From Isoetes taiwanensis (Eukaryota; Streptophyta; Lycopodiopsida; Isoetales; Isoetaceae), in NCBI GenBank assembly GCA_021234155.1, contig JAJEKV010000067.1, positions 3,217,279-3,281,278 on the forward strand: 64,000 nucleotides of DNA. Direction: 5' to 3'. Made by a program: the position numbers and the translations under genes. Within the stretch, counting starts at the first letter, position 1. Each line of letters begins with the position of its first letter. Shown here in pieces: positions 1 through 64,000 of the stretch. The notes under the pieces were generated by a model, which was not told the DNA's origin, did no database searches, and saw only the letters and a list, made by a program, of their open reading frames with translations.

Positions 1-920
1 ACCCCTATTTATAATATGCAAACTCATTCCTTAACCCCTATTTATAATAGTCGCATGCCAGATCCCTCATTACCAAAGTACAATCTACCATTACCATAAA
101 CATGAGTGAGATATATACATCTTAACTTGTAAATAAGCAACCCTTATTTTCCTATCATTCACAAGCTTTGTTACAATGAAACAGTAAAACAGTTAATGTC
201 AAAGACTATCCATGCTAACATAACCAGCTGTTCTGTCCATAATTACAGCACCTTAGCTAATGTAAATTGTATCCTGACCATTTTAGCATATGAATCATGT
301 GCTACAGTATTTCGTGCATGGGCTTGCAAGCATAAAAGCACAATAAATTTGAGCAAAAACCTGATTCTTTTTGCTCTATAAAATGGAAAGCTCTCGATCT
401 TTTGATCTTCCTTTAGGTCTGATTTGGAATGGAGGAGGCTCTGCATAACTCCCAATTAAAGAACACAAAGCAGTTTTTAACACAAATGTATTTGGCACAT
501 TCTGCTCTTCCATTTATGAAAGAAATGTTTACCTCATCATTCTTTGTCTATTTTCAATTCTGTTGCTACTCCAAAATGCCTTTTGCAGCAAGACATCATA
601 TGACGCACTACACTTTCAAAATTTGAAGCAGACATGGAGAGCTTGAAGGCCAATATATTCTGCTAACATCTTTTCTCCACTATAAAAAATGCACTCTTAT
701 TTCGAAATTGCTTACTTCATGTTGTGCACTGGCTGAATGATTGCAGCAGAAGGGCCCTTAAAATCCGTGCATTCTTGAACATCAGTAGACTTAGAAAAAA
801 CAATGGCGATGTAAATCGGTCTTGTTGCAGAACAGAGCAAGAAAAGGGGACAAACCTTTAAAAATGAAGCGGATTTTGAATTTCAACGCTGTAATCTGCC
901 TCCTTTTTCTCTCTTTTTTT

Positions 921-1860
921 CCAGCCGCCTAAAGCTATATGCTGCTCAATGGCATATTTTCGCTCTGCTTGGCTATGGCAGGGTGCTGAGGAAACCCAAA
1001 GCGAGGGAGAGACATGGATGGAATAACCCTTTTCTTGTGTGAAGCCCCTAAAGAAACCTGGCCAGAAGCTGAACAGAGGAGAATGGCATCCGGCCCCAGG
1101 AGACAAAAACAAAAGATTTTGCATCTTTGGGCAGGCCAGCAGAGGGAATCTCGCCATGCACAGAAGATCTCACACATGTGTTAAAACCTGTAAGAGCATC
1201 GCCATACTTTTTTCCGTAAAATCATTCGATACAGGGTTGGATAAAGTACTTGCATGCAGAGGAAACTCACCTCCACAACATTTCCCACCCCTGCAAACAG
1301 GAACCCTGTAGCGGTATCTGGAGTAAGATGAGTTTCAGCTTATGATTGAAGAATCAAATATACGTCTATAAGAAGAAATGGCATACCTCGTCAGCAATGA
1401 TGGCAATTAGAGATGAGCCACGACCAGAACCTGTGTAGATGCCATGAATACACTATGTTTCTTGTTTCAAAAGAAAGATTAGACTGATCAAGAAAATAAT
1501 CTGGCGAAAAACGAGGCCAAGAAAAATACCTGAAATTCAGGCAGCAGTTTCAACCCTAACTTTGGAGTGAAAATCCTCCGGAGCACCTGGTAATGGGGAA
1601 TCCTGGGGGGCCTAGTGGCAGATTGAAACTCCGGCTTAATTTCGCCTCTACAGATTCACAGTTTACAAAAACCAACGTAAAGACTTCTGTTAAACCTCCT
1701 TTTTGCTCTATTTAGATTGAACAAAGAGCTTTTCTATAAGAGTAGATCCAGCCGCCTAAAGCTATATGCTGCTCAATGGCATATTTTCGCTCTGCTTGGC
1801 TATGACAGGGTGCTGAGGAAACCCGAAGAAGCCAGGGAGAGACATAGATGGACTAACCCT
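921..1860 (+). repeat. Direct repeat pair about 110 bp long
   Basis: The segment 921-1030 recurs at 1748-1860 in the same orientation with a few substitutions and a small insertion. The copies are about 827 bp apart. They could be remnants of a duplicated promoter or of a dispersed repeat; no terminal structure is visible. Confidence 0.8.
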
Positions 1861-3117
1861 CGCTAACCCTAGCAAAAAACCAAGTTATCACCAGAACATG
1901 ACGTAGCATCATCGCCATAAAACTGGGTTTAGATCAAATCTGGAAGCGTCAAATTAGGGCTGGGTCCAACACTTACGATAACATTATAATACTAATGCGG
2001 TGCCGGCGTTGCTGCGGCGTAAGATGGGAGCTATAAATGTTTTTGGTACTTGATGAGAAAAGCGTCTTGATAATAATGGTATCCATCATTTGGTAGAGCT
2101 GCTTGGAAGCGCGTAGGTACGAACTATCATCATGCACACACCTAAAACTCTGAATCTTTTGGCGGCATGAGATTCTTGGCCAGGTCGGATGCGACACTCA
2201 AATGTTGTGGATTGGATCGCATGGTGGAACACGCTGGTTTACGGACCTTTAACAATACTATAAAATTATTTATTGTTGTTGAGCATTGGCAAAACAAAAT
2301 GTGCAAAATAGATAGTTCCTTTTTTCAAATTCAGTCATTCCAAGAACATCCAGTATGGAAGATATGGCATGATGATGTAGGGTATTCAGTTGCATGTGTT
2401 CAAGACAGTAATAGAATAGAATAGAATAGAATAGAATAGTAAGAATGTTAGTCTAGAGGATAGCAATTGTATGTGTTCAAGACAATAAAAATGTTAGTCT
2501 CTAGATGCGATATACGCAGGTTGTGTGCCAATATTGACCCTTAAGTCTCTAGATGGGGCATACGTAGGTTGACTCTTAATTTATGTAGGGACATATGTCA
2601 ACGCCTTTAAGCACTAATGAAGGGCGGCAGTTATCAATGTTCAAGCCAGAGGAATTAATCACATATGAATAGAATAGAATAGAATAGTTTTTTTTTTTTT
2701 TGACCACTAAGTATGTCTTTTTATTTCAAGTCATTTTTCCATTATCCTTATGTTATTATCCTAATGTTATGTGACACTTTCTAGGGAATAACATGTTTCG
2801 TAATACATAAACCATTGAGACTTTCTAGGGAATAATAGGCAAGAAACATCTAGGGATTAATAGGCAAGCAATGTTAAACACCTATTAGTTGTTTGTGTTA
2901 ATTGGTAACAATAACACTAAAGAAGCAATTTATATCACCCCTTAGAAGTGTGAGGAAATTATAAAGGAAATTTGTAGTTTCATTCTATTTAGTATTTACT
3001 TCAGCAATTGTTCATTCTCTATAGATTTGGAATTCTTTCATTTAATTATTGCGCATTCTTTGAACATCTCCTGCACAATAGTCTAAAATTGTTGTGATAT
3101 CCCAACATCAATTAAGA

Positions 3118-3257
3118 ACGTTGGATCAAACATGGGGCTAGCATTTGAAACCTCATTTCCAAAACATGAGCATTCTACATAACAACAACGTTGGATCAAA
3201 CATGGGGCTAGCATTTGAAACCTCATTTCCAAAACATGAGCATTCTACATAACAACA
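3118..3257 (+). repeat. Exact 70-bp tandem duplication
   Basis: Two head-to-tail 70-bp units, 3118-3187 and 3188-3257, look identical base for base. This implies a recent duplication in otherwise unique sequence. Confidence 0.9.
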
Positions 3258-5278
3258 ATTCAGCGTTGTGATTTTGCAATATGAAAGCTATTTTAGCATA
3301 TGAATGTGGTCCAAATAGATAATAAAAAAGCTAGAATAATTTAATACTACAGGACCAAATAAAGATGGAAGGCATTTCAACTGTAACAGAGCTTCAAATC
3401 ATATGATGTATGTCTTGATATTGCACGAACACAGCATTTTCAAATCCATTTGTAAGCAATTTTGAATCTATTTCCATTTGGAAAATAGATAATATTTTCC
3501 TAATTTTTGCTCAGTTCTACACCAAAATACAAAAAGCTCGTACTGCAGACCATTGGCCATCAATGATGCACATTTTACTTTAGAATGTATAGCTCCACCA
3601 TACGATTATGAAGCTAAATATTCCTTGAGGTTTGAACCTTTTAAATTTTCAACATAAAATGCAGCCTTCGTTTGCCAATATAAAGATACATAAAACAAAA
3701 GATGATGTTCACCATCTCTGATTGCATATAGGAAGACATGAAATAAAATCTTGTCCAAAACAACAACCAAGCATTACAAAACACTAACCTGCATATGTAC
3801 TTGTGCTTGCCAGCTTTCAAATTACGGGGCAGTTATAAATTTGCTAAAAGGATAGCATACTTGACGAATCAATCCCTAAGGTTAAGCCTGATAATTTGAA
3901 TGCCCTTGCAAACACCTGATAATTTGAATGCCCTTGCAAACTTATTACCTTTGCCAAAATGTGCATCAAAATATTTGAATTGAGAGGATGTTCTACCTGA
4001 GATCATGCTGATAATTGTCCTTCCACAGTGAAGGTAGTTACTGCTGAAAATCATATAAACATGCAATTTTAGTTAGAGCCCCACTTTAACTGCAGAGGAG
4101 CCATGAATAATCAAATAGCTGGAAGTTGAAACATGAGGAAATATTCGTAGAATCAGACCACCATAGCGTTTTCTATTTTCGCTGCCCTCTTTTACAGAGA
4201 AATGTAAAAGACTATAAACCATTGAGCTTTTAAGATTTGAATCCCATACACAAATTTACTGATAGTTTTTCAACGTTTAACATCTTCTACAGCAAATGGC
4301 TTCAACAGTTTTAGACAATAGAACTCATCACCAAGCTTAAGTTAAGGCATATCAAATTTAAGAAGTTGGCTTAGTTGCTCTACATTATCCATGCATTTCA
4401 TAGAGTAGCTCATTCATCCCAGTCGTAAGGGCATGTGCAAAACGTCCTATTCTGCTACAGAATTCTTAGAAACCAGGTTGTTCTGCTGAAAGAAAAAGGA
4501 AAGGTCAGTCTTTCAACAAAGCCTCTTTTCAACCTGAATTAGATCAGAGCAGCTCACAATAACCTTATCTTCTCCCATCCACTTATAAGATGGACATGTT
4601 ACACATCCAAAAATGCCACTATTATAAGACATAATTTCGTACCCATTCTTGCACACCATTCTAGCCTCAATAGGAAATCTCAAACCATCAAACCATCAGT
4701 ATCCCTAAAAACATACCTTATTTCTTTCATTTCCTTCATTGGCCTCATAAATTATTTCCTAGCCATCCAACCTTGTCTATGATCCATCCTTTGCTTGAAA
4801 TTTCTAGTATTCCAAGTGGTAATTCCATGTATCTATCTCTGTAGAAACATATTCTGATCGAACAGTGCCATTCTCGCCTTTTCCACATGACCATTGGTAT
4901 GGCTACAGTTCTTGATGCAAATTGTGTGCCTGACCAGTATATTTCTGTGTCAAGGTCTGGTGAAATGCCATATTCTTCGTACCCTGTGGTTGTGTATGCT
5001 CTGTTTTTCTGATATGCTGGTATATGGCACCAGCATAACACATCTCCTTCATCTGAAAATGCCGGCCTCCTGAATAGAAACGATTACATAAAAATTCTCA
5101 GTGTTCTGTTCTGATCTTCCAAAAAGACCGCTAACATATGCATGATGCTCTGTTCTTGGTTCAAATTCTAAGTGTTCTGTTTCTAAAACTGGATTTTTCA
5201 AGAGATTGCTAACGTATACTAACTGCTCTGTTTCTTGGAAATTCTTTAAGCAGCCTCCTCATTTTTCCTAAGTAACGG

Positions 5279-5575
5279 ATGCCGTGCATCCGACAAAGCC
5301 CCTGCCAGGCTGTCAAGAAACTGGAAAGCAGCAGCCAGGGTCGACAGGAATTTAAATCAGAAATTGAAACTCTAGGCAAATTGCACCATGTTAACCTAGT
5401 CCAGTTATTGGGTTTTTGTGCAGAAGGCACTAATAAGCTTCTCATATATGAGTTCATGTCTAATGGCTCCTTGGACAAATGGATATTCAATGGTGGTGGT
5501 TACCTTCTAGATTGGGCTCAGAGAATGAAGATTATTCTGGGAACTGCACAAGGCTTGGCATATCTGCATCAAGAA
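5279..5575 (+). pseudogene. Receptor-like Ser/Thr kinase fragment (S-receptor/SD2-5-like)
   Basis: The frame reads through kinase subdomains II to VIa: the subdomain II lysine in AVKKLESSSQGRQEF, the alpha-C glutamate in FKSEIETLGKLHHVNLVQLL, the hinge LIYEFMSNGSLDKWIF, and ILGTAQGLAYLHQEC. It stops just before the catalytic HRD loop, where unrelated sequence begins. The glycine-rich loop, catalytic Asp, DFG and the whole receptor portion are absent. The wording is closest to plant G-type lectin S-receptor-like kinases of the SD2-5 kind. It is about 100 residues of a ~270-residue domain, so it is a non-functional relic. No mobile-element ends flank it. Confidence 0.85.
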
Positions 5576-6605
5576 TGCAAGCTTCAAAGTGTGCAAAGGA
5601 ATTTTAAAACAGCCTTTGAAAGTCTTGGAAGAGCAACGGAATTTTAAAGTCATCTGCTCTGCGAAGTCTCAAAAGTCCAAATTTGAAATTGGGGTTAACT
5701 GAAGATCATCATTCTATTACTCAAGCTATCTTCTTCATGCAAAGGGAGCCGTTTGAAGAAGAGCTCCCACGGCCAATAAAGACTGCTGCACTCCTGCGAC
5801 GAAGCATCCGAAACCTTTCACAAAAACGGACAAATCGGTTTGCACGGCAGATTAACTATCACCCCTACTACTACTACTTTACATGGCGGTTGTAGAACAA
5901 TGAAAAGCATGGTTTGGCTCTTGAAAGCGGAACTGGATTAGGGCTCTAAGTTTCGAGGCGGTTCAACACCCACGATAGAAGCAAACCCCTGTTCCCCTTG
6001 CTAACCCGCCAAGAGCTACGCTGGGGTTACGCCATTCTCGGCTGATTGAAGAAGCCACGTCCGAAGCTAGGGGGTTTTGATTTGTTTAAACCGTCGGATC
6101 CATATTGAGCAGCTACAATTAAATTTGGAATAAAAAAATTCTTAGAATTGGATACACTGGCAAGCTTCAATTGCAACCCATTCACAATATCATCTGATGC
6201 ATTTCCAATGCAGATTGTTTTCTACTATCAATTGCCATAGTATGTTTTCCAGTTCCTATGAACTTTGTATTTCAGGCGGACATTCTCACGCAATTTGTAA
6301 CAAATAGAGCACATTACGCATGATGTGCAATTGATCCATAGATGCGGGCGGTTACACATAGCATATCAATACATGTCCAATTTGCTCCCGCAACTATATA
6401 AGCGAGGAAGAATAATGGTACATGCGTCGGGGTGTAAATGCACGAAGAAACTAACTGTACAAGCGGGGATGCCCACCTTGCCCAAACATACTGATGCCAT
6501 GACAACGAAATCCAAGCCCTAGCACCAAATCCAAGTTAGCATTCAGAAAATGAAAAACCAAACTAATTGAAGTAAGTAAGTAAATTTTCTACTAAGGAAA
6601 CAAAC
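5576..6605. other. Non-coding, no gene recognised
   Basis: After the kinase relic there are only short frames of no recognisable family. Nothing here supports a promoter, RNA gene or repeat. Confidence 0.5.
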
Positions 6606-6780
6606 CTGCAGGGCTTGTTGATCGTAGACTCCCAAGGAGCTCTGCATACCATTGTAGCCTCCGTCTTTGAATGCCCAGGTCCTTGCCACATTCAGCCCAA
6701 TGCCTGCTGTTTCATTCATGAATTTGGGCTGCAATATAAGACATCCAATATGCATTGAACCCATTCACATAGAATGGACC
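6606..6780 (-). pseudogene. Endo-beta-mannanase (GH5) exon relic
   Basis: On the minus strand two frames together give the N-terminal signature of plant mannan endo-1,4-beta-mannosidases: PFYVNGFNAYWM in one frame, then after a frameshift GLNVARTWAFKDGGYNGMQ and GVYDQQALQ in another. The latter corresponds to the family's GLTVCRTWAF..GGYNALQ..PGVYDE segment. A GT donor follows directly at 6605-6604, as expected of an exon end. The signal peptide and the catalytic glutamates, which lie in later exons, are not found. The family cleaves cell-wall mannans; this copy is a single broken exon. Confidence 0.75.
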
Positions 6781-7739
6781 TCCTATTGTAGAATGGACCT
6801 CCTATTGTAAAAGCCGTTTCCGTTGCCTTCGCAAAATTTTCGCCAATAGCTTCGCCATGCCTCACCATGATCCGCAGTAAAATGAAGCCTAAAATTCACC
6901 TATGAGAAGGACCCATTATCGGCAACAACCAGCTTTTGCAGAAGGAATGCAGCATCTCGCTTCCAAAACAATGACATGGCCATAACACGATCTAAACCTG
7001 GAGCCTTTTGGAACTCTGCGCTCAGAGATAGAGCTCGAAAAAATTGAACTCCACCGCAGCCGAAGAAGGAAGCGCCCTGTTTTTTCGACCGTCGGATCTG
7101 CAGCTCTAGATCTGAGCCGTTGGAGCTAGGGCTGGGTCCAACACTTACTGAATAACATTATAATATAAGATAAGATTGTATTATTGACTTGGGACCACAG
7201 CCTTGAAATTATAGGCTGACGCAAAAATGGGGTTTGACCCCATTGTCTTTTTGGCTCTACAGCCAGGGTTAGAGGATATGGTATATCATCTGGTATATTC
7301 TCTAGATCAAGGATCCAGATGGAACGAGTATAAGGATGGAACTAGTATAAGGATGGTATACCAACAAAAGAGACTCCAGCTGCGCAAGTGAATGGAGGTG
7401 GCGATGCTATAGCCATTGGTGCAAATTTTAGATTATTCTTGTTATATAGTGCAGTGATTACTGACTACTGGGACGGATGCAAATGAGGGTTCTAGATCTA
7501 CTCTTACATCTGGACTATTATTTCATTCTAGTTTATTGGTCTCTGCAATTGCACAAGGTTTAGCATCTAAAGGCAGAAAGGGAACTAAAGAACGGGCTCG
7601 TCTGGAAGTGCTAGGAAATCAAGCTCTACCTGGTACTTTTTTATGCACCGCAGATTCTCCATCACCATAACTATGCTCATTGTATATCCTCCATTTAGCA
7701 TTGCCAGGTTTATGAACAATACCTCAAGAAGATACACAG
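6781..7739. other. Non-coding, one repeat shared with 1.96 kb
   Basis: No gene is recognised. A block at 7128-7162 repeats the sequence at 1956-1991 (AGGGCTGGGTCCAACACTTA then an AT-rich run) in the same orientation. This suggests two members of one dispersed repeat whose other end I could not find. Confidence 0.5.
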
Positions 7740-7900
7740 TGAAACAATTACAACACAAGGTGCAGATCAAAGAAAATTTTGAGATGCCCGTTATGGAGGA
7801 CCTCAAGTCTATTAATAGAAACCTAGATATTTACACCAAGAACCATTTATAGCTCAACTGATCTTTTTCAGTTTTTAACAGCATGCAGAGCATTAAAGCA
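7740..7900 (-). repeat. 3' LTR of the gag-only retrotransposon
   Basis: This 161-bp LTR runs from TGAAACAATTAC to CATTAAAGCA on the plus strand, with TG...CA ends. It matches the split LTR at 17653-17719 plus 34627-34713 apart from substitutions and a small deletion. Confidence 0.8.
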
Positions 7901-8835
7901 GACTCCAAGGATTCATTGTTCTCCCAGTCACTTACAGATTCTTGGTCAACAAGAACGGCTATATTCCCTTCAATTTCACTATCTTCTTCTTCTTCTGAAG
8001 ATTTAGCAGAGGTATCTTCTATCATGCTTGCCAGAGCGGGCATTATTCCATCTTCTTTCACTAGATTTGGCCTTCCTGTATTTTTTGCTATCAACTCTCT
8101 CTTTGTCAGCCTTTTTGTCCCCAGCTTTCTTGAAGTGTCTACAATTCTTTGCAATATGGCCTTTCTTGCCACAAGACCAGCATTCAAAATAGTTTCTTGA
8201 AGCCTTGACTTTGGCCACATAGGCTGATTCTTCTCCTCTTTCTTGAGGAGAGGAGATGCTTGAAGCACGGCACCAATCATTGCCTCATTCTTCATTTTTC
8301 CATATTTACATCCCATGGCTTGTTTGATCGAAACATAGGATCCTGGAAGGCTTGTCAGTATTGCCATAGCCAAATCCTCATCACTAATAGAGTGATTTAG
8401 TGCTGCAAGCTGATCTGCTAGGCTTTCCATAGCACTAATATGATCAGTGGGATCATCCTCTTCCTTCATTTTAGCACTAAAATTTTTTTGCCACAGAAAC
8501 AATTTCAGTTGAATGTTTTCTTCAAGCACTCCCATCCTTCCTTTGCAGTGTTCTTTAATCTCACTAATAGGATCTGCCCATCCTTGAGCCCAAACATCAT
8601 GGACGTTTTTGCTCTATTATCCTCCTTCTATGCAGCTAGAGATGCCATTTCTTCTGCAACTTCTCCATCACTATCATTTCCTGCCTTCCCAATCTCCCGT
8701 CTTGGATCAGCTCCACTCACAACATCCCAGACATCATGTTCTTCTGGAATAGCCCGCATTTTCCAGAACCACACTGTGGCATTGGTTCGATCAAGCTTCT
8801 CCAGGTTCTTCGGATCCATCTTTAACTTGGCCATC
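7901..8835 (-). pseudogene. Copia-type gag with CCHC zinc knuckle, frameshifted
   Basis: Read from 8835, the product begins MAKLKMDPKNLEKLD, continues through a copia Gag core (HISAMESLADQLAALNHSISDEDLAMAILTSLPGSY) and reaches a zinc knuckle CWSCGKKGHIAKNC (8003-8218) in another frame. At least two frameshifts break it, near 8630 and 8215. Gag packages element RNA in the cytoplasm. No protease, integrase or reverse transcriptase follows before the 3' LTR, so the element would have depended on another copia for movement. Element 1 is inserted just upstream of the start codon. Confidence 0.8.
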
Positions 8836-8848
8836 TTGCCTTGCTTGC

Positions 8849-8852
8849 ACAA
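8849..8852. other. Target duplication ACAA, left of element 1
   Basis: ACAA directly precedes the left inverted repeat and recurs directly after the right one at 17612-17615. Confidence 0.75.
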
Positions 8853-8882
8853 AACAAAGTTTAAAATGAAACGCACTTATTT
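8853..8882 (+). repeat. Left terminal inverted repeat of element 1
   Basis: The 30-bp repeat starts AACAAAGTTTAAAATGAAAC and ends GCACTTATTT. A second AACGCACTT and a GAATCTTTGAAAGATTCC palindrome follow within 60 bp. From here to 9301 I see no gene, only AT-rich subterminal sequence. Confidence 0.85.
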
Positions 8883-9301
8883 GCTGGAAACGCACTTCAA
8901 AAGGAATCTTTGAAAGATTCCCTAAAATTCCCTTAAAAAAGTCCATTTTTAAGATTTTTTTGTGACAGGTGTGACAATTTAGTTAATTTAGGTACCTTTT
9001 TTGAGGGGTTGATTGAACATAACTTCCGTGCAAAAATTTCAAATAGCAATTTTTATCCTCCTATTTTAGAACAAAAAATAGTTACTTATGTAAAGTGTAG
9101 CAAAAGGGCAATAAAAAAAGCAAGGGTAGTAGAGTGACAAAGAAGTGATATATTCAAGGTTGTGAAAATTGTACAAAATTATGAACAAAATTGTCAAAAT
9201 ATAGGACATTTTGATGCACAAATCATCACCTGCACTTTCTGTTCTTTACATGTTCGAGTCATCGGACAAACTTACATTTTGCAGCAAGATCAGGATGCAT
9301 C

Positions 9302-12300
9302 TCATCCTCTGTCATTTATTCCCTGATCACTTGAGCCTTCATCCTCAGCTTCACTCTCAAAACTAGATGTACTCGAACGATCTTCTTCCTCACTGTCTAC
9401 AAGTGAGTCTTCATCATCATCTTTTTTTGCCATCTTTCTAGGTTGTTTGTCTAATCCACATGCCGACCTTATTAAAGTTTGAGTGACCATCGTAACTTAT
9501 TAGCGGCGGTCGAGAACAAAGTCATATGCAAGAACCTTTACTTCCAGCTAGATCTATGGCCGGCGGTGCTTGCTTTGGACTTAGCTCTCTTTCCCACTCT
9601 GTTTTTTACCATCTCCAAAGTATAACTCCCAATCAAAAGCATTGGCGTGATCGTTCTCATCTAGTGCACTTTTAATTGAGTGGGAATTCCATCTTCTCTT
9701 GTTACCTCCAGTACTCTAGCTAGCCAAAATGGCCTCCCAGATTCATCATTATCAGCTGGGACAGCTATGAGCATTCCTTTCTGAATCTCTGAGACTGAAC
9801 CAGATACTCGAGCAACTTGTTGTGCCGTGCGTCTGGGGCCAGTGTACATGACTCTGTCATCTTCATCTGAGCTAGCCAATATCTCTACATGTTCCTCTTG
9901 ATTCTCAACTTGCACAGGGAGAGTTTGCCTAGATGGCCAGTTGAATGTAACTGGTCTTCGACCTTGTAATGAAGCTTGCAACATGTCACGTTGCCGAGAA
10001 AAAAATTGAGGCCACCATAAAGCATCTGCCTCCCCAAAGTGGTTAGAGCAGGACTGAATACTTGTCTCAATATAATCCAATGATTTGTTTGAGTCAAATG
10101 CTCTTCCCTCCTTTTTACTTTTTGTGATTTCTTTCAAGCTTTTTAGAGGCATTTGCTCTGCAGAGAGCATGGAACTAGTATTGGAGATGGTGCGAGAATG
10201 AATTGAATACACAACGCTGGTCATACTTTGCAAGGATGTGGCATATTTCTTTCCTTGTAAGATGGCCTTGCCATCTACAAGTGAAATTTTGATCGATCTT
10301 TGAAATGTAATGTTTCTCAAGGGCTCAATAAAGCACGGTGACCTAGTTGATCTCTCCGAAAAATCCATTCTTTGAAATCATAAGTTTCTTCCAATAACTT
10401 CGATGTGCGGGCGAGGATTGTAGGAATCTTGGATAACCTCAATCATTGCTGGTAGGTGAGAGCTTTTTCGAGCAAGGCGTTTAGAGAACCCTCTTTGAAC
10501 ATCTGATCAATTTGATGCGTGTGTATGACCAACAAGCGAAACCAATCTTCACCTTCTTGAAGATTTGTTTCTCTACTAACGCATAACCTGATAAAGCAAA
10601 CAACGCTGATTCTTATTTTCCCTTGTCGTGTTGTCTAGGCGAAGATCTGAGAACCGGTGGTATATGTTCTAGATTGGAAAGAAGCTTATTCAATATTGTG
10701 ATAGTGAGATTTGGATCAGCATGAATGTTTGGATAATTCAAAAATGCCTTGCAAGATAGTTTTCCATTAAATACCATAGCACCAACAACATGCGGATGTA
10801 TGAAATCTTCTTCAGGCGACATCCTTAGGCACATTGACAAAATGTGGTAGGGTGGTCTTCTTACGGTCCATTCCATCAATAACAAGCGATATGTAGTTGA
10901 ATGGTTGTTCGATTTTTCTTCCTATGTTTTGTCAATTTTCTCCTTTCCAAAGATTGTTGTTCTCATTGCTTGTTCGGTTTCTCCTTCAATGCATCTGAAA
11001 TGAAAATATGTTTAGGAAAGAACCTACTTTTAGCTAGAACTAGGCAAGAACAAATCACGGAAGCTTACTTTTAGTGTGAAGTGTCCTTGCATTTTGTCTC
11101 TCGAGCTTTAATTGAGCATGTAGCACAAACGGACATCCGGTGCTTTCTAGGAATGGACCGCCTTGAGAAAACTCTTTTTCGAACCGCACGGTAAAGTAAG
11201 AGTAGCGACAAAGCGTTCTCCGACCTCAACACACATCTCCTTATAATTATAAGTAGACTTCTTGTTTTGGGGAAATTGTCACTCAAGTGGTACATGGGGC
11301 TGTTAGGGAGTTTCTCGCAAGACTCCTTAAAGAAACCTTCCATCCAAGAAACACATTGAAGGGCATGAATTACGGATATACCTCTGAATGGCGTTAGTCA
11401 TTAATGCACGGATTCTTGTCAAGCCTTTTCTTCAAAGGCGGTCAAGTCGTCTGTGCCTAAAGCATGAATCAATTTGAAGGCCGTTTGGCGGCGGCGTGGC
11501 CACCAGTTGTGTAAGTAAACTTCTCACCACAATCGGGCCCTAATATTGAAGGCTAAGTAGCCCCTTTGGTCTAGCGAGTCATTGAAGCTGTAACTATCAC
11601 GAATCAACCTCAATTCCTTTAGTCCAATCTTAAGCAAACAACGTTGAGAACAACAATGCTTTGTATGTGTTGCCCGCAAGTGAGCCTCGTCCATGAGTTT
11701 CTTTCTTCTAACGGTTGTACATGCTTTCTTGTGTAAGTTACGCAAGATTCTTACTTAGGGGCTTTGAATTGAACATGGAGTCTTGTGGCTTCGGTGGGTC
11801 CTCGTCCCCGAGACATCAACATGAGGTGTTTCTTAGGTCCGAGAGATCAACATGAGGTGTACTTGTAGATCTTTGAGAGGTTTGATGTGGGCAAGTCTTG
11901 GGGGGAGGTGCTTTCCCTCTCTCTGGGAAAAAGTAATCGAGGTTGGTGACGTAGTTGACCAGCTCCTGAAGTGTCGTAGAACACGGGGAGTTGCGTGTCA
12001 TGGCCCAGCTCCCACTTGTTGTAGTACCATTTAGCGAAATGGATGGAGTTAGGCGTAATTTGCCTCGGGGAGGGGAGCCTACGGTGGACTATAGGCGGCC
12101 TTTACTAAAAATTAACGGAGGAGGTAGTCCGAGCTCTCTAGCCTGTGGTGGAGTAAAAAGCATTGGTGGGGGCAAACGGCGTTCGGGGGCGGGGGGTGTG
12201 GTGGAGAATTGAACCGGTGGTGGAAGCCGAGGTGGTCGTGGTGGAGTAAGCTCACCGTGAGGCCGGGTGTTGGAATGTCGAGCTAGAATATTCATGACTA

Positions 12301-12316
12301 CTTCCCCGGTGTCCAT
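9302..12316 (-). pseudogene. Element 1 transposase, DUF7869-type, decayed
   Basis: Minus-strand pieces in several frames line up in family order. A proline-rich head starts at 12316 (MDTGEVVMNIL). Then come HCCSQRCLLKIGLKELRLIRD (around 11.65 kb), SIPRKHRMSVCATCSIKARE (11.15 kb), RLDNTTRENKNQ (10.65 kb), the fragments VEKQIFKKVKIGF and VGHTH then IDQMF (10.5 kb), GMLIAVPADNDESGRPFWLARV (9.75 kb) and an acidic tail ending at 9302. The LDN...ENKN and GHTH..IDQ motifs match element 2 (LDNCAGQNKN, GHTHEDVD) and probably form the catalytic core of an RNase-H-like transposase (inference). Many frameshifts and stops show it is dead. Introns may explain some gaps. The name DUF7869 is from memory. Confidence 0.75.
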
Positions 12317-12415
12317 TGAGGAGGTGTGAAACTCATTGCGGTGGGAGCCTCGCGAACAGGAGTTGAGGCTCTGCGGTTCTTTTCTCTCGAGCCATACCGA
12401 AAGTTAACGTCACAT

Positions 12416-12590
12416 CGTATAAATTTATACTGACGTAAGAATTAGACGCAAGTATAAATTTATCTGAGATGGTATAAATTTATACGAAAAGGGAACTCTT
12501 GGCGGCAGAGCGGTATAAATTTATACTGAGATGGTATAAATTTATACGAGGAGGCGTAACATAGAACGTAAAACGGTATAAATTTATCTG
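12416..12590. repeat. Palindrome array A, element 1 (6 copies)
   Basis: Six copies of GGTATAAATTTATACC or close variants start at 12416, 12451, 12471, 12512, 12533 and 12575. They lie just upstream of the transposase start, in the gap between the two divergent genes. Confidence 0.9.
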
Positions 12591-12854
12591 AAAACTCCAC
12601 GTTTTTGTATTGGAAACTTTATGGAGAAACGCTATATCTGGCGGCTTAGCGGGGTACTTAAGCCCGGCGCCCGGCCACTATTTTCCATATATCTCACGCG
12701 CCAGTCCGAAGTTTCAGCGGTCCATATATACCCCTTCTTATTTGCTCTCGAGGGCGTCTATCGCGGCTAGTCCATACGGTCATGGCCGTAAGTCTACTTT
12801 CCGTACTGTTTTAGTTTCTCTTTTGTTTTAATCTGTTAGAGTGGTAGCTCGAGC

Positions 12855-13186
12855 GGTATAAATTTATACCGAGATGGCTCTGGATCGGTATAAATTTATC
12901 GCCCGTCTTCGGCGGTATAAATTTATACCGCTCTAGAACACAATCGGTATAAATTTATACCTTAAAGTGTTCTGGGGCGGTATAAATTATACCGCTTCGA
13001 GTACAGCAATATAAATTTATACCGTTTAAGAACACTTGCGGTATAAATTTATACGAATGTGTTCTGGGCGGTATAAATTTATACCTCTCGAGCTTCGTAT
13101 GAAGTATAAATTTATACCCGATCCGGTAAAACCATCTCGATATAAATTTATACCGCTTCAGCTTCGGCTCGAATAAATTTATACCG
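12855..13186. repeat. Palindrome array B, element 1 (11 copies)
   Basis: Eleven copies of CGGTATAAATTTATACCG or variants have core starts at 12855, 12887, 12914, 12946, 12979, 13008, 13040, 13070, 13103, 13139 and 13170. Spacing is 27-36 bp with a mean of 31.5 bp, equal to three turns of B-DNA. The spacers are unrelated. The array fills the intergenic region between divergent genes, where promoters should lie. A single further copy is at 13818. Confidence 0.92.
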
Positions 13187-13870
13187 TTTCAAAATTGTTT
13201 CGGAATCTTGGTGTCTAGTGCTTAAAGAATGGACCCGAACCTCAATATTTTAGTAATATTGTTGAGTTTTAAGCTTAAATAAGACAAAAAAAGTGTTAAT
13301 TAATTGTGGATTTTATGCCCTTTTAGCCTCTGTTTTTTCTGTTTTTGTGTGTCAAAAAGTAAAAAAAATGTTACATTTCTTCTACGAGAAAAAATGGTTT
13401 TAACATACATTCCGGCCCAAGGATAAAATTTGTGCGAAAGGCCAATCTTCGAGCCAATCTTCACAGGCTGCACCTCACGCGCCCACAGACGTCTGAACTA
13501 AAAGACCCGGGCGGAATGTGCGTCCACAGGCGCAAGAGAGAGCAAACCAAGCTGGCGTACTGTTTGCTTGTGCCATCGATCGGGGAAGGGCAAATTACAA
13601 GGCCGATGATTATTATCCTGCGGCGAAATGATAAACACGGTTTACTCTGAAAACGAAGATGAACTTTTAATGAAGTGCATGCATGACAATGGGGAAGTCT
13701 TCTATGTTCTCGATAGTAAAATGCTTAGATTAAGCATGTGCAAGCCCAAAAGGCGTGAATGAGTACATATCTGAAAAATTACAAGGGCGGCTATGTAAGT
13801 TATTCTTAGTGGCTTAACGTATAAATTTATACCGTCATCCTCCTAACTAAACCCTGCATTACAGGATATA

Positions 13871-14815
13871 GTGGACATTTTGATGTCAGTGGTGCTTTGC
13901 GATGAAAAGGTGTTGGTCAAAGGTCTGTGGTACCCCACTACTATCGAAGAGGAAGAAAATGTTGACGAAGTAGAAGAAGAAGAGGAAGAGGAGGAAATAG
14001 TAATACCAAAGGGAAAGGGTAGGAAGCATTCCCTGGTAGTTGATACACAGCCTCCCACCAAAAAAAAAAGACTAGAACCACAAAGGCATTGACTATAGAG
14101 GAGTCGTGAGAAGCTCTTGAAAGGCTCGGGGTGCGGATATTGTTGTGAAGCCCGTGGACAAGTCAAGTGCTATTCTAAAAAAGGTTAATGACACTAAACT
14201 GCTTAAGCAAACAATTTCCTTGACATTGAGCACTATTAAGAGGCCCCCTAAAATGAAGATGGGGTCGAGGTTCTTGGTCACGAAAGTCTGCGGCACATGT
14301 GGCTATACTCAAGCAAAGAATGAGAAGGAATCCTCATGCCCATGTGTTGCCACTTGTTGTAATGGTTGGCGAGTCGGTGCAACCAACTAAAAGATTATAA
14401 AAAGGCTAACTTTGAGGGATTACACATATTTTTGTACTTGGAGGCACACATAGTTACAAAGCAAGGAAGGAACTTTCAAAAGAAGAATCCCGTGAAGTTT
14501 GGAAGAGCGTAGAAGCACATATCTACGTTGGAGTCCGCAGACGAGGAAGCAAAGGTCATTGCCGTGAGTCATAATCTCGACAATGACTTCAGACTAAAAA
14601 TGAGTCTTATAGACAAGATCCGCTTCATGCACCGGGAATACGTAGAGTTCAAGCAAGTGCATGGGGAGGACTTCAAAAAACAAAAGAACAAGCTCCAAGA
14701 ACATCGAGAAGCTTGTGTCACAGAGTGCTGCCTCAGCTACGATTCAGATAAGAAGCCCATAATGGCTGTGAAGCAGTACGACAATTACTTCCAGCTTGCT
14801 TTCAGAGATGGTCAA
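13871..14815 (+). pseudogene. Element 1 N-terminal ParB-like region, frameshifted
   Basis: The first open piece (13871-14092) has an acidic run of glutamates and a nuclear-localisation-like PPTKKKRLEP. The next (14145-14390) has a CGTCGYTQ cysteine pair. The stretch at 14416-14530 gives THIFVLGGTHSYKARKEL, which resembles the GGTH/DGQH nucleotide-binding motif of ParB/sulfiredoxin-fold proteins. Then 14528-14815 gives SADEEAKVIAVSHNLDNDF and a helical segment up to a good donor (GTGAGT at 14816). Frameshifts separate these pieces, so as it stands this half is broken, unless spliced in a way I cannot see. It precedes the methyltransferase exons on the same strand and is very likely the same gene. 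Confidence 0.65.
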
Positions 14816-14919
14816 GTGAGTAAAAGCTTTAATTTAGTGGTCTGTAGTATGCTTAGCATAGCTGAGTTTGTATATTAACATCGAACTTTGTAAATGCGTA
14901 CCAAGGAAGACCAGCCCGC

Positions 14920-15223
14920 GGTATAAATTTATCACCGTGTGCCCTGAGTCCGCGGTTTAAATTTATCTGCGACCCATTACGCGAGCGGTATAAATTTATA
15001 CCGTCACCGTTCGCGGTATAAATTTATACCGTGCACCGATTTTGTATAAATTTATCATGACCCGGCAGATAAATTTATACTGCGTGCACGGGTGGCCGAT
15101 ATAAATTTATACCGTTCCTGGCAACGGTATAAATTTATACCGTGCAGTTGTGATTGATATAAATTTATACCGTTCTCGGCAACGGTATAAATTTATCGTG
15201 TTTCAGGCATATAAATTTATACC
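14920..15223. repeat. Palindrome array C, element 1 (11 copies, intronic)
   Basis: Eleven copies start at 14920, 14954, 14987, 15015, 15043, 15066, 15098, 15126, 15156, 15184 and 15208, with a mean spacing of 28.8 bp. The array lies within an apparent intron: a CAA/GTGAGT donor is at 14816 and methyltransferase coding sequence resumes by 15438. Confidence 0.92.
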
Positions 15224-15437
15224 GTGGCTGGTATTCCGTGTGCAATAATATAGTAGACAGAGTAACAAACGCTTGTTAAGCCATTCAACACTAAAATACT
15301 TGTGTTGGATTCCATCGCGGTGTGTGGGATCTTCAAGAAAGAATATTTTGTATGTTCGAAGATGGTGAGCTGAAAGAACAATCTAGCTCTGCCGGAAAAA
15401 AAACCAAAAAAAAGGTGGTGAGGCAAAACAAAAAAAC

Positions 15438-17214
15438 ATGAGCATTGTACCCTGGACGCAGCTACAGGGTTTGAAAAGCAAAGAAATTTTTGTAAGACTT
15501 CTAGAAAAAGTTGTGGCAAAAGAATTTACTCTCGACGAAATGGCCAAAGAAGCTAAGACGTAAGCCACACTTTTATGTCGTGTTCTTTTTTTCTTAATTT
15601 TGTTTGATCACATTTTTCCCTCTGCAGTCAGAAAGACATTGTCACCTGCCAGGCAGAATTAATGAAGCAACTTAACCTGGAGGACTGGGAGGAGTGCAAG
15701 GCTTTATATCCAACCTCTACTACAGATACTATTATTAGAGAGCACGCTGTTAACTTCAGTGGCTGGGTAAGTTGTACAGAAAATACTTTTTATTTTCGTG
15801 CCTTTGTCTCACAGTTTTCTTGCAGAATAAGAAGAAAGGCCTACCAACAGGATTTTTAAACCTGGTTCGTAGGGCCAAGGAGGAGAGGCAGAGACTGAAA
15901 GCAATTGAGCAAGGAAAGCAAGTCAGCACTAGCAGCTTTGACACTACTTACGAGAGATTTATTACATTTGATCAGGACGTCCAGTACAGGGTTGTTCAGA
16001 GTGACTGCACGAGGCTGGGGACTCTTTTAGACAAACAAAACTTTACGTTATGCATTGCAGATATTCCATATGGCTTCAAAATCAAGGATAGCACTTTTGA
16101 CGAGGAGGCTTTTACTCACGTGCAAGTCCGTTCTTTCTTGGATGGCCTAAAAGAAGTCACGACATCTGAAAACTGGAGGGTCATCATTTTTCATTCCGAC
16201 CTGCAGACGATGTCGGTGCTAAAGCCATTGGGAGCTGTCTGTAACGCGGGCTTCGAAAACTGCGTATGGTAAGCTTTGAATTTCTTGCTTTTCTATTTAC
16301 TTTAACACCACGGTATAAATTTATACCACAGTCGCCTCGTGGTATAAATTTATACAGCAAGGCAATGGTGGTATGAATTTATACCGCCACACCACTTAAC
16401 TAACTTATTTTGTTCGTTTTCTTTCTGCCAATGTTTAATTGCTTTTTTGTTTGGCAGGCTAAAAACAAATGTCAAAGGACATGGTGGTGGTCCGCGCTTA
16501 GTAAGCTGCTTTGAACATTTCCATATTGGTTTTTACAGCGCGAACGCCAAAAAAACCATGGTTCATTTCAACACGCAGAATGAAAAGACTCCACCCTGCA
16601 ACGCCTTTCAGTTTCCGGCTGTTCTACAAAAATTGAGAGACCCACAACGACAAGGAGCTGTGGTATCTCATTATCAAAAGCCACAGCGGCTAATTAATAA
16701 TTTAATTCAGTGGTTTTCTCGCCCAGGAGACTGGATTCTAGATGCATTTTCAGGCTCAGGCACCACAGCAGTTTGCGCCCTTAAGCAAGGGCGCAATGTT
16801 GTCTCCGTCGACATAGACCAGGACAAAATAAGTTTCATCAGGACCAGGATAAGCTCTTGTGAATCCTTTCCTGATGAAAATGAGGAACTGGGAGCAAAGA
16901 ACGGTGCCAGCGATGTTAAAGGCACTTATACAGAAATACAGCCTCCACTTACAGGAAGAAAAGATGAGGAGGTGGAGTTTGTCGACTTGGAGCCTGTGGT
17001 GCCTGAGCAAGAGAAACCGCCTGTGCCGGTAGGACTCGAATCAGAAGGAGGCGTCTCTGCTGTTGTAAGCTCGCAAGAGCCAGATCCTAAGGGATTAGAG
17101 AGTCATGTGGACTGGGGAGAGCAGTATAAATTTATACAGACAGAGTTCTTAACTACTTCCATTGTAAACTATGTGCTAAGTATTATTGTAATTTATTTTG
17201 ATGAAGATTTTTAA
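15438..17214 (+). CDS. N4/N6-type DNA methyltransferase (beta order), four exons
   Basis: Four exons, 15438-15559, 15628-15766, 15826-16268 and 16458-17214, join in phase through GT-AG introns to give 486 residues from the in-frame ATG at 15438. The real start is probably further upstream. The domain has the beta-class order: motif IV CIADIPYGF (DIPY at 16060-16071) comes first, then FQFPAVLQ and QRLINNLIQWFSRPGDW, then the SAM-binding motif ILDAFSGSGTTAVCALKQGR (from about 16735) and VVSVDID. The family transfers methyl groups to exocyclic amines of adenine or cytosine; DIPY is nearer DPPY than SPPY, so the target base is unclear. The last ~70 residues are acidic and variable, and one element palindrome (17123) is read as QYKFIQ. 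It is an accessory gene of element 1. Confidence 0.85.
16312..16385. repeat. Palindrome array D, element 1 (3 copies, intronic)
   Basis: Three copies start at 16312, 16341 and 16370 (spacing 29 bp), entirely inside the 16269-16457 intron of the methyltransferase gene. The intron's splice sites are intact. Confidence 0.92.
17123..17138. repeat. Single element-1 palindrome inside coding sequence
   Basis: AGTATAAATTTATACA is one base off the palindrome consensus at each end and lies inside the last methyltransferase exon. It is the only one of the 33 copies in open coding sequence. Confidence 0.8.
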
Positions 17215-17581
17215 ATTGAAAGCTTTGTCTCTTCAACAATACTTAATTAAAACAACTCTTTCTTGCTCCATGATTTCACACTCTTTGTCTTTCCAATGTT
17301 TGACTTTCTTAGTACTTATATTAAGCTTGCAAAAAAACAAACTATATTTCCTTCTGTTTTTAACAATAAATACTTACTGAGTTATCAAAATTAATGTATC
17401 TCTCCTCAAAACAAGCATTTTTTTTTTTTTGCCCTCTTTTAAAAATGAAAAGACTTCAAAAATGTTGCGTTTTTGGGGGGATTCCGAATGCTAATTGCTC
17501 AACAATCTATTTTGCTCCCTATTTTGTGTGTTTTTTTCAAGTTTTCTATTTTTATAAAGGAATCTTTCAAACGCACTTCTT

Positions 17582-17611
17582 AAATAAGTGCGTTTCATTT
17601 TAAACCTTGTT
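17582..17611 (-). repeat. Right terminal inverted repeat of element 1
   Basis: Read on the minus strand it starts AACAAGGTTTAAAATGAAAC, one mismatch from the left copy over 30 bp. A related GAAAGATTCC motif follows inside. The stretch 17215-17581 between gene end and TIR is AT-rich and without further genes. Confidence 0.85.
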
Positions 17612-17615
17612 ACAA
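17612..17615. other. Target duplication ACAA, right of element 1
   Basis: This is the partner of the ACAA at 8849-8852. The pre-insertion leader would read continuously across a single ACAA-containing site. Confidence 0.75.
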
Positions 17616-17640
17616 ACTCTTCTCTGATTCTTGTTTCAGA

Positions 17641-17652
17641 GCTCTGATACCA
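17641..17652 (-). promoter_or_regulatory. Primer-binding site (initiator Met tRNA)
   Basis: On the minus strand TGGTATCAGAGC directly follows the LTR end. This is the standard plant copia primer site complementary to initiator methionine tRNA. It fixes both the LTR boundary and the orientation of the gag-only element. Confidence 0.9.
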
Positions 17653-17719
17653 TGAAACAATTACAATACAAGGCACAGATAAAAGAAAATTATGAGATGC
17701 CCGTTATGGAGGACCTCAA
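17653..17719 (-). repeat. 5' LTR of the gag-only element, inner part
   Basis: The LTR begins with TGAAACAATTAC on the plus strand next to the PBS and runs to the TCAA where element 2 entered. The other half continues at 34627-34713. Confidence 0.85.
17716..17719. other. Target duplication TCAA, left of element 2
   Basis: TCAA precedes the left TIR and recurs at 34623-34626 after the right TIR. The uninterrupted LTR copy at 7740-7900 contains it once. Confidence 0.8.
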
Positions 17720-17750
17720 AACCATCATCCAATTAAATTGGGATTATGTC
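17720..17750 (+). repeat. Left terminal inverted repeat of element 2
   Basis: The 31-bp repeat starts AACCATCATCCAATTAAATT and ends GGGATTATGTC. The internal CCAATTAAATTGG is itself palindromic. The half-motif CACGCCA of the element palindrome occurs shortly after. The rest up to 17983 holds no recognisable gene. Confidence 0.85.
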
Positions 17751-17983
17751 AACTCCAAAATCACGCCAACCTGCTGTTGTCTTCTAGGGGGTTTTTGTTT
17801 TTTTTAATCTTTTTTTTTAGACTTTAAAAATAACGTAAGGTTGCGATTCACGTGTGACGTTTCATATGCGAATTGAAATATGCAAAAATGAAGAGCAAGT
17901 TGCTAACATAGATGAGACCAAAATTGAAGAGCATTTAGATGATAATATTAGGTTTGATAATAACAGATTGCATTATTTGCGAG

Positions 17984-18336
17984 TGTTGCAATCAGAGATC
18001 CCAGAACCCACCGGTCTGTTTCTGACTATTTCTGAGCCCACTGAACTATTCTGGAGTACTTCCGACAGCCCAAGCACAATCCAGATACTGAGATTTCCCT
18101 GCACAGGTCTGCTTTTCTCCTTCCGGCCCTCTTCCTGTTGCCCTCTCCCGACTCTTCTCTCGGTTTCGATCTCGCTCCTCGAGATCCTCTCAGCCAGGTG
18201 CGTCTCTGTGCTTCCCTTTTTACTTCCCGCTACGTCTGTTTGGATTCCCCGATCGGATGTCCACCGCCTCCGTGTTCAAGCCACGTGGTACCGTCTTCCT
18301 TTTTCCGATTGTTCTACATAAAGGCTAATTTCAACA
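17984..18336 (-). repeat. 3' LTR of the nested copia element
   Basis: This 353-bp LTR is alignable throughout with 22947-23300, with many substitutions and short indels. Many CpG sites of the other copy are CA, TG or otherwise altered here. Confidence 0.92.
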
Positions 18337-18576
18337 AACTCCCCTTTAGCCTTTTTATGGTCTGGCAACCCCACTAGGTTCTTCGGCGGTCACTAGTTTG
18401 GGCTCGGGCAAAGCCCCTTTGTTAACATATCTACTGCTTTGAAGATGGGTGGGAATATATGTCACATTTATCTCCCCCTTTTCACTTCATCTCAGATGAA
18501 ATGATGGTGAATGTCGATGTGCTTAGTTCTAGAGTGTTGAATTGGATTCTTCGTCATTGCCACCCCGCTCTTATTA

Positions 18577-21433
18577 TCACAAAGATGGCCACGGTAGCTT
18601 AAGCGATGAATTCCCCCAATTCTTTAAGCATTCTCTGTGCCAAATTATTTCTGAGGCTGCCATGGACACCGCTACATATTCTGCTTCCGCACTAGACTTG
18701 GCAACACATTCCTGCTTTTTACTTGCCCAAGATATTGCTGCATCCCCAAGTTTGCACAAATAACCCGGATGTGGACTTCTACATCATCGATATCTCCTCC
18801 CAATCTGGCGTCGCATAACCAACCAATTTGTTCTCTGCACCCTTTGAAAAACAAATTCCGTGTGTTGCTGTTCCTTTTAAGTATCTGAGTACTCTTTTCG
18901 CCGCTACCCAATGCTGTATTCCAGGGTTATTGCAAAATCTGCTTAGCAAGTTAACCACATAAGTGATGTCTGGTCGAGTGCAATTTGCAATGTATAACAA
19001 GCAACCAACCAATGATCTGTAAGGTCTCGCCTTCATTTCCTTAATCTCCTTTGGGGTCTTAGAGCACATACCTCCACGATTCTCACTCCCAAGCCATAGG
19101 TGTTTTGTTGGATTGCATTCAAGCATCCCGAATTTAGCTAATACTCCCTTAATATTTTGTTCCCTGCGTAGATAGAGCAATCCCCAGTTCTTTATCCCTC
19201 ACGAACTTCCATTCCTAGCAATTTCTCCAAATCTCCCATGTCCGCTATCCGAATCGACCATTCAAAGAATGCTTTGCAATCTATCAACAAAAACTCGTCA
19301 TTGCTCACGATGACGCAATCATCCACATAGAGGGCCATAATCAGACATTTGTCCCCATTCCTTTTCATGTATAGATTACCCTCAGTTCTTAACTTTGCAA
19401 ATCCTGCAGAAATAAGGAACCTGTTTATGCACAAATACCACTGCCTGGCTGCTTGCCTCAGTCCGTAAACCGCCTTTTTTAATTTACACACCATGTTCTG
19501 ACCTTGTTCATAGCCTTGTGGCTGCTCCATGTATATTTCTTCGTCTAAATCCCCATTCAAGAACGCAGTCTTAACATCCATATGGTTTATCTCCATATCA
19601 TTCTGCACTGCAACTGCAAGAAGTGTCCTCAGGCTGGTTACTTTGACAATAGGCGAGAATGTATCCTTATAGTCCATGCCTTCTTCTTGAGTATACCCTT
19701 TTGCAACCAGCCTCGCTTTATACCGCTCTACTGATCCATCTGCTTTTCTTTTAATTTTAAAAAGCCATTTACTCCCCACTACATTCTTATCTTTTGGCCG
19801 CGACACGAGTTCATAGGTGCCTGTCCTTTTAAATGAATCTAATTCACTTTGCATGGCCTCTTTCCATCGATCTGCATCCTTTCTTTCCAGGGCTTCTTCT
19901 ACTGTTTCCGGCTCCACTGTACAAGACAATATCTTAGGCTTCCTTGGTCTGGTTGTCTTCCCACCTTCTGCTCTGCCATACAAACTTGTGTCGAATGAAA
20001 CTCCGGCTTTTAGACGTTCTACATCACTACGTCGAGTTCTCCTACTTCCTTCTCCCACCTGAGGTCCAGGTTCTGGCGCACTATTGGTATCAACAACCTC
20101 ATGCACCTCCTCTGGCTCGACTTCCGGTTCATGAGGTGCACTATCGGACTCAATGACCTCATACACCTCATCCGGTCCCACGTCTGTTTCTTCAATCTCT
20201 GCACTAGTCTCCGTGTCCTCTTCACTTTCTGACTCCACATCGATTTCATCTTCCTTTAACATCGTAGCCTTTGTTTTCTCTTTGACATCTGCTTGCTCAG
20301 TCTCCAAGTATTCGGTTGGCACCCACTCATCTGCTTCATGCTGGCTTAGACTTTTTCTATCTTTGTATAGAACATTCTCATTAAAAACGACATCCCTACT
20401 AACATACACTTTACGTGTGACTGGTTCATACAATCTGTAGCCATTTGTCTGCTCATCGTAGCCCACCAGGAAGGTACAAATACTCCGATCATCCAGCTTT
20501 CTCCTTAACTCTTCCGGTACCATCATATAAGCTAGACACCCATAGACTTTAAATCTTTTCACTGATTGTTTCCTGCCTGTCCAATACTCTTCTGGCACTC
20601 CTCCTTTCACTGCAACTGTCGGCAACCTATTTTGAATGTAGCAGGCAGCTGCGACAGCTTCTCCCCATAGACTGTTCGGCAAACCTGCATGCTTAAGCAT
20701 GGATCTAGCTGCATTCATGATGGTGCGATTTTTGCGCTCAGCTACCCCATTCTGCTGCGGTGTGTACCTGCATGTATATTGTCTCCGTATCCCTTGCACT
20801 TGACAATACCTACAAAATTCAGATGATCTATACTCTCCACCAAGGTCAGACCTTAGACATTTAACCTTCAGTGATGTTTCCCTTTCAACCTCTGCAACAT
20901 ATAATCTAAATGCATCAAATACTTGATCTTTGGTCTTTAAAAAATAGCATTTAGTACGTCTACTGTAATCGTCAATAAAGGTAGCGAAGTAGGATTTCGC
21001 TCCTCTACTCTCAACCTGCATAGGCCCGCAAACATCTGAATGTACTAATTCAAGTAATTCATGCGCCCTTTTCCCTTTATTTCTAAATGCCACTCTATTT
21101 TGTTTTCCCAACATGCAAGCTTCACACACGTCATCAACCTCACAATCCTCATAATCAAGCTCATCTAAAAGATTGTGCCTTTTTGCTATTTTAATGTTGT
21201 CATAGCAGACATGCCCTAACCTCAAGTGCCAAAGTCTTAAGCTATCAAGGGGAGATACCTTATTGATGGTATCATTCACATCCAATTCAAACAGATTTCC
21301 TCTTCTTTGAGCTTCAAACAATTTAATGCCTCCTCTGATGAATTTGCATCCATACTTATGAAAAAATAAATCATATCCATTATCTACCAAATTGGCAACT
21401 GAAATTAAATTAAACAACATTCCCGGCACAAAT
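18577..21433 (-). pseudogene. Copia Pol: integrase, reverse transcriptase, RNase H
   Basis: A 745-residue open frame (21429-19192) starts at the protease end (MPGMLFNLISVANL). It holds the HHCC zinc-binding region ending CEACMLGKQ, the integrase core (VHSDVCGPM, LRSDLGGEYRSSEF, TPQQNGVAERKNRT) and the reverse transcriptase (YKARLVAKGYTQEEG, MDVKTAFLNGDL, ALYVDDCVIVSND). RNase H follows in other frames (18577-19180), with CVAKSSAEAEYVAVS. At least two frameshifts near 19185 and 18780 break the polyprotein, so it is dead, although most catalytic residues remain. Confidence 0.92.
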
Positions 21434-21437
21434 AATG

Positions 21438-21759
21438 GGGTAAAAGCATGTTAGGGTGTACCACTTTTGGAACCTGCAAAAGTACATACACTAGGTACTT
21501 CAGAACTGGGTACTTTCTCATTTTTCTTTTCATTAAAACTAATACAAAAATCCAAAATAAAAGTCAAGGACATGGTAATATTCAAAGTTAAGATAAAGAT
21601 AATGCTATCGGAGACCAATATATATATAAAAAGTTCTAAAACATACCTTATATTGAGATATTATACAGGTACCCAGTACCCAGTCCTGGCTACCTTTTTA
21701 GGTACCTTTTTAGTCACTAAATAATACTTTTTAAGGGACACCCTAACATGCTTTTACCC
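21438..21759. mobile_element. 322-bp MITE with 22-bp perfect TIRs and 4-bp target duplication
   Basis: Ends are GGGTAAAAGCATGTTAGGGT (22 bp perfect in all) on one side and its complement on the other. AATG flanks both sides (21434-21437 and 21760-21763). It splits the copia codons for a DTLxVPGM motif, and removing it restores the frame. It has no coding capacity. A 4-bp duplication excludes hAT, Mutator and Tc1/mariner. Sola, piggyBac-like (though the site is not TTAA) or the family of elements 1 and 2 remain possible. Confidence 0.9.
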
Positions 21760-22924
21760 AATGTATCTGGCAAACTCAAAACATTCTTGCCTTTAACTAG
21801 AATATGCAAACTCCCTTTTCCAAGCACCTTTTGCATTGTTCCATTGCCCATCTGAACAGCCTTGCAATCCATACTTGGCTCAATGCATTTCAACATGTCA
21901 GGCGAGCTCACTATGGAGACTTCAGCTCCAGAATCTACAGTCAGGGTATTAGTTTTGTCCAAATTTTTCTTTGCGACATTAATTTTCGAGATGTGATGCT
22001 TATTTTTGAAAAATGATTTGCAAGTACTTACTTCTTCTTCTGTGAGAGCTCCCACGGTCGGCGCTTTTGCCTCAGACGTCTCTCCAACTGCTGCCACCAC
22101 AGTGCGTCCCCTTCCACGACCAAACGAACCACGACCACGTCCTCGAGTCCATTTCTCTCGATTCGGGCACTCCGCCTTGATGTGACCAAATTCCTCACAT
22201 CCGTAGCACTGTATCTCGGCTCTCCATCTTCCTCTGCCTCTTCCGCGCCCTCGACCTCTCTCTCTGCTAGATTCTCCTGCATATAAGGTAATAGGGTGTT
22301 CTTCTGTCTCCCCTGGCACTGGTTTCACCAACACCTCCTGCTCAAGCTCAGTTCTAATTGCTTCTATTGCTTCATCCAGGGTGGATGTAGTCCTCCTTAC
22401 TAGCATAGCTAAATCTTTAAATGAAATTTGAAATGCTCTGGTTAAGGCCAATACCTTCTGCTGCTCACTATAACGCGCTCCAGCTCCATCCAAATCGTGC
22501 AAAAGCAATCTTAGATTTCGTATCAAGCTCTTTAGATCATCACCTTTCTTGAATTGCAGGTTGCGCAATTTCATTTCCAGGATGACGTCTTCTCTTCATA
22601 TCTTTTTAGAAGATATTTCCATATCTCTCTGGCCTGTTTGTGCTGAATTTCAAGCACAATGTCACCACCCAGTTTTGCCATGATAATGGCTTTGGCGATC
22701 TCCTCCCTTTCATCATCTGAAATTCTAGTTTCCTCAGATCCTGATGCTTCCGCTTTCACTTTAGATTTAGGCGGAATCTCCCTCTCTTTGGCTGGATCAA
22801 CCAAATCCCACAGCTTGTCTACCTTCAGGGCCTGCATGATTTTGGCCTTCCAAAGCTGAAAGCCAATGTCTCCATCGAATACTTCAGTACTGTTGAGATA
22901 GGTCAATGCCAATCGGCTGGCCAT
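21760..22924 (-). pseudogene. Copia Gag and protease N-terminus, frameshifted
   Basis: Gag starts at 22924 (MASRLALTYLNSTEVFDG) and runs to a frameshift near 22572. It then continues in a second frame through the UBN2-type Gag core, an arginine-glycine tract, the zinc knuckle CYGCEEFGHIKAEC and the protease active site TVDSGAEVS. The frame is cut by the MITE at 21759. Gag forms particles and the aspartic protease matures the polyprotein. Confidence 0.88.
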
Positions 22925-22946
22925 ATCCTTCTAGCTCGATACCCTT

Positions 22947-23300
22947 TGTTGCAATCGAGATCCCGCGAACTGCCGGTGCGTTTTCGACTATTTACGAGCC
23001 CATTGAACTATTACGAGTACTTCCGCGGCCCAAGCACAATCCGGATCTTTGCGATTTCCACTGCCGCAGTGCGCTTTTTCTCCTTCCGCCCTCTTCTGTT
23101 GCCCTCTCCCCTCTTCTCTCGGTTTTCGATCTGGCTCCTCGAGATCCTCGGCACCGTGCGTCTCTGCATCGCTTCCCTTTTTACTTCCCCCGTTGGCGTC
23201 TGGGGATTCCCCTGATCGGATGTCCACCGCTTTCCAGGTTCAAGCCACGTGTACACGTCTTCCTTTTCCTGATTGTTCTACATAAAGGCTAATTTCAACA
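22947..23300 (-). repeat. 5' LTR of the nested copia element
   Basis: This 354-bp LTR is notably rich in CpG. Its partner is 17984-18336. Confidence 0.92.
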
Positions 23301-23379
23301 GCGAGGCAATTCCAGACTCGAAATTATCGATACATGGCACAAATATCATACAAAAATATCATATATTCCAATAAAACAT

Positions 23380-23993
23380 TAAGGGATCAATCCATGTTTT
23401 TCCACGTATTTAACAAGGTGTGGTTCCATGTCACCGTTCTATCCAGGTTAAGGTATGAATCTAACACTTCACCCAATCATCCCCATAGCCAAATTATGCA
23501 TAATAGACACAAACTTCACCCGAAAAATCATCATGCAAAGTTTTTGGATCGTAGGATGGTGGATTCGGGGCTGCGTTTGATTGTAGAAGCATTTGAGAGC
23601 ATCATCATCCACTATGATTATATCATCCTTATTCTCGATACCAAGTTAGGTCCATCATGTTACTCAAGTGTTTGATGAAGATAGGCTTGCTGTTGGATCC
23701 TTGGGATTAGTGAACTTCACACATTTGTTCTGATCCCAAAAGGTCAACCAATGTCTCGCATTTCCCCGGTGCCTCCAAAGTATCCTTGATGTTCCTTAGT
23801 TCCATGGATGACCAAATACCAACTCGAAATAACTTTGAATGCCTCATCTAGCATCTCCTTCAAGTCTTGCCGGGATAGATCCACTTGGTGTTTGATTCTC
23901 TTTGGTGTCTGATTAAACCGATCTCTAGCCACTTTATTTTTTTCGGAAAAGTCTTGCAAAGGACTCCGTTTAGGTCGAACACCACAACCTTCT
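23380..23993 (-). pseudogene. FCP1/NIF-type HAD phosphatase gene of element 2, decayed
   Basis: Read from about 23993 the minus strand gives KKVVVFDLNGVLCKTF, the HAD motif I of FCP1/NIF-type phosphatases (first Asp nucleophile; Asn in place of the second Asp, as in many plant members). After frameshifts come LKEMLDEAF, then WLTFWDQNKCVKF (plant FCP1-like proteins have WDQS.C), then DDIIIVDDDALKCFYN with the motif IV acidic cluster, and a VKYVEKHGLIP tail near 23390. The family removes phosphates from protein serines such as RNA polymerase II CTD. Several frameshifts make this copy non-functional. A possible first exon (MAADANKPKMI at 24256-24223) precedes a palindrome-bearing intron-like gap, but the phase does not fit cleanly. 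Confidence 0.7.
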
Positions 23994-26273
23994 TAGAAAC
24001 GCAATGCAAGTGAAACATCAAATATGTATCCGGTCGACAAGATCACGATAACACAAAAACAATACAAACGCGCCAAAGCGTGATTTGAGTTAGTCTTAAC
24101 CAAATCGGCTTCGGCGTGTTTAGTTTGACAACGAAAAATAATCAAAGCACGCTGGGCGCGATTTAATTTAAAGGTAATACAAATTAAATCACGGCGTGGC
24201 GATTTCATGGGCAAGGCCATACCTATCATCTTCGGTTTATTTGCGTCGGCGGCCATTCTCCCCTAAAGCCACCCTTAATCTTAGGTGCTCTTACATTTGT
24301 TAGAATTATTATTTTCTATTAGTTCATTGCGTCCTTCTCACAACCGACATTATTTTACTATTGATTTGGCAAACACGCGAATCACTAGAGTCGCCTTTGG
24401 TTGCCTTGATTTTGAGTTGCCAAGGTTCTCAATTAGTTCATTGTTAACCCGTGAATCTACTCTATTGTTGCTTGCATCACCACGAAGGGAGGCAAGGATA
24501 TTCCCTAAGTTCGCGATCATATTACTTTGAGCAGCCGGTTTAGCGACTATTTGTTCATTGCTTTCCTTATCGGTACAGCGGATTACTAGTTCCCTCACCA
24601 GAACCATCGTCCACTTTCGAATTGGACAAGTCTACGAGACTTTTGATTGCTGATGATTTCAGGTTGCCATAAGGGACTTTAGGAGATTTGGCAAGCACAT
24701 GCACGAGGAATGGTTCAAGAAAGTCTTTGGCCTGCTCATCACTCACAAAGCAGTGACATCTTCTAACACCCATAAGAGCCTCTCGGGCAATATAACCTCC
24801 AACATGAAGCTCCAAGCAGGTTGTATCAATTGGAGCAAATGCCTCGACGAGGTAAGCAGTCATAGACGGGGGAAATCCATTTTTATTTAAGAGGCCCTTC
24901 TCCTTAGTTTGTAGCTCGTACTCGATTTCCCCACTTAGGAGGGGGTCTCGATCCTCATCCTCTTCTGACTCATCCTGTTCTGACTGATCCTGATCCGTAT
25001 GATAGAATATAGTTCTTAAGTCTGGATCATCTAGAAGAAAACATTCCCATGCACTGCTATTGTCACCCTTGGCCTTAGCAATATCATATTCCTTGTCTGA
25101 CGGCATTGCTATCATAATAAATATCACATGTGCCATCTTCCGTTCTGTTCGCAGCTCATTATCCTTAACATCATATATTAGGCATCCCTCCCTAATAACT
25201 TTGAGGCACTCCAGATCATGAGCAGCGGATAGTGCATGCAGATGTGACTCACCTAAAGGACAAACGATGAGAATAGTGAAGGACCTCTCAGTTGTCAATC
25301 CTATACAGCTGGTAAAGAAGCTGCTGTAGTCCTTCTGGTTCATGCCCATATCTCCTCTCCCACCCCTGTTGTCCAACACAAAGAGTGATATATTTTTAAG
25401 GCAAGAAGTTGATTCTGGCAAGAGACCTTTGTACCCAATGGAGAATGAATACCGGACAGTGTCTTCTTCTCCAGTAATCTTCTTCACAAGGGCCACTTTT
25501 CTTCTCAACTCGGCCAGTACCTTAGGGGGTAGAGTCTCTTTATGTTTTGTATTTTTAGCCTTCCAATTCTTTAGGAAGTCCTTTGACCAGAATACAAACT
25601 TCTTGATGTCATCATTCTTGACCTTGTATTTGTCCGAAGAATCCAATTTCCGGATAATGCCACATCCCCAGATAGCCTTTGTAACTTCGGCTCCTATAGC
25701 TGACTTCATTGTTGCATTACATCCTTCACATGGGCTGCAGACTCAATGAAGGACATCCTATCCTTAGTGAAAGCACTCTTCTTGTATAAGACTTCCTTCT
25801 TTAAGCGGTCTAAAACCCAAATGGTCTCGGCGTCGTCTAGCCCCCGAGTCTTTCTCATCTCTCTCACATTCAAGTCAAAGATGCTTACATCAACGGGAGG
25901 CACCCTACCCATAGTATCCGGCGCTTCCGTTGTGCATAAAGCGTCCCTGCATTCATTCCACTTTTGCCATACGCCTCCTTACAAAACACAATCTTATACT
26001 GAAGTGTTGGGCCTGACACGCTAGATGAGCTTTTGAAAAGGATCTGCAATGTCATCACCACCTTTTTCTTTGATTTTCTTACGTTTTTCTTCTTCTCTGT
26101 ATAATTGTTTTGCGGCGAGTCCGCTCCGGTAGCTTGAAAGCCTCGGACTTTGACCATACATGCGGTGGGTAATGGGCAGCCATATTCCACCCACTGTTGA
26201 CGGGCGTGGCGCAGTTGCTCCACGTATGAACTGCCAAAAGTACAGGCATTGAATCAGTATCAGAGACAAGAAA

Positions 26274-26631
26274 CACGCCGGGCGCGATTTCAATAGAAAA
26301 GATCAACCTCAAAGCACGTCTGGCGTGAAATGAATTAAATACCAATGCAATTCACGCCAGGCGTGCGTTTGAATCGGTTGAATTCACGCCAGGCATGCTT
26401 TGAAATGAAACCAAATCACGCCAGGCGTGCTTTCAAATCAAATCAAAAGCACGCCTGGCGTGAATTGATTTGATTTGAAAGCACGCCTGGCGTGAATTGG
26501 TTTCATTTGAAAGCACGCCTGGCATGCCTGGCGTGAATTGATTTGATTTGAAAGCACGCCTGGCGTGAATTGATTTGATTTGAAAGCACGCCTGGCGTGA
26601 ATTGGTTTCATTTGAAAGCACGCCTGGCGTG
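26274..26631. repeat. Phased palindrome array of element 2 (11 copies)
   Basis: CACGCCWGGCGTG or variants start at 26274, 26315, 26353, 26385, 26417, 26450, 26482, 26514, 26555, 26587 and 26619, with a partial extra copy near 26525. The inner spacing is 32-33 bp. Spacers are themselves repeated and switch orientation near 26440, so the left part of the array is an inverted copy of the right part. The array lies wholly within a GT-AG intron. Confidence 0.93.
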
Positions 26632-27854
26632 AAGATTAAAATGCTAACATCCTAATGCAGTCAATTACCTTTTGTATAGAAATGTCTTCCCCATTTCATT
26701 CAAAGTTGCACTAATCTCAGCCAAATCTGCAGGTGAAGTATTGGCATCCAAGAGACGACACCTCCTATACGCATAGTGATTATAGAACACGCTTTGGCCC
26801 GTTTGTTCTGCCTGCCTGATGAGGGCCTTCTGTGCCTCAACAGAATGCTGCCCGTCGATGATGACAAATTTAATGTTATCATTTAACATTAATTCCTCGA
26901 AGTTCGTCCACACAGCAGGCTTGTTCGAGATCATATCCCAAGGTAACACATCCGCTGGCATAGGCATTTGACCTGGATTACTAACTATGCTCTGAACAAT
27001 CTCCATGGCATATGCAGGATCATATCTTCTGCTAACATAAATGGAGCTTGGTGAACGGATGAGGGACTTCACATGGATCGCAAAAGTTTCCTTAAGACCC
27101 AATGGATAATGGTCAGCATACTTATTCAGCTTGTTCATGGCCTCTAGCTGCGCCACCCTGTCCTGTTCATTCTCAAAAACAGAAGCCTCCATGCCTTCGA
27201 CAACTGCAGGAAGAACATCCTTCCCTAGATTTAGGACCCTCCTAGAAGCTTCCAAGTCAGCTAATTCCCTAGCTTGCTGCAAATAGTGACTTGGTGTCGG
27301 TTTAGTGGACATGCCTCTACGCACAGCTGTAACCCCTTGGCAAATAGATATTGGCGTAACTGCTACATTGGTGGGCCAGCCATACTTAAAACATGTCTCA
27401 ACGTTCACATCTGTCTTCATGAACGTATCCTTGTATGCGGTAGCTCTACAATGAGTAAGTCTGAGCAGATCTTTCTTCTGCTTATGTGTAATCTCCAAGA
27501 GCAATTTGCAGTTGGTGTCGTCCTCTTCCTCACAAGAGATTAGGATCCCTTGTTTGGTCATCTTGTGCCTTCCTTTTTCTCGAAGAGAGTTAAGTCGAGC
27601 TTGCCATTTGTCTTGGCAAGGTCAACATACCACTCGACACCCTCGTCCATTTCCTCTTCAGGGCAGGCAGGGTCAGTGGTTGCTATAAGAATCGGCCCTT
27701 CATCATCTAAGGTGAGATCATATGGTACTGCATCTGGGTCGTCTACCCTTGGTTTCTTGCCAGGAATAGAACCCGAATTATTAGGGGTTTTCTTCCTCTT
27801 GAGCACTGCAAAAGAAGATGAACATTTTTTAGAGTACTTTTCAGAACAAGAGAT

Positions 27855-27905
27855 CACGCTTGGCGTGCATTTAAACCTAAATTAGTACAATTCACGCGTG
27901 GCGTG
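27855..27905. repeat. Two element-2 palindromes in intron 1
   Basis: Variants of the element palindrome start at 27855 and 27893, just upstream of exon 2 in the intron of the ParB-like gene. The rest of that intron (to 28254) holds no gene. Confidence 0.8.
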
Positions 27906-28375
27906 TTGGTAGCTCCTATTATGAACTATGCTATGCGTGAATTTGAAACTAAATTAGTTTGCATCCACATTTTAAGCTACATACCCTTTATGAATCCATA
28001 TTTCACACTATTTAACCTCATTGAACATTGCTATCTCCAACTGTCTAACATTGCTATATTCTATAAAACAGATCAAAATTATGTTCTACAAAACGGACAA
28101 TCAGAGCATTAACTGATGGTAATACTTAAAATTCATGCAAAGCATAATAACTCAAATTCATGCAAAGGATAATAACTGAAGGCAAGGAAATAACTCAAAT
28201 TCATGCAAGCATAATACTCTCTACACAGTGTGTATTCTGTGGCAAATTAAATACCTTGAATAGGAGGGGTCTGATCAACGTCCTCTGAAACTTGAGAAGT
28301 GCCGGGTTTTGAGATTCCTCTTCCACCGCTTCCTCGGCCCCATCCGCCTCGACCTCAATTCGTTTTAGAAGACAT

Positions 28376-29262
28376 CTCCGGAGTCGGAAGGTCGCTCAGA
28401 TACGCGCTCGAGCTGCTCGAAGAAATAGCTACTCGAGCTGTTCTAGAAATAGCTGGCAAGAAATAGCTTTTTCTACCTGTACAAGAGAAATTTGAATTTC
28501 AAGAAAACACAATATGCAGTTTCGAAATATTCTTGACATATAAAATAATAATGACGAAGATTCACTTTCAAATAAAAAAAAAGAACCCGTCCGCCGACTT
28601 CTTTCATTGAGTTTTTAAAAAGCAATCTACCGTGTTCTTGCATTGATTACATTTATCCCGCCTAAATGTAATTAACCTAAGCTTTCTTCTAACTCGAATT
28701 TCTCCCGACCGCCTGAGTTTCCATAGCGCCTGTGATTTGGAGAACTCGAATCAGCTTCTCAAGAATGGCTACAGAATTCTGGTATTCATCTCATTCCTAT
28801 AGCTTGAACATTAATTTCCAATAGTAGGCGTCTGAATAGCAATTGTCTGCAGTGTCGAAGATGAATTTTTCATGTTAACTACAAATCAGAAAAGGAAAGT
28901 AGGATTATGCAAGATCGACTCCATCGATCCGATCCGCGAAATCATGGAATTCCACTTTCGGGGATAAGTATGTCCGAAAGTTCTGTTGATTAATCTTCTT
29001 GCGCTATGGATGAAGCTTTACCTCGCAGACACCCCGGTGGGGATACGGTTGGAGTTGGAACATTTGTTGCGTGGCCAAGAAACCGCTTAAAAAAGGTATG
29101 TAACATGTATTACATTGTAGAAATATAGAAGTAGGCAAAATCTGTTGTATTAATTGGAAAAAGTTTACAATTGTATATAATCTGGATAAACCAGACATAC
29201 AAAATCCCAGACTATTTCAAGCACAGTCTACTATTTCAAGCCCAGTCTACTGAGTACCTGGG
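28376..29262. other. Upstream region of the ParB-like gene
   Basis: About 0.9 kb with no recognisable coding sequence. It should contain the promoter of the minus-strand ParB-like gene, but I see no element I can support. Confidence 0.5.
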
Positions 29263-29834
29263 CTATCGATCGATACTCCCATTTCCATTCCAGGGCATAG
29301 TGAATTCTTCTGGTAAAACCCCAGCAAAAACCCCAGGCTCCAGCTCCACCTCCCCCGCCTGCTCCACCTCCACCTCCTGCTCCACCTCGTGGTCATGCCC
29401 CATTGGTTGAGCCATTGCATCGTATGCCGCCTGCGGTAGTGGTTCGTGCTGAGGCATCCGGGCATAGAGGCTAGCCACTAACCAATGAAGCTCCTCATTT
29501 TGAATCTCGAGCTGACGGTTGCGAGATTCACTCTCGATCAATGCATGTACTGCATTATCGAAGTGGTCAGCTAATACTGCCAGTCTCCGTGTGATCTCTA
29601 GGGCCTCAGTGCCCAGGCTTAAAATGGCCCTGCGCTCCCTGTTCATATACATTACTTGATCCATGTACTGCAGGGGTTGCAAGACTGGTGCTCGGTCGCC
29701 TTGGTGCTTTCGGATCGCGGTTCAACGGTTTGGAGCTTGCGGCCCATAGCTGAGTGAAGTTTGTTTGATTGCTGCCCTAAATGTAATTCCAATGCATCTT
29801 CGTCACCAACCGGGTGATTAATGTAACTTGGCAT
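29263..29834 (-). pseudogene. Small coiled-coil/acidic protein of element 2, unknown function
   Basis: Two overlapping minus-strand frames (29834-29652 and 29682-29263) make one product of about 175 residues with a single frameshift. It starts MPSYINHPVGDEDALELHLG. The middle (RRAILSLGTEALEITRRLAV to ELHWLVASLYARM) is helical with a coiled-coil-like pattern. The end is acidic (EVEQEVEVEQAGEVELEPG). I do not recognise the family. Its place between the ParB-like gene and the palindrome-rich intergenic region, on the same strand, suggests a further accessory gene of element 2. Confidence 0.5.
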
Positions 29835-29867
29835 CTATCAATAGGAAGTTAGTGGAGTATCAGTATT

Positions 29868-30869
29868 CACGCCTGGCGTGTTATATTTATTTTATAAACT
29901 TAGAAGCTAAGAGACACGCCCGGCGTGTTTAACTTAAAAGTTGAAACTAGGGATAAAATTGTTTGCACGCTCAGCGTGTAAACTGCTATATAGAAAAAAA
30001 CTATACGCTTCGGTGCATTCAATGAGGAGGGAAAAAAAAATTATGCAGGATAGATAAGTAAATAGATAAAGGCCGGGCAACGTGTAAATAATTGCCCGGC
30101 CTTTATCTATTTACTTATCTATCCAGATGATTTTTTTCTCCTCTCTATTTGAATGCACGTCGAGCGTGTATTCATATTCAAGGCTAAGGTTAGCATGGAA
30201 CACGCTTAGCGTGTTTCAAATATTATCTTTGAGATTTTTCTAATGCTTTCTACTACACATTCATAATAGAAACTTGCATGCAATAGCATGATTAATTCAG
30301 GAAGAGAAACTCAAGAATTTACTCGAAACAAAAAGAAGCAGATGAAGTTTATAAAAAACTATTCTGGTTTTCATAAACATCATCTGCTTCCTCTGCCTCG
30401 AGCAAATGCAAAAGCTTGTCTTCTTGGATTAAACCTGCCATTGAGATGCAGCTTAAAACTAAATGAAAACTAACCTTGAGTTCTGAGGCTAGAAGGATTC
30501 GAAGAACGGAGGACTTTGCTTTTGGTTTTAATTCCGAGGCTTTTGGATTCGCAGACCTTAGTCCTCTGCTTTTGGTTTTAATTTTGAGCCTCCGATGTCC
30601 TGCACTCTCACGGATGCTCTGGGAACAAAGGCGAGTCTTTTCGTAAGTTAGGAATTGCCGAAACCAAACATCTAACATTGCTGAAAAGAAATCTGCTCAC
30701 CAAGATTTTAGGAGGGCGGATGCAAACACAGCTGAAGCGCAACCGACAAATCGTATGAAGAAAGGAAGAAATTGTAGGAACTTTGAGAGCGTGAAATGGA
30801 TTTATATAAGTATAATTAGAAATAAATTAGCGTGAATAATTGATTGCTTGAATTAACACGCCTGGCGTA
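29868..30869. repeat. Scattered element-2 palindromes between divergent genes
   Basis: Variants of CACGCCWGGCGTG start at 29868, 29915, 29966, 30156, 30201 and 30857, around a large hairpin. This is the intergenic gap between the minus-strand genes and the plus-strand transposase, the position equivalent to arrays A and B of element 1. No gene is recognised from 29835 to 31562. Confidence 0.85.
30048..30124. repeat. Perfect 33-bp inverted repeat with 11-nt loop
   Basis: Arms 30048-30080 and 30092-30124 are exact reverse complements around an 11-nt loop. Weaker complementarity extends outward to roughly 29999-30175, including the GCATTCAA/TTGAATGC pair. It could be a fold-back insertion or a small-RNA hairpin. 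Confidence 0.9.
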
Positions 30870-31562
30870 CGGTCTTCCCGCCAGACATGACATGTATATG
30901 GTATATATGGAGAATATTGCATTTTATGCAATAAATTCTCACGGCATTTTATTCCATTTATTGCATTCGAAAAAAAAGAATTTCGAAATTTTATATAGGC
31001 TAAATTAAAAATGATTTTAAAGGCAAAATTATCAAGGCTAAAAAATGACTTGTTGAGTTGGGGAATTATTTTAGGTCGTATAGGAAAATTTTCTATACTG
31101 CTGTGATGAATCAGAGATTTCTCATGTGGTTGATTTATAGCGTTCCCGAGACTTTGTTGAGACAAATGCAGAGACAAAATTTTAGAGAAAACACTTTGGA
31201 GACAAAATGCTTGGAGAAAACAGTTTGATTTTCTCATGTCTACCTTATCAGTTATATGTCTTTTCGTAATCATATATCCAAATTTTCGATAATTAAAATT
31301 TGGATATATTTATATGAATGTCATTTCCTTGTTGTTGCCACGAAAATTCTTGTTTTAAATGATTTCGTTTACACCCATTGTTATTATTATATTAAACCTA
31401 TTTCCAAGGAATTTCTTGCTTTAAAAAAAAATTGATTTACCTCTACATATTCCAAAAATGTATGTACTTTTCTTATCTTATGGTGTAATAATTTTTTCCT
31501 ACTCATTGACTAAAAAGGTGCAATTTGTCTAGGTCAATGGTGCCTCTCCAACTCAAGATGGT

Positions 31563-34323
31563 GTGCAACATATTGAAAAGAGAAATATCAATGAAAAACC
31601 AACTCTTAGCAAGAATGTTGAAGAAAAACAATTAGTCCTCTATAGTAGGGTGCAATGGAGGAACAAGAAGGTGAGAATCATGCACAAGTGCAACAAGGAA
31701 ATAGTAGGCCAAGGAGTCATTGTGCTAGCAGATCCTGGTCAAGCTGTTAATGATGAAAGGCTAGGGGAAGACAATATTGGTATTGCAATTTCGATGTTGG
31801 AAGACAACTGGAAAGGTAAAGGTTTGGGTGACAAGGAATGTTTTGGTTGTGTCAAGCAATTGGAGGTTCCTTGCATCATGGCATGGCCTATAAGTAGTGT
31901 TCAATTTGTGGAGGATTATATTTTTCCAGAGCCTGAGGTTGTTGGGGACAATGATTTTCTTGATATTGATCCATTGGCAGTTGGAACTCTAAACCTAGGC
32001 AAAAGGGGAGAAGTATCAGTTGCCAGACATTATCCTAGCAAAAGAGCCAAGTTGATTAGTGACACCAAACATGAGACAATGGTGAAGGTTAGGGGCTCAG
32101 ATTGTTGTTGGAGTGCTTGTATGCAATTCTTTACAATAGAACAATTGGTGGAAGCAAGAGCCACTTTTCAAGAGTACACTGTTGATGAGAGGAGGACCTA
32201 CATGTACACAATCTTCGAGCATGCACTTCAGGATGAAAGAAACCCAAACAGAAAAAGATACCCTTTGCTAGGAAAATGGATATGTGCAAAAGCATGGCAG
32301 AATATCCATGCAATTCCAACTTCTTCATGGCATAATTGGCAAAAAAAACAGGCAGAGGGGAACATGATTGCTTTACATGGAAATAATGGTTTGTTGAGAC
32401 CAACAGCTAGGACCTTGGCTGCCAGGGAGATATTTGAAAAATATATTGATTTCAATGCAGAGTCTATGCCACACAAAAGCAGAAGGGATGAAAAGGGAAG
32501 AGCAGTTGTTGAGAAAAGGTTGCCATCACATTGTACTCAAAAGAGTATTTTGGAAGAAGTGAATTCCCTACTTCGAGAATTGGAAAATCTTCCAATATCC
32601 CAACCTAGCTTTAGTAGGTTATGGAAAATGCATTTCAATCATGTCACCATAGCAACTTCAAACAACTTTGCAAAGTGCAATTTATGTGCTAAGTTGAAGG
32701 AGACTCTTGATAAGACTGTGCAACCTAGTCAAAGGGCTAGGATAAGGGAGCATATGAAGGACCATATGACGGACCAACTATCATGTAGATCATGTTATTG
32801 GATGTGGAGGACTTTATCTGCATTGGAACCCAATAACTATTTATGTATTATACATGACAAGATGGACCAGCAAAAGACTTGTCTTCCACAATTCAAGTAC
32901 ATACCAAAGTTATGTGGAAGATCATACCCTTGACAGATCTCAATGACTGGGGCAATCTTGCATGGGCAGACTCAAACCTACTATGGCCATTTTAGTTTGG
33001 AGTTGTGGAGTGATGGTCCAGATTTTCATATTGGGAGTATCATGAGGTGTTTGAGAAACTATAAAAATGGATACAATGGTCACCTCCAGGACCCTACAGC
33101 TAGCCAGGCACTACATAGAGCATTGTTAGATGGAAACCCTAACAATATTGAAAAGTTCAGCAAGGCAAGGTTTAGAAGCATGGGTCTAATGAACATGTTG
33201 GAGCTTCAACTTCACGTGCTAGACCTCAAGATCTACCCAAAAGGTTTCTCTTGCAACTTGATAATTGTGCTGGCCAAAATAAGAACAGGTGGATGTTTTC
33301 TTTCCTATCCTACTTAACAGCTGTGGGGATATTTGAAAGAGTTAATTTAGGGTTTCTTATGCCCGGGCATACCCATGAGGATGTGGATGCATTATTTGGC
33401 AAATATAGTTGTATACTGAAGCAGCAGACAGTGACCAACTTTCCTAGGCTAATGGAAATCTTGCATGAATGCACTACTCCAAACCCTATAGCTTCTCTCA
33501 TAGAAGAAGTGCCTGATTGGAAGAGCTTTGTGGATGGTTATACATTGGATCTTGAAGGTCCCCTCTGCAGTTCACTTTTTGGGTGAGAGATGGGATTCCA
33601 ATCTTCCAATGGAAGATGAAACCTTCAGAGGATGAGTGGAGAGGAGGGGAGGAAATATGGCGTAGAGATGAGAATGGCAAGCCTATGATACCTCTAGGTC
33701 AACCAAAAGCTCTAAAACCTACTGAAGAAGTGAAGCAATTGGGATTGACTAAGGAAGGAATCCAGGACTATATAAAGCATTGGCAAACCAATCCAGATGA
33801 CACCAACCATGCCTTGGTGGCTTACTAGAAGAAGGTGATTAATCTGTTGGGGGAGATAGACACATCCTTAGATGAATTGAAAGAAGGGTGGTTGCCTAAA
33901 ACTAGGTGGAAGACCTTAGCACGTGTTGAGGATGTTGATGACACTGTAAGTAGCATTCGCAAGCAATATGCTCCTCCTCCTTCTGACAAACACTATGTTG
34001 GTCCTAAGAATAATAGGCCAAAGTTTCTAGGCATGGATGCTTATGAACCTTCCGCTGACTTGGAATGCCACCAATTTGTGGTAGTAAAGCCAGCAGATTT
34101 AGATACATATCCAGTGTGGTTGGGGTTCACTATCTCTGATATTTGCAAAGAAGAAGGTAATATTAACTTCAACCATGTGCGGGTGGAATGGTGGTGTCCA
34201 GTGCATCAGTTGACCAACGTATCGGATAAAGAAAGACACTCAGATTGTTGGACAAAGAGATGGAGGAGAAATCCGAGTGATCCTGATCTTTGGCTAGACT
34301 ATGAAAGTGTTTTGTACTTATAG
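31563..34323 (+). pseudogene. Element 2 transposase, DUF7869-type, with a few frameshifts
   Basis: The first frame (31563-32933, 456 residues) has a head with some likeness to the TNP1/En-Spm-associated domain (IVGQGVIVLADPGQAV, ERLGEDNIGI). Then come DCCWSACMQFFTIEQLVEAR, a long helical region, SFSRLWKMHF and CNLCAKLKETLDKT. After a stop it continues with CLRNYKNGYNGH and, after a frameshift, LDNCAGQNKNRWMFSF, VNLGFLMPGHTHEDVDALFG and the C-terminal HQFVVVKPADLDTYPVWLGF and VEWWCPV. The DN...NK and GHTHED motifs are likely catalytic or metal-binding (inference). About three frameshifts or stops (32934, 33250-33317, 33586, 33828) break it. It is the better preserved of the window's two transposases and runs divergently to the ParB-like gene. 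Confidence 0.8.
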
Positions 34324-34591
34324 ACTCCAAACACTATTCCAGCTAGAAATGCGAGAATTACAATACCTCAGGATGTCAGGAAGAAGGCTATGATATCATT
34401 GGGGGTGCTTGAAGAAAGTTGAATAACTATGTAAATTTTTTTTATCACCTTTTTATGATATGGTGCTATATTGTGAAATATTGACTATTTTGTAAATAAC
34501 ATGATATTACGTTTTCATAATTTTGAGGTGAAATGTGTGAATTTGAATATGCTACTAAAAACATGCAATATGAAATTTGTCCCAAAATTAA

Positions 34592-34622
34592 GACATAATC
34601 CCAATTTAATTGAATGATGGTT
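34592..34622 (-). repeat. Right terminal inverted repeat of element 2
   Basis: On the minus strand it starts AACCATCATTCAATTAAATT, one mismatch from the left copy. The segment 34324-34591 between transposase and TIR is AT-rich with no gene. Confidence 0.85.
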
Positions 34623-34626
34623 TCAA
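34623..34626. other. Target duplication TCAA, right of element 2
   Basis: This is the partner of 17716-17719. Confidence 0.8.
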
Positions 34627-34713
34627 GTCTATTAATAGAAATCTAGATATTTACACCAAGAACCATTTATAGCTCAACTGACTGTTTTTAACAACATGTA
34701 GAGCATTAAAGCA
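34627..34713 (-). repeat. 5' LTR of the gag-only element, outer part
   Basis: This is the remainder of the LTR interrupted by element 2. It continues colinearly with 7807-7900 and ends in CATTAAAGCA. Together with 17653-17719 it makes about 154 bp against 161 bp in the 3' LTR. Confidence 0.85.
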
Positions 34714-35789
34714 GAATCTCGATCATTATCTCAACACACAGTCGAAATCACTGCATTTTGTCTCTACCTCCCCGCTTTTGCCTGTAGGCATCATATTTGC
34801 AGATACGTTAGTTTGGTTTCTTGTTAACCGAGTAACTTTGAGCGCAACTCTACATGCAGCAGGATTCAAAAAAAAAAAAAAAATGCAGTAGCATTACCTC
34901 TGTTCTGAGCTCTGGCTACTCCTCTCAAATCAATTCGCTTCAAAACCTAAAGCGGTCTGAAGACAAATTCTTCAAAAGGATACCATTTACTCCAACCTGA
35001 CTAAATTGCATGATGCTATTGGGCACTGCATGAAGGTGATTCTGTAAGCGAGGTGGAGCATCAATGGCACAGGGCCCCTTATCAATGGCGCAGGGCCCCT
35101 TACGGAACACCCCCAAATGGTGCAATCCCCCTTTTCCTTTTATTAAAAACCAAAAAAAAAAAATTATAAAGAAGGCAAAAAGTGAACAGAGCAGGTGCGT
35201 TCAAACCCACTCATCGAGACCTTTACAACAAGTACTTTTTTGCCCTATTTTGAGCTATTGTTGACTTTTTTGCATGGAGCAGGGCCTGCAATGCACCATT
35301 TGGGGCCGAAACAGGGGCCTTTTGAGGCCTTATAACTTGCCAATGAAGGATCAGGAGGAACCCATTTTTAGGGCAAATTATAGAGCCAAACTTGAGGCAT
35401 CCAATGAGCCATCTATGGCTTTGATCTGAGTAGTGAAGGGCATTCAACGATTCGTTTTGCCCTTATGTGCCCCATTGGTGCTCCACCTCCCTTAGCCAGA
35501 CAAGATGCTCTGGCAATTAGGTAGCTGGATTATGTGTGCCACTTCAAAGATTTGCAAAGAAAGAAAATGGTATATGCTGTTTTGAATGGTCTATGCATCC
35601 ATTAAAGCTCAGACGATACATGTCATTTAATAACGAATTTAGATTGCGGCCGAGAAACTTTTCAAAGAAACATAAAAAAAATATAATATAAATTACATAT
35701 GTAGAGATAATGGAGGTCAAGAGTCATTCAAAATGACTCGGCCCCCATGCGATTTCTTTATTAGTAGGGTTTTGGATTCTTAATACTAA
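34714..35789. other. Non-coding between the nest and the Helitrons
   Basis: No gene is recognised. A 21-bp unit (ATCAATGGCACAGGGCCCCTT) is present twice at 35060-35102. The last ~90 bp (from about 35700) resemble 46045-46125, so both are probably copies of one dispersed repeat; the Helitron entered one of them. Confidence 0.5.
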
Positions 35790-38031
35790 TCTACTTATTT
35801 AAAAAGTTTCTTGGGGTTTTTGCTGATGCCGGTGTCCCCTTTCCGGCACGCTTTTTCCGGCAAAAACGCGTTTTTCGGCTATTTTCTCTCTTCTTTCAGT
35901 TTTTTGGCCAAACGTCTTCTTCCGGCGACATTTTCTCTTTCTTTCAGTGGTGGGCGGTGGGCACTTAATGGGCGGTAGGCGGTGGGTAATGCAGCCGTTA
36001 CCCTGGGGGATAACGTTGAATCCTCAAATTTAGAGGCGCTGAATTCTTCACAGAGAGAAGCTATGGGCAGTTCAATCAGGTGAACACAGCTATTTTGGCA
36101 AGTAGTTTTTCCATGCCCACTACGGAAGGGGAAACTTTCGGGAGCAGGGGGTTTCGGGGAAATCGCGGCGGCGCCCGCCCGAGCGGCGGCGGAAAGAAGC
36201 GGCGGCGGCCGAGCCAGCTTCCTAAACACCCCTCGCGACCGGGTTTCCGCCGTAACCCACGAGACCCTAAAATTTCCTTATTCTTGAACTGTGATGAGAA
36301 GTCTATCGAATCCAAGGAAGTTTTCAAAAAAAAGCTCAAAAGAAGCCATTTTAATCGCTATTTCGCCTTCATCCATGTAATCTCTTGATTTTTTTGTGGA
36401 AGATCTATTATGGTCGGAGTAGGAAACGAAACACACCTTTTCATTTGAAGAAAATGGAGGAATGCTTTCGCTAGGGCTTGTAGAGCTTTTGGCTATGGCA
36501 TCTGACGCGAGCGAGCTTCCGGCTATGGCTTCGGGTCACGGCTATGGCTTTCTGAGCTTCGCGATACGAGCGTAGCTTCCGGGTCACGGTTATGGCTTTT
36601 CGAGCGAGCATCCCTACCACGCCTATAGATCCAAAACAGGATTCATTTTGTAATAGATTCGTGCTCGAACAGAGATGTCTTCACGCAGAGCAAAGAGACC
36701 CCAAATTTTGCTCCTCAAGAAAAACTCTAGCGGCGCCACCGGATCGCCCGCCCGAAAACTTAGGCCCTTTTTTCCACGACAAGGTTGTCCCAAATTTTTA
36801 AAAGTGTGATTGGGCCACTTCAAAGAAATAAGACTCTAAGGCTTTTCCACGGGCGTTTTTATGACATGTCTTATCGTATGCCGCACTGTTTTTCTTTGTC
36901 CCCCATTTTCTTCCTGGGAAACCCCCGCCACAATTCTACGCATTACACCAAAATCCAAACAATCGAGTCTGTTTTTACCGCTGAAGTAGGATGTCGCAAA
37001 AAGAAATTTCTTGGAACTCGAGCGCGTCATTTGATCCGATGTTGGAGATTTTCGAACTCGATTTTTCATGTCTAATGGAGGATTCTTGGTTTAGGGTCCG
37101 ATTCAACCGATTCTTGGTTTAGGGTCGATTTTTTTTTTCAAACAAGAAGCTCTCGATTCTTGCTCGATTCTTGCTCAAAAAGCTTTTTGATTCTTGGTTT
37201 AGGGTCCGATTCAAAGCCGATTCTTGGTTTAGGGTTGATTTTTCAAACAATAAGCTTTGTTCTTGCTCAAAAAGCGACTTCCATTCTTGCTCGAAGCATC
37301 TTCGATTCTTGGTCCGGGCTTTAAAGCCATGTTCGAGGTCATTCAAAGGCCGCCGGGTTCTTGTTTAAAAAATCACCCAACAGACTTGTTCTTTTTACGT
37401 AGGGTCTTCTGGAAATCGAATTCCATACTATTTTGCTTTTGGGTTTAAGATCTGCAGCAGAAAACCTTCTACGGATTTTTGAGGCAAGTCAATTGCTACA
37501 GCGTGTCTTTGCTCTCTGGAAAATCGTCATTGCAGCATGTCTATGGAAAAGCTACATTATAAGACATGTCTTATAACGATAGTACATGTCTTATATTTCA
37601 GTAATGGAAAATCAATTTTTTAGGACGTGTCTTATGTATGACATGGAGCTTACGTGGAGCTTAAAAGGGTGTCCTATAAAAATGTGACAGCCATAAAATA
37701 AGAGTGCTGTGGAAAAAAGGGCCTTAGACCCTGAAGTTACTGGAAAAAAAAAGTTACTGAAACTGTCGGAAATTTTAGGGTCTCGTGGGTTACGAAAGGG
37801 GCTTTTCTTCTGGAGCAACGGGCAACGGACTGGAGCTACAACTGGCTGGAGCTTCAGGTAATTTTTTTGAGCCCATACCTTTATCTCATACCTCTCTGAA
37901 TATGAACTCGATCGATTGCAGCTGTTTGGTACCCGAAAGTGATTTTTCGCTGGCTTTTCCTTTTCAGACAGTATTTTTTTCTGGTGGGAGCGCAACATGG
38001 CCGCCTTACACTAAATATGGCAGTGGATTCC

Positions 38032-38165
38032 TTCCTCCCGTTACTGTTTTTCTGGCCATAGCGGGCATTCCGATTACAGATGGCGGGGTTCCTTTACCCT
38101 TTCCTCCCGTTACTGTTTTTCTGGCCATAGCGGGCATTCCGATTACAGATGGCGGGGTTCCGGCA
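38032..38165 (+). repeat. 69-bp tandem duplication in Helitron A
   Basis: Two near-identical 69-bp units begin at 38032 and 38101. The length is a multiple of three, so an open frame passes through both (FPPVTVFLAIAGIPITDGGV repeated). Confidence 0.88.
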
Positions 38166-40865
38166 AGGTAGCCCTTTACGTGATTTTTTTTGTCCTCCCT
38201 TAATTTTCTTCAACGGATCGGCTGATATGCCGGATATTGGAGTAGTTGATGATGGCAGGCAAAAACGGTGCTTTAAAATTTGCTTAAGGATTCTTTAGGG
38301 TTTGTGAGAAGAGGTAATAAAGGGAGCAGGCAGGGGCATCCGGAAGAGCAAAATCTAACAGGGAAACTGCAGCAGGCAAGCATTTCAAACTTGCCGAATT
38401 TTCTCAAAATGGCGAGACTTAAGGTACATCTAAGCAACCGTTCATCTCATCTCAGGTTAGAAGAGATGGGTGGTTGCTTTGTTTCGGTCTGATTCCTTTT
38501 GAAGCATTGTATAGAGCATTTGTTTATGTTCTTAATCTTCTGTAGCTAAAACTGATTTAACTTGGGCAAGCTTATGTAAAGCTTCCAGGGTCAGGCTTTT
38601 GCAAGGCTTGCAAATTTTGCTTTTAAATAGATAGGAGAGCAAACGAAATGGATGGCTCTCATTGCTTCTTTTCAAATATCTTTGCAAAACTCTTATGGAA
38701 GCCAAAAACGCGTTTTCCGGCAATATCTTTACTTTTCTGCCAGGCTGTAATTTTTCAATCAGGGGACGTTTTTTCCCAGGAGCAGTGGGCGGCGGGCGGC
38801 CGTTACGTTTAATTCAGCACAAGGTTATGGCGGTGGATTCCTCTCCCATCCGACCATTTCGTTTTAGTTAAATCGCAGGAGGAAATCATAGGAGCTTTGG
38901 TAGCGGCCATGACTGAAGCTGGTAGCATTGGAGTTTACATCCTTCCTTAAAATTTCTATCTTAGGGCAATCGGCGCAACAGCATTCTTCCTGAGGGCAAT
39001 CGGTGCAGCAATATTCTTCCTGAGGTTTTCTAGCAGAGGGCGCTGAAGCATTCCGTGTGGTTTTTTTTTGTTGAATCGGGCAAAGCAGAGGTCCTTGTGT
39101 TGTATTGTGTGATCAGATTTGTAGGCCACTGAAGCAGACAGGTAAAATCATTTTAAGAAATATGTTTTTTGCATTGTTGTGTTAATCGGCTGTCTCTAAA
39201 TCTTACGGGTTTGTGCTTCTCTTTGCAGTCGATGAAGCAGAAGTCCATGAAACAAAGGAGCCGTTGAAGCAAAGAAAGCTTAAGGTGCTTATAAATATTC
39301 TGGCAGCTTCAGTTTCGGACATGCAGCTCTAAATCTTATGTTTCTGCTTTCTATTTGCAGATTGTTGAAGCTTAGGATTCACTGAAGCATAAGAATCGGT
39401 GAAACAAGTGGTAGGGAGCTTTGTTCCACGTTTTTTTCTGAGATTTTTTCTCTTTGTCACAGAAGCGGATCGTAGGTTTTTCTGTGTTGCCATGTTCTCT
39501 TTTTCATATTTTTGCATTTTCTCAGGAAGTCTTATTCTCTTTTCCAGTTCTTTCGTGATTCAGCATATCCTGATCCTTTTCTTTGATTTTGCAGCTACAA
39601 CTATGGGTAAAAACCCAGCAATGCCATCTCTCTTGACATATGCAAGAGGCTGCATATCTGTTTCTCTTCCACTTTTAACAGCAGGAAAGGGCGGAAGCTT
39701 GCAGGTAGATTAGGTTACAAAATATTCTCTATGATGTAGATTAACCCTGCTCTTGCAATCTATAAATCAGGTCTCAGGGGAAGATCCGTTTGTATAAGGC
39801 CATTTCTATTCGTTTTTAACTTTCTCTTTTGCCATTGAGTCATCTTCTGATCATTCAGGCAGAGGTAGAACTCCTTATTTATGTATCGTCATTTGATGCT
39901 ATTGGATCTAGCAATCAGATCCTTCAATTACATAATCTGGACCGAGTATTTGTAGTAGCATTTGAAATATTTAACAGATTAATTGCTGTCAAAGTACAGT
40001 GTGCATTCATGGTCTGCTAATGACCCACACCTCTATTGCTGTCTATATCCTTCTCAAGCTGTTTGCTTTCGTTTTGTTGTTGCTTAAGTGTATAAATCAG
40101 AGGAAGCTCTAGTGTTTGGGATGCTATAACAGGGGATAAGCTACACTGATTTAAGCACAAACACATAGTTTGGACCTGTGCATTTCATGAGGTCCATATT
40201 TTCTCTCTTCTTCTATTGTAGCATATGTTTTTTGGTTTCTTGGAACTGCATTCAAAATTTTGTATTCTAATTATGAGATGAGATGTCCTGCTACAGAGCT
40301 CTACATTATAATGACTGACTGGGGAGCAGAGATAATCCTTTCGACCAGCTGTGCTAATCTCATAGAAATATTGAGACTGTATGATATCACCGCCTAACTG
40401 TATTTTTTGGCCTTTAAGGCCTTTATTCCCATCAGTTTTCCTTTTGCAGAGCATGTATATTACAGTCAGTAGACAGATCTGATGGTTTGAGGTTTATCAT
40501 AGACGATTTGAAATGGTCTATGATATTAAGCTGAGAAGAACTAGAGCCGCGTGTTTAATCCTGTGCCAACATTGTGATTTGGTACAAAATCCAGAAGGTC
40601 ACTTGAAGAATAACTCCATCCTTCTAAATCGAAGAAAAGCGCTTTGCCTTTCTGTTGTTGGTGGCATGCTGCCATTGCTACGAGCTACTCAAATTGCTAA
40701 CGGAGCCCAGTTGCTGTCTATTGAAAACAGAACACTTTGTGATGAACTATGTGAAAAGGAGATTGAAAATGTCAGGTTTATACTCTGTGCAATATTGCAT
40801 TCTTTATGCATCCTCCAGAAAAGAGCTTACATGGGACCTGGCCACTAAACTGTACATTTGGGCCC

Positions 40866-41062
40866 GCTGTGAATAGGTTGTATCATATTTCATTAATAGA
40901 TATCAAAGTACGTGACATGCTAGCCAATCTGTTGCTATACATCAAAGCAAAAGATTGACATTTGGGCATGCTGTGAATAGGTTGTATCATATATCATTAA
41001 TAGATAGCAAAGTACATGACATGCTAGCCAATCTGTTGCTGTACATCAAAGCAAAAGATTGA
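40866..41062 (+). repeat. 104-bp tandem duplication in Helitron A
   Basis: Units starting at 40866 and 40970 differ at only a few positions. Confidence 0.88.
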
Positions 41063-42307
41063 TGTAAGAAATCAGAAAAACGAAAGCAGTGTTTGTATTC
41101 GAAACCATATTAAATAGAGCATACTGCCTGCAGGTTTTTGCATGTATGAGTTTGTGCCTGCAGGTTATCTATAACAAACTTTGTTATACATGTTTAGTAC
41201 ATTGGTGAGGCATGCATTGATTACTCCTTTATGTACCAGTTACCAACTGTAACCATGGAGTCTGGATTACGATACAGAAAATGGATTCAATGATATGTTG
41301 ATTCTTGATATGCAGGTTTTCCAAACCAGTTACCCTCACCCGTTGGAGAAGCCATTTGCCAAGTTGTGGCACACATGTGGCTCGAAACACAAATTGTTAA
41401 CAATTCCAATGGAAAGTCAAAATTTGTAGCAATTAAGAATAATAGATTTCAAGAGTTTTTTCTACATCAAATAGCAATGGATACATCCTCAGTTTATGCT
41501 GATGGGTTTAGACTTGAACACCAGACCAAAATAGTGTCAATGCCTCATTTGTAGATAATATGTAAGTTTCAGCCAAAAGATCCCACAAGCATAAAGCATA
41601 AAGCATGCAAGGTTCTTTTTCTGCAGCTTATCAAATACACGCGCATCTGTCTACAATTGGCCACATACCATAAGAGGAAAAATATGTAACTTATTGAAGT
41701 GTATACTAGAGTTTTCGGCAAGGAGTATATGTATCTACGAATGGCCACATGCCATAAAAGGAAAAAATGCAACTTATTGAAGTTAGCCAAACTCCGAAGT
41801 GATAGCCACAACTGTACAAAGGAACAAAAGATTGTCAATTGTTTAGGATCCTTATTCGTGCTTATAGGTGTATGTTTGCTTGAGAAATGACAAACATTAA
41901 TTTGAGCCCATGCCAACCCACCATCAATTTCTGACATCATTTACGGTTAATATTGTTGGAAGGTTGTGCTAAATGCCAACAATTTTAAACACACTCATTA
42001 AGCATCCACACTACACAATTTTTAACAAAATCCTTTATGCACCAATAACATGTGCTTGGCCTTGGTAAATGAAAATCACATACATTTCCAAATGTTATTG
42101 AAACAATTTGACACGGTATTGACATTTATTTATTTATTTTTTTGAGGGAACGGGGTTGTTTTTTATATTATATATAAATCAAAAGTACAATGTTTGATGT
42201 TAATAGAGAATTACTACAGGAGTAATCTCGACATCTTCATTCTCTATTGTCAGAAGTTGCACATATGGATGTTAAAGGCCGAGTAAAAACACATGCTAAG
42301 ACATTAG

Positions 42308-42336
42308 CCCGGCAACGCCGGGCACACGTTTACTAG
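42308..42336 (+). terminator. Helitron A 3' terminal hairpin and CTAG
   Basis: A CCCGGC/GCCGGG stem with a short loop lies about ten bases before CTAG. This is the rolling-circle termination signal of Helitrons. Confidence 0.88.
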
Positions 42337-45300
42337 TCTACTTACTTAAAAAGTTTTTGCTATCATTCGCTCACGCCGGTGTAACCCCGGCGCTCACGCT
42401 TTTGCCGGCAAAAAGCGTGATTTTTAGGAAACAAAAATATTTCCGGCAAGTTCTTCGGCCATTTCTTCCTCTCATGCCCGTTATGCCCGTTCCTCTTTGT
42501 TAGCCTCCTCTTCTGTGTGAAACGGCAGCGCTGCTTGCCGTAATGATACCAATGGGGTTTAAATTTTTCCAGGGACTTTACCCTAAACCTGAAAAGCAAT
42601 CGGTCGCAAAGAACATTCTTCCGGGTTTTCTATAGCGTAGGGACGCGAGGGGCGAGGACGCCGAATCATTCTTTTTTATTCTTTATGTGTATTTTTGGTT
42701 GAATCGTTAAAGCGCAGGTCACCGAAAGGAAGCATAAGGTTTAGGCGCTCATTTTGGCAAAGAAAGGAAGCTTCATTTTCGAATAAACTTGCTCGATTTG
42801 TAATCTTCCCCGGTTCTAAATCCAAATGACAAAGAATGCAAAGATAGGTGTTTCTTACTGCACAATTCGGGTGTGGGCAAAGCGGATCAAGCATTTTACC
42901 GGGTTCTTGGGGTTAATCGGTCCAGGCCAAAGCAACAACGTAAATATTCGGCATGTCTCATTTTTGAACTAACTCCCTTGATTTGCAATGGCATCCCACT
43001 TTAATATGATGTATTTGTGTCTTCTATTTGCGCTAAAAGCATAGGAGTTCTTTGAATCGGGCTCAAGGAATTCGGAAGAAGTCGAAAGTGTTTTTGTTTG
43101 TCTAAAGAAAAGCTCGGAAGCAAAAGAAGCTTAAGGTTCTTATAAATGTGGCCGCATGCAAACGCAGCTCCACCTCCATTCCGGATTGAAGCAAGCGTTC
43201 TTTTTGACAAAGCGTTAATGTCGTGTCATGGCAAGCCCATGATGGCAGTTCTTTTTTGACATGAGACTTTTTTCTTTTCCGGCAAATATTTCGGCATTTT
43301 CAGGCTTTCAGCTTCTATCCGTTTTCTTTCCTTTCCTCTCCGAAATGGCAGAGACATTTTGTTGGCAGCGGCAGCAAGCAACATTTACAAATAAGGTGTT
43401 CTTCCTTCTCTTAATTTGCTTAGGGCAGAAAAAAGCATTTACTTACAGCAGAATCCAAATCGTATTTGTGCTTTCGATATGCAGTTTGTGTTTGTGTTTG
43501 TGCTGAAACAGAGGAGTCGCTAAGCAATAGGAGTCGCTGAAACAAAAGAAGCTTAAGGTACAATGTATTCCATCTTTCTGGGTTTTTTTTAGAATCCACC
43601 ATCCGTTCAGATTTCTTTGCTGCCAATCCGTCTGTTTCTTCCTTTCTAGATTTATAGAAACGATGCTAAGGCCGAAACACGGAAGCCTCAATTCGGAACT
43701 CCATATCTCTATTATCCAAAGATTTTGCAGCCAGGCATTTGATTATGGAAGACCCCGACTAGATTTTTTGGTAAGATGCTTTTTCTAGCTTCTTTTTGTT
43801 CTACTCTTTTTTTTTTTCTTTTTTGAAGTGTGTGCTTCAGGATGGCAGTTACTAGACATGTTCTTTAGTGCAGGTCCTTTAGCTGTAGACTAAACAGAAT
43901 TATCAGAATTCTGGTACCTGATTCATTCCGAGGACCTGCATAAGAACTTTTTCCAAATCCATTATGTGGCATAGGTGCATTAACCATTATCATTTTTCCA
44001 AAATATTCTGGATAGTAATCCTGATCTATCATAGAGATCGACTGAATAAAATTTCGCATTGAGTTGCTCAATGTAGCAGGGTTTTCAAATCATAGGGTTA
44101 TTTTTCTAAGCACAGAATTCTGAATCTTAGAATTGCAGAGTTTTCTAATCACCTACTTTTTAAGCAATTACTGTACGATTCTTTAGGATGGAGAATCCGA
44201 GAATCTGCTGCTCTGTCACAAAGGAACCCAACATTGCATTGCATTTTTGCAAGCCAATCCCGCATGCAAGATATACTTCTATTGCATAATTTCATTGTTC
44301 TTATTTTGGGGCCATTTTCATATTAAATTGAATGTTACCCGAAGTCCCCAAAAACAACTTGAGCAAGCCAGTCCCAAGCTGGAAAAGTGCTTTTGTTCTC
44401 CTGGAGTATCTTGGTAAGCAGATTTTATTCCAATTTTTGTGCTCAACATTGTTTTTCAAAGTGTGTGGCCTTGACCGCATTTAGGAGGCGGGCTTTAACT
44501 TGCTTGCATCCATATGTTTTTTTGTTGCAGATGATAGCAGAACCTTTGTTCAAGGCATTTTGTATCTTTTGGACTTTGCGAAGTAGGTTTGCTCCAGATT
44601 CTTCGTGATTTCTTTTAGTTCTATTATGTTTTTGGTTAAGCTTCTATTATCTCTGAAGTCCCAAGGAGTTTCCAGGCATACATTCATTCATTTTCATTTA
44701 GTTAAAGCATTGTATGCTGTTTCAGAATGGATTCTAATTTGAAAATGGTACTTTTATTTTGTATGGAGCTGAAGCCACCTGAATGTTGTTAAGAAGAAGA
44801 AAGGATGGGGTCTATTGCATCAATCACTTTCTCAACTTATCAATTACTTTTCTCATGTCTACTAGATTTACTTTGCCAGGAACACCTAATTGTATTAGCA
44901 TGTCCTGCAATAACTCGCTATAGATTTCTAGAGAAAGCTTTGGGAGCTACGAGGATGCTAACATTTGGATTCTGAGAATATTGTTCAACAAGAAAATGGG
45001 GTTCTATAAAACAATCATGGTGCCATTATGTGCCTACTGACACAATTCTAAGGAATAGAACCAGGCAATGCAAGAGATGTTGGTTATGACACTAATTTTA
45101 AAATTGACTACACTCAAGTTTAGACTTGCAAGTTGGAGTTTAGACTTGCAAGTTGTTGAATTAACTTAACTACTCTTCTGAAATCCATAAACACAAAATT
45201 AATACATTGATGATACTGCCCTTAAACAATTTCAAGAACAAAACCACAAAAGCAAAAAATGTTCATTCTTGCCAATATCAACATGTGTTGTTGTCGAAGT

Positions 45301-45380
45301 TGCACATATGGACGTTAAAAAGTCGAGTAAAAATACATGTCAGGACATTAGCCCGGCAACGCCGGGCACACGTTTACTAG
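42337..45380 (+). mobile_element. Helitron B, non-autonomous, 3.0 kb, abutting Helitron A
   Basis: It begins TCTACTTACTTAAAAAGTTT at the base after Helitron A's CTAG. It ends with the same hairpin and CTAG (45377-45380), followed by T. The last ~80 bp closely match Helitron A and the first ~80 bp are related, so they are the same family. No Rep/helicase gene is present. The interior shares short exon-like blocks with Helitron A, such as an AGAAGCTTAAGGT segment. Confidence 0.85.
45352..45380 (+). terminator. Helitron B 3' terminal hairpin and CTAG
   Basis: The hairpin and terminal CTAG are identical to those of Helitron A. Confidence 0.88.
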
Positions 45381-45489
45381 TAATAACCAAATATATTTTC
45401 TTTGTGCTCAGATGTCAACGAAAAGACATAAGTTTGGAGTTTCTCGATTGGAGAAAAATATCTTATTATTCTATTAAGTTCAAACATGG

Positions 45490-46890
45490 AAGCGTAAACC
45501 TAGATATTATCTAAAACATAGTATTATCTGTTTATTATTCAATTCAATGAAGTTCAAACATGAAACCGTAAATCTATTTGTACTCACATCCAAACATGAA
45601 CTGTTGTCAACTAATCTTAGTTTTTCTAAATAACATACAATTGTCTTTTGTGGCACATTTCTTTGATTTGTTATAACAATTTTCCATGTGAATCACGTGA
45701 CAAGTTGTATGTCCAAAGGGGGATAGTTGCGAGGTGTTTGGACCTTAACTTTGATTATTAGTAAGGCATATAATACTTATCATTGGGCATATCCAAATGC
45801 AATGACTAGTCAAAGAAGAGGAACACAACTTTCAATATAGCCAGAACTTGGAGGACACAGACAATATGGAAGAGAAGTAACACGTTGGTCGTATAAGGAG
45901 TACATATCTCTGAGCCTCAGTTCTATCTCTTGATATTTATGTTGCTACGCTATCTACAATCTAGAAGGCATGTCGCATATTTATCTCTTTGAAACTTTTG
46001 TTATTGTGAGGAATTGCCTCAAGGGCCTTATTGTCTAGCATAACGTATTTCCTATAGGCTAAGTAAAGAAGGTTAAGAGTAATTCAATGACTAGGTCTCC
46101 ATGCAATTTCCTTATTAAATAAAAATACAAGAAATCAACCCTAGTATTTTGGGCCTTAAAATATTTGTTTGAAGTCAACCCCATTTCTTAGCAAACCAAG
46201 CCCAACGTTGCTAGATATAGAAGATTTGTGTGCATTTGACTCATTACCCATTCCCTTTTTCCCTTTCCCTTTTATTCTTTCCCGCTCTTTGCTTTCTTCC
46301 AATCCTTTTCCTTTTATATTTCCCTTTTGCTCTTTCCATTTCCTCTTTTTTTTCTAGACATTTCCATTTCCCTTTTTTCCATTTCCTCACCCTTTCCCAT
46401 TTCTCCCTTTTCGTAGTGTGCTTTTTCCCTTTCTTTTCTCCTTTTGGTGTGTAAACCTAGATATTATTTAAGACATAGACACTATCTATTTAATTGATCA
46501 ATGAAGTTCAAACATAGTTACATTATTCAAAAGATAGATATTGTTCTCAACTAATCTTAGTTTCCTAAATGATTATCTTTTGGGGCACATTTGTTTCATT
46601 TGCTATGCCATTTTCGATGTGAGCAATGTATCGATTTTTGTAAGTCTCAAGTGGAATAAGAGCATTGCTTATTGGATTGTACAGTGGCAAGATGTTTGGA
46701 ATTTAACTTTGACTATTTACTAGGGCTCGAAATACTTGTTATTGGGCATATCCTAATGCAATGACTAGTTAAAGAAGAGGAAGGAACCCAACTTTCAAGA
46801 TAACTAGAGCTTGGAGGGTTTAGACAATATGGAAGAGAAGGAACATGTTAATCATATATTAAGGAGTACATATCTCAAAGTCTCAGTTCT
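45490..46890 (+). repeat. Diverged tandem repeat of about 0.96 kb
   Basis: The sequence 45490-45940 recurs in diverged form at 46450-46890, in the same order and orientation, for example the GAAGTTCAAACAT and CAATGACTAGT blocks. A pyrimidine-rich tract (46240-46440) sits between. No gene is recognised in 45381-47097. Confidence 0.7.
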
Positions 46891-47097
46891 AATAGCAAGC
46901 TTTGAGATTGATGATCAATCTGAAAGGGTTATCTCATATTTATCTATTTGAAATTTGCACTGTAGCCATGTAACTATCCCATTTCAAGCTTGTATAGGTG
47001 AGAGTTTGTTTCTTGCATTGTAGTATGTTGTCTTTTATTGCTAAATTCCTTCAGGGCAAACAAAAAAGAGTTATCCAAAATTTATGTGCTACACTAG

Positions 47098-48690
47098 TCA
47101 CTCAATCATCAAGATATGCATGGCATCTACAAAAACTCGTAGATTATTTCTAGATGAACCGCCAAAACCTGCAGCTGTGAGCGCTAATTCCTTAATCTTT
47201 GCAATCCTGCTCCGACAACTCTTACCATCCTCGCCCTCTAGTAACCTGAACACACCTTTTCTTACATCCTCCGAACACACGAACCCACTTTCATCTCTAG
47301 AAGCATCCTTGAAATCTAAAGCAATCTTCCACACATGGACCAACATCTTATGGTTGAGATGTTGGTCACTCATACAAGGCCATCCAAGCATAGGCACTCC
47401 AGCAGAAATGCTCTCTAGAGTAGAGTTCCACCCACAATGAGTTAAGAAGCCGCCGACAGAAGGGTGAAGGAGGACCTCCATTTGAGGAGCCCAGGGAACT
47501 ATGGTTCCAAGGCCTTCTTTGAGTAGTTCATATATGCAACTTCCACTATCTTCATCCCCAGTCAAGGTGGGTCTTTGAACCCAGAGAAATGGCTTATTAC
47601 TAGATGCAACACCCATGGCTATGGTTATGAGTTGGGCTTTACTTATAGTTGATATACTTCCAAAGGAAACATAGAGGACTGAGGCTGGATCTTGTGTATC
47701 CAACCAGAGGAGGCAAGATCTATCCTCCAGAGTCAAGCCAGCTCCATTAGCTTGGAACTGCAAGTCAAAAGCAAAGGGATGAAGAGGACCTACAGGCAGA
47801 TAGTGTTTTGTCCTGGTCTCCTTTCTGATCTGTTCTACTGCCTTGGATTCCAGCTCTTCAAAACTGTTCACTAGCACCCAATCTGCTTCTCTTATTTTAA
47901 GGTATGCTTGGAGAACCCATTCTAAATCTTTCATGTCGGGGCTTTGTTGGGCGAGGAAGGGGACATCTTCAAGCATTATGGGCACATCTGGGATGGTGGA
48001 AATAACCGGAACGCCACTGTTTCGAAGATTTTCTGAATATGCAAATGCAGTGATCAGTTAAAAGGCACTTAAAACCAGAGAGCTTCTTTTTTCCTTAAAG
48101 TTAAATGCCAAAGTGTGTGTAAAACGATAAGTAACAGAAATCAGACCACCTGGAACGGGTATGAGCCCTTGGAGCCACAGTTCAGCGAGCCCCTTCAGTT
48201 GCAGGTCCCCAGCAACAGAGTTAGTAAGAAATGCTACCTTCTGTATTCCATATTTGTTTGCAATTGGAGGCACCCAGTCCACCAAATAGTCGTAGATGAT
48301 GCATGTAACAGCCTTTTCTGCACAGACCTCTTTTCTGACAAGTTCTTCAAACTGGTCTCTCATACTATGAGCGCAATCGATCAGGGTTGTGCCGCTATCC
48401 TTCCCACAAACATTTATGGTCTCTTCCAGAGGCAATCCGGCCAGCCCCACAAGCCTGAAATCAAAATCTGGATTGCTTTGTGAGGAACTTGAAGATTTTT
48501 CAGCAGTGTTGAGGAGCCTTTGATGGTTGCCTTCAGTATTGACAAACGTAATATCAAATCCCATTGTTGCTAGGATTTTGCTTAGATGCATTAGAGGATT
48601 TATGTGCCCGTCCACTGGAAACGGTAGCACAATTGCATGCGGTTTTTTCTGGCGCTTTTCTGCCATTTCTGATGCCATAGCCATAGCCAA
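47098..48690 (-). CDS. UDP-glycosyltransferase (plant family 1), complete, two exons
   Basis: Exon 1 (48690-48150) and exon 2 (48032-47098) join in phase across a 117-bp GT-AG intron to give 491 residues, the normal UGT length. The enzyme transfers sugar from a UDP-sugar to a small acceptor in the cytosol. Visible features are the N-terminal IVLPFPVDGHINPLMHLSKI with the catalytic His, IIYDYLVDW with the probable partner Asp, VLYVSFGSIS, and a complete C-terminal PSPG box from WAPQMEVLLHP through FLTHCGWNSTLESISAGVP to MLGWPCMSDQ. The Met repeats at the start (MAMAMASEM) leave the exact initiator uncertain. The overall look is UGT85-like, but substrate cannot be told. No frameshift or stop is seen; it is the only clearly intact host gene here. 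Confidence 0.93.
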
Positions 48691-50419
48691 ACTGAACTAT
48701 AATAATACTATAAATTCTAACGGCCTCGGCCTATAAGACACTGCAACTTAAAAAGACGAGCAGTTGGGCGTAGGTGAATATTGCAGAATAAAATATCTCT
48801 ACTTTCTCATTCAGGGGAAAAATATTTGAAGATGTGACTTTATGTTCATTCATTTGCATCTCTTTATCAGGAAATCAGATCTTGCACGACCACTATCTGG
48901 TATCAAAAGTTGCGTCATGATATGTGGAGCTTTCTCCCCCTCCCTCGATGTCCTCAATCCCGTTATATAGTATGTTCTTGTCCAATAATGTAACATTTTT
49001 TTGTCCTTTGATAAGGGGAGGAAAAAAAACAAAACAATAAATTGTTTTGTTGTGGTCCTAGGGGTGGGTGTCAATTGGCTGCATACGTGAGTTGTAAAGT
49101 GGAAAGTAAAAAGCACCAGTTTTTTTTTCTTGGATGTGCACTTTTTAGCTTATCATGTGGGCGGATATATGTCCACTTTTCGGCTTATCGTGTTGGGCGG
49201 ATGTTATGGTTTTGACACGTTGCCTTACCCTGGCATATGGACCAGGGGGAGAATTCAGCTTGAGTGTCGTTTCCTTTGCCCTGCTTTCCTTGCTAATAAG
49301 GAAAGAGCTAAGGGAGATTTTCCACTAGGATGGGCCTGCCATGTTTCACACACTTAAGAGGCGTGAACATGTCAAATGGTCAAAAATTCGTCTAATTTGT
49401 TCTACCAAGGTATCAATGGATACCTAATCAGATATCCTATACGTCTATCAGAAAATTGCCCTTAAAAAATCTATGGTTAAAGTCAGGGGTATGTAGGCGC
49501 CCCCGTCACCACACGTGGCCTCTTACGCCATGTCTAGATCCTACTTTCGAGCCCACCAAAACCCTGCCCTCGCTGACTAGAGTCGCCAGGTTTCGTGTAA
49601 CCATGATCCAAACCTCGCTAGCGGACATACCTCGGCTTGCCACATGCGAAACCTTAGTCTAGCACACAAGGTTCCACCTCACGTCCCCCCATGGCCTGGC
49701 ATCGCAGTGCTAGCTTGGCCGACGGCCTCACGCAAATATTGCATTCCCAAGGCCCAAAATTACCATCATGGCCCAATGATCCCTGAATGTTGGTACAAGG
49801 ACCATCATTCGTTATTATATGTGGCCACCTTTGCCCGCTTTTGCCAAAAACTCTCTTCTCTAAGACGGCCCAAAAATCCCTTCTCAGCAAAATTTGAGGG
49901 GATCATGGACTCCAGTGCCTCGCACAATCGGGCAAAGGCACTTATACCATCTCAGGCTTTAAAAGGATGAGATTTTTGGTTCAAATCGCATCTCTTGCGA
50001 AGTCTGAAGCTCATTTTGATCTGCAACATTTCATTTGCCTGCCTGCACAGTTCAATTCCAAGTTCAAGGGTAAGGTCTTTTACTCCAAGCTCTTTGGTTT
50101 ATGTTCAATCTAATTTATCTAGTTCGCATCCTCTTGGTCTGCAACATAATGGAAGGGCAATGGAGGCATGGTCAAGGCATCTCAAAAAGCGCCTACCATA
50201 AGCTTCCTAGCGCACTATCTCCTCCGTAGAAAAGAGAGTGCATGGGCCATACACAGGAGCAAATCCATGCTAGTAGGGCTGATACAAAATATAATCACTC
50301 CATATTGGGTCCACACCACATGCCATCAATTGCTCAATAGCAGTAGCATTGCCATCGTCAAAAACAATCAAGAAGAACTTTCTATTCAGCACTAGGAGAT
50401 AATTAGTTATCAGCCCGAT
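48691..50419. other. UGT upstream region and unassigned sequence
   Basis: This holds the UGT promoter side, with a TTTATAG run near 48715 on the minus strand as a possible TATA box. It is followed by about 1.5 kb with no recognised gene. The block around 49490-49700 has the look of an old retroelement piece but no ends are visible. Confidence 0.4.
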
Positions 50420-50539
50420 AAGGTGCTTATCGGTCTTTCCTTCGGTTGATAACCAAAAATGCGTGGCCTCGGATGTACAACCTCGACCACGCATTTTTGG
50501 TTATCAGCCTCGGCCAGACCGATAACCTTACCTTCACAA
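50420..50539. repeat. Fold-back hairpin, 19-bp perfect stem within 120 bp
   Basis: Arms 50448-50466 and 50487-50505 are exact complements (GATAACCAAAAATGCGTGG and its complement). Looser outer pairing includes TATCGGTCT with AGACCGATA. It is probably a small fold-back MITE, less likely a small-RNA precursor. Confidence 0.85.
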
Positions 50540-53500
50540 GCCAATTTGGTTGCAGAATCTCCAAATCCAGATAATGCCGCAGCAGGAAAATGGGTTGCAG
50601 AATGTCAAGGAGTGGAGAAACATGTCGTGGAAATTATAATTGACTAGTGACAGTGCCTAGCATTGCTGGGCATAAGGTGGTTGCCTGTGAAGTTGGCTAC
50701 CTGCAAAATTATCATTAGCTATGAGCTATATGTGCCCTCTTTATCTTCTTTTTTAAAATGGTAAGGCTTTGGTATTTGTGCCAGGAACGCCGCAGTGCAG
50801 ACGCATGCGGCGTTCCCTTCCCGCTTGCATTCCCCTTGCGACATCCTGGTTGCCGGCATTTAATTGAAACGTTTGAAATTGCTGAGCAGACCTTATTGAA
50901 TCATGACTAAAATCAAAATTCCCTGCTTCCTATGCTTTCATTCACTGCTCTCTACGAAATTTCTCTTGGTTATTTGTCGCTTCTGGCTCTTGTGCTTAGT
51001 CCGATCCTCACTAAAGCTCTTGATCTGGGTGACATCGTCACAGGTCAGCATATTCAAAAGGGAAACACAGCAACACAACAAGAATCTAAAACCTTTGCTA
51101 CAGAAACTAATTGTAATGCTGTTGTTTCAGGGTATAGATTCAAACTTCTAACAAACAACCCTCTGGCATCTGGAGTTCTCCCCGAAGGTAGAAATTACGG
51201 TCTTGAAGATGTCCTCATTAAGTTTTTTCTTACGGATTTAGTTGCCATGACAGATTTTTTATGCTTCAGGTTCATGCCGAATTTTTTTCATTCTTCAGGT
51301 TCGGCTCCTATCTTTCTCTGTCACCAAGTAATGCAGGCTCTGCATTGGTGAGTTAACGCCAGAGAAGATTGTCAAGTTCAAGCACTTTCCTTATGTTGCA
51401 CTGCTGCATGTTATTCTCTATTTTTTTGTTTGTGTTGTGATTGCATAACCGCTCCAGTGACTACCAGTTCTTTGGGCATGAGATTGCTTGGTCGACTCGC
51501 TAAATGATCTTCACGCTTATCTGATTGTAGCCAGTCCACTGCAATCAATTGCATCACTCTCTCTTTAGCTTTCATCCTAAAGTTATTTTAGTGGCATTTG
51601 GGAACAGTACTACCCCCAACTTCTCAACATCACCAGCATGGCTGACCGTTATTTTATTGAGCATGTTCTTTGGGCTGCCTATATTTTGTCCTTATCGTAG
51701 CATGAATGACATGGCCTCTCAAACTCAAGGACAACGAAAGATCTACATGCACATTCTATTTTTATGTTTGCATTTACTTTATGTATGATTCTCATTTATT
51801 CGCATTTCTGCAGGACTTGAGACCAGCGTAGAACCATCAAGGTTTGACCCTTAGGAAACAAGGTTTTAGCAAGTCCAATTCTGTAAGTCTGCAATCATGG
51901 CCTGATGCTGTGAGGCTACGATTTTGTTTGCCTATACCATGCTCCAGATTTGTATCCAAATTTGTCTACAACGGCATACTATGAACATTTTGTTTATGTC
52001 TAGATTTGTCTATGAAGCACATGCTGCAATGTTCAAGTTATCATCTTTTCTATAGTACATATTGTACACACTTTATTGGTTCACTTTATTTTATGTATGA
52101 TTCTTATGTATTTGCATTTCTGCAGGAATTGAGACCATTCTAGAACCATTAAGGTTCATCAATTTGAACCATCTTCATCCAATCAGCAAAGATATCTTTA
52201 AAATAAACGATAATCAGATTCTAGATGCATGTGAATCTCCAAGCTGCAGATTCTTTTGTGCCAGGGACATTACAGTTCGTGCAGGGATAAGTGACTGCTA
52301 AGGTAGAAAAGCATTCTTGCATGTCTGCCAAGCATTAGAAGGCCATTGCCATTATCATACATTATGTGTCCATTTTCATACGCTATTTTTTTTTCTTTAT
52401 TTGATGCAGGAGGAAAGAAATACTGAAGCACACAAGCTTAAATGAACAAAGCTTTTGCATAGCCACCCAGCATAAGAATCCAGAAGCTCATGTTTAGAAA
52501 ATGCAACAAATACAGGTATGCCCCCTTTTTCTAATAAGCATTCTCCAAGTCAAGGTTTTTCAATTTTTTGAGATATTGGCGTGAAATTTTACTTAGACAG
52601 CCTGATATGAGGACATACAACATAAAATCATTGTTTCATTGTGTTTATAGGGTGCCCATCTAAAAATGAGCTTTACACCAGTTTGCTTTATATATTGTAG
52701 TGCGGCTTCAAGTACAAGTTGCATGTGAATCAAGGGCATTGCTTTCACCAGGGCAAGTGTTGTTGCTGCTTGGAGTATAAATTGCACGTGGATGGCATTG
52801 CTTTCACCAGTGCAAGTGTATCATAATAGGAGAGCACGTATCGTGCCGATTTATCATGATACAAGGTTTATTTTCTTTCCTTTTTGGCCACAAGGCCAAT
52901 GCATCTATAGCATTTAGATCAGGTATTTTGTTTTTGTCATTTCTCTGTATGTTGTGGATAGAATTGGAATCTGCAAATTGATTTTTTTTTTTTGTTAGCT
53001 ACATGGCCTTGCAATTGCAACAATGGTATTTATTTATAAGTTTGACCTTTACTGCTTCCTTGCAGATGTTGGTCTTTGGTTTATTTTTTACGAAATATGT
53101 AGCTTATTACCATCGTCATCATTATATTTTGTCATAATAAATATAGCTAAAACAGTAGATGCATAATTTAATGAACATCCTTTTTTTAGCGGTGCACATC
53201 TTAGATTTTGTGTGTATTTTAGATTTACTTTCTTGCTGAATGCTTATGGATGATGACAAGATGATGGTGCAGGTTCTAGGGGTTATGGGTTTGTATTGTC
53301 TTTTCATAGTGGAGTAGGCGGTGCAAGATCGGGAGTGAACTTGGCTATAATGCATAGAAATGGACCATTCTGTTTCTATTTCTTAAGCAGACATTTAAGC
53401 AAGTTTCTATTTATGACGGATCCATGTTGCTCATCATTTCCATTTCTAACCCAAAATAAATGCATCTCGAAGTTTAAATTATAATAGGCAGCAAGTCTGT

Positions 53501-54418
53501 CCATTTGTTGTAACTGCCATTGTCATCATTAGGTATATCGGCAAGTTTGTCTACGAAAATTACCTTGGCCTTTGCTTTTATACTTAGCTGATTCTTTTTT
53601 CTCTACTTTGCCAGGTTGACGACAACGTCTAGGACTATCGTTTCTTATTTGCAAGGTCTATTTCTAAGATTCATCTTCTAGCCTCTATTGCCCAGTTCAG
53701 ATTTAATTCAGGCAATGTGCATTTTCTCAGATGTTACTCTTCTTTTTTATCACCAGTTTAGTAAGATATCATTCAATGATCTTGCAAGGTATCATTATAA
53801 TATGAGAGCCGGCACTCATCAGGTTTTATAGTTGCAATGAATAATGAAGTCTAACCATCTAAATGGCTTGGATTATCGTTAATGAATAGCATACTTTTGC
53901 AGCTAGCACGCTGGCATTCAAGGATGAAGGCCATGGCAATGGAGAGATCAATAAAATTTAGGCTTTTATAGACCCTATGCTTCTGCAGATTCAAACTGGC
54001 CATCTAAACTGAGCAAATTCATGGCCGATGTACTGCTTCTCAATGACAAGATCAGTTTTTACACATTGAATTGGAATTGGAATTGGAATTTTAACAATGT
54101 TTAATTGTAGAGTGGATGTTTTGTTTGTAGTAGACGAATGAAATGCCTCCCGGAGTATGAGTTTGTATAGAAGTATCTTCTTATATTATATTATAAGGTT
54201 ATTGGGTAAGTATGTCGTCAACCAAACCCTAACCCTAATCGACATTTACCCTAATCGACATTTAGGGCATGTGTAGGGTTTTTGGATTTACATGTTCTGA
54301 GACATCCGGCCACGGCCACAGCTCCTGTAAAACGAAATGGTGCAAGCAGATGTTTTCGAGGCGGTTCAAGCAGATGTTCAAGGCGGCCTTGGCTGGATGC
54401 ATTTCGAAGAGCTAAGAA
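50540..54418. other. Unassigned region with exon-like blocks
   Basis: The open stretch 50932-51351 (139 codons, hydrophobic start MLSFTALYEISLGYLSLLAL) is the longest frame; I recognise no family. Blocks starting TTTCTGCAGGA(C/A)TTGAGACC occur near 51807 and 52120, a local duplication with acceptor-like context, suggesting transcribed non-coding exons. Telomere-like ACCCTAACCCTAA occurs near 54225 only twice. Confidence 0.4.
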
Positions 54419-54685
54419 ATGAAAGAAAGTAAATTTGTTTTTAGGGATGGCAGATTATGGGTTCGGCCAGAACGCTTGGTTACTCCATCCGATGGGGTTC
54501 GGTTTTTCTCAGGTGGAAGCAGTGGTGGTTTTAAAGCAGATACTAGGATGTGGAAGAAACGAGTTCAACAATACAAGAAGGTCCTCCCACAGCTTGGTAC
54601 TGATAGCATACGAAATGTGATGGACATGAATACCAAGTATGGAAGCTTTGCCGCAGCACTCATAGATGATTGGTACCTTGAATGA
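54419..54685 (+). pseudogene. PMT-type methyltransferase fragment, copy 1
   Basis: The frame gives MWKKRVQQYKKVLPQLGTDS followed by IRNVMDMNTKYGSFAAALID. This is the SAM-binding region of plant DUF248 'PMT' Golgi methyltransferases, which modify wall polysaccharides. Only about 50 of some 600 residues are present. This copy keeps a 21-bp segment missing from the two others, so it is nearer the ancestral form. Confidence 0.85.
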
Positions 54686-54854
54686 CTGGTGAGAAGAAAT
54701 AAAATCTTATTCATATGTGCATGATATAGTCACTACAATTTATTAACAAGACAAGATGTGATGATGTGCAGGTGTGAGGCCTTTTCCACATATCCGAGAA
54801 CATATGACTTGCTTCATGTAGCAGGTCTTTTCGCTGCCTCTTGCCTTTGATGCG

Positions 54855-55025
54855 GTCTGTGAGCAGCTTCTGGATTTGGAAATTTTGAGCATAAGGGGAA
54901 GAAGTGCCCTAAGGTAAATAATCTATACATAAGTTGCATTTTAAGCTGAACATACCATGTGCAGTTTCTTTTGTCTTCTAATTGCGTTTTGATATTTGTT
55001 TCTTATTAGATGTCTGAATGCCATT
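54855..55025 (+). pseudogene. CCHC zinc-knuckle exon fragments
   Basis: ASGFGNFEHKGKKCPK is read before a GT donor near 54914. After a TTATTAG acceptor near 55010 the sequence gives MSECHYYGNSGHKAKA. Both resemble CCHC zinc knuckles of nucleic-acid-binding proteins, but the first lacks its leading cysteines. The second copy at 56603-56778 has CHYCGNSGHKAKA. Confidence 0.55.
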
Positions 55026-55049
55026 ATTATGGTAACTCTGGTCACAAGG

Positions 55050-55193
55050 CAAAGGCTTGGTGGTTTTAAAGCAGATACTGGGCTGTGGAAGAAGGTCCTC
55101 CCACAGCTTGGTACTGATAGCATACGAAATGTGATGGACATGAATACCAAGTATGGAAGCTTTGCCGCAGCACTCATAGATGATCCAGTATAG
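55050..55193 (+). pseudogene. PMT-type methyltransferase fragment, copy 2
   Basis: GGFKADTGLWKKVLPQLG continues into the same SAM-binding segment as copy 1, but lacks seven codons. The loss lies between two AAGAA repeats, which suggests a slippage deletion. It is directly joined to zinc-knuckle sequence upstream. Confidence 0.85.
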
Positions 55194-55251
55194 TGAAACC
55201 CACTTAGTTGTCTACTTCCAACAATTTCATGTGACTAAAACCCATGCTTTG

Positions 55252-55482
55252 TTTCTATGGAAAAGAGCCAAGTGGTGCCTTGATGCCTGCACTTGATTAT
55301 GCATGTGGTCAAGGAGGCGCAGATTGCTAGCTTATTCAGCCTGGAAAGAGTTGCTATTTTCCTGATACTATTGGCGCTCATGCTTCTTATGCATTCAACA
55401 ACTACTATCAAAAGAACATGAAGGCAACTGGCTCCTGTGATTTTGCTGGAGTTGCTACTCTTACCACCATTGATCCCTGTAT
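55252..55482 (+). pseudogene. X8 (carbohydrate-binding) domain relic with in-frame stop
   Basis: The frame gives GKEPSGALMPALDYACGQGG then ADC, a TAG stop, and then [38 protein letters not shown] and [11 protein letters not shown]. This is the X8/CBM43 pattern of plasmodesmal callose-binding proteins and GH17 glucanase tails. The cysteines are conserved around the stop. It is a captured exon, non-functional as read. Confidence 0.85.
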
Positions 55483-55490
55483 GTGTTCTT

Positions 55491-56548
55491 TTCTCTGCTT
55501 CCAAGGTTATTTGCATGCTAATCATATATCAATAAGTTGCTTAGTTATTTGTTTTCTAATTGCAGGTACTGGCCAATGTCAATACTTATCCAACTAAGCA
55601 GATTTTTTCTGTCCTGTGCATTTTCCTCTTCCTTTGTGCTTAATCTCTATGCTGATGATCCTGTTTTCTTTTGCAGTGTGCCTATTAATGCCAACTTGGC
55701 AGTCTCTGACCCTCCTAAAAATGGCGGTTGTAACCTATTTCCTTCTATTAGTTCTTTGGCAATATCATTTTCACTACTGGCAATAGTGATGAAACTTAGA
55801 ATTTGGAGCTGCCTTTGCAATTTTCCTGCAACATCACATTGTAGACATTATGCCAGAAAAATCACCCATGTGAGAAGAGGAAAGAGCAGGTTTATTATTA
55901 CTGCCTGCACTTTTTGACCTGACAGAAACATAGAATGGAATTTGATGAGTCCCATGACATGGTTCTACTATAACATGGAATACTCAGTTTTGTAACTTAT
56001 GACGCACTTAAGGAAATAAAGTTTTCATTATTTGGGGAGTCTTGGATTCTCAGAGTCATTCTAATATTTACTCTACTGTGTAGAATCTTCATCGTGTTTG
56101 GCAACGTTGGAGCCCTTTTCTCCCATGCCATGATGTCTTTTCAATGGTATCCTGCAGAAAAAAAAGCACTAGAAAAGGAAGAAAACCCTTTGTCAGTATT
56201 TGTCAACAAAAGCAATACCAATTTTTTGCAGAGACTGAAATCATATATGAAACAGGGAATGTTAAAAAGAACTGAGCAGTCAATGTCATCATGATGCATT
56301 AGGCATTTGAAAGTCTAGAAAGAATGAATTGGTTGGTCAGAATAACGTCCATGCTCCTTCTGAATAACAAAAATTAATGCCACCACTATGCTAATGCATA
56401 GGACTATAAGGACCTCTATAAGGAGCTGAATTTGAGATTGTAAGGACCTCTTAAAAGGAGCTGTGTGAGGAATAACTATAGAGTCTTTTGAATATCACAT
56501 ACCTTCCCATGCATGCGCATTATTTAGACAAAAAGAAGATAATGCGGA
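55491..56548. other. Unassigned sequence between duplicated blocks
   Basis: This includes a short open piece (55676-55917) that may prolong the X8 relic (VSDPPKNGGCN) with a hydrophobic tail. There is no other recognised gene. Confidence 0.4.
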
Positions 56549-57036
56549 CATATGACTTGCTTCATGTAGCAGGTCTTTTCGCTGCCTCTTGCCTTTGATG
56601 CGGTTTGTGAGCAGCTTCTGGATTTGGAAATTTTGAGCATAAGGGGAAGAACTGCCCTAAGGTAAATAATCTATACATGAGTTTCATTTTAAGCTGAACA
56701 TACCATGTGCAGTTTCTTTTGTCTTCTAATTGCGTTTTGATATTTGTGTGTTTCTTATTAGATGTCTGAATGCCATTATTGTGGTAACTCTGGTCATAAG
56801 GCAAAGGCTTGGTGGTTTTAAAGCAGATACTGGGCTGTGGAAGAAGGTCCTCCCACAGCTTGGTACTGATAGCATACGAAATGTGATGGACATGAATACC
56901 AAGTATGGAAGCTTTGCCGCAGCACTCATAGATGATCCAGTATAGTGAATCCCACTTAGTTGTCTACTTCCAACAATTTCATCTGACTACAACCCATGCT
57001 TTGTTTCTATGGAAAAGAGCCAAGTGGTGCCTTGAT
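56549..57036 (+). repeat. 0.48-kb direct duplication, copy 2, with PMT fragment copy 3
   Basis: Same content as 54801-55284: zinc-knuckle pieces (CHYCGNSGHKAKA keeps the second cysteine lost in copy 1), a PMT fragment with the same seven-codon deletion (about 56802-56945), and the first codons of X8 before the copy breaks off. The shared deletion shows the block was duplicated after it arose. Confidence 0.9.
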
Positions 57037-58202
57037 AAACTCCACGTATAGCTATAAAACATTATAATATAAGATTGAACTTTTTAACATATCTGCAGAT
57101 TGAGAAACATCATGTATAGGTGCAATGATGTATTTGCAAAAGATTCTTCCTATTATTCTAGATGTAGGATGTCATTTTGTGATATCCCAGAAGGTACAAG
57201 GTATGCTATTATTAAGCTCATGAAAAAGAAAGGAAAACACGAACAGGACAAACAAAGTATTTTTAATGCTTTGCTGAGGAGAATGTAAGGCATACGAAGC
57301 CTGAACTCTGTGGTTCCAATAATAATATTATGTTTCACATGTATGATGGACATCATGCACTCGATTGGGCATGTAGACATAGTATAATTTGCCTTGGCAC
57401 CCTAAAATACCCAATTTATGTTATACGTAGGCACACATCTTAACGCCTAAGCACATGTTTGGTAGATCGTTTCTCTTTCCTTTTCTCTTTCTTTTGTATG
57501 AGTAGAAGCTCCTTTTGGTCCCACATGGGTACCAATGATAATCTAGGTCCTTAGCCATATAAGAAGGATGTTGAGCATGGACATAAACGTTGTCTACATT
57601 CCTATTCTTTACAGGATTCTAGAATGGGATTTGCATGAAACCAACAAACCGCCCGATAGATAGGCTTCTCATTCATCTCAGCAGATTTTCTACAATGGTG
57701 GATAGTGGGTAGCCGCACACATGCGAACTACCCACGAACAATAAAGGGAAAATCCAATTATATCATTTGGACCCCAAAAATACAATGCTAACAGATGTTT
57801 GATTGGTGTACCTGCCGAAAGCTTATCACCGGGATTAAAAAACCCCGCCCTTTCGGGTTTTCGAGGAAAAACCCTAGTGATAAACCTTTGGCAAGGGGCT
57901 TAGACAAACGCAAGGCAGAGAAAACGCTCCCAAAAACCCACGAATGGAGAAGTCGAAACAGATACCGCTCGCCAACCTGTACCTGCACATCACCAACACC
58001 AAAAAAACAAAACAAAACAAACCTCCCAGAGTGGAGGGGCTGATTACGCGCGTGCCACGCGACAAACATAATAAACAAAGAAGGGGAGGGTGGGTTCAAA
58101 GAGAAATAGGTACTGCTGAGAGAGAAAAGGAAGCGCCGATGAGACGTTGAAGCACAATTTCATTATAATGGGAAAAATTTTTAGTAAACTGGAATTTTTT
58201 TA

Positions 58203-58345
58203 TTATGGGGGTTGTATAGACCTTATGAAGGGGTTGTATACACGCAGTACGCGATTGCCTGTATCATAGACCTTATCACGGGGTTGTATACACGTGTACG
58301 GATTACCTGTATCATAGACCTTATGCAGGGGTTGTATACACGTGC
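58203..58345. repeat. Three-copy ~52-bp tandem repeat
   Basis: Units contain TCATAGACCTTAT and GGGGTTGTATACACG with small differences. Confidence 0.8.
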
Positions 58346-59089
58346 AGTACCCGTTTATCATACATACATGAATATTTAGAGAACATAATAACACGGTATC
58401 ATATACCAACTTCCAAACACAATAGAGACCGAAGTATGAACTATGTATGTCCCTAGTAAACTTCCCCGGGTTCCTAACCCTTCCCCTCCCCTTTCCCTTG
58501 GCACGCGGGTCTAACCCACATCTGGGTTAGGAGTCAAGAGCTCACGCCCCCTCGGCCTGATTCTTCCCACCATATGGGGTACCTAGTCATTAGAAAAAGT
58601 AATTCCACAGGATGATACTCATGGAAGAAGAGCGGACCCAACTCCACAAAACCGTTGTACTCGTTGTAGTACACCCTAATAAGGCCATACATCTGTCCCT
58701 TACAAATTTCATGAATGAACTCTGATATGTATGCATCCGAGGAGAGTGTGCTAAATATCCAAAGACGAAGAAGAGGCCTCAATTGTTGTAGCATCTCGTC
58801 CGGATAAGGAGGGGTTCAAGAATTCCCCTCATTGCAAGTCTCCTATAACATTCAGGATGGATTAATTTCCATCGGTGGCTCATGACCACAATCAAATCGC
58901 CTCGAGAATGAAGTTGATCAACTCCATTGTAAGCTCCTTGGTGGGGCTGTGGCTAAACCTCCACTCCAAGAAATGGTCCCATAGCTCATCCATTCCAGGC
59001 CGCATGAATGCACAGGGCATGCTTGCAGGCCTTCCGAGTAGCCTGGGGAGGATTGGGTCCAATCATTTGCAAAAAAGCAAGCAAGGGTC

Positions 59090-59530
59090 ACCGACCCAGC
59101 AAGGAACACGGGAGCGCAGCAAGTAGCAAGTTCAAGAGCAAGCAAAAAGATCAAGTAGCAGGGAGCACGGGAATGAAGTAGCAAGGAACAAGGATCAAGA
59201 TCAAGTAGCAAGATGCAATGAACAAGGAAGATCAAGTAGCAAGAAGATCAAGGAACAAGGAAGATCAAGGAGCAAGAAGCACCGATCAAGATCAAGTAGC
59301 AAGGAACAAGATCAAGTAGCAAGATCAAGAGCAAGGAACAAGATCAAGTAGCAAGGAGCACGGGAATGAAGTAGCAAGGAACAAGGATCAAGATCAAGTA
59401 GCAAGAAGCAATGAACAAGGAAGATCAAGTAGCAAGAAGATCAAGGAACAAGGAAGATCAAGTAGCAAGAAGATCAAGGAACAAGGAAGATGAAGGAGCA
59501 AGAAGCAAGGATCAAGATCAAGTAGCAAGG
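59090..59530 (+). repeat. GATCAAGTAGCAAG minisatellite
   Basis: The unit GATCAAGTAGCAAG alternates with GGAACAAG-type units for about 440 bp. A higher-order block of about 180 bp (59160-59340) is repeated at 59350-59530. Confidence 0.85.
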
Positions 59531-60403
59531 TGAAAAGTTGATGGATTTTCAAGATAATGCACACAACAATAATGAACTCAAATGTCTAACAAGATTTGCA
59601 ACTATAATAGAGTTACAATAATGATCTAGAGAAAAGCCACAATATGGTCACTAATTTTCTCTAGAACATGTACACAATATCTTTGTTCAAGTTCCTAGAA
59701 ATCATTCTAGAAACACCTATGGTCAATAAAATGTTTGTCAATAATAATAATGAACTATTCAACCATAGGAATACTGTAGCAATAATTCACTGTTCCTCGG
59801 GTATTGACCAAGTAACTGTAGCACAGTTGACTCCGGTCATTTTGCAGATCTTCAATGCTAATACGATCTGCTCCTTCTGCATACAACCGCCATTAAGTGT
59901 TCTCGAAGATATATCCATCACTCCGACGGTTATGGGGCTTCTAATCTGAGAGTTTCGAATCCGTTCACAATATCCCACAGGACAAGTTCATGAAACGAGC
60001 TGTGTTCAAATATCCCACAGGACAAACAGTGCAAACGAGCTTTTCGACCATTGAGTCAAATTTTCCCTAATAGATAATGTTCATATTAATATTTCAATCA
60101 ATGTCTTACCCTTGGTGATGAACTTGAATATCAAACCACTTGGTAACTGCTCCTGACATAAGCTCCTGTCTCATTTGCACATTTAGATTAGGTCATGGTC
60201 TGTAAGGTAACCTACTGCCACTGCTTCTCATAGGTACATTAAGCAGACAACTTGTGATCATGTTGATCTACACTACTGCCACTGCTTCTCATAGTTAGAT
60301 CATACAAATGATAGCCATCTTCACATGATAACTTTGTGCTCAAATACCATTATTGTTTGTATATACTGACCTGAATCTTGCAGGGTTATGAGATGAATTT
60401 CCA

Positions 60404-63400
60404 TCACTCCTCCTTCAACTCATAAGCCTGCATTCCTGGTTTTACCAACACCTTCAACTTTGCCTTAAATCCATTGAATTTACTTGTAGACAGAGCCTTG
60501 GTAAAAATATCTGCAACTTGATGATTAGTATCCAAATAAAGCATCTCAATTACTTTTCTTTCTGCCAAGTCCCTTATGAAATGGATGCTTAGTTCTATGT
60601 GCTTGGTTCTATCATGCTGAACAGGATTTTTCACTATGGCTATACAACTTTGGCTATCTGTCCATATTATTGTGGGACCTGTTTGTTCACAGCCTAGTTC
60701 ATCCATCAATCTTCTTAGCCATACAATTTCCTTTGCTACAAGTGAGGATGCAGCATACTCTGCTTCTGCAGAACTCATTGCTATAGCTGTTTGCTTCTTG
60801 CATCTCCAGGTAATCACTCCTCCACCAAAGAAAATAGCATATCCTGAGGTTGATCTTCTAGTAGAGAGATCACCTCCCCAATCTGCATCACTAAAACATG
60901 ACATAGTCAAGTCTCCTGAGTCATAGCATATTCCTTGATTTTGAGTACCCTTCAAATACTTCAACACACGTTTAGCAGCATCCCAATGTTCATGTGTAGC
61001 ATCATGGTTTCTTCTACTCAAAATATTTACTGCATAAGCAATATCAGGTCGAGTGCTATTTGCTAAATAAAGTAAACAACCAATCAATGCTCGATAGGGT
61101 ACATTTTCCATCTTTGTAATATCCTCATCAGTGGTCTGCTGGATATCAGTCAATCTATGTCCTGGGATCATAGGTATTTTAGCAGGTTTGGCCTCAATCA
61201 AGTTAAACCTTTTAAGCATATTCTCTATATGCTTTGCTTGATGCAATTTGAGCCATTTTTCATCCTTATTTCTGACCACCTCGATCCCCAAAAATTTCCT
61301 TAGTTCCCCTAAGTCAGTCATTTGAAACCTGGACTTTAAAATGCCTTTGCATTTGTTTAGAATGTTCAGTGAGGTTGCCACCATGATACAATCATCTACA
61401 TAAAGGGCAATGATACAATATTCTTTGTTTTGTTCCAATCTGTAAAGGTTGCCATCATTATGTAGTTTGTTAAATCCTTGTTCTTGCAAAAACTGATTTA
61501 TGCAGAGGTACCATTCCCTTGGTGACTGCTTCAATCCATACATTGCTTTATTTAGTTTCCAGATCATGTTTTTACCTTGCTCATAACCTGGGGGTTGCCT
61601 TAGATATGCTTCCTCTTCTAATGTTGCATTTAAGAATGCTGTTTTAACATCCATGTGATGTATGTCCAGTTTCATTGCATTAGCCATGGCCAATAATATT
61701 CTGATACTTGTCAATTTGACCAGTGGAGAATAAGTTTCATCATAATCTCTTCCCTTCTTCTGTGTATAGCCCTGTGCCACCAACCTAGCTTTAAATTTCT
61801 TTGTTCCATCTGGATTTAATTTAATTCTGAACAACCATTTGCTGCCAATGATATTGTGCTTATCATTTGACTTTACAAGTTCATGTGTTTTAGTGTCCTC
61901 AAACGACTTGAGCTCATCATTCATAGCTGCTATCCACTTATTTCTGTCATTGCTTTCTTGTACATCTTCATAACTTTGGGGAATTATCTCATCTTCTAGT
62001 ATTGCCATGATGTATTCATGTTCAACTGTCTTTGCTTCAATTCTTCTACTTCTTCCCCTTTCATTTCTGCCATAATTGTGTTCTTCCAGTCTAGCTTCTT
62101 CTACAAGTCTTTCTGCCTGGGTTTTCCTTTTCTTCTTTTCATGATGTTCCTTGAGAGGCTCAACACTTGATTGTCTTGTATCTGAAATGTCTTCAGAGCT
62201 TGGTATTTCCATCTCACTAGTTTCTTTTGATATTTCTGGAATTTCTAATTCATCATAATCCTCTTCTTCAAATTCCACCTTTGGAGTTTGTTCAGGTTTA
62301 TCTGGCTGGATTTTGGTGCCTTTCTTGAATTTATGTTTGTATAGCACCTCTTCATTAAATATTACATCCCTACTAATTCTGATTTCCTTGATCTCAGGCA
62401 AGTAGATTCTGTACCCTTTAGATTCTTTGTCATATCCTACCAGAAACCCTCTTTCTGCCCTGTTATCTAATTTTTTTCTTAGTTCAGATGGCACATGCAC
62501 ATAGACCAGACACCCATATACCTTGAACTTTTCATAGTTTAGCTTCTTTTCTGAATCCCATAGCAGCATAGGGATATTTCCTTGTAGGCTTACTGATGGA
62601 AGCATATTCTGGATTTCAACAGCAGTATACAGTGCTTCTTCCCATAGATAGTTAGGCAAACCACTTTCTTTTAGCATTGATCTAACAGCATCTAATAAGG
62701 TTCTATTCTTTCTTTCTGACACTCCATTCTGCTGAGGTGAGTGTCTGCATGTTAATTGTCTCTTGATTCCATGTGATATGCAAAATGATTTGAATTGACC
62801 TGAAAGATATTCTCCTCCTCTATCTGATCTAATGCATTTTACTTTGACACCTGTTTCTCGTTCTTTTTCTGCAACATATTGCTTAAATGCATTTATGGCG
62901 TGTGACTTCCTGGTTAAACAATATGTGGTGCACATTCTGCTGTAATCATCTGTGAAAGTAATGAAATATCTCTTATTTGTTCTGCTTTTGACATTCAAAG
63001 GGCCACATAAATCTGAATGTATCAGCTCAAGTTTTTGATGTGCTCTAGTTTTTCTTTTATGAAATGGCAGCCTGCTTAATTTACCCAAGGCACATCCCTC
63101 ACATATAAGATCTTGTCTAGTTTCATTTTCAAGGCTGATGTGACCTTGCTTGTATAGAGATTCTAATTTTTTATAATTGGTGTGAGCAAGTCTATTATGC
63201 CAAGTGTCAATCCCAACTTCCTGAACAGCATTAATAGAATGATAAACACTATTTTCCAATCCATACAAGTTTCCCACACGTTTGCCATAAAACTTTATTT
63301 CATTATCCTTCATAATATTGCACTGATCTGTATCAAATACAACTTTATATCCCAAATCACACAACTGACTAACTGATATTAAATTTTTGATAATTCCAGG

Positions 63401-63694
63401 CACACACAAAACATTCTGGATATTTACAACATTTCCAGCCACTTCTGTTAACTGCAATAAGCCTCTTCCTTGAACATCTTGGAGAGCTCCATTTCCCACT
63501 TGAATTTTCCTTGAACTTGCACTATTTATATTCTTCAAAAGATCAATATTTTGTACTATTGATCTTTCAGCTCCACTATCAACTATTAAATGATCAGAAT
63601 TGTTAGTTGGCATACTCTCATTAACAATTGCAAATTCATGAGATACCTCATCCTCATCTTCTTCATTTGCCTTGTCTTCTTGTTCTCTTGCCAC
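60404..63694 (-). CDS. Copia Pol, 1096 residues, open throughout
   Basis: One uninterrupted frame carries the protease (LIVDSGAERSIV, about residue 40), the HHCC integrase zinc region (THNRLAHTNY to CEGCALGK written here as separate motifs), the integrase core (IHSDLCGPL, IRSDRGGEYLSGQF, SPQQNGVSERKNRT), the reverse transcriptase (FKARLVAQGYTQKKG, MDVKTAFLNATL, ALYVDDCIMVATS) and RNase H (DADWGGDLSTRRSTSGYAIF, AMSSAEAEYAAS, WTDSQSCI). The polyprotein cuts, integrates and copies element RNA. Absence of any stop over 3.3 kb makes it the youngest-looking element in the window. Confidence 0.93.
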   Translation of the reverse strand: MAREQEDKANEEDEDEVSHEFAIVNESMPTNNSDHLIVDSGAERSIVQNIDLLKNINSASSRKIQVGNGALQDVQGRGLLQLTEVAGNVVNIQNVLCVPGIIKNLISVSQLCDLGYKVVFDTDQCNIMKDNEIKFYGKRVGNLYGLENSVYHSINAVQEVGIDTWHNRLAHTNYKKLESLYKQGHISLENETRQDLICEGCALGKLSRLPFHKRKTRAHQKLELIHSDLCGPLNVKSRTNKRYFITFTDDYSRMCTTYCLTRKSHAINAFKQYVAEKERETGVKVKCIRSDRGGEYLSGQFKSFCISHGIKRQLTCRHSPQQNGVSERKNRTLLDAVRSMLKESGLPNYLWEEALYTAVEIQNMLPSVSLQGNIPMLLWDSEKKLNYEKFKVYGCLVYVHVPSELRKKLDNRAERGFLVGYDKESKGYRIYLPEIKEIRISRDVIFNEEVLYKHKFKKGTKIQPDKPEQTPKVEFEEEDYDELEIPEISKETSEMEIPSSEDISDTRQSSVEPLKEHHEKKKRKTQAERLVEEARLEEHNYGRNERGRSRRIEAKTVEHEYIMAILEDEIIPQSYEDVQESNDRNKWIAAMNDELKSFEDTKTHELVKSNDKHNIIGSKWLFRIKLNPDGTKKFKARLVAQGYTQKKGRDYDETYSPLVKLTSIRILLAMANAMKLDIHHMDVKTAFLNATLEEEAYLRQPPGYEQGKNMIWKLNKAMYGLKQSPREWYLCINQFLQEQGFNKLHNDGNLYRLEQNKEYCIIALYVDDCIMVATSLNILNKCKGILKSRFQMTDLGELRKFLGIEVVRNKDEKWLKLHQAKHIENMLKRFNLIEAKPAKIPMIPGHRLTDIQQTTDEDITKMENVPYRALIGCLLYLANSTRPDIAYAVNILSRRNHDATHEHWDAAKRVLKYLKGTQNQGICYDSGDLTMSCFSDADWGGDLSTRRSTSGYAIFFGGGVITWRCKKQTAIAMSSAEAEYAASSLVAKEIVWLRRLMDELGCEQTGPTIIWTDSQSCIAIVKNPVQHDRTKHIELSIHFIRDLAERKVIEMLYLDTNHQVADIFTKALSTSKFNGFKAKLKVLVKPGMQAYELKEE

Positions 63695-63950
63695 ATAGGC
63701 CTTTTCAGCACCACGTCCTCTGCCACCTCTTGTATGCCTGGCTTCACCTCGCCTCTCTTGCGGATCTCGCCATAGGTTTTAGGTGTAGGACATTTTGAGG
63801 TCAGATGTCCTCTGCCACCACATGTGTAGCAATTGAAATCCTTTTTTAAATTTTGGGCATTCATTCTTATAATGACCTTTCTCATGGCGCTTATAGCATA
63901 TCACTTTATCTTTTATCTTAAGCAATAGAATTTCTGGAGTTTCATCCGAT
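63695..63950 (-). pseudogene. Gag C-terminus with zinc knuckles, copia element 3
   Basis: The frame 63885-63586 has the zinc knuckle CYTCGGRGHLTSKC. A second knuckle-like CYKRHEKGHYKNEC is read just upstream in another frame, so a frameshift near 63870 separates them. This frame also overlaps the start of the pol frame; whether by decay or true frameshifting cannot be told. Confidence 0.7.
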
Positions 63951-64000
63951 TGACTTCTGCCTTAGTATCTTTTTTTTCTTTCCCACTCGGGTTCTTAATA

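Follow-up and report, generated by a model that had tools for sequence, protein, structure and literature searches.

In Arabidopsis, VANC, the anti-silencing protein of the MuDR-type VANDAL transposons, causes its targets to lose methylation (PMC5735166). As far as the available part of that report describes them, VANDALs resemble the Isoetes taiwanensis elements presented here in that an element-encoded protein goes with a short motif that recurs densely in the introns and other non-coding DNA of its own family, varies from one family to another and has diverged along with the protein (PMC5735166). VANDAL motifs, however, are 8-9-mers arrayed in one orientation (PMC5735166), whereas those of the Isoetes elements are palindromes, and the latter elements have a predicted ParB fold, a predicted methyltransferase, a DUF7869 transposase and a 4-bp target site duplication (TSD). 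Fungal TET/JBP DNA transposons likewise carry a DNA-modification enzyme beside the transposase and are thought to counter silencing by it, but this enzyme oxidises 5mC whereas that of Isoetes is predicted to add methyl groups, and the superfamilies differ (IS3EU with 6-bp TSDs, hAT, Zisupton and more); the word ParB is absent from the portion of that text available (PMC12730594).

Mobile elements with their own DNA methyltransferase are also found among retrotransposons, with Dam-like adenine enzymes in DIRS and DNMTs in Symbiodinium and Klebsormidium elements; in contrast to the Isoetes elements these are retroelements rather than cut-and-paste elements, and the available excerpt mentions neither a ParB domain nor a palindrome array (PMC5890265). 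Bdelloid N4CMT and the Marchantia 4mC methyltransferase are, according to the accessible part of their description, further bacterial-type amino-methyltransferases in eukaryotes, but they are host genes, and N4CMT has a chromodomain and the motif IV form SPPY, which is distinguished from DPPY (PMC8885841). The Isoetes gene differs from N4CMT in having D[I/L]PY at motif IV and in lying inside a transposon. ParB recognises palindromic parS sites. The likeness of the Isoetes elements to ParB/parS and Noc lies in a modelled ParB N-domain fold and in palindromes as presumed targets; they differ from these systems in the CTPase-motif residues, the adjoining methyltransferase and the grouping of sites into arrays, and no ParA partner was noticed.

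Here we describe a large family of plant transposons, represented in a 64,000-nucleotide stretch of the I. taiwanensis genome (the window, in whose coordinates all positions are given). That each lineage is studded with its own palindrome beside a methyltransferase and a ParB-like domain suggests self-recognition by these elements and chemical marking of the DNA that they consist of.

Structure and copy number of the element

Positions 8853-17611 hold a degraded copy of a DNA transposon with terminal inverted repeats (TIRs) and a 4-bp TSD (Table 1). Its lineage consists of class II elements of 8-9 kb with TIRs starting AACA and a 4-bp TSD, and of the features of that class, TIRs with a TSD, multiple copies and an insertion-free site are present. 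The TIRs, 30 nt long, are 97% complementary, and their 24-bp core has 1,359 exact matches in the genome (679 forward and 680 reverse) against 0 for the reversed control. A perfect 4-bp TSD was found in 14 of the 14 elements with both TIRs recognised, a count that excludes L012 (left end missing) and L034 and L035 (right end unread). An empty target site also exists: of 91 candidate matches to the joined flanks 40 were scored, and 11 of these aligned unbroken from the first base to base 216 or beyond in the 240-base query, the best being C258 with 92% identity over 224 bases. Both the 30-bp TIRs and the ACAA duplication had been called in a first-pass annotation and are borne out by these data.

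Table 1 Features of the I. taiwanensis element and its flanks.
Feature	Position	Strand	Evidence or remark
TSD ACAA, left	8849-8852	.	Identical to 17612-17615
Left TIR, transposase-side end	8853-8882	+	30-nt TIR pair; 24-bp core repeated genome-wide
DUF7869 transposase, degraded relic in several frames	9311-12262 (about)	-	tblastn with L035 and L005 transposase and window fragments
Main array of (CG)GTATAAATTTATAC(CG), between divergent genes	12417-13184	.	13 sites, at most 1 mismatch
MT1, conserved N-terminal coding segment of methyltransferase gene	13502-13750	+	E 1.9e-31 for the L007 segment in tblastn; 1 stop
Single palindrome between MT1 and MT2	13819-13832	.	
MT2, ParB-like coding segment, broken	13874-14815	+	tblastn; 11 stops in aligned frame; L015 counterpart models as ParB N-domain
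Second array, between MT2 and MT3	14988-15222	.	6 sites
MT3 (15322-15560) and MT3b (15626-15766) coding segments	15322-15766	+	tblastn
Motif IV exon (ADIPYG)	15829-16269	+	Motif in frame; tblastn
Three palindromes between the motif IV and motif I exons	16313-16384	.	
Motif I exon (DAFSGSGTT), PF01555	16459-17124	+	2e-15
Single palindrome, end of conserved coding sequence	17124-17137	.	Open frame of this copy continues through
Right TIR, methyltransferase-side end	17582-17611	-	Pairs with left TIR
TSD ACAA, right	17612-17615	.	Identical to 8849-8852

The transposase gene and its divergent partner

The transposase relic of the window lies in pieces and resembles the DUF7869 transposase of related elements in tblastn searches, in agreement with its first reading; PF25273 was matched on the relatives L010, L011 and L032 (up to 1.1e-52), and a Pfam search with two of the window fragments gave no match. 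The DUF7869 protein, a candidate DDE-type transposase, carries D, DN and GHTHDQID blocks. Its predicted structure is weak (pLDDT 44.4), and a PDB profile search with the protein returned nothing convincing (best E 0.5). Because DUF7869 was not found in a literature search, we give the transposon no superfamily name.

Pfam scans of the elements returned DUF7869 and N6_N4_Mtase, and the transposase gene and the divergent methyltransferase gene form a recurrent pair. Among 150 listed DUF7869 matches, at least 30 have a methyltransferase match within 15 kb compared with 0.5 expected, the count being based on 190 listed methyltransferase matches (150 to PF01555 and 40 to exon DNA). The two genes are in opposite orientation in 29 of the 30 listed pairs, 28 of them in the layout of the element, and all 7 full-length TIR pairs fetched enclose the gene pair. 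Transposase pieces lie within about 6 kb at 11/16 methyltransferase-centred loci, with none in the fetched stretch at the other 5; at 4 of 8 sampled DUF7869 matches lacking a listed partner, the expected place held no methyltransferase segment or motif. Of the elements with listed reading frames, none showed a fully intact gene pair. A first-look count gave 1,444 methyltransferase candidates in the genome, of the order of a thousand. The first-pass annotation had taken the element to be mobile and to carry an amino-methyltransferase of its own, and had named two conditions that would refute this, a lack of other copies with the TIR-bounded pair and the occurrence of the methyltransferase as an unlinked host gene. 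That reading is supported: other copies do share the pair, and no methyltransferase at the loci read was shown to be a host gene.

The methyltransferase

Rather than the four exons first proposed, the methyltransferase gene is longer and has six conserved coding segments (13502-17124), of which the ParB-like part is the second. The DIPY and FSGSGTT motifs on which the gene was originally called are in frame, within ADIPYG and DAFSGSGTT, and the last exon of the window matches PF01555. The spliced domain gives 3.3e-20 with the same profile (73.4 bits, cut-off 26.7) and contains motif I FSGSGTT. The best solved relative of the predicted enzyme is CcrM (1.3e-11), and it is nearest to CcrM/RsrI-type enzymes. 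Scored by aligned position across 32 copies of lineages 1-3, motif IV is D[I/L]PY in 24 (the remaining 8 have other residues or a gap there) and neither DPPY nor SPPY in any, so the canonical [DNS]PPY form is absent. Because SPPY never occurs in these copies and adenine enzymes are the closest solved relatives, a lean to N4-cytosine is not supported; it is the less likely target and ranks second after N6-adenine. The SPPY motif of N4-cytosine methyltransferases of the N4CMT/DN4MT type was found in 0 of the 32 copies.

As motif IV is without its usual first proline, catalytic activity of the predicted methyltransferase is not certain. All three lineages nevertheless retain FSGSGTT at motif I, and in motif IV its D, P and Y residues. 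Among 10 lineage-2 copies, median dN/dS over unsaturated pairs was 0.25 for the ParB exon, 0.14 for the motif IV exon and 0.07 for the motif I exon, with ranges reaching 0.58-0.78 and dS partly saturated; on these estimates the sampled ParB-like and catalytic exons are under purifying selection. A phage or prokaryotic donor of the enzyme was also considered; the 15 phage records listed out of 105 are 27-30% identical. One viral-contig locus resembles the methyltransferase at 27% identity, and no prokaryotic source was found in the genome contigs searched.

The ParB-like segment

The first-pass annotation had noted a ParB-like GGTH segment upstream of the methyltransferase motifs. The stretch LGGTHSYKA is indeed present in the window, and the corresponding region of L015 models as a ParB N-domain fold: structural alignment with VIA-align gave a Z score of 11.1 and an rmsd of 2.1 over 97 residues to Myxococcus xanthus ParB (7bnk_A), followed by ParB, Noc, PadC, KorB and sulfiredoxin chains. 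Foldseek alone returned no ParB match for this model (best E 0.3), and ParB was found only in the second look with VIA-align. The model is weak overall (mean pLDDT 51.9, pTM 0.37), the ParB part being mostly at 67-85. The ParB CTPase motif is GERRxRA. At its position the elements have LGG[T/N]HS[Y/F]KA (GGxHSxKA), and because of this difference CTP use by the domain is doubtful. The ParB-like and methyltransferase segments are probably fused in one predicted protein.

Palindrome arrays

The arrays, which went unmentioned in the first-pass annotation, are the main mechanistic clue. Each of the three lineages has an array of its own palindrome of the form GTAT-N6-ATAC, with the centre AAATTT, TCCGGA or GAATTC, and the arrays hold about ten to thirty sites. 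The window type, GTATAAATTTATAC, has 12,556 sites in the genome versus 17 for its reversed control, and the other two have 3,720 versus 0 and 64 versus 11. Only these specific 14-mers are enriched; GTATN6ATAC as a general genome-wide code was discarded (40,900 versus 40,905). As in VANDALs, a family-specific motif is dense where the element does not code for protein: in 15 of 15 elements (61-72% coding) 0 palindromes lie half or more inside conserved exons, and a single one touches any exon, by 1 base (window position 17124), a placement that depends on our having trimmed exon ends to conserved sequence.

Spacing is regular. Lineage-1 sites are 28-33 bp apart (about 30 bp) in 120 of the 208 intervals below 160 bp, and lineage-2 sites 41-43 bp apart (about 42 bp) in 82/126; since lineage-1 spacers are barely alike (0.32 versus 0.27 shuffled), the spacing is kept with little sequence. 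Palindrome type tracks the methyltransferase tree in 33/33 labelled copies, with support of 1.000 for lineage 1, for lineage 3 and for the two combined. It would follow the transposase tree as well, and this co-divergence is therefore silent on which protein binds. Two gene-less derivatives of 2.2 kb, L008 and L009, match full copies at the DNA level at the two ends and in the array but nowhere else, and retain 11 and 8 palindromes, respectively. L009 may keep a scrap of the methyltransferase gene, because 22 residues of it match MT1 weakly (7e-5).

Discussion

The Isoetes elements most likely mark themselves, in a manner comparable to VANDAL/VANC but by means of another enzyme. The ParB-like methyltransferase would recognise the palindromes of its own lineage, as ParB does parS, and the bound protein would accumulate on the element in cis. 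The enzyme would place N6-methyladenine, or less likely N4-methylcytosine, on or near the element, and the mark or the bound protein would keep it open to expression and transposition or set it apart from the silenced repeats of the host. Gene-less derivatives with termini and array would use protein from full copies. We put this account, taken whole, at an even chance of being right.

Other DNA transposons have iterated internal or subterminal transposase sites, and the arrays could instead be enhancer sites bound by the transposase, while the methyltransferase gene would be an independent accessory acting on a target of its own. Retention of both TIRs and arrays in the 2.2-kb copies would be expected if the transposase needs both, and palindrome type would track the transposase too; yet the arrays lie between the genes and between methyltransferase exons, away from the ends, and a ParB-like protein that acts as a dimer would be well matched to palindromic sites; we think this possible but rather improbable. 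Through hemimethylation of element DNA, as Dam does for IS10, the methyltransferase could also tie transposition to replication or limit copy number rather than counter silencing. Such a role would fit an enzyme nearest the adenine enzyme CcrM and palindromes whose centres, being symmetric, could be hemimethylated, but the window has no palindromes in the TIRs or between TIRs and the conserved ends of the genes, except at 17124; we consider it distinctly unlikely. That the protein is catalytically dead and only a sequence-specific anchor or activator would agree with the missing proline of motif IV (D[I/L]PY in 24/32, DPPY or SPPY in 0/32) but is very unlikely given the conserved FSGSGTT and D, P and Y residues and the low dN/dS of the catalytic exons.

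Self-marking through lineage-specific palindromes can be taken further, in a version that we offer as an unlikely but specific proposal: a ParB-type clamp would load only at arrays of its own lineage and spread along contiguous element DNA, and the fused methyltransferase would write N6-methyladenine there. Every lineage would thereby have an epigenetic address that is private and heritable, and gene-less derivatives would share it in trans. The protein would be, to our knowledge, the first with a ParB fold in a eukaryotic DNA transposon; literature searches for such a protein found none.

That 6mA or 4mC plays any real part in vascular plants is disputed. The occurrence of 6mA in plants is questioned in reports cited in the available part of one source (PMC12695648). 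I. taiwanensis offers a plant genome with about 1,000 first-look amino-methyltransferase candidates, the sampled copies apparently under purifying selection, beside dense arrays. The question becomes testable because the candidates adjoin arrays of defined sequence: exactly these palindromes can be examined for methylation, for its timing and for the lineage responsible. If true, self-marking by these elements would join VANDAL/VANC as a second instance, with a different chemistry, of elements recognising themselves, and a private lineage address would amount to a parS-like code for 'self' in the nucleus.

Element copies and pairing of the two genes

The window element is bounded by 30-nt terminal inverted repeats (TIRs) that are 97% complementary and is flanked by an ACAA target-site duplication. 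Searches of the genome (1,658,258,908 bases, 1,110 contigs) revealed 679 forward and 680 reverse exact matches to the TIR core, compared with 0 for the reversed control. We fetched nine TIR pairs, selected on spacing. All seven pairs of 8.4–8.8 kb contain DNA of both genes, a DUF7869 (PF25273) transposase and a divergent N6_N4_Mtase (PF01555) gene; in the two of 2.26 kb, neither was detected at the threshold used. Related elements of a second lineage (L010–L014; four selected by PF01555 match and long open frames, one by rank) have different TIRs (AACA..ATTGC..ATTAAACGGGAG) and 4-bp flanking duplications; L010–L013 carry the same divergent gene pair, and no transposase was seen in the L014 stretch. 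In a third lineage (L019, L034 and L035), L034 and L035 were read at the left end, which starts AACAACGTTCAAAATTGAATGCAC. The 4-bp flanks are identical in all 14 elements with both TIRs recognised. The window element lies in or just upstream of the start of a copia-type gag and is thus nested in a repeat, other copies of which show the empty target site (seen when the joined flanks were matched to the genome, in 11 of the 40 matches scored).

Features of the window and their positions
Feature	Position	Strand	Remarks
copia-type gag	7831–8876	−	PF14223
TIR transposon	8853–17611		
METHYLTRANSFERASE methyltransferase gene	13502–17124		spanned by six conserved coding segments
Second DUF7869-like transposase	31533–34323	+	distant; DKMDQQKT, LDNCAGQNKN, GHTHEDVDALFGKYS
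Perfect 27-nt inverted repeat	36251–36277 / 37768–37794		arms separated by about 1.5 kb; may be the termini of a small transposon
UDP-glycosyltransferase-like gene	47101–48696	−	two frames; PF00201 on 47101–48057
1,124-aa open frame	60407–63778	−	copia integrase and reverse transcriptase domains

The transposase matches PF25273 at 1.1e-52 in L010 and at 4.4e-51 in an open 987-aa frame of locus L032. From about 6121, L032 holds the N-terminal part of the methyltransferase gene and then unrelated open frames (6420–9159). In a first look, DUF7869 candidates were far commoner than N6_N4_Mtase candidates (9,911 versus 1,444, both counts rough). Of the 150 listed DUF7869 matches, 30 lie no more than 15 kb from a listed methyltransferase match (190 such matches were considered), against 0.5 expected; 28 show the element's divergent layout (21 at 4.9–6.2 kb), and the exceptions are one pair in the same orientation and one with the partner on the other side. 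Transposase pieces are present in 11 of 16 methyltransferase-centred stretches (six selected as unusual matches, ten taken by eye down the list) and absent from the fetched stretches of the other five (L017, L018, L024, L026, L027). Among eight DUF7869 matches that lack a listed partner, ParB or methyltransferase segments and motifs occur where the layout predicts them in four, and the other four show neither; DUF7869 elements with no methyltransferase, or truncated copies, therefore exist as well. Near the window's second transposase there is no methyltransferase segment match and no palindrome, and Pfam gave no match on its 466-aa frame.

A putative adenine methyltransferase with a ParB-like domain

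The spliced catalytic domain matches PF01555 at 3.3e-20 and, in the PDB, CcrM (1.3e-11), MboIIA (2.3e-8) and RsrI (2.8e-7); no chain named as an N4-cytosine enzyme ranks better than 0.0015, and PvuII comes at 0.015. Motif IV, which precedes motif I (FSGSGTT), reads D[I/L]PYG at the aligned position in 24 of 32 copies (ADIPYG 11, ADLPYG 11, TDLPYG 1, CDIPYG 1) and is different or gapped in the remaining eight; DPPY or SPPY occurs there in none of the 32. Since the part of PMC8885841 consulted links SPPY with N4C enzymes and DPPY with those of the N6A type, this motif and the PDB relatives together make adenine probably a better guess than N4-cytosine as the target of this putative enzyme.

Upstream of the catalytic domain, an LGG[T/N]HS[Y/F]KA stretch lies inside a ParB-like domain. 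Its model has pLDDT mostly 67–85, in a prediction that is weak overall (mean 51.9, pTM 0.37), and aligns to ParB N-domains over 97 residues (Z 11.1, rmsd 2.1), followed by Noc, PadC, KorB and sulfiredoxin; Foldseek by itself gave no match below E 0.3. Profile matches to the region were DUF6551 at 0.0023 and otherwise weak rows in Pfam, and one ParB family at 0.039 in NCBIfam. Among unsaturated pairs of 10 lineage-2 copies, with dS partly saturated, median dN/dS was 0.25 for the ParB segment (44 pairs, range 0.05–0.58), 0.14 for the motif IV exon (45 pairs, 0.07–0.78) and 0.07 for the motif I exon (45 pairs, 0.03–0.58); almost every between-lineage comparison has saturated dS. These low lineage-2 medians point to purifying selection on the ParB and catalytic exons, later decay notwithstanding.

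Lineage-specific palindrome arrays

The elements also carry palindrome arrays, a feature absent from the first-pass annotation. The palindromes share GTAT-N6-ATAC and occur at 12,556 genomic sites for lineage 1 (GTATAAATTTATAC; 17 in the reversed control), 3,720 for lineage 2 (GTATTCCGGAATAC; 0) and 64 for lineage 3 (GTATGAATTCATAC; 11). There are 21–36 sites in each of eight lineage-1 elements, 12–15 in each of five lineage-2 and nine in each of two lineage-3 elements at ≤2 mismatches, where lineage-1 and lineage-3 counts cross because their palindromes are two bases apart; with exact matching (lineage 2 including CpG-decay variants) each lineage is clean, save one lineage-1 site per lineage-3 copy. 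The lineage-2 central CpG (TCCGGA) is often TCCAGA or TCTGGA (51 changed versus 71 intact), as deamination of host 5mC would predict.

No palindrome has half or more of its length inside a conserved coding segment in 15 elements, each 61–72% coding by our own definition of such segments; the sole one touching a segment, at window 17124, does so by 1 base. Spacing peaks at 28–33 bp in lineage 1 (120 of the 208 intervals shorter than 160 bp) and 41–43 bp in lineage 2 (82 of 126), near three and four helical turns, respectively. Lineage-1 spacers are nearly random in sequence (0.32 versus 0.27), which rules out simple tandem duplication as the origin of that array; lineage-2 spacers have extended palindrome arms in common (0.55 versus 0.25).

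The two 2.26-kb derivatives, L008 and L009, share DNA with the seven full copies at the two ends and within the array only (L008 at 96–188, 1339–1710 and 1987–2361; L009 similarly), and retain 11 and 8 palindromes. Exon peptides found nothing in L008 and, in L009, one weak 22-residue match to MT1, the conserved N-terminal coding segment. We built a FastTree phylogeny of the 36 of 41 methyltransferase copies in which 180 or more residues aligned. Of these, 33 were labelled by palindrome (11 lineage 1, 19 lineage 2, 3 lineage 3); L017, L018 and L027 carried too few sites for a label. Palindrome type coincides with tree clade in all 33; support is 1.000 for lineage 1, for lineage 3 and for the clade uniting them, the rest of the tree being lineage 2.

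Discussion

Known ParB-fold members load at palindromic parS. We propose that the ParB-like methyltransferase would locate its own lineage's array, cover the element in cis and methylate its DNA, probably at adenine, and that this methylation may keep the element usable. The chief rival explanation is that the transposase, instead of the ParB-like methyltransferase, binds the array. The Isoetes array lies outside coding DNA, is retained by gene-less derivatives and varies together with the protein family, and in this it resembles VANDAL/VANC. The VANDAL/VANC motifs in non-coding DNA have one orientation (portion of PMC5735166 consulted), whereas those of the Isoetes elements are palindromes, with a ParB-fold protein as candidate reader and a methyl group as candidate output.

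DIRS retroelements with adenine enzymes and DNMT retroelements (excerpts of PMC5890265), and TET/JBP enzymes in DNA transposons (excerpts of PMC12730594), are already known. No paper on a DNA transposon that encodes either an N6/N4 methyltransferase or a ParB domain was among the literature matches listed (titles and abstract beginnings, with few subscription papers or preprints, Repbase being outside the scope), and no paper containing the term DUF7869 was found in the literature searched. The Isoetes element is, as far as that literature shows, a putative element-borne epigenetic effector with an undescribed combination of parts.
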